A stretch of 42,451 nucleotides of DNA from Synergistaceae bacterium. GTDB lineage: Bacteria; Synergistota; Synergistia; Synergistales; Synergistaceae. Both the position numbers and the translations under genes were made by a program. The notes beneath the pieces were generated by a model, which had not been told where the DNA came from, made no database searches, and worked only from the letters and a program-made list of their open reading frames with translations. The number at the start of each line of letters is the position of its first letter. The stretch's first letter is position 1. The stretch is from contig JAIROA010000109.1 of NCBI GenBank assembly GCA_031257775.1, forward strand, positions 1 to 42,451, given 5' to 3'. Below are positions 1 to 42,451 of this stretch, in pieces.

Positions 1-2226
1 TTAGTTGACACCAGCGGACTTACGGACGGCGACAAGTTCGTGATAAACGTCGCGGCGGCGGCGAAGCTGGATAGCGCCGGTTCTTTGATAAGCAATGAGA
101 ATATCTCCATCTACGCTGACCTGTCCCGTTCGGGCGGCTACGGCTGGGACAGCACGTCGCAGTACAGGTTTGAGAACGGCAAAACGCCGGACGGCGACTA
201 CGAGGGCTTCATAATAGATAACCTTACCGGCGCGGAGAAGTCCGGCAAACTTACTCTAACAATGCTAAACACTGGGCAACAGAATCCCGCAAGCGGCGTC
301 GGAGATGCCAGGGACGCGCATCCCGGCTCGGACGTTTTTTGGATAAATGCGGAAGTCAACAACCAGGGCAGCCTTATCCCAGGCGCGAGCGGGCTGGTCA
401 CCAGCGTGTACATCAAGGATCTGGAGAAGAACGCCACGAAGGACGTAATCGACTACATCCCGGAGATAAAGTACGCTGAGGTAAAAGGCGTATATGACCA
501 AAGCACCACCGCTGGCGGCGACCACAACAACTACAACGCCTCCGTGATTTTCGACTTCCTCGGGTTCGTGGACGATGACGACGACCCGTCCACCCCGGAC
601 AAACTCCGCTTCCGCATCCAGGCGCACGTCATGGACATAGACGGGAACTACGCCTATATCGAGGACGAGGAGAAGGATCTCGTAATGGGCCAGAACGCCG
701 ACACCGCCAATAATATTCAGTTCGTAATATTCAGCGCCACGAACAGCCCTGATAATCCTTGGCGAGGTACTATAAACTTTGATGGCCTCTACTTCGACAG
801 CTTTGAGCTGGGCGATACATGGGAGGCCGGCGACAGGTTCACGCTTTCGCTCATGGCGAGCGGCGCGGCTGGAAACAAAGGCAAAGATGCAGACGGCATA
901 GACACGTCGATGGACGAGGTCACGTTCATCTCAGATCTGCGGGGCACGGCGCTGCCGCACTCGTTCCGGTTCAACGACGGGGCGCTTGACGGCAAGGAGA
1001 CGGATTTCCACATATACCAGCTCGCGAACAACACGTACATTGACGAGGACAGCGAGCACTTCGCCGACGACCAGGTGATGGACGCCACTGTGTCCCTGGG
1101 TATCGGGACGTTGGACACGGCGCCGGACGCCGTCACGTTCACCAGCGCGTTCATGCGCGGCATAGACGCCGGGGTCGCGCACTATTACAGCAGGCCGGAG
1201 GACATAAAGCAGTTCTGGAACGCGAACGGGGTATTCCTGCTGGAAAACCATCCGGAATCGCTGACGGTGAAGCTGGGCGACAGGGAGACGACGGTGTACA
1301 TCGACCGGAATGTCGAGATAGGCAAGCTCGCGCGCCGCATGTCCGAGCAGATATGGCTGAACCTGATAGAGTGGCAGGGCGATATCACGGACGAATCCAT
1401 AGACAAGGATGACATAGACGACAGGGACAAGGACGAGATCGTCCAGTTCGTCAACTCCGTTCCCGGAGAAAGCTCGAACGAGGCCGTCTTCGGGACGCTC
1501 GTGGCCCACTCCGTCATACCGGGCGCGAACTACAGGCTCGAGTTCTTCGGCAGCGAGGAGCTCATGAAGGCGCTGGCCTTCCGGGAGATAGCGGCCGCGC
1601 GCGACACGATATTCGAGATGACGGTATATGACGCGCACAGCGGCAGACAGGTCTCCGGCCCGAGGAAGGTGATCGCCGGACAGGACATAAACGACGTGGT
1701 GGCGCCGGGCATAAGCCTGGCGGCGGACGCGGCGATCGGGATCAGCGAGGTGCATTACGCGGACGCGTCCGGAGTGTTCGCGACAAACCTGGCGGCGGGC
1801 GTCACGTTCGACCGGTACATACACTTGGCGGACAACGCGCTGGTCTTGCAGATAGGGGCGAACCAGGGCGAGGATACGGTGCTGGTGCTTGGCGACATGA
1901 CTGCCAAGGCACTCGGGGTTCACAACCTCGAGGTCCGGCAGCGCCAGAGCGCCGCGCGTTCGGTGACGCGCATAGACGACGCGATAAGGAAGGTCTCGAC
2001 GCAACGCGCCATAATCGGCGCACAGGTCAACCGCCTGGAACATGCCATAAACGCCGTCACGGTGGCATCCACGAACCTGTCCGACTCACGATCCAAGATC
2101 AGGGACGTGGACTACGCGAACGAGATGCTGAACTACGCGAAGCTGAACATCCTCCAGAGGGCGGGCTTCTTCATGCAGGCGCAGGCAAACCAGGCGAACA
2201 ACAGCGTCCTTACACTGCTGCGCTAA
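1..2226 (+). CDS. Flagellin, 5'-truncated by the window edge; very large with a conserved C-terminal D0/D1 domain
   Basis: Open in frame from base 1 (LVDTSGLTDGDKFVINVAAA...). The C-terminus ...QRAIIGAQVNRLEHAINAVTVASTNLSDSRSKIRDVDYANEMLNYAKLNILQRAGFFMQAQANQANNSVLTLLR is the classic flagellin C-terminal domain. Confidence 0.9.
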   Translation, partial: LVDTSGLTDGDKFVINVAAAAKLDSAGSLISNENISIYADLSRSGGYGWDSTSQYRFENGKTPDGDYEGFIIDNLTGAEKSGKLTLTMLNTGQQNPASGVGDARDAHPGSDVFWINAEVNNQGSLIPGASGLVTSVYIKDLEKNATKDVIDYIPEIKYAEVKGVYDQSTTAGGDHNNYNASVIFDFLGFVDDDDDPSTPDKLRFRIQAHVMDIDGNYAYIEDEEKDLVMGQNADTANNIQFVIFSATNSPDNPWRGTINFDGLYFDSFELGDTWEAGDRFTLSLMASGAAGNKGKDADGIDTSMDEVTFISDLRGTALPHSFRFNDGALDGKETDFHIYQLANNTYIDEDSEHFADDQVMDATVSLGIGTLDTAPDAVTFTSAFMRGIDAGVAHYYSRPEDIKQFWNANGVFLLENHPESLTVKLGDRETTVYIDRNVEIGKLARRMSEQIWLNLIEWQGDITDESIDKDDIDDRDKDEIVQFVNSVPGESSNEAVFGTLVAHSVIPGANYRLEFFGSEELMKALAFREIAAARDTIFEMTVYDAHSGRQVSGPRKVIAGQDINDVVAPGISLAADAAIGISEVHYADASGVFATNLAAGVTFDRYIHLADNALVLQIGANQGEDTVLVLGDMTAKALGVHNLEVRQRQSAARSVTRIDDAIRKVSTQRAIIGAQVNRLEHAINAVTVASTNLSDSRSKIRDVDYANEMLNYAKLNILQRAGFFMQAQANQANNSVLTLLR

Positions 2227-2273
2227 GGAATCGACAAAGTAATGCTGTCGCCCTGGCTTTTTCGTCGGAGGGC

Positions 2274-2302
2274 TTGACATATTAGGCTTCCGGTAATATA
2301 AG
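2274..2302 (+). promoter_or_regulatory. Sigma70-type promoter upstream of thrC (TTGACA - 17 nt - TATAAG)
   Basis: Exact -35 TTGACA at 2274-2279, 17-nt spacer, TATAAG at 2297-2302, 62 nt upstream of the thrC ATG. Confidence 0.65.
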
Positions 2303-2364
2303 ATAATGATTTGGTTATTAGGTTTTCGGTAATTTGGCGGAACACGCTCCGCCAGGGAGGAATT

Positions 2365-3405
2365 ATGATGGGCGTTTTAAAACGATATGGAACAAAACTT
2401 CCGATAACCGGCAAGACCCCTTCGGTGAATTTAGAGGAGGGCAGTACGCCGCTCGTGCGTCTCGACCGGATCGGAGAGACGCTTGGGGTTGAGCTATGGG
2501 CGAAACTGGAGGGCTGCAATCCATCAGGATCGTTCAAGGACAGGGGAATGGTCCTTGCCGTGGCAAAGGCCCTTGAAGACGGGGCTAAGGCTCTGGTATG
2601 CGCTTCTACCGGCAACACGTCGGCATCAGCCGCGGCATACGCGGCACATGTCGGCTTGCCTTGCTATGTCCTCCTGCCATCCGGAAAGGTCGCGCTTGGC
2701 AAGCTCGCGCAGGCGCTCATATATGGGGCAAAGGTAATAGCGATAGACGGAAACTTCGACAAGGCGCTTGAAATGGCCCGCGAGGCGGCGGAAGAGCGCT
2801 CGTTTGCCATGGTGAACTCCGTAAACCCGTACAGGCTCATAGCACAGAAAACCGGCGCGTGGGAGATATGCGAGTCGCTCGGGCGCGCGCCCGACATACA
2901 CGCCATACCGGTGGGGAACGCGTGCAATATCAGCGCGTACTGGGCCGGTTACAAGGAATTCAAGGAATGGGGGCAAATCCCGTCTCTTCCGAAGATGATG
3001 GGCTTCCAGGCCGAAGGGGCGGCGCCTCTCGTGACGAACGAGCCGTGCCCGAACCCGGAGACGATAGCGACGGCCATCCGCATTGGCAACCCGGTAAGCG
3101 CCGAGCTTGCCCGCAAGGCCGTCCGCGAATCAGGCGGGCAGTTCAATTCCGTCACGGACGATGAGATTTTAAAAGCCCAGCTCATGCTGGCAAAAGACGG
3201 CGGGATTTTTGCGGAACCGGCATCCTGCGCCACTCTCGCGGGCCTCATAAAGCTCAAGGCAGCAGGCAAACTGCCGGAAGGGGCGACTGCTGTCATGATA
3301 CTGACGGGCAATGGACTCAAAGATCCCGACACGGCCCTCTCCCAGGCCGGACGCCCTATTAAGATCGGAAGCACCCTAAAAGAGCTGCTAGAGGCGCTGG
3401 TTTGA
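2365..3405 (+). CDS. thrC: Threonine synthase
   Basis: PLP fold type II signature (GCNPSGSFKDRGM; ASTGNTSASAAAYAA). SD AGGGAGG just before ATG 2365. Adjacent to thrB. Confidence 0.93.
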   Translation: MMGVLKRYGTKLPITGKTPSVNLEEGSTPLVRLDRIGETLGVELWAKLEGCNPSGSFKDRGMVLAVAKALEDGAKALVCASTGNTSASAAAYAAHVGLPCYVLLPSGKVALGKLAQALIYGAKVIAIDGNFDKALEMAREAAEERSFAMVNSVNPYRLIAQKTGAWEICESLGRAPDIHAIPVGNACNISAYWAGYKEFKEWGQIPSLPKMMGFQAEGAAPLVTNEPCPNPETIATAIRIGNPVSAELARKAVRESGGQFNSVTDDEILKAQLMLAKDGGIFAEPASCATLAGLIKLKAAGKLPEGATAVMILTGNGLKDPDTALSQAGRPIKIGSTLKELLEALV

Positions 3406-4355
3406 TGCCGGAACCGATACTCCGCGTCAGGACGCCAGCCACTAGCGCAAACCTGGGCGCCGGTTTCGACACAATCGGAATGGCGCTGTCGCTTTACAAC
3501 ATATTTTCCGTGACGGAGAGGCTTTCTATCGGCGAATTTCATATCGACACCGTCGGGGAAGGCGCAATCGAGCTATCCGATATAGAGTCGAATATGATCG
3601 TCAAGAGCTACCTGGCTGCTTGCAGCCTCTGGGACATCAAAGGCACGGGGTTCGGCCTTGTTTCGAATAACGCCATCCCCTTGAACAGAGGGCTTGGCAG
3701 CTCTGCCTCAGCTGTGGTCGCCGGGGTTTTGATAGCGGACGCTTTAAACGGAGTCAACGCTTCGGAAGAAGAGCTTCTCCGCCTCATGACAAAATTAGAG
3801 GGACACCCTGACAACGTCGCCCCCTGCTATCTGGGCGGCATGACCGTCAGCTGCTGGGACAACGACAACCTTCGCTACGTCCGCCTTCCGTCCCTGCCAA
3901 GCGATATGTACGTCGTCGTGGCTGTGCCGGACATCAAGGTGCGGACGAGCGACGCCCGCGAAGCGCTCCCTGAAAAAGTCGAGTTCACGGACGCTATTTT
4001 CAACGTTGGACGGGCCGCGCTTCTTGCCGCCTCGTGGGCAACGGGTGAGTGGGATCTGCTTTCCTGGGGGATGGACGACAGGCTGCACCAGCAGTACAGG
4101 GCCAAACTTTTCCCCGGAGGCGATGTGATAATGGATAGAGTCCGCGCCATACCGGGATGTATCGGCGTGGCGATAAGCGGATCAGGGCCAAGCGTCCTCG
4201 CGCTTGTCCGGGGAAAACCGCGCAAGACCGCCGAGACCATGTGCCGCACGTTTTCTGAGTACGGAGTCGAGTCGCTTTTCTTCGTCCTCGAGTGCGACAA
4301 AGGCGGCGCGAAGGTCGAAAAAACGATGATGCGCCCTAGAAAGGCCGGCTCATGA
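3405..4355 (+). CDS. thrB: Homoserine kinase (GHMP family)
   Basis: GHMP motif LNRGLGSSASAVVAG; EGHPDNVAPCYLGG. Start codon overlaps the thrC stop (TGATG). Confidence 0.92.
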   Translation: MPEPILRVRTPATSANLGAGFDTIGMALSLYNIFSVTERLSIGEFHIDTVGEGAIELSDIESNMIVKSYLAACSLWDIKGTGFGLVSNNAIPLNRGLGSSASAVVAGVLIADALNGVNASEEELLRLMTKLEGHPDNVAPCYLGGMTVSCWDNDNLRYVRLPSLPSDMYVVVAVPDIKVRTSDAREALPEKVEFTDAIFNVGRAALLAASWATGEWDLLSWGMDDRLHQQYRAKLFPGGDVIMDRVRAIPGCIGVAISGSGPSVLALVRGKPRKTAETMCRTFSEYGVESLFFVLECDKGGAKVEKTMMRPRKAGS

Positions 4356-5611
4356 CGTTGAGCAAAGCGGAACGCGTAAACAAACAGGACGATAAAAAGA
4401 TCGCTGTCCTCAAATTCGGCGGAAGTTCGGTCGCGGACTCCCAGAGGATGAGAAAAGTAGCGGCCATCATAATCGGATATCAGAAGAAGGGCTATCTGCT
4501 CGCGGTAATCGTATCCGCAATGGGAAACACGACAAATGACCTGCTGGCCCTTGCGCAGGACGTATCCGACGAGTCCGGCGGCAGGGAGATAGATCAGCTC
4601 CTTGCGACGGGAGAACAGCAGAGCGTGGCCCTTCTAGCGCTCGCATTAAACCGCGAGGGCATCCCAGCCCAGTCCTTCACCGCCTCCCAGGCCGGATTCT
4701 ACGCGAACGGATTCCCGACGGAGGGCAGGATTTACCGCGTCGACCCCAAAGGAGTAATAAAAGCGATGGAAGAGGGCAAGGTAGCGGTCGTCGCGGGCTT
4801 TCAGGCCATTACAGACTCCGGAGACGTCATAACGCTGGGCCGCGGAGGATCCGACCTCTCGGCGGTAGCGCTGGCAGCGGCAATTGGCGGGGAGTGTCAC
4901 TTATTGAAAGATGTCGCCGGCGTAATGTCCGCGGATCCCAAAGTAGTGAAAGCACCCATAAAACTTAAACATTTCACGTACCAGGAGTGTATGGAACTTT
5001 CTTCTTTAGGTGCTAAAATGTTGCAGGCACGAAGCGTCGAGGTGGCGTCAAGATACGAGGTTCCGCTTTATGTGGCATCGAGCTTCGTGGATGAGGAGGG
5101 AACCTGGATAGTGAAGAGCAACCCGGTAAGCGAAGGCCTTGCCATAAAGGGCGTTGTGCATGATCTGAAGGTGGCTAAAGTAGTGATGATGGGAGTGCCG
5201 GATGTTCCCGGAGTGGCGGGGCGTCTTTTTTCCAGCCTGGCCGATAAAGGCATAGGGGCTGAGATGATTCTGCAGAACAACATGAGAGGCGGCTTAAACG
5301 ACATAGGCTTCCTCGTGAAAAAAGAATTCCTGGACGGGGCGATAGACGTATGCCGCGATTTCAGCCGCGACATAGGCGCTCAGGGCGTGTCTTTCAATAC
5401 GGAAATTGCCCGCGTTTCCATTGTCGGCGCCGGCATAGCGAACCATCCGGACATACCATCCCGGATGTTCACCGTTCTCGCGGAAGAAGGGATCAACATA
5501 GACATGATCGCGTCCACCGCACTTACCGTGACCTGCATCGTAGCGTCTCCCAGGGCGGAAGACGCGGTGCGCGCGCTTCACGAACATTTTATTGAAGAGG
5601 GGGCGGTTTAA
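4352..5611 (+). CDS. lysC: Aspartate kinase with C-terminal ACT domains
   Basis: KFGGSSVADSQRM; TLGRGGSDLSAVALAAA; C-terminal ACT-like repeats (VPGVAGRLFSSLADKGI..., RMFTVLAEEGINIDMIASTALTV). ATGA overlap with thrB. Confidence 0.95.
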   Translation: MTLSKAERVNKQDDKKIAVLKFGGSSVADSQRMRKVAAIIIGYQKKGYLLAVIVSAMGNTTNDLLALAQDVSDESGGREIDQLLATGEQQSVALLALALNREGIPAQSFTASQAGFYANGFPTEGRIYRVDPKGVIKAMEEGKVAVVAGFQAITDSGDVITLGRGGSDLSAVALAAAIGGECHLLKDVAGVMSADPKVVKAPIKLKHFTYQECMELSSLGAKMLQARSVEVASRYEVPLYVASSFVDEEGTWIVKSNPVSEGLAIKGVVHDLKVAKVVMMGVPDVPGVAGRLFSSLADKGIGAEMILQNNMRGGLNDIGFLVKKEFLDGAIDVCRDFSRDIGAQGVSFNTEIARVSIVGAGIANHPDIPSRMFTVLAEEGINIDMIASTALTVTCIVASPRAEDAVRALHEHFIEEGAV

Positions 5612-6628
5612 ATGCCCAATAAGGAAATGACACCTAAAAAAGTAGCGGTGCTTGGCGCGACCGGACTCGTCGGACGCGAGATTTTAAAGGTTCTCGAACA
5701 GCGGGATTTCCCCATCGCCGAGATACTGATGCTGGCCTCGGAGCGGTCAGCCGGCAAAACGCTTGAGTTTGGCGGCAAACAGCACACCGTTACCGCGGTC
5801 AACGACTGCTCTTTCAAGGGCGTTGAGATAGCGCTTTTCTCAGCAGGGACCTCCACATCGAGAAGATGGGCGCCCGTGGCGGTCGCGGCTGGCGCGGTGG
5901 TCATCGACAACAGCTCGGCCTGGCGCATGGATCCCTCCGTGCCGCTCGTCGTGCCGGAGGTTAACCCACAGGATATAAATCTGAACAAAGGGATAATAGC
6001 CAATCCGAACTGCTCGACCATCCAGGCCGTCGTAGCCCTCTATCCGCTGCACAAAAAAGCGGGGCTGAATTACGTCGCTTTTTCGACATACCAGTCCGTC
6101 TCGGGAACAGGACACGAAGCGCTGACGACGCTTGAAAACGGAAGCCGCGAGCTTTTAGGCGGCAATGAGCCGTCTCCGTCCTTAGTCTACCCTCATCCAA
6201 TCGCGTTCGATCTCCTTCCTCACATAGGGCCGTTCGACGATGACGGCTTTTCTGAGGAGGAGTGGAAGATGATACGCGAATCGCGGAAAATCATGCACAT
6301 CCCGGAACTGCGGGTGAGCTGCACGACCGTGAGAGTGCCGATCTTCCGCAGCCACGGCGAGGCCATCGTCGCAAGGTTCGATAAGCCTATCGCGCCGGAG
6401 GAGGCCAGGAAAATTCTGGAAGCCTCGCCTGGGATAGAGGTGCAGGACACCCCGGGAAGCTCGATCTATCCGAGGCCTCGCTACGCCGAGGGCATGGATC
6501 CTGTCTACGTCGGCAGGATCCGCAAAGACACTGGCTTAGACGACGCTCTGTCCATGTGGGTGGTATCGGATAACCTCCGCAAAGGGGCCGCGCTAAACGC
6601 TGTTCAGATAGCCGAGCTGTTGCTGTAA
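5612..6628 (+). CDS. asd: Aspartate-semialdehyde dehydrogenase
   Basis: VAVLGATGLVGREILKVLEQRDFP; active-site Cys context NPNCSTIQAVVAL. Confidence 0.95.
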   Translation: MPNKEMTPKKVAVLGATGLVGREILKVLEQRDFPIAEILMLASERSAGKTLEFGGKQHTVTAVNDCSFKGVEIALFSAGTSTSRRWAPVAVAAGAVVIDNSSAWRMDPSVPLVVPEVNPQDINLNKGIIANPNCSTIQAVVALYPLHKKAGLNYVAFSTYQSVSGTGHEALTTLENGSRELLGGNEPSPSLVYPHPIAFDLLPHIGPFDDDGFSEEEWKMIRESRKIMHIPELRVSCTTVRVPIFRSHGEAIVARFDKPIAPEEARKILEASPGIEVQDTPGSSIYPRPRYAEGMDPVYVGRIRKDTGLDDALSMWVVSDNLRKGAALNAVQIAELLL

Positions 6629-6684
6629 AAAAATAAGACGCCGCTTGCCATAATGCCGCTCGGCAAGAAGCAATAGCCGGCGCG
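6627..6684 (-). terminator. Probable intrinsic terminator for the arn operon
   Basis: Minus strand: hairpin cttgcc(gagcggcattat)ggcaag nested in cgccg..cggcg, followed by a T-rich tract (cttattttttt), between convergent asd and arnD. Confidence 0.5.
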
Positions 6685-7626
6685 TCAATATACAGGCCCG
6701 TGTCCGGCTTTTCGCCGGGCAGTGGCTTGCTGTGTCTGCCCGAAAACATTTAGTTTCTGGATCGCGAGCGTTCCGGCCCTTCCGGGCAAAGTCCCTCTGA
6801 CTATCTCGGAGCGCCCGAACGCGGCGCGGTCCGCTATTTCATTGAGCGTGACGAATTTAGCCCCTCCAGACGCGGCGATGGCAAGGAATTTCTCAAACAC
6901 GCTGAGTTTTGACATGCCCTCCATCTCCGCGTGGACGGTAAGCACGTTCCACTCCTCCGACAGCCTGTCCGCCCACATGCCCGGCAGCGTCCCGTCATCA
7001 ACTCCAGGAAGCCCCCATATCTCATCCATCGTGGGAAGCGTCGTCGGTATCTGCGGCGTCGAGAAGCTCGCGCCATCGCAAATCGGCAAAAAAGGAGAAC
7101 GGCCCCGGACGTCGCTGGCATATTTCAGGCCCAGCCCATCGATTGCGCCCAGGCTAGCGACGGAAACCTGCCAGCCCGGCGCGGCGTAGCTTTGCGGCGT
7201 TTTGCCGGAGATCTTAAGAAAAAGCTCCGCGGCCCTGTCGAAAAGCGCCCGGAACTCGCCTCGTGACATTCCGGAGAGCTTATCCTGAACCAGAACATGA
7301 TCCCACGCATGTACGCCGCAGTCGTGCCCGTCTTTAACGGCCCGCTCGAATATGCCAGGCTCAGAAGGCACGATCAGCGGCGCATGCAGGAGCGTTCCGT
7401 AAAAGAGCGTTTTGAAGCCATAGGTGGACGGCGCTTTGGTGCGCATCATCTTCGCGATAAAACCCCTGCGGAAAACGCGCCTGATCGCCTTGCCCGAATT
7501 GTCGGGGCCGTAGGAGAAAAAAAACGATACCTTTATCCCGCGCCTGGAAAAAAGATCAAGCAGACGCGGCACGCCCTCGCGGTAGCCCCTCAGCGTGTCG
7601 ACGTCAGCCTTTATGGCGACGTTCAC
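6685..7626 (-). CDS. arnD: Polysaccharide deacetylase, ArnD-like 4-deoxy-4-formamido-L-arabinose-phosphoundecaprenol deformylase
   Basis: VNVAIKADVDTLRGYREGVPRLLDLFSRRGIKVSFFFSYGPDNSGKAIRR; NodB-type fold; GTG start overlaps the upstream stop (TAGTG). Sits in an arn cluster. Confidence 0.85.
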   Translation of the reverse strand: MNVAIKADVDTLRGYREGVPRLLDLFSRRGIKVSFFFSYGPDNSGKAIRRVFRRGFIAKMMRTKAPSTYGFKTLFYGTLLHAPLIVPSEPGIFERAVKDGHDCGVHAWDHVLVQDKLSGMSRGEFRALFDRAAELFLKISGKTPQSYAAPGWQVSVASLGAIDGLGLKYASDVRGRSPFLPICDGASFSTPQIPTTLPTMDEIWGLPGVDDGTLPGMWADRLSEEWNVLTVHAEMEGMSKLSVFEKFLAIAASGGAKFVTLNEIADRAAFGRSEIVRGTLPGRAGTLAIQKLNVFGQTQQATARRKAGHGPVY

Positions 7627-8651
7627 TAATGGATGTCCCCCTTCTCGTACCACTCGAGCGTCATGCGAAGCATGTCCCTGAACGGCGTCTTGGGACGCCA
7701 GCCAAGAAGCCTCCCTATCTTCTCTATCGACGGGACGCGGTTTGACATGTCGTCATAAGTTTCGCCGTAATGCAGGGCCGCGTCTACGTCCAATAATTTC
7801 GCGCTCTTGGCTTTTTCGGAGAATACGGGGATTTTCCCCATCTCCTCAATAAGCATGACGGCAAACTCCCTCATGGAACAGTTGTTCTCTGGATTCCCTA
7901 TGTTGAATATTTCCCCGTCCGCTTTGCCGCCCTCGTTTCGGATGACTGCCATCAGCCCTTCGATGGCGTCGCCGATCCAAGTGAAGCTGCGGCGCTGCTC
8001 CCCGCCTCCGACTAAGCTCGCCTCGCCCAGGAACAGAATGTCGTATATCATCTGAGTCACGGCGCGGGCCGTGCGCTCCTTGGCGTCTTTGAACGTGTCG
8101 AGCCTCGGCCCGGTCCAGTTAAACGGCCGGAATATCGAAAAGTTCAGCCCATGCTCCTGCCTGTAGGCAAAGATCATCCGATCCATCATCTGCTTGCTGC
8201 AGCTGTATATCCAGCGCATCTTAGATATGGGCCCCGTTATTAGCGGGCTCTCGTCCTCCTTAAGCTCCTCGTCGCCGCTCAGGCCATAGACCTCCGACGT
8301 GGACGGGAAAATCAGCCTCTTGTCATAGAGCGAGCACAGCCTCACTATCCTTAAATTCTGCTCGAAATCCAGCTCATAAGTCCAGATGGGCTTTTTTAGG
8401 TAATAGGCCGGTTTCGCCACGCCAGCAAGCGGCAGCACGACGTCGCACTGCTCTATCTGCCCCTCGATCTGCCTTCCTTCCTTAAAAACATCCCCTTTGC
8501 GAAAGAAGACGAAACGTTCCTGTTTCATGAGTTCCGTAATATTGCCGGAAGCCAGATCGAAACCGGACACTTCCCAATCCGTCTCCCGAAGGATGGCTTC
8601 GGCCAGATGGCTTCCGATGAAACCGTTTATGCCGGTGATGAATACCCTCAT
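7626..8651 (-). CDS. arnA: UDP-glucuronate decarboxylase / ArnA C-terminal-type NAD-dependent epimerase as a separate protein
   Basis: VFITGINGFIGSHLAEAIL Rossmann motif; PSTSEVYG; SKQMMDRMIFAY. Cluster context. Confidence 0.82.
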   Translation of the reverse strand: MRVFITGINGFIGSHLAEAILRETDWEVSGFDLASGNITELMKQERFVFFRKGDVFKEGRQIEGQIEQCDVVLPLAGVAKPAYYLKKPIWTYELDFEQNLRIVRLCSLYDKRLIFPSTSEVYGLSGDEELKEDESPLITGPISKMRWIYSCSKQMMDRMIFAYRQEHGLNFSIFRPFNWTGPRLDTFKDAKERTARAVTQMIYDILFLGEASLVGGGEQRRSFTWIGDAIEGLMAVIRNEGGKADGEIFNIGNPENNCSMREFAVMLIEEMGKIPVFSEKAKSAKLLDVDAALHYGETYDDMSNRVPSIEKIGRLLGWRPKTPFRDMLRMTLEWYEKGDIH

Positions 8652-9571
8652 CTTGCAATCTCCCCTTTTTCCCTCGTCTCATCCTCGCCGTCGAACTGCC
8701 AGGACAAAAGCTCGACAAGCCCGTCCGCGGCGGCTATAAGAAAAGGATGCCGCGAAACTACCGTGCCAGGCTTTTGCCTGGGCTTCCAGCCTACGCCCTG
8801 CCCGGAGACCCTGGCGCGCCAGATGAAGAGTTTTTTGCCGTCCAGCGCGGCAAACGCGCCCGGAAACGGATGCGTCAGCGCGCGGATTTGATTGTATATC
8901 TGTTCCGCTGATTTGTTCCAGTCGATTATGCCGTCTTCCGGCCTGCGCCGGCCGAACTTCGTTGCCATGGACTCGTCCTGCGGCGTCATGGGCGGGCACC
9001 CGGCCTCGATGGAGGCAAGCGAGCGCGACAGCACCAGGCGCGAAGCAGCGGCGACTTTTTTAAAGACATCCAGAGCCGTGTCCTCGTATGCTATCTGAAC
9101 CGGTGCCTGATCCACGATATCTCCCTTGTCGGCTAACTCCGTCATCACGTGGAGCGTGGCGCCTGTCTGGGCCTCGCCGTTCAGCACAGCCCAGTTGACG
9201 CATGCGCGTCCGCGATACCTCGGAAGCAGCGCCCCGTGAATGTTATAGGCGCCCAGGCGCGGAATGGCAAGCGCCTCGCCCGGTATCAAAGCCCTGTAAT
9301 AAATGGAAAGGATGATCTCGATCCCCGTTTCACGGAGGAAGCCAAGCGCGTCAGGGCCGATTTTCGAGTCCGTTCTGGCCGGGACGCCGTTTTCCCTTGC
9401 GAGAGCGGCCACAGGCCTGAACCATATCTCCTCTTTCGGGTCATCCTCATGCGTAAACACCGCCGCCACGTTCGCCCGCGACATAAACAGATCCTCAAGG
9501 CAGACGTACCCGGGCTCGCTGTAGGCAAAAACAGCGATCTTGGGCCTGGGGTCACTCACTGCCGCGCTCAT
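8648..9571 (-). CDS. arnA: Formyltransferase, ArnA N-terminal-type (UDP-L-Ara4N formyltransferase) as a separate protein
   Basis: AYNIHGALLPRYRGRACVNWAVLNGE (formyltransferase HxSLLPxxxG-like motif). ATGA overlap with the decarboxylase gene. Confidence 0.83.
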   Translation of the reverse strand: MSAAVSDPRPKIAVFAYSEPGYVCLEDLFMSRANVAAVFTHEDDPKEEIWFRPVAALARENGVPARTDSKIGPDALGFLRETGIEIILSIYYRALIPGEALAIPRLGAYNIHGALLPRYRGRACVNWAVLNGEAQTGATLHVMTELADKGDIVDQAPVQIAYEDTALDVFKKVAAASRLVLSRSLASIEAGCPPMTPQDESMATKFGRRRPEDGIIDWNKSAEQIYNQIRALTHPFPGAFAALDGKKLFIWRARVSGQGVGWKPRQKPGTVVSRHPFLIAAADGLVELLSWQFDGEDETREKGEIAR

Positions 9572-10487
9572 AGATTTTTTTCACCACGAATCTGGGCCTC
9601 CTGCTCACTTCCCTGTAGATTCTCCCGACATATTCACCCGTTATGCCGAGGCTCATCAGCGTTATTCCCGTCATCAGGAACTGTATCCCCATCAGCGTAA
9701 AGACGCCTTCCACCTCAGGGCCCAGAACGACCCGCCTGACCATTATGAAACACACGAGCAGCAGCGACAGGATGGAGAGCGCCATGCCGGACATGGTGAC
9801 CATCTGGAGCGGTACCAGAGTGAAGCTCGTCATCAGATCGAAATTAAGCCGCACAAGCTGCGCAATCCCGTACTTGGATGTGCCTCTTTCCCTCTCCCTG
9901 TGCGGGACGGGAATCTCAATTGGATTAGCCGAGAACTTCCGCCCTAAAGCCGGGATAAATGTCGTGGTCTCGCAGCTCGCGTTTATTATATCGATTATGC
10001 GCTTATCGTAACCGCGCAGCATGCAGCCGTAGTCACGGATATCGAGACGCGCCATGCGGTTCGTCAGCCGATTTACCGCCCTGGAAGCGATTTTCCTGAA
10101 TATGGGATCCTGCCTGTCAATGCGGTACGTCCCGACCGTATCGTATCCCTCGTCCATCTTAGCCAAAATATCGGGTATGGCCTCCGGCGGGTTTTGCAGA
10201 TCGGCGTCGAGCGTTATTATCTTTTCGCCCCTGGCCTGCTCGAAACCTGCCATAATTGCCATGTGCTGGCCGAAATTGCCGTTTAAGTCAACAACACGGA
10301 CTTCGGGGCGCGCTTTGTGAAGATCGTAAAGCATCGCAAACGACCTGTCGCGGCTTCCGTCATTGACAAAGATTATCTCGTACGCGCGGCCCAGTGATTT
10401 CAGGACGGGTTCAAGCTCCGCGAAGAGGGGGCCTATCGACTCTTCCTCGTTATAGACAGGTATGATCACGGAAATTTCTGGTTTCAT
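9552..10487 (-). CDS. arnC: Undecaprenyl-phosphate 4-deoxy-4-formamido-L-arabinose transferase (ArnC-like GT2)
   Basis: EISVIIPVYNEEESIGPLFAELEPVL; TLDADLQNPPEAIPDIL; two C-terminal TM helices; TGATG overlap with arnT stop. Confidence 0.88.
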   Translation of the reverse strand: MKPEISVIIPVYNEEESIGPLFAELEPVLKSLGRAYEIIFVNDGSRDRSFAMLYDLHKARPEVRVVDLNGNFGQHMAIMAGFEQARGEKIITLDADLQNPPEAIPDILAKMDEGYDTVGTYRIDRQDPIFRKIASRAVNRLTNRMARLDIRDYGCMLRGYDKRIIDIINASCETTTFIPALGRKFSANPIEIPVPHRERERGTSKYGIAQLVRLNFDLMTSFTLVPLQMVTMSGMALSILSLLLVCFIMVRRVVLGPEVEGVFTLMGIQFLMTGITLMSLGITGEYVGRIYREVSRRPRFVVKKIYERGSE

Positions 10488-12136
10488 CAGCGCCTCCTGT
10501 TGAAGATTATCACGCAATCCTCCGCCTCTATGGTTTTTTTGCCGGCGCCGGGGCCATCCGGGAATAGATCGCCGCTGCGCTCTTTATCTATTATAAGGGC
10601 TAACGGCTCGCCGGCGCCCCATCGCTCCAAAAACTCGCGCCCATTCATGAACCACTCGGCCCTTTCGCCCTCCCCGGCCTCACGCGCCCCGTATTCAAGC
10701 TCGCCAAGAGCATCGACTAAGATCACGCGCTCTTTCGCGTAAAACGGCACCCCGTGGAGCATCTCGCCGTAAATGGCAATCCTCTCATCCGGCATTTTAT
10801 CCGATATCGCGGCCTGGGCTGCCGAGTACGCCGAGCGCGTCCTAGCCAAAGGAATATAAACGGACTGAAGGCTGAGGGAGAAAATCAAGGCCCCGGCACA
10901 GAACGCCACGACGGCGCCATTCAAGTCGCCCCTTACCCGCCAGCGGATAAGAGCGCCCAAAGACCCTGACAATAGACCGAATGACAAAGTCCCCGCCAAC
11001 GCAGCCTGCACCGGCTTGCTCAGATAATTTCCGGTCAGGGCGAATATGAATAACGATGAGACAAACAGCCCGCAAACGGCAAAGCTACAGGCCATAGCGC
11101 CGCCGATCCATCGCCCGCCGCGCATCATCCTGTCGATGTTCCGCGCTATTAGAATGGCAACGGGAGGCAGGCATGGAACGATGTACGGGATGAGCTTCGA
11201 GCTGGATATCGAGAAAAAAATCAGGATCACGGCAAACCAAACGATAAGGAACATATTGGCTTCCTTCTCGTCCCGGGAAGACGGAGACCTGATTATGCCG
11301 CCTTTAGCGAAAAGGGACGGGAGAAAACCAGTCCACGGCATCACGCCGGCGGGGACAAGCGGGAGGAAAAACCAAAATGGCTCGTAGCGGCTATGCATCC
11401 TCGTGGCGTAGCGCAGAAAATGCTCCTGTATGAAAAAAAACCTGAAAAAATCCGGATTTTCCCTGCAAACCAGATAAAACCACGGAACGGATGTCACGAA
11501 AAAAAGCAATATTCCTGGAGCGTATAGGGCATGCGGAAGCAATCGCCATTTCTTCGTAAAGACGGCGTACCAGAATATTATGCCGACAGGAAGCACGATG
11601 CCTATCAGGCCCTTTGTCAGAACGGCAAGGGCCATCGCGGAGTAAAAAATCAGATACCATCGCTTATCCGATGAGGACGCGCCTAAGTAAAAGGCTGCCA
11701 TCGCCACGGTAATGAACGCGGAAACCAGCATGTCGGTAAGAGCGAGCGTCCCGATCGCGAAATAAAGGAACGACGTGCCCAGAACGGTCGCTGCCAGGAT
11801 CCCCGTTCTTTTCCCAAAAACGCGGGTTCCGAAACCCCATGCCGCGCCTATCCCCAACAGGGCTGCCAATGCGGAGGGAAGCCTCGCCGGAAACTCGCCC
11901 TCGCCAAAAATTTTATAGCCCGCCGCGATCATCCAGTACGTCAGCGCAGGCTTTTCAAAATATTTTACGTAGTTCAGCTTAGGCGTGATATAGTCGCCGC
12001 TTTCCGCCATCTCGCGCGGTATCTCCGCGTACCGCCCCTCGTCAGGCTCAAAAAGCGGATGAGTCCCAAGCGGCGTAAGATAAATCGCCAAAAAGAACGC
12101 GCACAAAAGCAAGGGGAGATATTTTATGTTTTTCAT
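10487..12136 (-). CDS. arnT: ArnT-like lipid A aminoarabinose transferase (PMT/GT83 family)
   Basis: Many TM helices; GTHPLFEPDEGRYAEIPREMAESGDYITPKLNYVKYFEKPALTYWM is the ArnT/PMT N-terminal motif. Confidence 0.88.
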   Translation of the reverse strand: MKNIKYLPLLLCAFFLAIYLTPLGTHPLFEPDEGRYAEIPREMAESGDYITPKLNYVKYFEKPALTYWMIAAGYKIFGEGEFPARLPSALAALLGIGAAWGFGTRVFGKRTGILAATVLGTSFLYFAIGTLALTDMLVSAFITVAMAAFYLGASSSDKRWYLIFYSAMALAVLTKGLIGIVLPVGIIFWYAVFTKKWRLLPHALYAPGILLFFVTSVPWFYLVCRENPDFFRFFFIQEHFLRYATRMHSRYEPFWFFLPLVPAGVMPWTGFLPSLFAKGGIIRSPSSRDEKEANMFLIVWFAVILIFFSISSSKLIPYIVPCLPPVAILIARNIDRMMRGGRWIGGAMACSFAVCGLFVSSLFIFALTGNYLSKPVQAALAGTLSFGLLSGSLGALIRWRVRGDLNGAVVAFCAGALIFSLSLQSVYIPLARTRSAYSAAQAAISDKMPDERIAIYGEMLHGVPFYAKERVILVDALGELEYGAREAGEGERAEWFMNGREFLERWGAGEPLALIIDKERSGDLFPDGPGAGKKTIEAEDCVIIFNRRR

Positions 12137-12379
12137 GCCGCAGCCTCATTTTTTTTATATTTTTTATAAGCTTTGCATGATATTTTTTTAATTTTAGATA
12201 TGTTATGTGCGCCTCCCGTTTTCATTGAAGGCATCATCAGGCGCGATGATTCCATTGCGCTATATATCTCATTATTTTCCGCTTGCGTCAATACTGAAAA
12301 ATGACTATAGGCACAATTTATTGTATTATGTGTGTTATGTAATGCATGGAGTCTGATTTTGCCAAGGAGAGACCAGGCT

Positions 12380-13888
12380 ATGGAAGAAAGTCATGCCGTT
12401 TCCCAAAAAAAACCGCATCGGGCGCCTTTTTGGCTCTCTTTGCGCTTTGTCCGCCTCGCTCCGGCGCTTCTTATTCTTATATCGCGCGCCCTGTCGCCGG
12501 CAACGGCTTTAGCGGGCGAGCCCGCGTCCATTTACAGGATTACCGAGAGCTGGATAGGCTCGCATTTTTTAACGCTTTTTTCCATTTCTTCCTTTCTGAT
12601 AGTCGTCTGGTACAGCGGAAGCTGGCTGCTGTGCGCCAGCGACACGAAACTCAAAACGCCGTATCCTATATTTCATATTCCGTACGGGCTCGAGCCGGGC
12701 TATATCGGCTATATAAAAAAGCTCTGTTTCGAGCCTGAGCTGTTCCTGGCTGACTTGATAGATTTGGGCATCCGGGGATTCGTGGTCATCACGCCGCTCG
12801 AAAACGCGCTCTCCGTCTCGAGGACGCAAAAGCGCTGGAACGAGCTTTCCCAGGCGCACAGGGCCATTATGGAGAGTCTGTTTGAAGGCGGGAAACCGAG
12901 CGCCCTTTTAAGCGGGATCGACGGCGCCGGAAGCGATGCCGACATTGCCTTCACTAAAAAAAAGATATCGCTCATGCCGTCCTTTTACGGCGTAAACAGG
13001 AGGGCAAAGGCGCAAAGAGCGGATGCCGGCAGAAAGTTCCCGGCTCTCGTGAAATGGAACTGGAAGCCCGTCCTTTTCGGGCTGCCGCTTTTTATCCCGT
13101 TCTTGCTGCTCATGAGGGCTTTGCCTGGCGGCTTATCGCAATACGCTTTGCCGTCCGGGCTGGCGGTTCTTTTCTTTATGCCGTTTTTCACCGCCGCGGT
13201 CAAGACTGTGACAAAACTAAGAAAATACCGGGCTTCCAGAGAGAACGCCGAAGGCGCCGCCGAAAACGGTCATCTCAGGCGCGCAAAGGGGACAAGGCAC
13301 ATGAAGAGAAAAAGCGACGCCTTCGCGATTATGGCTCATTCCTTAATGATCGTTGCGCTGCTTGCGGTATTTTCCATCGTCATTCCGTTTTTCATCATCA
13401 GCGGCCTGCTTTCGATACTGTTCGCTGGCACACTCGATCCTCGCGTACCCACCTGCACCGGGGCCGCAATCGCCTCCGCGCTCGTATTTTCGGCCATCAT
13501 GCCGGCGCGCACCCCGGAAGGCAGGAAACTTCTCCTCCGCGCTGAAGGCTTTGAGATGTTCCTTAAAACCGCCGAAAAAAAACGGCTGGAGACTCTCTAT
13601 CCATTCCGCGGCCAAAAAATCCCGGAGTTCACCTTGGATCTGTTCGAGCGCTTTCTGCCGTATGCCTTCGCGCTCGGCGTTGCCGAGACATGGGCTGAGT
13701 CGTTCGAGGCGATGCTTCTGGAATCCGTATACAGCCCAGTCTGGCACAACGGCACCTTTCACATCCGCTCATTTTGCGCGGGGATGCGGCACCTTAGCCT
13801 GGCAATAAGCGCCGCGCCGCGAAAAAACAGACGCGGCGCAAGAGGCGCGAAAACGCTTTCGCCCGCCGGGCGCAGAAGGGGCCGTTAG
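12380..13888 (+). CDS. DUF2207-like predicted membrane protein
   Basis: IPYGLEPGYIGYIKKLCFEPELFLADLIDLGIRGFVVITP resembles the cytoplasmic half of DUF2207 proteins; TM helices; SD AAGGAGA before ATG 12380. Confidence 0.6.
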   Translation: MEESHAVSQKKPHRAPFWLSLRFVRLAPALLILISRALSPATALAGEPASIYRITESWIGSHFLTLFSISSFLIVVWYSGSWLLCASDTKLKTPYPIFHIPYGLEPGYIGYIKKLCFEPELFLADLIDLGIRGFVVITPLENALSVSRTQKRWNELSQAHRAIMESLFEGGKPSALLSGIDGAGSDADIAFTKKKISLMPSFYGVNRRAKAQRADAGRKFPALVKWNWKPVLFGLPLFIPFLLLMRALPGGLSQYALPSGLAVLFFMPFFTAAVKTVTKLRKYRASRENAEGAAENGHLRRAKGTRHMKRKSDAFAIMAHSLMIVALLAVFSIVIPFFIISGLLSILFAGTLDPRVPTCTGAAIASALVFSAIMPARTPEGRKLLLRAEGFEMFLKTAEKKRLETLYPFRGQKIPEFTLDLFERFLPYAFALGVAETWAESFEAMLLESVYSPVWHNGTFHIRSFCAGMRHLSLAISAAPRKNRRGARGAKTLSPAGRRRGR

Positions 13889-14031
13889 ATCAGCGCGCCA
13901 GCTCTCGCGACGCAGACGCATTCCTCCGGGCAAACCCCGCTTAGGAAATCATAAGCATTAAGGGCGAATATAAAAGTCAGGTTGGCTTGTAATTAAAATT
14001 ACTGAGCCCAATACTCGTTTTTTATAGTAAC

Positions 14032-14048
14032 ATTTGATTTAGAATCGG
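14032..14048. repeat. Dispersed copy of the 17-nt arm atttgatttagaatcgg found in the hairpin at 42410-42451
   Basis: Exact 17-nt match to 42435-42451, in the intergenic region upstream of the FMN reductase gene. Confidence 0.8.
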
Positions 14049-14113
14049 AATTATCAGGCTTTTAACGATAAGTCGGCATGTTCTTAAAATTAGAGTTATC
14101 AGGAGGGGAACTT

Positions 14114-14659
14114 ATGTCACAGGAAAAACCGAGAATTTTGGTGCTAATAGGCGGAATCTCCAAGGACTCGATCAATAAGAAGCTGTTTGGCTTTTTCAGG
14201 GATGAGGCAAAAGACGCGTTTGAGTTCGATGAGTTTGACATAAAATCGCTTCCGTTTTTCTCTCAGGACATTGAAGCGGATCCGCCCGCCGTAGCCGCGG
14301 ACTTTAAGGAGCGCGTCAAGGCCTGCCGTGGCGTACTTTTAATCACTCCAGAGTACAACAGGTCTTTCCCCGGCGTCCTCAAGAACGCGCTCGACTGGGG
14401 GTCGCGCCCGTATGGGCAGAACCTTTGGAGCGGGAAGCGGGCCGGGATCATCGGAACAAGCCCAGGGGCAATCGGCACGTTCGGGGCGCAAAACCAGATG
14501 CGGCAGATAATGAACTTTCTCAACCTACAGACCATGAACCAGCCGGAGTTCTACTTTAAATTCCCGAGTGAGCTTGAAAACGGCAAGCTCCCCGGCTCGG
14601 CCAACGATTTTCTGAAAAGCTACATCGCGAAGTTCAAGGAGTGGATGGATAAAGCGTAA
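14114..14659 (+). CDS. NADPH-dependent FMN reductase family protein
   Basis: ILVLIGGISKDSINKKL; LLITPEYNRSFPGVLKNALDWGSRP; SD AGGAGGGG before ATG 14114. Confidence 0.88.
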   Translation: MSQEKPRILVLIGGISKDSINKKLFGFFRDEAKDAFEFDEFDIKSLPFFSQDIEADPPAVAADFKERVKACRGVLLITPEYNRSFPGVLKNALDWGSRPYGQNLWSGKRAGIIGTSPGAIGTFGAQNQMRQIMNFLNLQTMNQPEFYFKFPSELENGKLPGSANDFLKSYIAKFKEWMDKA

Positions 14660-14669
14660 AAATAAACTG

Positions 14670-15869
14670 TCACTCCAGTGTTTTGCTGCGCGGCATCGGC
14701 AGTTTATCCGGGGAAGACGCGTCCCATAGGACGTAAAATCCGTCGGCCTCAGGCGTTTTGGCAGCGCCAAGGTACTCCAGGACGCGCTCCCCGGCCAGGC
14801 GGGCTCTTCGCAGTTCGGCGGCGGCAAGGCCCGAGTGGTTGAATATCGGGCTCGTCCCTCCGTAGACGACCTCGACAAGCCGCCGGGATTTATGTTTTGT
14901 GGCGGAAACGGCGACAGGGGCAATCGACACGCGCGCGAGGCGGGCGGACTCATGCGGCATTTTTTCAACGTCTATGGCTAAGACGACGCTCCGCTCCCGC
15001 GGAAGCGTCCGCTGAAAAGAGACGAAGTTGCCAAGCGAATAAGCCACGAGCGCCGGGCCCCTGTCGGAACTCGCTATTTCGACCGTCTGGAGGACATGGG
15101 GGTGCGTGCCAATAACAAGGCTGGCGCCGTTCTCGATGCTAAAAGCTGCCATGCGGCGCTGTTCTTCGGACGGGACAAGGCTATACTCGCTGCCCCAGTG
15201 AAAACAGGCGACGATCACATCGGGGCTTGTGTTCTGTGCCTTCCTGAGCCCTTCGGCAACCGCGTTTTGCGAGATGACGTTGAGATGAACGTCATCGGAG
15301 GAATTATATTCCGGCAGGGGCGCGTTGCTTCCGTAACAATAATTAACGAAAGCCCACTTCAAGCCACCGTAATCAATCAGCAACGCGTCGTTCGGAGCTA
15401 CATCCCCGTGCCCAAGCCCTGTCCACGATATTCCGGCATTGTCCAGGACGGAGATAGTCCGCGCCGCCCCGGAAACCCCTCTATCCAGTATGTGGTTCGT
15501 CGACAGCGTAAGCACCCTGATTCCAAGATCGGCCAGCGATCCGGCAAGCTCGTCCGGCGTGTTGAAGCTGGGATATCCAGCGTAGCCCCTTTTTTCGCCC
15601 GCGAATACCGTCTCAAGATTTCCCACCGCCAGCGAGTCGTAGAAAAGCGGCCTCACGCGGCGAAACTGCGGGCTGAAATCCCAGGACGCGCCTCTTTTCG
15701 CGCTTTCCAGCTGCTGGTCATGCGCCATTATGTCGCCAATAAACACCGCCCTCGCGCGGACAGGCGCATCAGCGAACGCGGCGCGGCAAGGCGCAATAAT
15801 AAAGGCTAGCGCGGAAATGAGAATGGCTAAACGAAACGGGTTTTCACGCCGATCTGATATGAAAAACAA
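14670..15869 (-). CDS. CapA/PgsA-like metallophosphatase (poly-gamma-glutamate biosynthesis family)
   Basis: Signal peptide, then AVFIGDIMAHDQQL, NLETVFAG, TLSTNHILDRG, ACFHWGSEYSLVPSEEQR, GTHPHVLQTVEI: the PGA_cap motif set. Confidence 0.85.
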   Translation of the reverse strand: MFFISDRRENPFRLAILISALAFIIAPCRAAFADAPVRARAVFIGDIMAHDQQLESAKRGASWDFSPQFRRVRPLFYDSLAVGNLETVFAGEKRGYAGYPSFNTPDELAGSLADLGIRVLTLSTNHILDRGVSGAARTISVLDNAGISWTGLGHGDVAPNDALLIDYGGLKWAFVNYCYGSNAPLPEYNSSDDVHLNVISQNAVAEGLRKAQNTSPDVIVACFHWGSEYSLVPSEEQRRMAAFSIENGASLVIGTHPHVLQTVEIASSDRGPALVAYSLGNFVSFQRTLPRERSVVLAIDVEKMPHESARLARVSIAPVAVSATKHKSRRLVEVVYGGTSPIFNHSGLAAAELRRARLAGERVLEYLGAAKTPEADGFYVLWDASSPDKLPMPRSKTLE

Positions 15870-15875
15870 ACCGCA

Positions 15876-17138
15876 TCACACGTCCCCGATTTTTTCCCGG
15901 AAGGACTCAGCGGCGCCGCGGATGATGTCCGTTATGTCGTCCGGCCTGGAGACTTCGTTGCGCCTCATTATCAGGCTGTAGCCCGTGGCCATCGCGAGAG
16001 CCCGTGCCCTGTTACGGAGCGCCGCGTCAGGGAGGACGTCGAAGTCGAACGTCTCCGCGTACCCTCCGACCCTGGAGCATATCTGCGAGCCCATGAAGCC
16101 GCAAACCTCCCGCACGTAATCCAGCAAAAGGCCGTCAAGGCATTCCGGATAGGGGCGGAAGATATCCTTCACGTCGCGCTCCCAGCACTCCGCGAAGACG
16201 CGGCAGTATTCTTTCATCGTCCCGCTGATGTATCCCAGGATCTCGTCACGGTAGCCAGACCGTTCCTCCTCCGTCCACTCCTTGTGATAAAACCACGTGT
16301 CGTAGGTGTACACAAGGTTGCCGAGAAGATACCCTGAATCCGACGAGAATGGCCCCATGTGCGTGTATTCCATGTCGATGATCTTCATCTGGCCGCCGTC
16401 TATCATGGTGTTCGACGTGTGCAGGTCGCCATGGACGAGGCACTCCAGCTTCTTCATATAAATATCGCGCAATTTCAGAAGCTCTATATTGACGTCGCGC
16501 TTGTCCCAGAAAATATCAGAGATCTCTCTGTGCAGCGGGTCTGGCGGTTCGGTTTCAAAGTCTATGGCTTCAGTCAGCGACTTCCTCAGAAAAAGAATCG
16601 TCTCCATGATGAGGCTCATTTCAGGGCTCGTGAACTTGCACGCCAGCTCCTTGTGGATTCCCTGGTCAAGGCACAGCTCAGACGTGTAAAAGTTGATCTT
16701 CGCGATAAATTCACCCATCATCTTCGGAAAATGCGGATACCTGCGCCCGCGTGAGAGCCCGAAGCGCATTATCCCAAGCTTTCCGCAGTCCTCTGAAATG
16801 AACAGGTTGTTCTCGCTGTCCACGTGGATAAGTTTCGGAACGTATTGCGGCACGATCGCCGAGCGGATCCGGACAATGTCCACCTCAGAGCCGCTCCGCC
16901 CGACCGGCATGGGATACACGCCCTCGCCTAAAAGCTTAAGATACGGCTTCGCCTGCTTCACTATGACGGAATTTCCGTCATCATCCCAGACGCGGTACAA
17001 ATGGTTCACGTAGCCGTCGCCGTCCGTCTCGTTGCGCCCTATCTCCCGAACGCCAAGCGCTGCCCCCCGGGCAAAAAAAATCCCCCGTTCCCGGACATAC
17101 TCAACCACCTTGCCAGCGTCAAGATCTCGATACAACAT
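15876..17138 (-). CDS. mtnK: S-methyl-5-thioribose kinase-like phosphotransferase (APH fold)
   Basis: CLVHGDLHTSNTMIDGGQMKIIDMEYTHMGP (APH Brenner motif in MtnK-like form); VWDDDGNSVIVKQAKPYLKLLGE. Confidence 0.62.
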   Translation of the reverse strand: MLYRDLDAGKVVEYVRERGIFFARGAALGVREIGRNETDGDGYVNHLYRVWDDDGNSVIVKQAKPYLKLLGEGVYPMPVGRSGSEVDIVRIRSAIVPQYVPKLIHVDSENNLFISEDCGKLGIMRFGLSRGRRYPHFPKMMGEFIAKINFYTSELCLDQGIHKELACKFTSPEMSLIMETILFLRKSLTEAIDFETEPPDPLHREISDIFWDKRDVNIELLKLRDIYMKKLECLVHGDLHTSNTMIDGGQMKIIDMEYTHMGPFSSDSGYLLGNLVYTYDTWFYHKEWTEEERSGYRDEILGYISGTMKEYCRVFAECWERDVKDIFRPYPECLDGLLLDYVREVCGFMGSQICSRVGGYAETFDFDVLPDAALRNRARALAMATGYSLIMRRNEVSRPDDITDIIRGAAESFREKIGDV

Positions 17139-17300
17139 CAGTATCCCCCAAGGGAAATTTTATTGAATGCTATTCTAATGTCTTAATAATACACGCATAG
17201 CCCGATTATGTAAATCGCCATATTTTTGCCTGCCCGAAATACGATCCGCGTGATATGATGCTTTCCATGAAATGTAAAAATTTTTATGGAGGTGACCGTG

Positions 17301-18098
17301 ATGTCCTGGAGCTGGGCTGCTCTGATGCCTCATCCGCCGATAATAATACCGGATGTCGGGCGCGGACGGGAAAACGAGGCCGCCATAACCATAATTGGGG
17401 TAAAAGGCCTTATTCATAAGCTTTCAGAGATTGAAACTCCCGACAGGATCCTTATAGTCTCTCCCCATCAGCCCTATTCCCTGGGGGCATTTTCCATCAA
17501 CAGGGCGGAAGCGCTTCACGGAAGCTTCGCTCCTTTCGGCGCCCCGTCTGTCGCGTTCAGACTGCGGACGCCTGTGGCTGAGGTCGGCTCTCTGGCCGCC
17601 TGCCTCTCGTCCGCCGATATTCCGGTATGCTTCCACGAGACTCTTGACATGACGCGCGATCAAGGCACGCTCGTCCCGCTCTACTTTCTCGAAAAAGCCT
17701 ACAAAGACCTTCCTCCGGCCGTGCTGTCAAGCCCTATAGGGCTCGACATCGAAATGGCCTTTGAGATGGGGCGCGCTCTGGCCTCGCTGGAAGACGGCAA
17801 CAAGTGGGGGCTTCTGGCAAGCGGCGACCTGTCGCACCGCCTCAAGCCAGGCGCTCCGGCAGGATTCAGCCCAGAGGGGCAAAAATTCGACGACGCTGTG
17901 GTGGAAGCCCTTAAAAAACGCGACGCTTCGATATTGCGCGGCCTTCCGCGAAAGACGATCGAGAGCGCCGGCGAGTGCGGATTGCGTTCGGTCCTTATCA
18001 TGCTCGGGCTATGCTCTGAACTGGGAGGCTCTATCGACGTGCTGTCCTACGAGGGCCCGTTTGGCGTCGGATACTGCAATGCGCTATTCTCTGGCTGA
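17301..18098 (+). CDS. AmmeMemoRadiSam system protein B (Memo-like / class III extradiol dioxygenase fold)
   Basis: LMPHPPIIIPDVG; SPHQPYS; LLASGDLSHRLKPGAP; SD GGAGGTGA upstream. Followed by AMMECR1 and radical SAM genes. Confidence 0.82.
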   Translation: MSWSWAALMPHPPIIIPDVGRGRENEAAITIIGVKGLIHKLSEIETPDRILIVSPHQPYSLGAFSINRAEALHGSFAPFGAPSVAFRLRTPVAEVGSLAACLSSADIPVCFHETLDMTRDQGTLVPLYFLEKAYKDLPPAVLSSPIGLDIEMAFEMGRALASLEDGNKWGLLASGDLSHRLKPGAPAGFSPEGQKFDDAVVEALKKRDASILRGLPRKTIESAGECGLRSVLIMLGLCSELGGSIDVLSYEGPFGVGYCNALFSG

Positions 18099-18121
18099 AA
18101 AACAGGAAGGGGGCATGACGA

Positions 18122-18667
18122 TTGTCCGCTAATGACAGGGCGCATCCATACGTTTCCCTGGCAAGGGAGACAGTCAGGCGGAATCTCGAAGGGGACGGGC
18201 CTCTGCTTTCCGGAAATGAGATCGACACTGACGAGAGCCTGTGGGCGCAAAAGAAAGCGTGTTTTGTCTCCATAAAGACGCTTAACGGCAACCTGCGCGG
18301 CTGCATAGGGACGATTGCCCCGATACAGCCCTCTTTAGACAGGGAGATCATGGCGAACGCTATTTCAGCTTCATCGAGGGATCCGCGTTTCGGCCCGCTC
18401 CGCCTGGAAGAGCTGGATGGCGTCACATTCTCCGTGGACGTCCTGAGCGCGCCGGAGGCAGTGTCAGATATCTCCAGTCAGCTCGATCCCAGGCAATGGG
18501 GCGTGATCGTCTCCAAGGGTTATCGGCGGGGAGTGCTGCTGCCAGATCTTGAAGGAGTCGACACCGTTCAGGAGCAGCTTGAGATAGCCGCCCAGAAAGC
18601 AGGGATATCAGACTTCCTCGACGCCTCGATAGAACGCTTCAGCGTCGACAGGTACAAGGAGGCTTAA
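18122..18667 (+). CDS. AMMECR1 domain protein (AmmeMemoRadiSam system protein A)
   Basis: CFVSIKTLNGNLRGCIGTIAPIQPSLDREIMANAISASSRDPRFGPL is the AMMECR1 signature (LRGCIG). TTG start. Confidence 0.92.
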   Translation: MSANDRAHPYVSLARETVRRNLEGDGPLLSGNEIDTDESLWAQKKACFVSIKTLNGNLRGCIGTIAPIQPSLDREIMANAISASSRDPRFGPLRLEELDGVTFSVDVLSAPEAVSDISSQLDPRQWGVIVSKGYRRGVLLPDLEGVDTVQEQLEIAAQKAGISDFLDASIERFSVDRYKEA

Positions 18668-18679
18668 GGGGGCGGCATT

Positions 18680-19585
18680 GTGGAGACGATCCGTCCGCGC
18701 TGGTGGAAACCCGCCCGCGACGAGTCCGGCAATCCCGCCGCCCTGTGCGGGCTTTGCTTTCATTGTTGCCTTATAAAGCAAGGCCTCTCCGGGCGATGCG
18801 GCGCGAGGCGTTTTGACGGCAGCGCTTTCGAGTCACCGTTTCTTGGGAAATTCGTCTCCGTAGCCATTGACCCGATAGAGAAAAAACCGCTCTATCACTG
18901 GCGCCCCGGGACAAAAATCCTCTCTTTAGGCAGCCTGCGGTGCAATTTATTCTGCCCGTTCTGCCAGAATCACGCTATCGCTCACCCGAAGGGCGAGACC
19001 GCGGCAAGGGAGATTTCCCCGCGCGATCTGGCCCTGACGGCTTCCAGGCACGGGCTAGCCGCCGTAGCCTACACGTACAATGAGCCGACGCTTCAAGCGG
19101 AATATATTATTTCGGCCGCCCCTCTCCTGCGCGAGGCGGGGATAGCCACCGTGATGGTCACGAACGGCCTTTTTTCCAGCGAGGCAAGGGATGAGCTGGC
19201 GACTCTCACAGAGGCGATGAACATCGACATCAAGGCGTTCGGGAAGAACTCTTACGCTCCCCTCGGTGCCGCCGAGAAATCAGCGCGAGGCGGCCGGGGC
19301 TCGGCAGAAGAAACGGTCATGGAAAACGTCGAGTCGCTCTTCCGCGCCGGAGTCCATATAGAGCTTACGAACCTGGCCGTGCCTGGAATAAGCGACTCCG
19401 AAGACAGGTTTGCCGAGATGGTGAATTGGATAGCGGGAATATCACGCGAGATGCCTCTTCATATATCCAGATATTTCCCGGCTTACAGATATGAAGCCCC
19501 GCCTACGGACATCCGGCTCATGAAAAAACTCGAGTCCATAGCCCGCGGGAAACTTAAATTCGTGCATCTCGGCAATGTGTGGTAA
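18680..19585 (+). CDS. AmmeMemoRadiSam system radical SAM enzyme
   Basis: CNLFCPFCQN CxxxCxxC motif; N-terminal CGLCFHCCLIKQGLSGRCGARR; YTYNEPTLQAEYI. GTG start. Confidence 0.92.
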   Translation: METIRPRWWKPARDESGNPAALCGLCFHCCLIKQGLSGRCGARRFDGSAFESPFLGKFVSVAIDPIEKKPLYHWRPGTKILSLGSLRCNLFCPFCQNHAIAHPKGETAAREISPRDLALTASRHGLAAVAYTYNEPTLQAEYIISAAPLLREAGIATVMVTNGLFSSEARDELATLTEAMNIDIKAFGKNSYAPLGAAEKSARGGRGSAEETVMENVESLFRAGVHIELTNLAVPGISDSEDRFAEMVNWIAGISREMPLHISRYFPAYRYEAPPTDIRLMKKLESIARGKLKFVHLGNVW

Positions 19586-19636
19586 AGTAGTGCCGAGGAG
19601 GCGGTATTTGGTAAATTTCCATTAGAGGTGTTTTTA

Positions 19637-20986
19637 TTGATAAACAAAAAAATTTTTTCCGCTTTAGCGATATCAATAATCGCCGCAATCTTAGCTGGCG
19701 AGGCTTTTTCAGCGGCAAGCGTCGAGGATCTCGATAAATTCCCGCAAAACGGAAGCACGTATCTCCCCTCGGATCCGGATCAGCCTATCACGGACTTCTC
19801 GGAGCAGAGCGCTTACGCTGACGAATATAAAGCCAGGTTTTTTGCGCCGTGGCGCAACCAGGATATCTCATATCTCGATGTCTCGCTGGACAAGATAATC
19901 GAATTCCAGAAGAACGCGGCTAGGAAAAAACTCTTCGCCGAGGACGGGCGCGCCTTTCCGAAGGAGTCACTGGCGCAAATTGCCGCAATCGGACCGGAAG
20001 CGCTTAATCTTGGCGAGCCGCGCCCCGGGATATGCGTCGCCGAAGCTGACGTCAGGATCCTGCCGACATCGGCGCCGCTATACAGCTCCCCGGACAGCGC
20101 CTCCGGGGCAAGGGGGCTGCTTAAGGCGGACTGGATCCAAAACTCCACCGTCAAACCCGGAGAACCGTTAGCCATCTTCGCCTTCTCGAAAGACGGGAAC
20201 TGGCTCTTTGTCGCTACAGGGACGGTCGTCGGATGGATCAAAACCGCCAAAGCCGCGTTCGTGGACGGCGAATTCATGGATAGCTTCATGTACTCTGATT
20301 ATTCCGTATTCGTCAATGACAACGTGAAAATAAAAAACGAGAGCGGCACCGTCATAGCGACGGCCAAGATGGGAACCCTCCTCCCATCGGACGGGCAAAA
20401 CCTGCTCGCGCCAGTGAGGGGGAAAAACGGAATGGCAGCTATAATGCGCTACAGGCCTGGGGACGGCGAGACGGAACCGTTCCCTGTCCCTTTCACGCCG
20501 CGCAACGCCGCAAGAGCGATGGATCAGCTCTTAGGCGAGCCATACGGGTGGGGCGGCGAGCGCGGGTTACGGGACTGCTCGGCGATGACGCGGGATTACT
20601 TCACCCTCTTCGGCGTCTGGCTGCCAAGGAACTCAGGCGACCAGGCTAACGCGGGACCTGCCGTAAACCTTACAGGCACAGAGTCCGGGAGCAAACTTAG
20701 CATGATCGTAAAGGACGGCGTCCCGTTCGCCACGCTTATACACATGCCGGGGCACATCATGCTTTATCTCGGGGTTTACGACGGCGAGCCCGTCGTGATG
20801 CATAATGTGTGGGGGGTGCGCGTAAACTCCGCCGGAGGCAAGACAGGCCGCGCGGTGATAGGCAAGACGGTCGTTTCGAGCCTTCTGGCTGGCGCGGAAA
20901 TAAAAAACAGGCCAAAGTCCGGCCTTTTTATCGACAAGGCGGCTAAACTGGTCTTCCCTATAGGCAGCACGGGAAGATCGCTATAG
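19637..20986 (+). CDS. Secreted SH3 / NlpC-P60 family peptidoglycan hydrolase
   Basis: N-terminal signal sequence; SH3b-like region; catalytic Cys in WGGERGLRDCSAMTRDYF and His in MPGHIMLYLG. Confidence 0.83.
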   Translation: MINKKIFSALAISIIAAILAGEAFSAASVEDLDKFPQNGSTYLPSDPDQPITDFSEQSAYADEYKARFFAPWRNQDISYLDVSLDKIIEFQKNAARKKLFAEDGRAFPKESLAQIAAIGPEALNLGEPRPGICVAEADVRILPTSAPLYSSPDSASGARGLLKADWIQNSTVKPGEPLAIFAFSKDGNWLFVATGTVVGWIKTAKAAFVDGEFMDSFMYSDYSVFVNDNVKIKNESGTVIATAKMGTLLPSDGQNLLAPVRGKNGMAAIMRYRPGDGETEPFPVPFTPRNAARAMDQLLGEPYGWGGERGLRDCSAMTRDYFTLFGVWLPRNSGDQANAGPAVNLTGTESGSKLSMIVKDGVPFATLIHMPGHIMLYLGVYDGEPVVMHNVWGVRVNSAGGKTGRAVIGKTVVSSLLAGAEIKNRPKSGLFIDKAAKLVFPIGSTGRSL

Positions 20987-21018
20987 TTCCGCCAAAAAAA
21001 TTATGGAGGTAATGAACG

Positions 21019-22062
21019 ATGGTTTATAGAATAGGCATTGCGGGCTGTGGCACCGTGGGCAGGGGGCTTGTGGCTCTTCTCGGGGAGAAAAGAGAGTATC
21101 TGGAAAAAAAATACGGCTTCCGATTCACTCTCAACCTGGTCTCGGACTTTATAAAAGGCACCGTCGCGTCCGATGACGGCATGGATCCGGCGGATATCAT
21201 TAAAAACCTGAACGAAAAGGGCGATCTGCGGTTCATGAAAGAGGCACAGGAGGTTACGGGCACAAACCCGTTAGCGAATCTGCTCGCGCGGACTCCGGTA
21301 GACATCCTCTGCGACGCCACCCCTACGAATTACGAGACGGGAGAGCCAAGCCTTGGCATTCTGCGGACGGCGATACAAAGCGGCGCTCATGCGGTCACAT
21401 GCAGCAAGGGCGGAGTGGGGCTCGACTTAGCCGGGCTTCAGGAACTCGCCTCCGCCAAGGACGTCCAGATACGCTATGAGAGCAGCGTCCTGAGCGGAAC
21501 GCCTCTTTTAAATCTTGTCCGGGGCCCGCTGGCGGGGTGCGTCGTGGAGAAGGTAATGGGCATAGTGAACGGCACGACGAACTACATACTTACCATGATG
21601 GAGGGCGGCGCGGGCTACGCGGAGTCGCTAAAAGAAGCGCAGCGTCTGGGCTACGCCGAGACCGATCCGACGGGGGATGTCGAGGGCTTCGACTCCGCCG
21701 TGAAAGTCTGCATCATGGCTCAGGAATTCTTCGGCCGCAAGCTGAATGTGGCAGAAATCGACCGCCAGGGGATCACGGCCCTCACGGTAAGCGATGTCAA
21801 AACGGCTCAGGCGGAAGGCAAGCGCATCAAGCTGATAGCTGGCATCGAAAGGAACGGAGACTCCGTCTCAGGCTACGTAAAGCCGATCGCGGTCGGGCTG
21901 TCGCATCCGCTCGCGTCCGTTATGGGCGCCACGAACGCCGTCTGCCTCACGACCGACAGCCTCGGCGACGTTACAATAATAGGCCCCGGCGCCGGGGCAA
22001 AAGAAACGGCGCAGGGCCTGCTCTCCGACATGCTCAGCATACAAGCCCTGTCATATCGTTAA
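21019..22062 (+). CDS. hom: Homoserine dehydrogenase without C-terminal ACT domain
   Basis: GIAGCGTVGRGLVALL; CSKGGVGLDLAGLQELA; GIVNGTTNYILTMMEGG; GYAETDPTGDVEGFDSAVK. SD GGAGG upstream. Confidence 0.93.
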   Translation: MVYRIGIAGCGTVGRGLVALLGEKREYLEKKYGFRFTLNLVSDFIKGTVASDDGMDPADIIKNLNEKGDLRFMKEAQEVTGTNPLANLLARTPVDILCDATPTNYETGEPSLGILRTAIQSGAHAVTCSKGGVGLDLAGLQELASAKDVQIRYESSVLSGTPLLNLVRGPLAGCVVEKVMGIVNGTTNYILTMMEGGAGYAESLKEAQRLGYAETDPTGDVEGFDSAVKVCIMAQEFFGRKLNVAEIDRQGITALTVSDVKTAQAEGKRIKLIAGIERNGDSVSGYVKPIAVGLSHPLASVMGATNAVCLTTDSLGDVTIIGPGAGAKETAQGLLSDMLSIQALSYR

Positions 22063-22079
22063 AGCGCTCTATAAGCTCG

Positions 22080-22943
22080 TCATATTTTATTATGCACGAC
22101 GATCTGAGGGAACGGGATGGATATGCCCTCCTGGTCGAAGCGTTCCTTTATTTTGACGCGCAGCGCCCTCTCGACGCCCCATTGAGCGCCCGGCGCCGTT
22201 TTAATGAGAGCGCGGAGCTGTATGTCGCTCTCCCCGAACGACACTATCCCCTGCACTGTCGGCGGGGAGATGATACCCTGTCCGTATGCGTCCGCGACTT
22301 CTTTCGCGCAGCGCTCCATGACGTCAAGCGCTTTTTTGATATCCGTGGCGTAATCGACGCCGACCGCGACTACGGCCACGGAAAACTTCTTTGTGCTGTT
22401 CGCGACCTGTGAGATAGTCCCGTTCGGTATTATTATGAGCTGCCCGTCGACGGCGCGGAGGCTCGTCGCCCTCATGGTAAAGCTCTCGACCGTTCCGGAA
22501 AAAGAACCTATCGAAACCCAATCGCCGACGTTAAACTGATCCTCTATTATTATCAAAAGGCCGTTGATGAAGTCGCGCAGTATGTTCTGCGCGGCAAGGG
22601 ACAGACCGAGGCCGACAACGCCGATTCCGGCGAGAAGCGGCTTTAAGTCGATATTGAAGTGGCCGAGAAACGTGAAGAGGAAAAATATACCGTTGAGTAC
22701 CCTGATCAATTGGACAAAGAGTCCCCTGAACGTCTTCACTCTCTGCGCTATAACGGCTTTTTGGGTTTCCTCGTAAGCGCGGCTCGCGAATACGCGCTCC
22801 ACGAACTTGCTTTTTTTATGCAGCTTTATCAGTAATCTGTCTATCGCGTACCAAGCGGCGATAATAAAAAGAGGCCGCACGAAAAACACCGCGACATCCT
22901 GCCAGCTTATATGAAATTTATCCAAAAAACCTATAAAACCCAC
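22080..22943 (-). CDS. MscS-family mechanosensitive ion channel
   Basis: GIGVVGLGLSLAAQNILRDFINGLLIIIEDQFNVGDWVSIGSFSGTVESFTMRATSLRAVDGQLIIIPNGTIS. Confidence 0.93.
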   Translation of the reverse strand: MGFIGFLDKFHISWQDVAVFFVRPLFIIAAWYAIDRLLIKLHKKSKFVERVFASRAYEETQKAVIAQRVKTFRGLFVQLIRVLNGIFFLFTFLGHFNIDLKPLLAGIGVVGLGLSLAAQNILRDFINGLLIIIEDQFNVGDWVSIGSFSGTVESFTMRATSLRAVDGQLIIIPNGTISQVANSTKKFSVAVVAVGVDYATDIKKALDVMERCAKEVADAYGQGIISPPTVQGIVSFGESDIQLRALIKTAPGAQWGVERALRVKIKERFDQEGISIPFPQIVVHNKI

Positions 22944-22980
22944 ACCATCGTCCTCCTCGCGCGCCGAGCAATTATTTTTC

Positions 22981-23075
22981 TTAAGAAGGCTGATTTATCG
23001 TCAGGGGCTTAAAGGGTGAAGATTTAAACCCTTCAACGCTTGGGCTCTTAAACGTTGAAATGTCGTTTAGGCGAA
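22981..23075. repeat. Structured intergenic direct repeat, copy 1
   Basis: ttaagaaggctgatttatcgtcagggg...cgtttaggcgaa, ~92% identical to copy 2. Contains internal hairpins aagggt/acccttc-type and caacg/cgttg. Confidence 0.9.
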
Positions 23076-23153
23076 TTAATCAGCGCTTCCTTAACTCGGC
23101 ACCTAAGGAATTATGGCATAAATTAGCGTTTCCGCATACCGGCGGGCGTCCGC

Positions 23154-23247
23154 TTAAGAGGCTGATTTATCGTCAGTGGCCTGAAGGGTGAAGATTTAAA
23201 CCCTGCAACGCCTGGGCTCTTAAACGTTGAAATGCCGTTTAAGCGAA
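23154..23247. repeat. Structured intergenic direct repeat, copy 2
   Basis: ttaagaggctgatttatcgtcagtgg...cgtttaagcgaa; 7 substitutions and a 1-nt indel relative to copy 1 by eye. Confidence 0.9.
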
Positions 23248-23285
23248 AAACTTCACGCCCGCCGCGCTTACCGTTTCGCGCCGCC

Positions 23286-23483
23286 TTAAAATTTCGCCGG
23301 AACTATCGTCTGGTCAGCGGATCCGACTCGCGCCTTGCACCAAACCGCCTCGTTCTCCGCGTTAAACGCTGTATTCGGAACAGCCGCTGCGGGCAAAAGG
23401 CCGGGCAGGGTTCCGGCCAATATAACCGCCGCTAAAATCGCGAGCCAAGCCTGTCTGAGCTTTGTATTTGTAATTCTCCGCAT
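23286..23483 (-). CDS. Small secreted or membrane-anchored peptide (65 aa) of unknown function
   Basis: MRRITNTKLRQAWLAILAAVILAGTLPGLLPAAAVPNTAFNAENEAVWCKARVGSADQTIVPAKF: signal-peptide-like. SD GGAGGG 7 nt before ATG; 44 nt downstream of the pilY1-like gene on the same strand. Confidence 0.55.
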   Translation of the reverse strand: MRRITNTKLRQAWLAILAAVILAGTLPGLLPAAAVPNTAFNAENEAVWCKARVGSADQTIVPAKF

Positions 23484-23527
23484 GATAGATCCCTCCAATG
23501 TCATACGCAGTGTGATAATTATATAGC

Positions 23528-26500
23528 TTATTTTACGAACCAGTAGTTAATATAGCTCGTCTCCGGCGGAAGCGTGCCGCTCCCTTCGCCTGAATCATCA
23601 AGTTGTATATTTATTATCACTTCAGCGGAATCATCCTGTGCCACAGAAATGCCTTCGTCGGGATAATTCGCGACGCTTTGGGCAAAAGCTACGCGATCGA
23701 AGACATCCAGCGTTATCGCAAGCGTCTTTTTCCCGCCCTGCTCCGATTTTGTCATGCCGACAATTTTCGCGCCCTCGAACTCCAGAAACTTATTGCCGTC
23801 ACTCCAGCGCCCTCCCCAGCCGGTATCCGCGTCGAGCGCGTATATTCTGGCTTTGCCGTCAATTGCCGCGTCCCCGCACATATTTGAGCCGTCATTCGTG
23901 TTTGTTTTTTTCGGAAGGAACGTCGCGAAAAAGATCTGATTTCCGAATTGAAGATGCTGAGCCGAGACGTACTCCTCGCCATGACCCGGCGTCGTCCCGT
24001 CCGGCTCCAGAGGAATATACCAGCCCAGGCCGGTCTGGGCGGACGCTTTCGAGCTGATGTCATTCGACTTAAGCTCAACCCAATCGTCGCGGCGCGATGT
24101 CGTACCATCCGTAAAATCAGGCAGCTTAAACGAATATATGAGCTGCGATTTGTTCTTCAGGTGGCTCGATCCGGCGACGTTTGCCGTTCCGCCGGATACC
24201 CACCATACGTTCGGGGTTGACGTCCTGCCGCTGATTACGACGCTGTACGGGCTCGAGTAGCTGTCGGTCGGCTCGTCGCCATTCTTGCGGAGCGTGCCCG
24301 CGGTCAGGAGTCTTTCCGTGTATGCGCTTGGGACGCTGGGTTCGGCATCCGGTTCAAGCAGCAGGGCGAAGATATTTCCGCGGTTGTCCGAAGCGTATAC
24401 CTGATCCGCGACGTATTTGCTGACCTGCCCGTCGTACTGCGAAGCGCGCAGCGCCGGCGCGGATACCATCATGCCCATATAGGGATCCGGCCCGGAGTTG
24501 GCGCTGCCAACCCTCCAGAATGGATCCACGGATCCGCTGTTAAATACCTTTGCCCATTTTTCGCCCGTATTGTCGAAATCATCGTGTTTCGACGCGTCCG
24601 GGTCTATTATATAGAGCGCTGCCCCCATCCTGCCGTTATTATTCAGATCGAAGCTCTTTTGCATTCCGCCCGGCAGGACGATCATATTCCGCAAATCTCC
24701 CGGCAGGCCGTCAAGTTTTCTGGATACGCCGGCGGCTGGATTCAGGCTGTTGAAACCAAGCTGATAGAACGGATATTTGTCAGGATCGCTGTATATGGAA
24801 TCTTGTCCATCCCACTTAGGGGTGACGGTCTCTGTTGTCGGAGACGCGTCGTCTGCCCTCATGCGGACTAACGTGAGCGTGCCATCGTCGTTATCCAGCG
24901 TTTCACGGTACCAGTAGAACGTTGGGGCGTCCGGCCGCGACACGTCCATCGTGTACAATCCGTTGCCGCCGCGCCCCAGCATCGCTATCAGAATCGACTT
25001 CCATCCTCCGCCAGCGGCGCCCATGTCGAAATATCTCATCCGTACCGGCCCGTCCAAGACATACGCCGGTTTGGAGCTTATCGGGATGTCATCGCTGGTC
25101 TTGGTCATGAAGTCCATCACGTCCAGCCAGCGCATCTTGTAATCACCGCCGCTGCCCACCTTCGACATCTTGAGTCCGGCAAGCCGTAACGGCAAAAGCG
25201 ACGGCGGCGGCACTATCGCCATCTGTTCGCGCTGGCTCGCCGTACCGGTGGGGTTAATGACGTGCAGGATCCCGTCGTTCGTCTGAGCGTAAATCCTTGT
25301 CTGAAGAGCCTTTTGCGCCGGAAGTTCAGCCCACGCCTTGTAGCCGGGAAGGCTGTCAGCAATCTGGGGCGGCCCTGCAATCACGCTCGTGGACTGTCCA
25401 AAGTCCGAAAGCAACGACCTGCGTTTGAGTTCCGCCGTTTCAATATACGAATATTCGAAGCCATGGAGCCAGTTCACCAGCGCGCGCGACGGGTGCAGTT
25501 TGCCTGAAAACGATTGCCCGGACGGTATGCTTGATATGTTTGACGCGTCCATGCCGCTCTCGACGAAAGCGGCCGTGACGCCGAACATACCAGCCTGCGG
25601 GTGCGGCGTGGCGTCGTCTTTGTTCACCGTGTAGGCGAGCGTTTGGAACGATTTGGCGGCTCCATTCCAGTAGACGAGGTTACGGCTGCCGGGAGTGACG
25701 GAACTGTGTAGATCCCTGCCCAGTTCCCACAGCTCCGTCTTCGTGATGCTGTCACCGCTCTTTATGGAGAGGTAGCGGGAGAATTTCCCATTCCACTGGT
25801 CGAATTTGTTTATGCGGTATCCGGCCGAAAAAATGTTGTAATGGTTGGGGCTCGTCTCTTCCTCGTCGCCCATCATCGGACTCTCCGTCAAAGGTCCCGC
25901 CGCCGGCTGTATCTCGCTGTTTATCCTTGCCAAAACGGCGCGAAGCGCCTGAATGAGCCCGCTTACGTCGTTGGCGAAATACGCCTTCGCGTCCGGGTTG
26001 TTCGGGTCTCCGGCCTTGGCCATAGCGTCCAGTTTATCGCGGAGACCGACAATGTCCGGCTCCTCTGAGTCGGGCGAGACAAAGCCGACCACGAGCGTGC
26101 GCACGCCCTCGTCAAGGCTGATGGGTTTAAAGACCAATTTCCCTTTATCATCTTTAACGGGATTGCCATTGATGTCTCGACTCAGCGCAGTCAGTGCCTT
26201 GCTCTTGGTGTGGTTGTAGAGATCCTCTACCGCCTCGGCCGACGAGTACTCCGAGCTGTCGTCCCCGGCGGTGAAGATGACGACCCAGTTTTTATCGCAC
26301 GGGTCGCTAAGCGGAAATGAGACTTCGGGCGCATACTCGACGTTCGAGGCGCTCGCGGTGGCCTCACCTATGCCGGAGACGGGGGGCGAGAAGAAATCGA
26401 GGAGCGTACCCAGCGCCTCGCCCGAGCCTATCTTGAAGTGATTGAAAAGCTCATCGATGTATGACGCGTTCATAGCGGCTTTAACTTCATTTTGAGTGCT

Positions 26501-27859
26501 CGAAAATGTGATCGCCTTCTCTCCAGCCGGGTCAGTCGTATCCAGCATATCTTGGCGGCTGAGATCGTTGTGACCCGGATAAATCGCCGTGCTGAGAAAC
26601 GTCTTGCCGTCACCGAAGAGTTCCGGGTTTTTAAAGTAGTATGGATCATCCGGCCCATCGCTTTCGTTCACATTTTCGTACCCGTCTATCCAAAGGCGGA
26701 ATTTACCCAGGTGCTCCGACGAGTAATCGTCCATAGGGACTCTAAGATAGGCTCGGTTCAATAACTTCCATTTAACGTCATTATGGTCAACTTCGTAGTA
26801 ATCACGATTTATGCCCCAAAACGCGCTGGTGGCATCTCTGTACGCCGGGCTCTCATCAGGCGGCACGCTGTAAAATATGTCAGACAGCTTCGTTGACCAG
26901 CCCGGTGCCGTCCCGTGCGGAAAGTTCGGGTCAAACGCGCCGTAAGGGGACGTTTTGTAGTAATCAGCGTAAAAACCCGCATTTGCGGTGTTCATCTCCT
27001 GGTAGGTCGTCGCGAGGCCGATGCGCAGGTTCTCGACGAGAATCATGTCCGACAGCACTCGCCACATGACGAGCTTCATCTTGTACATGCGGCTGTCGTT
27101 AGGGACAAGGTCGCTTTTGTTAAGCTGCGTGCCTTGCGGCGGCCCGTTCTTCCACCAATCGCTGTTCTTGAAGACGAGCGCGTAGGGCATTGGTTCCGAA
27201 TCCACCCCAAACACCCCCAACGGATGGTCCGCGTAGTTGAACGGGGAGTAGTAGTTGTCAAGATGCAGGTTGAGGTCGAGCGTGTTCATTGTGATGTTGT
27301 TATCCTCGTCCTCGCTATCCGGCCCCTCCCTGCCATAGCGATCCGTAGGACTGATGTCGGGGGGCGCAAACGTGTTACCTAGGACTGGAAGACCGCCGTG
27401 TCCGTAAGTGGCTTCCCTGAGCATCGCCCCGGCCTGCTGCTGTCCTGTTTCGACCGGCTCAGCAGAAACGTTGACCCCCCACTCCGGCATTTTGCCATTC
27501 GCGGTGAACGTCATCGGCGAGCCGGTGTCCAGCACGAAGAGGACGTTTGCCTTCCTCGTGACCAGTATCTGGTTGTTATCCTCCAGAGGCATCTCCTCTT
27601 TATAAGGAGGAAACAGTATCTTGCCGTCCGGCCACGGATCCGCCCAGGCTATGATGTTTATACCTATGGGCGCCAAAATGAGCGCGGCAAGCAAGACGGC
27701 CGCCATGAGCCCAATAAGCCGCGATCCCGCCCCACGGATTTTCCACGTTTCTTTAATCCAGATCTTTCGCATCGATTCACAAACACCCCTTTCGAGATTC
27801 AGCCGCAATCCGCGAATCAAACCTCCGGATTCGTCGGACATCAATTCACATTCATTCAA
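23528..27859 (-). CDS. PilY1-like type IV pilus/adhesin tip protein (vWA-like N-terminus plus C-terminal beta-propeller); true start may be internal at MRKIWIKETWK
   Basis: N-terminal TM; KANVLFVLDTGSPM; NWVVIFTAGDDSSEYSSAEAVEDLYNHTKS; C-terminal PilY1 propeller features (RIYAQTNDGILHVINPTG, GRGGNGLYTMDVSRPDAPTFYW, VYASDNRGNIFAL, IYALDADTG). Confidence 0.83.
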   Translation of the reverse strand: MNECELMSDESGGLIRGLRLNLERGVCESMRKIWIKETWKIRGAGSRLIGLMAAVLLAALILAPIGINIIAWADPWPDGKILFPPYKEEMPLEDNNQILVTRKANVLFVLDTGSPMTFTANGKMPEWGVNVSAEPVETGQQQAGAMLREATYGHGGLPVLGNTFAPPDISPTDRYGREGPDSEDEDNNITMNTLDLNLHLDNYYSPFNYADHPLGVFGVDSEPMPYALVFKNSDWWKNGPPQGTQLNKSDLVPNDSRMYKMKLVMWRVLSDMILVENLRIGLATTYQEMNTANAGFYADYYKTSPYGAFDPNFPHGTAPGWSTKLSDIFYSVPPDESPAYRDATSAFWGINRDYYEVDHNDVKWKLLNRAYLRVPMDDYSSEHLGKFRLWIDGYENVNESDGPDDPYYFKNPELFGDGKTFLSTAIYPGHNDLSRQDMLDTTDPAGEKAITFSSTQNEVKAAMNASYIDELFNHFKIGSGEALGTLLDFFSPPVSGIGEATASASNVEYAPEVSFPLSDPCDKNWVVIFTAGDDSSEYSSAEAVEDLYNHTKSKALTALSRDINGNPVKDDKGKLVFKPISLDEGVRTLVVGFVSPDSEEPDIVGLRDKLDAMAKAGDPNNPDAKAYFANDVSGLIQALRAVLARINSEIQPAAGPLTESPMMGDEEETSPNHYNIFSAGYRINKFDQWNGKFSRYLSIKSGDSITKTELWELGRDLHSSVTPGSRNLVYWNGAAKSFQTLAYTVNKDDATPHPQAGMFGVTAAFVESGMDASNISSIPSGQSFSGKLHPSRALVNWLHGFEYSYIETAELKRRSLLSDFGQSTSVIAGPPQIADSLPGYKAWAELPAQKALQTRIYAQTNDGILHVINPTGTASQREQMAIVPPPSLLPLRLAGLKMSKVGSGGDYKMRWLDVMDFMTKTSDDIPISSKPAYVLDGPVRMRYFDMGAAGGGWKSILIAMLGRGGNGLYTMDVSRPDAPTFYWYRETLDNDDGTLTLVRMRADDASPTTETVTPKWDGQDSIYSDPDKYPFYQLGFNSLNPAAGVSRKLDGLPGDLRNMIVLPGGMQKSFDLNNNGRMGAALYIIDPDASKHDDFDNTGEKWAKVFNSGSVDPFWRVGSANSGPDPYMGMMVSAPALRASQYDGQVSKYVADQVYASDNRGNIFALLLEPDAEPSVPSAYTERLLTAGTLRKNGDEPTDSYSSPYSVVISGRTSTPNVWWVSGGTANVAGSSHLKNKSQLIYSFKLPDFTDGTTSRRDDWVELKSNDISSKASAQTGLGWYIPLEPDGTTPGHGEEYVSAQHLQFGNQIFFATFLPKKTNTNDGSNMCGDAAIDGKARIYALDADTGWGGRWSDGNKFLEFEGAKIVGMTKSEQGGKKTLAITLDVFDRVAFAQSVANYPDEGISVAQDDSAEVIINIQLDDSGEGSGTLPPETSYINYWFVK

Positions 27860-28276
27860 TATACATACGTCAATCCGCTCAAATCAGAACTTACAGGGCA
27901 GCGCTTCAGCCCATTCGCGATAGTGCGAATTTTTATTTAAATGAAGCGCCAGATTCTTACTAAAACGTGCCCTCAGACTCACCATGTTATGGTTATTAAG
28001 ATTTATATGATACAACACTTTACACTAGAAACATGGTTTGAGCAATGTGTCAACCTCTTTATGTATAAAAAATGAGACTTTTTACCCAGTCCGCTACTTT
28101 TGTTCTACATCGGCGGCGCGCATTACGTCAAAAAAAGACAAGCCTTTGATCACTTTTTTGCCCGATTTTTCCATTCGCGGCGCCACAGTAAAGGCAAGAG
28201 GTTTTAGCGCTGGCGTTATGCTAAACTTTGCTCTACAATCAATTTCGCTATGTCATTTGTATTAAGGGGTGACCGG

Positions 28277-29812
28277 ATGAACAAAAAGTTAAAGGAGAAA
28301 ATCGCGGAATCGCTCTCGTCTGTGGCGCCGATAACTCTCATCGTATTTGCGCTCAGTATCTCGCTCGTGCCGCTGCCGACGGGCACGACGGTGATGTTTC
28401 TCGTGGGCGCCGCGATGCTTGTCGTCGGCATGGGCTTCTTTTCTCTCGGGGCTGAAATGGCGATGATGCCTATGGGAGACGCGGTAGGGGAAGAACTTGG
28501 GAAACCCGGACGGACGAAGCTCATGGCGCTTGTGACCCTCTTAATCGGGATCATCATCACGGCGGCGGAGCCGGATCTCAGGGTTTTAGCGGGACAGGTT
28601 CCAGCAGTCCCTGACATCGTCCTCATCTCGACAGTCGCGCTTGGCGTCGGTTTATTCCTCGTCGTCGCGATGCTGCGCTCGTTCCTCGACGTAAAGCTGT
28701 CACACCTCCTGATGATATTTTACGTTGTGACGTTCCTCGTGGCGGCGTTCGCCCCGCCGGACTTCACGCCCGTGGCTTTCGACTCCGGCGGCGTGACGAC
28801 CGGGCCTATCACGGTGCCCTTTATAATGGCTATCGGCATAGGGCTTTCGGCGGCAAGGGCGAGGAGCGGCGGCGACTCGCAGGACGACAGCTTCGGCTTG
28901 GTCGCGCTGTGCAGTATCGGGCCCATTCTGGCCGTCCTTCTGCTCGGCATAGGATATAACCCGCAGGACGCGACGCACTCCCCTCTCGTGCTGGCCGACG
29001 TCGTCACCACGAGGGATGTGGCGGTTCAATTCGCGAAACGCCTGCCCGTATTCCTCGGCGACGTTTTGGCGGCGCTCCTGCCGATATGCGCCTTTTTCAC
29101 GGCATTCCAGCTCCTGTCGAAAAAATTCGCCCGACGTCAGCTGGCGCGAATGGCGGTCGGCTTTATTTACACGCTGACCGGGCTGGTCATGTTCCTGACC
29201 GGCGTCAACGTCGGCTTTATCCCGGTCGGGCATCTCCTTGGCCTCCAGATCGGCGCCGCGGCTTACAAGTGGGCGCTGATCCCGCTCGGCATGACGATAG
29301 GGTATTATATCGTCGTCGCCGAACCGGCGGTGCATATCTTAAACAAGCAGGTCGAGGAGATTTCAAGCGGCGCGATCTCGCAGCGGGCCATGCGCCTGTC
29401 GCTGTCCCTCGGGGTAGCGGTTTCGCTGGCGCTCGCGATGATAAGGATACTCACCGGCATATCCATATTCTGGCTTCTTATTCCGGGTTACATCGCGGCT
29501 CTCGCCCTCTCGCTCTGCGTGCCGAAAATTTTCGTGGGCATCGCTTTCGACTCCGGAGGGGTGGCGAGCGGCCCAATGACGTCGACTTTCCTCCTCCCGT
29601 TCGCGATGGGGGCTTGCCAAGGCGCGGGCGGCAACGTTTTGACGGACGCGTTCGGCGTCGTCGCGATGGTGGCTATGACGCCGCTCATCAGCATTCAGCT
29701 CATGGGGCTGGTATACGCGCGCCAGATGAAAGCTGCTGAGATCATGGAGAGCGCGAGCTTCGCGGTTACTGACGATATTACGGAAATAGGGGAGGGATCC
29801 TCCGATGATTGA
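28277..29812 (+). CDS. DUF1538 family multi-TM protein with internal duplication
   Basis: Two related halves each with the motif AFDSGGVTTGPITVPF / AFDSGGVASGPMTSTF; ~10+ TM helices. Confidence 0.8.
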   Translation: MNKKLKEKIAESLSSVAPITLIVFALSISLVPLPTGTTVMFLVGAAMLVVGMGFFSLGAEMAMMPMGDAVGEELGKPGRTKLMALVTLLIGIIITAAEPDLRVLAGQVPAVPDIVLISTVALGVGLFLVVAMLRSFLDVKLSHLLMIFYVVTFLVAAFAPPDFTPVAFDSGGVTTGPITVPFIMAIGIGLSAARARSGGDSQDDSFGLVALCSIGPILAVLLLGIGYNPQDATHSPLVLADVVTTRDVAVQFAKRLPVFLGDVLAALLPICAFFTAFQLLSKKFARRQLARMAVGFIYTLTGLVMFLTGVNVGFIPVGHLLGLQIGAAAYKWALIPLGMTIGYYIVVAEPAVHILNKQVEEISSGAISQRAMRLSLSLGVAVSLALAMIRILTGISIFWLLIPGYIAALALSLCVPKIFVGIAFDSGGVASGPMTSTFLLPFAMGACQGAGGNVLTDAFGVVAMVAMTPLISIQLMGLVYARQMKAAEIMESASFAVTDDITEIGEGSSDD

Positions 29813-30521
29813 AACATGCAGACAAAACGGCATCAAGATGCTCGTCGTAATCGTCGACAGACGGCAGGAGGGGAAAATCTCCGAAATCCTGGCCGCCGAG
29901 CGCGTCCAATTCCACTTCATCGCTCTCGCTGAAGGGACTGCGGGGTCGGAGATAATGGCCCTCTTGGGCCTCGAATCAATAGACAAGTCTTTCGTCTGCT
30001 GCCTTGAGCCGGCGTACAGGATACCCGGGCTGCTGGAGTCCGTTTCGGCAAAATTGCAGCTCAGGAAACCCGGAAACGGCATAGCGTTCACCATGCCGAT
30101 ATCCTGCATCAACAACTCAGTGCTGACGCTTCTTACAAAACAGGCGGAAAACGACGAAATAACCGAAAGCGGGGGAGATAAATTGGAAAACGCTAACAGC
30201 GGGCAGAAGCACGAGCTGATAGTGTCAATAGTGGGTCACGGCTTCGCCGCTCTTGCGATGGCGTCGGCCAAAGACGCGGGAGCAACCGGCGGAACCGTCC
30301 TGCACGGCAGGAAGCTCGGAGTCGATGAGGACGCCAAATTCCTGGGCATAACGCCGCAGCTCGAAAAGGACATCGTGGCGATCCTCTCGCCCCATGAAAA
30401 AAGGAACGACATCATGCGGGCCATAACGAAGAGCTGCGGCGGCAACACCGAAGCGCACGGCATAATCCTGTCGCTTCCGGTGGAGGAAATCGAGGGATTA
30501 GGGGAGAGATGGGAGAAATAA
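29805..30521 (+). CDS. Protein with two P-II-like (GlnB-fold-like) domains, overlapping the DUF1538 gene
   Basis: C-terminal half ELIVSIVGHGFAALAMASAKDAGATGGTVLHGRKL...EKDIVAILSPHEKRNDIMRAITKSCG resembles P-II-like domains. The N-terminal half KMLVVIVDRRQEGKISEILAAERVQFHFIALAEGT... is a diverged copy. Confidence 0.7.
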   Translation: MIETCRQNGIKMLVVIVDRRQEGKISEILAAERVQFHFIALAEGTAGSEIMALLGLESIDKSFVCCLEPAYRIPGLLESVSAKLQLRKPGNGIAFTMPISCINNSVLTLLTKQAENDEITESGGDKLENANSGQKHELIVSIVGHGFAALAMASAKDAGATGGTVLHGRKLGVDEDAKFLGITPQLEKDIVAILSPHEKRNDIMRAITKSCGGNTEAHGIILSLPVEEIEGLGERWEK

Positions 30522-30522
30522 A

Positions 30523-30633
30523 ATCGCAGGGGCAGGCCTATGTGCCTGCCCACCGCGATATCCCGCCCACGCGCATCCGTGAAATCCTGCAAGGCCTGGG
30601 AAACAGGGCCACGCAGGTTTGTCCCTGCGATCT
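30523..30633. repeat. Nested palindromic intergenic element
   Basis: Outer atcgcaggg/ccctgcgat arms; inner perfect hairpin gggcaggc-ctatgt-gcctgccc (30530-30551); second nested stem cctgc..ggcctg...cagggcc..gcagg. Confidence 0.6.
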
Positions 30634-30659
30634 GGTGTTTGCCGATATTAAAGCGCCGC

Positions 30660-31589
30660 CTATCCGATTCTCAGGCTCTGATCCGTCTCGTGCAGCAAAA
30701 TCAGCGAATTATATTTTTCTATGATGGATCGTGCCGTAAGTTCCCGCTTGTCTTTCGCGAATTTGCCCAATTCATAAAAATTCCCGGCTAGAAACTGCTC
30801 CGCGTCGAATATGTCAACCCTGTCCCTGATGCCGGCTTGCTCCGCCTGTCCTTCGGCAATCTGCATTCCCTTTCCTATTGTCAGCAAAATCGGGCGCAGT
30901 CCCGAGTCCAGGTTATCTCTGCACTTTCGCATGACGGCCTCGCCTGGGAAGGTCGTGACGTGAATGGACACGTCATCGAGCAGAAAATCGCCGGGACGCC
31001 CGGATTGCGCGTCGGCTTCATTGGCGCCGTGATGCTCGACTCCCCCGTCCGTCAAAATGTCCAATTTCGCACCGATGAGATGCTGGAGGACAGTCCCTAC
31101 CACGGTGACGCCCTGAATTTCCTTTTGGCGGCGCGATGCCTGGCCTAAAACATCCCTCAGGATCGCGCTCATTGATTTGGACGCGTCAAAACGCAATTTA
31201 AAGGGCTTGCTCGAAAAAAACGCCCTGATGCGATCCACCCACAGCGACTCCAGTTCTTTCAGATCCTCAGAGCCCGGATTCAGCTCATTCAGGAACGCGG
31301 AGTATTTCCGCATATTGCCGATGCTTCCCCGGCTCGTGCGCCCGCCCTCTTCCGCTAAAACCTGCGTTATGCCATACTCAGACAGCACGGACTGAACCTG
31401 TGATTTCCCAAGCGTGGATACCTGGCCGCCCTTTTCGGTGAGCAGCGATGCCGGATTGATCGGCAAGCCATTCCTCAATGCATAGCGCGTGACCGTCAGC
31501 CCCACGGCCAAAGGCCCTTTTGAGCCCTTGCCCAGGAAACGGCTGCCTTCGATGAATTCGTTAAACCGCTTCCTGATGTTTTCGGACAT
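30660..31589 (-). CDS. DUF4928-like protein, putative restriction endonuclease partner of the adjacent methyltransferase
   Basis: Starts MSENIRKRFNEFIEG within the methyltransferase 3' end. GRPGDFLLDDVSIHVTTFP resembles the DF...IHVTT core of DUF4928-type proteins; gene-order association with a C5 MTase. Confidence 0.5.
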   Translation of the reverse strand: MSENIRKRFNEFIEGSRFLGKGSKGPLAVGLTVTRYALRNGLPINPASLLTEKGGQVSTLGKSQVQSVLSEYGITQVLAEEGGRTSRGSIGNMRKYSAFLNELNPGSEDLKELESLWVDRIRAFFSSKPFKLRFDASKSMSAILRDVLGQASRRQKEIQGVTVVGTVLQHLIGAKLDILTDGGVEHHGANEADAQSGRPGDFLLDDVSIHVTTFPGEAVMRKCRDNLDSGLRPILLTIGKGMQIAEGQAEQAGIRDRVDIFDAEQFLAGNFYELGKFAKDKRELTARSIIEKYNSLILLHETDQSLRIG

Positions 31590-32685
31590 TCGCGCAGGCA
31601 ACTTCCGCAAGCGGATGCAGCAGATATTTAGCGAGGTGTCGCGCGGCTGGCATTGCAACCGCGTCGCCCATAGCCATATAACCATCCAGATACGTCCCGG
31701 GCAATTTATACGAATCGGGGGCGCCCATGAGGCGGGCGGCTTCCCGCGCCGTCATGAATCTTATTTTAAAACCTTCCGCCGCCTTGAAGATCAGCAGCTG
31801 CTTGCTGCTACCGCCGCACGGGGTCCGCAGGCAGCCGGCTATGCCATCAAAGCGGATCTCAAGAACCTGCCTTCCGTTTCTGATCCTCCTGTATCCGGCA
31901 GAAATAGTCTCCTTGCTCGAGTCGAACTGTTTTAAGCGTTTTTCCAGGATAAGGCTCAAATTATGCTCCTGCCACTCTTTTTTTGGAAACGGCGCATCTT
32001 TCTCGATGCATTCCTCAAGCCTCGGGATGAGAGCCTTTGGAGGCTCTATGTCCCATGGCACTACATTATCCAGCCGTTCCCGCAGCCTAGAGAACACCTT
32101 GCCTGTCTGAGCCCAGAGATCCTTCCCTCTGGGGAGCTGCTTTATCGGTATCCCGTGACGCGCAGCGACGACGAAAACCCTTGGCCTTGACTGCGGAAGG
32201 AAGCGCCTGGCGTCTATGAGCAATGGGCCGACATTGTATCCGCGCTCCGTAAGCGCGTTGTGAAGGTCAATATAGCCGGCACCGCCCTTTGACGACAGCA
32301 ATCCCAGGACGTTCTCGGCCACAAGGATAGGAGGACGCGCATCCAGTTCGTCCAGTACGCGAAGCCATTCCCAGACAAGACCGCTGCGCGGGGCGTGTAT
32401 CCCGCCTATTTTGCCGGCAAGTGACAGATCCTGACAAGGGAAACTTGCCCACGCGAGAATGGCGGGGGGCAATTGCGTGCCGCTTATATTCTTGATGTCT
32501 TCAAAGACAAAATGCCCTTCCCCATGATTTGCGGCGTACGTTCTCGCTTTCTTGGCGGAAACGTCGTTAGCCCACACGACATTAAACCACGGCGACAGGG
32601 CTTCGGTGACGAGGCCTGAACCGGCAAAGAAATCCAGCGCGGTATAAGTATTTTTGGGGCGCTCCCGCGCCGGCGATTCATTCAT
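31561..32685 (-). CDS. DNA (cytosine-5-)-methyltransferase
   Basis: FAGSGLVTEAL (motif I), SFPCQDLSLAG (motif IV PCQ), ENVLGLL (motif VI), QSRPRVFVVAARHG (motif VIII). Confidence 0.93.
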   Translation of the reverse strand: MNESPARERPKNTYTALDFFAGSGLVTEALSPWFNVVWANDVSAKKARTYAANHGEGHFVFEDIKNISGTQLPPAILAWASFPCQDLSLAGKIGGIHAPRSGLVWEWLRVLDELDARPPILVAENVLGLLSSKGGAGYIDLHNALTERGYNVGPLLIDARRFLPQSRPRVFVVAARHGIPIKQLPRGKDLWAQTGKVFSRLRERLDNVVPWDIEPPKALIPRLEECIEKDAPFPKKEWQEHNLSLILEKRLKQFDSSKETISAGYRRIRNGRQVLEIRFDGIAGCLRTPCGGSSKQLLIFKAAEGFKIRFMTAREAARLMGAPDSYKLPGTYLDGYMAMGDAVAMPAARHLAKYLLHPLAEVACANVRKHQEAV

Positions 32686-32960
32686 ATCTGAAGCCTCGTC
32701 ATAAATCAGTCATTGTTAAGCATAGCTTGCCCACGCGCATATCATAACCGAGTTTGTCGGAAATTAAAATCGCCTCAGGCAATTATTTTACATATATACG
32801 GAGATAACGTCGATGAGGAAATATCGTTTGAGAAGAGAATACCTGAGAACCTGAGAACGGATCTGAGCGGACACCGCGAAAACATAGATGAATATGCCAT
32901 AAAAACGAGGAACCGCCCTGAATGCTTCTAAAGAAACCGCCTCACAAAAAAGCTAACCAT

Positions 32961-34397
32961 CTAACCGCCAAAGACCAGCGTCTTGACGACGACAGGAACG
33001 ACCCGCCCCTGTCCCAACGGATGCCCTATGTCGATGTAGTCGCCGTTTTCCACGCTGACGCTGTCGATGCTGATAATATCCTTGCCATCGAGCCTTGCGG
33101 ACAGAGCGTACCCCAAGGCTTTTGCCATGTCCTCCTCAACGATGACGACGACCTGTTTCCAGCAGGGAAGAGCCTCCCTCACGCCATCCGCTATGCCTGA
33201 CGCGATGCGCCCGACCAGATCGAAGCTGGGCGAACGCACGCCCCTGAAAGACAGCGCTACTTGCTGGTATGAGTCGCCTTCCTTGAACCACTTCAGCTTC
33301 TCCGCGATGATCTCGCCGATTTTAGCGAATGATCGCCCCTCGTCTTCCTCCGAGAGTTTCAAGACTGGGAGGTTCTTGATAGGAAACATACCGTCACTCG
33401 TGTACGTTATCGTGCTTCCGCTGACATTGACTATGTGGATTCCCGCGCCCACGACCGTCGCGCGTATCGTCTCCGCGGGCTTGTATGTTTTGACCTGCCT
33501 GAAAAGTTCCGTCTCTCTTATAGCGCTTCCCAGAATTATTCCAATATCGCCATAGCGGAAGAGCCTGGAGGCGTCTTCCGGCGAATAAACAGCGTCCGCC
33601 ACGCCGCCGGAAAACGTCACTCCCGCAAGCGGATGGCGTGCCTTAAAGCGTTTTGACGTGAGAAAGAGATCAAGCATGTCCGACTCCGGCGCGAAACCCG
33701 TCAGTTCGTCAATGAAGGCCGCCATCCTGACCGTAAGCGACCTCAGAGACTCCAGGCTGGCAATCCGTCCCTCTTTTATGTCCAGCCTCATGGATGAGAC
33801 AAGTTCCTTGACCTTTGGGGTAATGTACTCCACATGGCGGCTTTCAGGGTTCAGCTTCACGAGCCGGCCTCCCACGTCGAGGCACGAAGTATCCAGAACC
33901 TCCCCGTTCAAGAAAACAGCCACATTCGTGGTACCGCCCCCGACATCGAAGTTAGCGATCACGCTTCCCTTTTCCTTTGAGATCGCGGCAGTCCCCGCGC
34001 CCCGTCCCGCGATTATCCCCTCGAGATCCGAGCCGGCAGTCGCTACGACGAAATTGCCGGCGTATCCGCTCAGTTTTTCCAAGACGAGGCGGGCATTCTC
34101 CTTGCGGGCCGTCTCCCCGGTTATGATGACAGCACCGGCGGAGAGATCCGCAGGCCCAATGCCCGCCCTTGCGTACTCGGAAGCCACTATGTCCCGGATG
34201 CGCTCACCGTCTATTGTTTCGGAAGAGACGAGCGGCGTGAAGTATATATCGCTTTGGTAGATCACCTGCTTGTCCACGATCTGCACCCTCGGCACGGAGG
34301 CCGCCCCCGCCAGGTTCTCTATGACGATGCGGCTAAAGACGAGCTGCGTCGTGGAAGTCCCGATGTCTATGCCTACGCTCAATATAGATTCACGCAC
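32961..34397 (-). CDS. eutA: Ethanolamine ammonia-lyase reactivating factor EutA
   Basis: SVGIDIGTSTTQLVFSR; GGTTNVAVFLNGEV; FSGGVADAVY. Cluster context. Confidence 0.93.
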   Translation of the reverse strand: MRESILSVGIDIGTSTTQLVFSRIVIENLAGAASVPRVQIVDKQVIYQSDIYFTPLVSSETIDGERIRDIVASEYARAGIGPADLSAGAVIITGETARKENARLVLEKLSGYAGNFVVATAGSDLEGIIAGRGAGTAAISKEKGSVIANFDVGGGTTNVAVFLNGEVLDTSCLDVGGRLVKLNPESRHVEYITPKVKELVSSMRLDIKEGRIASLESLRSLTVRMAAFIDELTGFAPESDMLDLFLTSKRFKARHPLAGVTFSGGVADAVYSPEDASRLFRYGDIGIILGSAIRETELFRQVKTYKPAETIRATVVGAGIHIVNVSGSTITYTSDGMFPIKNLPVLKLSEEDEGRSFAKIGEIIAEKLKWFKEGDSYQQVALSFRGVRSPSFDLVGRIASGIADGVREALPCWKQVVVIVEEDMAKALGYALSARLDGKDIISIDSVSVENGDYIDIGHPLGQGRVVPVVVKTLVFGG

Positions 34398-34412
34398 GGA
34401 GACGACCCCTTG

Positions 34413-34865
34413 CTACTGGTTCGACCAATCGGCCGGGTACGTGACGTAGAAGAACTTCACATATTTAGGGGCGCAGAACTCGATGGGCGAATCTTTCGGG
34501 ATGTAAATTATGTCCCCTTCGCTTCCGCTTATAGTCCTGCCGTTCACCTTGATATCAAGCGTCCCCTCGAGGATGTAGTCCACCTCGTCATAGCGGAGCG
34601 TCCACGGGAAGGAGGTCTCTTTCATCTCCATAACCCCGATGCCCAGACGCGGGCTCTCCTCCAGCGTGAAGAGATCCTTCAGAAACACGCCCTTGCCCGC
34701 CGGCCCCAGATCAAACGGGAACGGATCCTGCTTTATCGATTTGATTTTTTTGACGGAGGCGATGCCGCTTTTAGGCTCCGTATCCTTTATTATGCCGCCT
34801 TCGCCGGCCAAAAGCTGGGCCACTACCTTGCGCACTACCTCTTGGAGAATCGCGGACTCGTCCAT
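34413..34865 (-). CDS. eutQ: Ethanolamine utilisation cupin EutQ
   Basis: MKETSFPWTLRYDEVDYILEGTLDIKVNGRTISGSEGDIIYIPKDSPIEF: EutQ cupin. eut cluster. Confidence 0.9.
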   Translation of the reverse strand: MDESAILQEVVRKVVAQLLAGEGGIIKDTEPKSGIASVKKIKSIKQDPFPFDLGPAGKGVFLKDLFTLEESPRLGIGVMEMKETSFPWTLRYDEVDYILEGTLDIKVNGRTISGSEGDIIYIPKDSPIEFCAPKYVKFFYVTYPADWSNQ

Positions 34866-34881
34866 AGTCAATTATCCTTTC

Positions 34882-35976
34882 CTAATTCAGCTCGCTCTTA
34901 GGAGCGATGAGCATGGCCAGAAGAACGGCGCTTACGCCGCCCACCAGCTTGCCAACTATCATCGGGAATATCATGTCCTTAGCGACGCCCGCGCAGAAGC
35001 CGAGGTGGTCGCCGAAGACGAAGGCCGCCGAGACGCAGAACGCCACGTTGATTACCTTGCCGCGGTTATCCATATCCTTCATTATCGTGAACATCGGGAT
35101 ATTGTTGGCGAGCGTCGCCACAAGGCCGGCCGCCGAGACGTCGTTCACGCCCAAGACCTTGCCGATGCTCATGAGGGGCTTCTGAGCGTACTTCGTTATC
35201 ACGTAGACCATCGGGAAAGCGCCGGCCAGGACTATCGCGATAGCCCCGATCACGACCACGGCGTCATTCAGAGGCGCCATGCCCTTGATCACGACGACGC
35301 CGGTCAGTGTCTCTATGATAATGGCCGCCAGAGCCAGCGTCACCACGGCCACGACTCCTTTTCCGAACCAGTCGAAACCCTTTACCATCTTGTCCGGTAT
35401 CTTCCAGAGGCCGACAGCGATAAGGGCAGCCACGATGACGACAGGGATGAGGTTCGACACGACCACCATGACCGGCAGGCCCTGAACGATGCCGCCGACA
35501 AGCGAGCCCAAGGGTATCGTGATGATGCCGACGAGCGTCCCCTTAGCCAGGAACTCCCTGTCTTCCTTCGCGATTATCCCGAGCGCCACAGGAATGGTGA
35601 AAACGATCGTCGGGCCCATCATGGAGCCCAGGATCATGCCGGCGAACTTTCCTATCTCCTCGCTCCCGGCCATTTGCATCGCTAGCGGGAACCCGCCCAT
35701 GTCACATGCCAGAAGCGTCGTGGCGAACATCGCCGGGTCAGCGCCCAGCGCCTTGTATATCGGGCCGACTATCGGGTTGAGAATGTTTGCCAGAACCGGC
35801 GCGAGCGATATGACGCCGACCATAGAGAGCGCCAGTGCTCCCATCGCCATGAAACCTTCGTCGAATTTCTCGCCAAGGCTAAGCTTATTTCCCAAAAGCG
35901 CCTTGTCGATTGCCGCTATTGCCATAAACACAACCATAATATCTACGATAATTTGATTAATTGAAGTATGATCCAT
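34882..35976 (-). CDS. eutH: Ethanolamine transporter EutH
   Basis: Multi-TM; LACDMGGFPLAMQMAGSEEIGKFAGMILGSMMGPTIVFTIPVALGII; HLGFCAGVAKDMI. eut cluster. Confidence 0.92.
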   Translation of the reverse strand: MDHTSINQIIVDIMVVFMAIAAIDKALLGNKLSLGEKFDEGFMAMGALALSMVGVISLAPVLANILNPIVGPIYKALGADPAMFATTLLACDMGGFPLAMQMAGSEEIGKFAGMILGSMMGPTIVFTIPVALGIIAKEDREFLAKGTLVGIITIPLGSLVGGIVQGLPVMVVVSNLIPVVIVAALIAVGLWKIPDKMVKGFDWFGKGVVAVVTLALAAIIIETLTGVVVIKGMAPLNDAVVVIGAIAIVLAGAFPMVYVITKYAQKPLMSIGKVLGVNDVSAAGLVATLANNIPMFTIMKDMDNRGKVINVAFCVSAAFVFGDHLGFCAGVAKDMIFPMIVGKLVGGVSAVLLAMLIAPKSELN

Positions 35977-36077
35977 ACGAAACACCCCCTCTGTGAATTT
36001 TAAGCGAAATCAGATCGTCATAAAGCTTAGGCGGGCGGCGCGCTGGAGCATTGACACGCCGCCTTCGCTTTTATGAA

Positions 36078-36731
36078 TCAATACATCCTCGGGTGGTCGA
36101 CCAGCGCCACTACGGCAGTCGCGAAAGCATTGCAGGCAGCTTTGCAGGCGGACTGAGAGCCTGTGAGGAGGCCTCCGCCGAAGTTAGTCTCAGACGGCGG
36201 CCCGTAGAATGCGGCCATTCTGACGTCCGCCGCCTTCAGCGCGGCGTCCAGGCCCCAGATCGCTTCCTCAGGAGGAGCGATGAGGTATGCGAGAGCCTGC
36301 CCCACTTCGATCCCCGCAACCCCGGAGAGATAGGTTCCGGTCCTTGAAATGCAATGCGCCAGATAAGCTACGGTGTCGTCCTCGTTTGCCGAGACGAATC
36401 CGGCGTCGTGCTCTATGAAGTTAATGAGGGTTTTCATTCCGCTTCGGACCTCGCCAGGGCCGGGTCCGGCGATTATGCCGATGATTTCTCCGGCGAGCTT
36501 CGTGTTCGCGTTCGCGGCGCCGCCGTAGAATGACTTTGCGTACACCACGCTCACGTCCGCGTTCTTAGTTGCCTCGTCGAGAGCGATGTAAGTCACGTCG
36601 TCGCAGTCCGCCGTGATGAAACCTATGCTGTTCTGCTCCGGAGAGAGCCCCAGCTCCTTGGCAAGCTGTTCGTTAACGTTAGAGATAATTTTCGACGTGA
36701 GCACATTGACCTGTAAACGTTCGCCTTTCAT
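36078..36731 (-). CDS. eutL: Bacterial microcompartment shell protein EutL
   Basis: SIGFITADCDDVTYIALDEATKNADVSVVYAKSFYGGAANANTKLAGEIIGIIAGP; tandem-BMC EutL-type sequence. Confidence 0.92.
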   Translation of the reverse strand: MKGERLQVNVLTSKIISNVNEQLAKELGLSPEQNSIGFITADCDDVTYIALDEATKNADVSVVYAKSFYGGAANANTKLAGEIIGIIAGPGPGEVRSGMKTLINFIEHDAGFVSANEDDTVAYLAHCISRTGTYLSGVAGIEVGQALAYLIAPPEEAIWGLDAALKAADVRMAAFYGPPSETNFGGGLLTGSQSACKAACNAFATAVVALVDHPRMY

Positions 36732-36852
36732 TTCTCAATCATCCCTTCCCTCTGCTTATGCCGATTCTCTGTGGATAAGCTGTTTTTAGGCCGATAGCGT
36801 AAGGATTTTTTTACGCTTCCGTTTTTTTGATTTCAAACAGGCATTACATGCC

Positions 36853-37710
36853 TCACAGTTTGAGGTCGAGTCCGCTGGCTTTGTTCTCCAGCATCAGCTT
36901 TATTATGTCGGCTATGTAAGCGCCGGCCTCCACGGGAGGCGTGCCGCCCTTGTGTATGTTGGAGACGACAGTGCGGCGGGCTTCAGGCATCCCGACCGTC
37001 GGCTTATAAGCCATATAAGACGACATGCTCTCGGCAGTCACAAGGCCCGGGCGCTCGCCGATAAGCGTGACTACGACGTCGGCCCCAGTGACGTCGCCAA
37101 CCTCGTCCTGAGCCGGAACCCTGCCATATTTGACAAAAAACGGCGGGGCCGTCTTGATCCCGCTGCGGTCGAGGCCCTGCAGGATGGCCTTGTACGTGTC
37201 CTCCGCGCAGGTTTCGACAGCGGTTGTGCTGAGACCGTCCGATATGTAGATAAGGACGGACGCGCCTGACCCGACTATGCCCTTTATCTCCGCCTTCGCT
37301 TCGTCGCTGAACTTCCTGCCCAGATCCGGCCTTGTGAGGTAATTGTCCTTGTCCGTGCAAAGCGTCTGGATTACCTTCAGATTCATCCTCTTAAGCAGCC
37401 CGTCCTCTGGCATCTCGTTAAACACGGCATCCATCGCTGCCGCGTGATCCGCGCGGAATCTCAGCAGCGTTTCCGTCTTGTATCTTGGGCCCGCGCGCCA
37501 CACGCCGAGCCGTGCCGGCGTTGTTTTTTTCAGCGTCTCCAGGGCCCCTCTGTTAACCGGGTTCGGAACGAAAATCTGGCTTCTGAGGTCAACCTCGGTG
37601 ATGTCCGGAAGATAGCCGTCGCTCGTGACGCCTGCGGGCTTGTCTGAAGCGTTTTCCAGTTCCAGGAGGACCTGTTCGATTACTTTTTTGACATCTGCCT
37701 CTGCTATCAT
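36853..37710 (-). CDS. eutC: Ethanolamine ammonia-lyase small subunit EutC
   Basis: TPARLGVWRAGPRYKTETLLRFRADHAAAMDAVF; IGERPGLVTAESMSSYMAYKP. Confidence 0.95.
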   Translation of the reverse strand: MIAEADVKKVIEQVLLELENASDKPAGVTSDGYLPDITEVDLRSQIFVPNPVNRGALETLKKTTPARLGVWRAGPRYKTETLLRFRADHAAAMDAVFNEMPEDGLLKRMNLKVIQTLCTDKDNYLTRPDLGRKFSDEAKAEIKGIVGSGASVLIYISDGLSTTAVETCAEDTYKAILQGLDRSGIKTAPPFFVKYGRVPAQDEVGDVTGADVVVTLIGERPGLVTAESMSSYMAYKPTVGMPEARRTVVSNIHKGGTPPVEAGAYIADIIKLMLENKASGLDLKL

Positions 37711-37744
37711 TTTCTTATCACTCCTTCAAAAAATGTTGGGCGAT

Positions 37745-39100
37745 TTAAATGAAAATAGATGCGTCGCCGGCGCGTTCGGTGAGCCTTCCGTTTTCGTCGA
37801 GGATCCCCATCCCGACTGCCCAGCGGAAGAACTCCGGCGCCGGCTTAAGATCGAGCAGCTCCCTCAGCGTGGCGTCGTCATGATAGCTGGTATCCTGATA
37901 AGCCAGCATTACGTCATCCCCGAGCGGGACTCCCATGTAATAATTCGAGCCCGCAAGGGCAAGCAGCATCGTGGCCATCTCCTGGTCGTCCTGCTCTATT
38001 TTCGTGTGATTCGTATAGCAGGGCGCCATCCCCATCGGAAGGCCCGTGAGCTTGCCCATGAAATGATCCTCGAGGCTTGCCCTGATGATCTGGCGTCCGT
38101 CATATAGAGTCTCCGGGCCGATGAAGCCTGAGACGTTGTTTACCATGAACGGGCTGAATTTCTTCGCGAAGCCGTAGGTGCGGGCTTCGAGCGTCATCAT
38201 GTCTATGCCCTCGTTCAGTTCCAGGGACTGCTCGGATCCCTGCCCCGTCTCAAAGTACATGAGGTTCGGGCCTTTGGCCATGCCATATTTCGTTATAAGC
38301 TCGTAAGCCTCGTCGAGTATTTTTTCGCTCACCCCGAAAGCCTCGTTCGTCGACTGAGTCCCGGCCACGCTCTGAAAGAGCATGCAGGCGGGCGCTCCCT
38401 GCCTTACCGCCTCCATCTGAGTCGTGACATGGGAGAGAACGACGTTCTGAGTGGGTATCTTCCACTTCTGCATGAAGTCCCAGCTCGCGTTAAGAAGCAT
38501 TTTCGTGTTGTCCGCGTTGTCCTCGACGGGATTGATGCCTATGCAGGCATCGCCGGAGGCGTAGGAGAAGCCCTCACGTATGGACGCCAGAACCCCCGCC
38601 ACGTCGTCCGCCGGGTGATTGGGCTGTATCCTGTAGGAGAGCGTGCCGGGAAGGCCCACGCACGTGGCGCACGTAGCCCATACTCGGAGCTTTCTTGCCC
38701 CGTAAACCAGATCCATCGCCGTCATCAGTTTCGCTGTGGCAGCGACCATCTCGGAATTGAGCCCCCGGCTTACCCTACGCGCCATCTCAGGGGTCGTGCC
38801 GTGATCAAGCAGCCACTCCCGGAGATAGCCTACGGTCCAGCCCTTTATTTCATTAAACACGCTCTCGTTTATCTGGTCATCTATGACGCGGGTAACCTCG
38901 TCCTCGATAAGGGGGTTGCTCCTTATTTCGCCAAGCGTTATCTCGCTCAGAACTATCCTCGCGGCGATCCTCTCCGAAACGCTCCTCGCGCCGATGCCAA
39001 GAAGCGAGTCCCCCGACTTGTCCTCGTTCGCGCGCGCGAAGAGATCACGAAGATCCCTGAACTCGTAAGACTTGCCGGCTATCCGTGTTTTGAGTCTCAT
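37745..39100 (-). CDS. EutB paralog 1 (divergent): ethanolamine ammonia-lyase large-subunit homolog lacking the Asp362 equivalent
   Basis: Full-length EutB homolog (RIQPNHPADD, IGINPVED, YFETGQGSE, DHFMGKLTGLPMGMAPCYTNH). Asp362 position is Ala. Confidence 0.9.
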   Translation of the reverse strand: MRLKTRIAGKSYEFRDLRDLFARANEDKSGDSLLGIGARSVSERIAARIVLSEITLGEIRSNPLIEDEVTRVIDDQINESVFNEIKGWTVGYLREWLLDHGTTPEMARRVSRGLNSEMVAATAKLMTAMDLVYGARKLRVWATCATCVGLPGTLSYRIQPNHPADDVAGVLASIREGFSYASGDACIGINPVEDNADNTKMLLNASWDFMQKWKIPTQNVVLSHVTTQMEAVRQGAPACMLFQSVAGTQSTNEAFGVSEKILDEAYELITKYGMAKGPNLMYFETGQGSEQSLELNEGIDMMTLEARTYGFAKKFSPFMVNNVSGFIGPETLYDGRQIIRASLEDHFMGKLTGLPMGMAPCYTNHTKIEQDDQEMATMLLALAGSNYYMGVPLGDDVMLAYQDTSYHDDATLRELLDLKPAPEFFRWAVGMGILDENGRLTERAGDASIFI

Positions 39101-39115
39101 AGCGGAAATCCTCCG

Positions 39116-40477
39116 TTACGCGAATATTGAGAGATCGCCAGCGCGCGGCGTGAGACGCCCGTTTGCCCATATCCCCATCTTTTCCAGCCATGCCGCAAAT
39201 TCAGGGATGGGAGTCAGGCCAAGAAGCTGCCTCAAAGTCGGCGTATCGTGGAAACTTGTGCATTGATAGTTCAGCATCGGGTCGTCCCCGTGCGGAATTC
39301 CCATGAAATAATTGCAACCAGCGGACGACAGCAGCACCGCAAGGTTCTCTACGTCATTCTGGTCTGCCTTCATGTGATTCGTGTAACAGGCATCGCAGCC
39401 CATCGAGATGCCGGTCAGCTTGCCCATGAAATGATCCTCTAGCCCGGCCCGGACGACCTGCTTGCTGTCGTACAGATACTCCGGCCCGATGAATCCGACG
39501 ACCGTGTTCACCAAAAACGGCGTGTACCTCTTGGCGAACCCGTAGCAACGGGCTTCCATAGTGACCTGATCCGTGCCGTGATGCGCGTCGGACGAACACT
39601 CGGATCCCTGCCCCGTCTCGAAATACATGAGGTTCGGCCCATTGCTCTTGCCGTATTTCCTTATCGTCTCGAAGGCTTCGTCCAACACCTCAGCACTTAC
39701 GCCGAAAGCCTCGTTGCCCTTCTGCGAGCCTGCGACGCTCTGGAAGAACAGGTCGGAGGGCGCGCCCTGGCGCACGGCTTCCATCTGAGTCGTTACATGG
39801 GCAAGGACACAGCACTGCGTCGGGATGGCGAATTTCTCCTTTATTTCCGCAAAACGGTCAAGCAGCCTCTTTACATTGTCAACTGTGTCGTCGACAGGGT
39901 TGATCCCTATGACCGCGTCGCCGACTCCGTAAGAGAGCCCTTCAAAAATCGTCGCGGTCACGCCTTCCAGGTCGTCAGTCGGATGGTTTGGCTGGAGACG
40001 GGCAGCCAGGGTGCCCGCAGTGCCTATCGTCGTGTTGCAGTGGGCCTGAACCCGTATCTTTGACGCGCCGTAAATAAGATCCAGGTTGGACATTACCTTC
40101 GCGACTCCGGCAATGACCTCGCTTGTGAAGCCTCGGCTTGCCCGCTTTATATCCTCGGTGGATGTCTCGTTGGAGAGAATCCACTCGCGAAGGTCGCCTA
40201 TGGCCATATTCTGGAACTCGCCATAAATACGCTCGTTAACAGCATCCTGGATGATCCTGGTAACCTCGTCATCCTCGTAGGGAACCACAGGATTGTTTCG
40301 CAGATCCGCGACCGTGAGAGCTGACAACACCTGTTTCGCGGCAACGCGCTCAGCAACGGTTTCCGCGCCTACGCCAACCAGCCTGTCCCCTGATCGTTCC
40401 TCATTAGCCTTGCCCAAGACCTCCTTGATGTCCTTGAACTCATAGCTTTTCCCAAAGAGCCTTGTTTTTAAAATCAC
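39116..40477 (-). CDS. eutB: Ethanolamine ammonia-lyase large subunit EutB (canonical copy)
   Basis: 453 aa; R160, Q162, N193, E287, D362 and M392 fall at the same numbers as E. coli EutB (RLQPN, GINPVDD, FETGQG, SMGCDACYTNH). Confidence 0.95.
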   Translation of the reverse strand: MILKTRLFGKSYEFKDIKEVLGKANEERSGDRLVGVGAETVAERVAAKQVLSALTVADLRNNPVVPYEDDEVTRIIQDAVNERIYGEFQNMAIGDLREWILSNETSTEDIKRASRGFTSEVIAGVAKVMSNLDLIYGASKIRVQAHCNTTIGTAGTLAARLQPNHPTDDLEGVTATIFEGLSYGVGDAVIGINPVDDTVDNVKRLLDRFAEIKEKFAIPTQCCVLAHVTTQMEAVRQGAPSDLFFQSVAGSQKGNEAFGVSAEVLDEAFETIRKYGKSNGPNLMYFETGQGSECSSDAHHGTDQVTMEARCYGFAKRYTPFLVNTVVGFIGPEYLYDSKQVVRAGLEDHFMGKLTGISMGCDACYTNHMKADQNDVENLAVLLSSAGCNYFMGIPHGDDPMLNYQCTSFHDTPTLRQLLGLTPIPEFAAWLEKMGIWANGRLTPRAGDLSIFA

Positions 40478-40753
40478 CGGACGCCACCTCCATGACTTTC
40501 TCGGGTTCTATGACTCTGGATAATTTGCCGTCACGCAGTCACTGTTTTTATAGCGAGCAGCTCAGTACCGGGATACCACGCAACAAACCCGCTTTGCCAA
40601 ATCACCTCCGTCTGGCATAACAATCTATGCATCTTGCCGGATGCCTCATACGTTCTGGCAACAATTTTATAAAGACAAACTAAACTATACTTGAATAAGT
40701 GTGAATAAAATATTTTTCACAGACTGCTAAAACTACGCACCTATGTAATACGG

Positions 40754-40783
40754 AGTTTAGCACATTATTCTACAATTTTTCAA
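40754..40783 (-). promoter_or_regulatory. Candidate promoter of the eut operon (minus strand TTGAAA - 18 nt - TAAACT)
   Basis: Minus strand ttgaaaaattgtagaataatgtgctaaact, leaving a ~270-nt leader before eutB. Confidence 0.35.
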
Positions 40784-40823
40784 TGGCTGCTTTATTTATA
40801 TTTATTTTTTATAAAAATAATTA

Positions 40824-40845
40824 GCCGGCTGCCGCGGCAGCCGGC
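40824..40845 (-). terminator. Probable intrinsic terminator of glmM
   Basis: Perfect palindrome gccggctgccgcggcagccggc followed, on the minus strand, by an A/T-rich tract (taattatttttataaaaaataaata); ~25 nt beyond the glmM stop. Confidence 0.6.
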
Positions 40846-40870
40846 CGTTGCATGCCAGTGCGGGCTGGCG

Positions 40871-42244
40871 TCAATTAATTTCACCCGCTATGGATTTTAT
40901 CGCGCGCTCCAGCTCATCGCATACGGAACGCGTCACGTTTTCGTCCCTGGCTTCCACCAAAATGCGAAGGAGCGGCTCCGTTCCTGAAGAGCGAAGCAGT
41001 ATCCTGCCAGTACCGGAGAGTTTTTGCAGGGCCAGATTCCGCGCTTCTTCAAGCGCGGAGGAGGCAAGCACGCTCTCTCTGTCGGGAATGCGGATGTTCC
41101 TCAGCACCTGCGGGTACCTAGGGAATCTGTCTATCAGGGTTGAAATATCCTCCCCAAGCTCGCGGCAGGCGCGCAGGAAGAGAATGCCCGCGTTCAGGCC
41201 GTCCCCTGTGGCTACGTAGTCCAGCGCGATTATATGCCCGGATTGCTCGCCGCCAAGCCTTGCGCCCGTCTTGCGCATCATCTCGACCACATATCTGTCG
41301 CCGACCTGGCTCCTGAAAATCTCAATCCCCTCTTCCGCCATTTTCTCGTCTAAGATCATGTTGCTCATGACAGTCGACACGACGCCGCGCCCGAGCATCT
41401 CCTGCGACGCGAGGTAACGGCTGATGATCCACAGCATTATGTCCCCGTCTATGACCCTGCCCTGGCCGTCGCAGAGAAGCACCCTGTCCGTATCGCCGTC
41501 GTAAGCGAACCCGAGCATAGCTGACTCCCGTTTCACCGTTTCGGCAAGGTGATTCATGTGTATGACGCCGACGCCCTCATTTATGTTGAGCCCGTCAGGC
41601 TGAATCCCTGTATATGTCACACGCCCGCGCCAGTTTGAAAAAACGGACCTCGCTACGTCTGAAGCCGCCCCGTTCGCCGCGTCCACCACTATGGGCCAGC
41701 GGCAATCCCCTACCTGGGCGAGCTGTCCGGTAAGCCATGCCGCGTATTCGGCCACGCGCCCGCTTTCGTCGATAAGGTCGCCTATGGATGCCCCGGTGGG
41801 CCGCCAATCGTCCAGAAGATTGTCGCCAAGGTACTCCTCAATCATGGCCTCGTCGTCGTCTGAGAGCTTTGAGCCGCCGCTGTCCAGGAACTTTATCCCG
41901 TTGTACTCCGCCGGGTTGTGGGAAGCGCTGATTATGCCGCCGCCGTCGAAGCCCGCGTTCTTTATCACATAGCTCACCCCAGGAGTGGGGAACACCCCGA
42001 GGGCGTAAACGTCCGCGCCCGCGGACATCATGCCCGACGCGAGGGCTGACTCCAGCATGACCCCCGAGCGCCGCGTATCCCTTCCGACGACTACCCTGGG
42101 CCTTGGGACGCCTCTTTCAGTGAGAAAAAGGACGAAAGCGCGCCCGAGGCGCATGGCCATTTCCGGCATCATTATGCCGTTGTTCGCCACGTCGCGCACT
42201 CCATCTGTCCCAAACAGGCATCTAACCCTCTCAGGAATCACCAT
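40871..42244 (-). CDS. glmM: Phosphoglucosamine mutase
   Basis: LFGTDGVRDVAN; GGGIISASHNPAEYNGIKFLD (phosphoserine loop); DGDTDRVLLCD; GGEQSGHII; RSSGTEPLLRI. Confidence 0.95.
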   Translation of the reverse strand: MVIPERVRCLFGTDGVRDVANNGIMMPEMAMRLGRAFVLFLTERGVPRPRVVVGRDTRRSGVMLESALASGMMSAGADVYALGVFPTPGVSYVIKNAGFDGGGIISASHNPAEYNGIKFLDSGGSKLSDDDEAMIEEYLGDNLLDDWRPTGASIGDLIDESGRVAEYAAWLTGQLAQVGDCRWPIVVDAANGAASDVARSVFSNWRGRVTYTGIQPDGLNINEGVGVIHMNHLAETVKRESAMLGFAYDGDTDRVLLCDGQGRVIDGDIMLWIISRYLASQEMLGRGVVSTVMSNMILDEKMAEEGIEIFRSQVGDRYVVEMMRKTGARLGGEQSGHIIALDYVATGDGLNAGILFLRACRELGEDISTLIDRFPRYPQVLRNIRIPDRESVLASSALEEARNLALQKLSGTGRILLRSSGTEPLLRILVEARDENVTRSVCDELERAIKSIAGEIN

Positions 42245-42325
42245 AAAACAACCACTCCTCGATTTCGCAAGATAATGAAAGAACCCGTTCTGATTCTAAC
42301 TGACCGCGGCGCGATCTTATTCTAA

Positions 42326-42451
42326 TTCCAAATCAACTCATGACAGACGAGTTGATTTGGAAAAAACCTCGGGCGCTTCGCGTTGGGCGCAACATTGCGT
42401 TGCGCTATTCCGATTCTAAATCAAATTATGGTTCATTTGATTTAGAATCGG
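42326..42451. repeat. Cluster of three consecutive hairpins upstream of glmM, running to the window edge
   Basis: Stem 1 ttccaaatcaactc/gagttgatttggaa (42326-42362); stem 2 gcgcaac/gttgcgc (42387-42405); stem 3 perfect 17 bp ccgattctaaatcaaat/atttgatttagaatcgg (42410-42451). Confidence 0.85.

Follow-up and report, generated by a model that had tools for sequence, protein, structure and literature searches.

A tandem EutB paralog with an apparently relocated active-site aspartate, a candidate lyase for N-methylated ethanolamine

In Escherichia coli ethanolamine ammonia-lyase (EAL), we take Asp362 of the EutB subunit to contact the substrate amino group, as indicated by structural work. Trimethylamine split off from choline is turned into TMAO in animals and into methane in sediments, and, to our knowledge, the glycyl-radical enzyme CutC alone has been counted as a direct anaerobic choline lyase. 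Eubacterium limosum converts choline to dimethylaminoethanol through its Mth system, which combines a kinase with MttB-type, corrinoid and THF-methyltransferase proteins (PMC12155760). For Pelobacter carbinolicus, the presence of two EutBC copies was taken as a hint that ethanolamine and choline have separate lyases (PMC3543383), which is the nearest statement that we found to our reading of the EutB paralog described here. Our literature search, of incomplete coverage, found neither a publication describing the EutB subfamily with Ala362 and Asp406 nor a biochemically tested member of this clade.

The window analysed here is the whole stretch of 42,451 nucleotides from a Synergistaceae bacterium, and its source is an 80%-complete, 2.12-Mb metagenome-assembled genome. 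As the initial annotation had stated, it carries two full-length EutB homologs in tandem followed by a single eutC, which proved to be the only one in the genome (Table 1). Both reading frames are intact and without internal stops, with eutB1 starting at GTG and encoding 453 amino acids and eutB2 starting at ATG and encoding 451; they lie 15 bp apart in the order B1-B2-C and are the sole EutB genes of the whole genome. EutB1 aligns along residues 1-452 of E. coli EutB with 64% identity, compared to 51% for EutB2, and the two paralogs are 58% identical to each other. The PF06751 profile scored EutB1 at 716 bits and EutB2 at 632 bits (cut-off 25 bits), and EutB2 also exceeded the NF011649 cut-off (599 versus 554 bits).

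Table 1. Features of the eut locus in the window.
Feature	Coordinates	Strand	Evidence
eutB1, canonical EutB (D362, C406)	39116..40477	-	PF06751; placed with canonical EutB sequences by the tree
eutB2, paralog of the A362/D406 subfamily	37745..39100	-	PF06751, tree, residue signature
Ala359 codon of EutB2 (E. coli Asp362)	38024..38026	-	alignment
Asp403 codon of EutB2 (E. coli 406), gained aspartate	37892..37894	-	alignment, column comparison
Asn322 and Ser324 codons of EutB2 (E. coli T325N, V327S), clade-specific	38129..38137	-	alignment
eutC, the genome's only EutC, canonical (EutB1-partner) type	36853..37710	-	PF05985, EutC tree, single copy
EutL-like BMC shell protein	36078..36731	-	PF00936
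eutH, ethanolamine transporter family	34882..35985	-	PF04346
eutQ	34413..34871	-	PF06249
eutA, reactivating factor of EAL	32961..34397	-	PF06277, 610 bits

Directly downstream of the eut operon (30660-32685, minus strand), a C-5 cytosine DNA methylase gene (31561-32685) overlaps a gene for a DUF4928 protein (30660-31685), and the two look like a restriction-modification pair. Elsewhere in the window, a gene for a DUF1538 membrane protein overlaps a 238-aa reading frame without a Pfam match (28250-30521, plus strand), and a 1443-aa reading frame (23528-27859, minus strand) has a weak PilY1 beta-propeller match just under the curated cut-off. The same genome (G000) holds further BMC shell genes outside the window on contigs C119, C137 and C47, as well as a glycyl-radical enzyme of the CutC superfamily on C119 that scores far under the CutC cut-off; a separate glycyl-radical microcompartment is therefore likely.

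Alignment of EutB2 to E. coli EutB bore out the differences initially read from the sequence, namely a three-residue deletion near residue 65, a one-residue C-terminal insertion and the substitutions T325N, V327S, D362A and N403A, with the equivalents of R160, Q162, N193, E287, F329 and M392 retained. EutB2 hence has Ala at the position where a functional ethanolamine ammonia-lyase is expected to carry Asp362. What had been overlooked is a new aspartate at position 406, together with Y334T, A/S159Y, S296L and L379A.

EutB sequences were sampled from 188 genomes of the phylum and a scan of GTDB representatives, giving a first set of 133 sequences, and later also from 400 Bacillota genomes and the classes of Sporomusa and Desulfosporosinus, for a total of 241 distinct full-length EutB sequences. 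In the first set, every D362 replacement was accompanied by Ser or Thr at 327 and all but one by N325. Across the full set, D362 was paired with Cys, Thr, Ser or Ala at 406 in 182 sequences, Ala or Gly at 362 with D406 in 58, and D362 with N406 in a single one, so that exactly one aspartate occupied 362 or 406 in 241/241 sequences and two carboxylates or none in 0/241. Canonical EutB proteins have Asp at 362 in 182/182 sequences and Cys, Thr, Ser or rarely Ala, never an acidic residue, at 406, whereas the subfamily has Asp there. Because D406 was present in 58/58 A/G362 sequences and in 0/183 D362 sequences, the D362A replacement is not a chance event. Judged from these columns, the aspartate appears to have been relocated from 362 to 406 rather than simply lost; the initial claim of a lost substrate-binding residue thus held for the alanine at 362, and not for the loss of a carboxylate as such. 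The single exception, L269 (G739:C27), is nested in the EutB2 clade and retains N325, S327 and T334 despite carrying D362 and N406, and represents a natural reversal of the exchange. Coupled change and coupled reversal together suggest that 362 and 406 may serve the same charge requirement.

Columns 325, 327, 334, 362 and 406 separate the two clades perfectly or nearly so, and Y334T, A/S159Y, S296L and L379A also distinguish the EutB2 clade from canonical EutB with no or few exceptions. In contrast, neither clade shows any variation at R160, Q162, N193, S247, E287, F329 and L402, and EutB2 of the window possesses all six catalytic and substrate residues among them (R160, Q162, N193, S247, E287 and F329). 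An AlphaFold2 model of EutB2 superimposed on E. coli EAL with bound ethanolamine (3abo_A) with a TM score of 0.96; its pLDDT is below 50 around E. coli positions 328-334 and 395-407, and the model is thus unreliable near 406.

A single branch sets off all D362-replaced sequences (SH-aLRT 100, and 99.4 after removal of 13 diagnostic columns), and the EutB2 subfamily forms one clade (SH-aLRT 99-100) with members in Synergistota, Bacillota, Actinomycetota and Thermodesulfobacteriota. EutB2 of the window falls within this clade with its signature of N325, S/T327, T334, A/G362 and D406. It shares 94% identity with its counterpart in the congener G157 and 66-67% with those of Geosporobacter and a Propionibacteriaceae metagenome-assembled genome, compared to 58% with the adjoining EutB1. 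Since EutB2 is closer to the EutB2 of other phyla than to its own neighbour, the eutB duplication is old, and a recent tandem duplication was ruled out. A comparison of the window genome with G157 gave dN/dS values of 0.028 for eutB1, 0.033 for eutB2 and 0.041 for eutC, demonstrating strong purifying selection on all three genes. EutB2 is a member of an ancient EutB subfamily, neither a recent nor a decaying duplicate. In view of the invariant core, the low dN/dS and the dedicated EutC of most other members, it is probably an active, functionally distinct AdoCbl lyase. Two genomes with additional copies were noted in the survey. A Propionibacterium metagenome-assembled genome has a second, partial EutB with an in-frame TAA (L157; G198:C111:111815-112627) about 7 kb from its EutB2, and another genome (L214; G286:C18) has four EutB genes, with a G362/D406 copy beside the canonical one plus two A362 copies.

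EutB2 genes outside tandem loci mostly have a eutC of their own, and the EutC proteins accompanying EutB2 group largely in separate clades of the EutC tree. The five tandem genomes (the window genome, G157, G041, G043 and Geosporobacter), in contrast, each contain one eutC in the whole genome, and this tandem-locus EutC nests among the EutC proteins of canonical-only relatives; that of the window is 88% identical to EutC of G162, an EutB1-only genome. EutB2 of the window therefore has an adjacent partner gene, of canonical type and common to EutB1. On the simplest reading of these sequences, eutB2 would have joined a canonical eutB-eutC operon, unaccompanied by a eutC, and would now use the resident one. 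EutB2 of the window must assemble with canonical EutC. A canonical copy in 11/13 named genomes had hinted that EutB2 always co-occurs with canonical EutB, a rule the initial annotation had put forward for testing; it was ruled out by five Bacillota genomes (G388, G548, G258, G247 and G355) in which EutB2 is the sole EutB.

To compare gene neighbourhoods, genes within 10 kb of 54 EutB2 and 112 EutB1 loci were counted. MttB was found at 21/54 EutB2 loci versus 1/112 EutB1 loci, and the lone EutB1 case is part of an EutB2 locus. Likewise, MtgA (16 versus 0), an APH-fold kinase (16 versus 0) and MttC (16 versus 1) clustered with EutB2. MttB-family methyltransferase genes lie next to an EUT-type microcompartment operon in four of the EutB2-only genomes (G548, G258, G247 and G355). 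The MttB gene beside EutB2 contains an in-frame TAG around codons 331-334 in six loci, with the pyrrolysine context GG-O-GDSKIPDAQ in L208, and a pyl operon adjoins EutB2 in L208 and in L229 (Sporomusa malonica). Desulfosporosinus-type loci carry, downstream of eutB2-eutC-eutA, a PocR regulator, two corrinoid proteins, an APH-fold kinase, a non-pyrrolysine MttB and an MtgA-type methyltransferase, further accompanied by a HAD phosphatase, RACo and a protein that is MetF-like by sequence inspection only. Beside EutB2 in two other loci (L212 and L213) lie a gene of the choline kinase family and an EamA transporter gene, the families, including PF01633, being scored on the L213 copies. True CutC was absent from 9/12 genomes with EutB2 and a TAG-containing MttB. 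In L208 of genome G548, a type I phosphodiesterase gene (13794-15794, minus strand) lies between the EutB2 operon and the pyrrolysine MttB, and its product possibly releases choline from a phosphodiester. A second full-length CutC with one in-frame TGA was noticed in Desulfoluna butyratoxydans (G199:C4:326742-329105).

This methylamine context is limited to one Bacillota EutB2 subclade with the motif GLPMGIAP. Thinning of the loci left the MttB association at 12/43 versus 1/102 at 95% identity, 4/24 versus 1/74 at 85% (p=0.012) and 2/22 versus 0/53 at 80% (p=0.08). MttB was absent from the window genome, whose EutB2 subclade has the motif GLPMGMAP, and from all Synergistota EutB2 genomes searched. 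Methylamine-processing neighbours, which would support a choline or N-methylethanolamine lyase and are not strictly required for one, were not found in the window, and stand-alone EutB2 genes of Synergistota are flanked by peptidase M17, amidohydrolase, ClpB and rhodanese genes, which give no substrate clue. MtbB, the dimethylamine methyltransferase, occurred in 14/36 genomes searched; since no MtbB among the listed genes adjoins EutB2, this distribution does not help to decide between choline and dimethylethanolamine.

Taken together, we tentatively propose, at slightly under an even chance, that EutB2 represents an AdoCbl lyase subfamily acting on N-methylated ethanolamine. The exchange of Asp from 362 to 406 along with T325N, V327S and Y334T would free room around the substrate nitrogen and keep one negative charge in the pocket, which could then take an N-methylated ethanolamine, with choline or N,N-dimethylethanolamine as first candidates. 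The usual 5'-deoxyadenosyl-radical route would split the substrate into acetaldehyde and a methylamine. In the one Bacillota subclade, methylamine or methyl groups might pass to MttB-type corrinoid methyltransferases, and in the Synergistota lineage of the window, which is without MttB, the amine would be excreted. The MttB, pyl and kinase context points to choline or dimethylethanolamine, a signal confined to the Bacillota subclade; it is the shared pocket signature alone that extends these substrates to the window. The narrower assignment, in which the A362/D406 subfamily would use AdoCbl to act as a choline trimethylamine-lyase or as a dimethylethanolamine lyase, is more doubtful. The initial suggestion of a different amino alcohol or a diol-like substrate thus survives in its first half as the best reading, now with more specific candidates.

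An active lyase could also have kept ethanolamine, or C2/C3 amino alcohols in general, as its substrate, with the altered pocket affecting kinetics, stereochemistry (for example with 2-aminopropanol) or inhibition. All catalytic residues are retained; EutH and/or ethanolamine-permease-like genes lie beside EutB2 in G388, G333, G211, the window and L035, a setting that fits ethanolamine itself, EutVW also being among the neighbours in several loci and G388 having EutB2 as its only EutB; and G191, G189 and G279 have EutB2 and EutB1 in one BMC operon. We nevertheless regard an unchanged substrate as less likely, because Asp362 is invariant in canonical EutB, a coupled shift to 406 with T325N, V327S and Y334T would then not be expected, and the methyltransferase neighbours lie beside EutB2 and not EutB1.

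The tandem arrangement itself, with a short intergenic gap and B1-B2-C order in the window and exactly one eutC of canonical type in all five tandem genomes, could instead indicate a modulatory alpha' subunit that tunes or stabilises EAL in mixed (alpha,alpha')-beta assemblies. Such a regulatory or structural role had been raised initially, and the shared EutC of tandem loci agrees with it; a purely regulatory role does not fit the relatives, most of which have their own EutC and some of which have EutB2 as the sole EutB. The catalytic core is invariant, an Asp exchange in the pocket would not be needed for regulation, and we consider this role improbable. The view of EutB2 as a duplicate that is decaying or evolving neutrally is scarcely credible: its profile score is below that of EutB1 and it lacks the otherwise invariant Asp, yet its dN/dS is close to those of eutB1 and eutC, it has no stops and the same signature recurs in 58 sequences across several phyla. 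Decay, raised initially as a point against a distinct function, was ruled out by the dN/dS and this wide conservation. The N-methylated ethanolamine lyase thus remains our preferred reading.

If the subfamily does cleave choline or dimethylethanolamine in this way, a second, non-glycyl-radical biological route would lead from choline to methylamine and acetaldehyde, an activity that would be new for the EutB family. Because every profile calls the protein EutB, members are automatically annotated as plain EutB or 'ethanolamine ammonia-lyase', and such a second choline route would go unnoticed when genomes are surveyed. Whatever the substrate, the rule of one carboxylate at 362 or 406, with one reversal, constitutes a natural experiment on the amino-group-binding Asp in EAL, and the tandem loci raise the question whether two different alpha subunits assemble on one EutC.

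Among described systems, EutB2 resembles E. coli EAL EutB (PDB 3abo; Listeria 2qez) in full-length homology, fold, catalytic residues, EutC pairing and a eut operon with EutA, and departs from it in Ala362, Asp406, T325N, V327S, Y334T, A/S159Y, S296L and L379A and in forming a separate clade. The two P. carbinolicus EutBC copies likewise place two EutB in one genome, but, unlike the pair of the window, both are EutB-EutC fusions and 70% identical (PMC3543383). The Desulfosporosinus cassette beside EutB2 resembles the Mth system of E. limosum in its gene set, whereas Mth ends at dimethylaminoethanol and the proposed EutB2 lyase step would be additional (PMC12155760). The reaction proposed for EutB2, choline to trimethylamine and acetaldehyde, and the frequent BMC setting are those of CutC, while its sequence and cofactor are unrelated to this glycyl-radical enzyme, and true CutC is missing from most EutB2 genomes.
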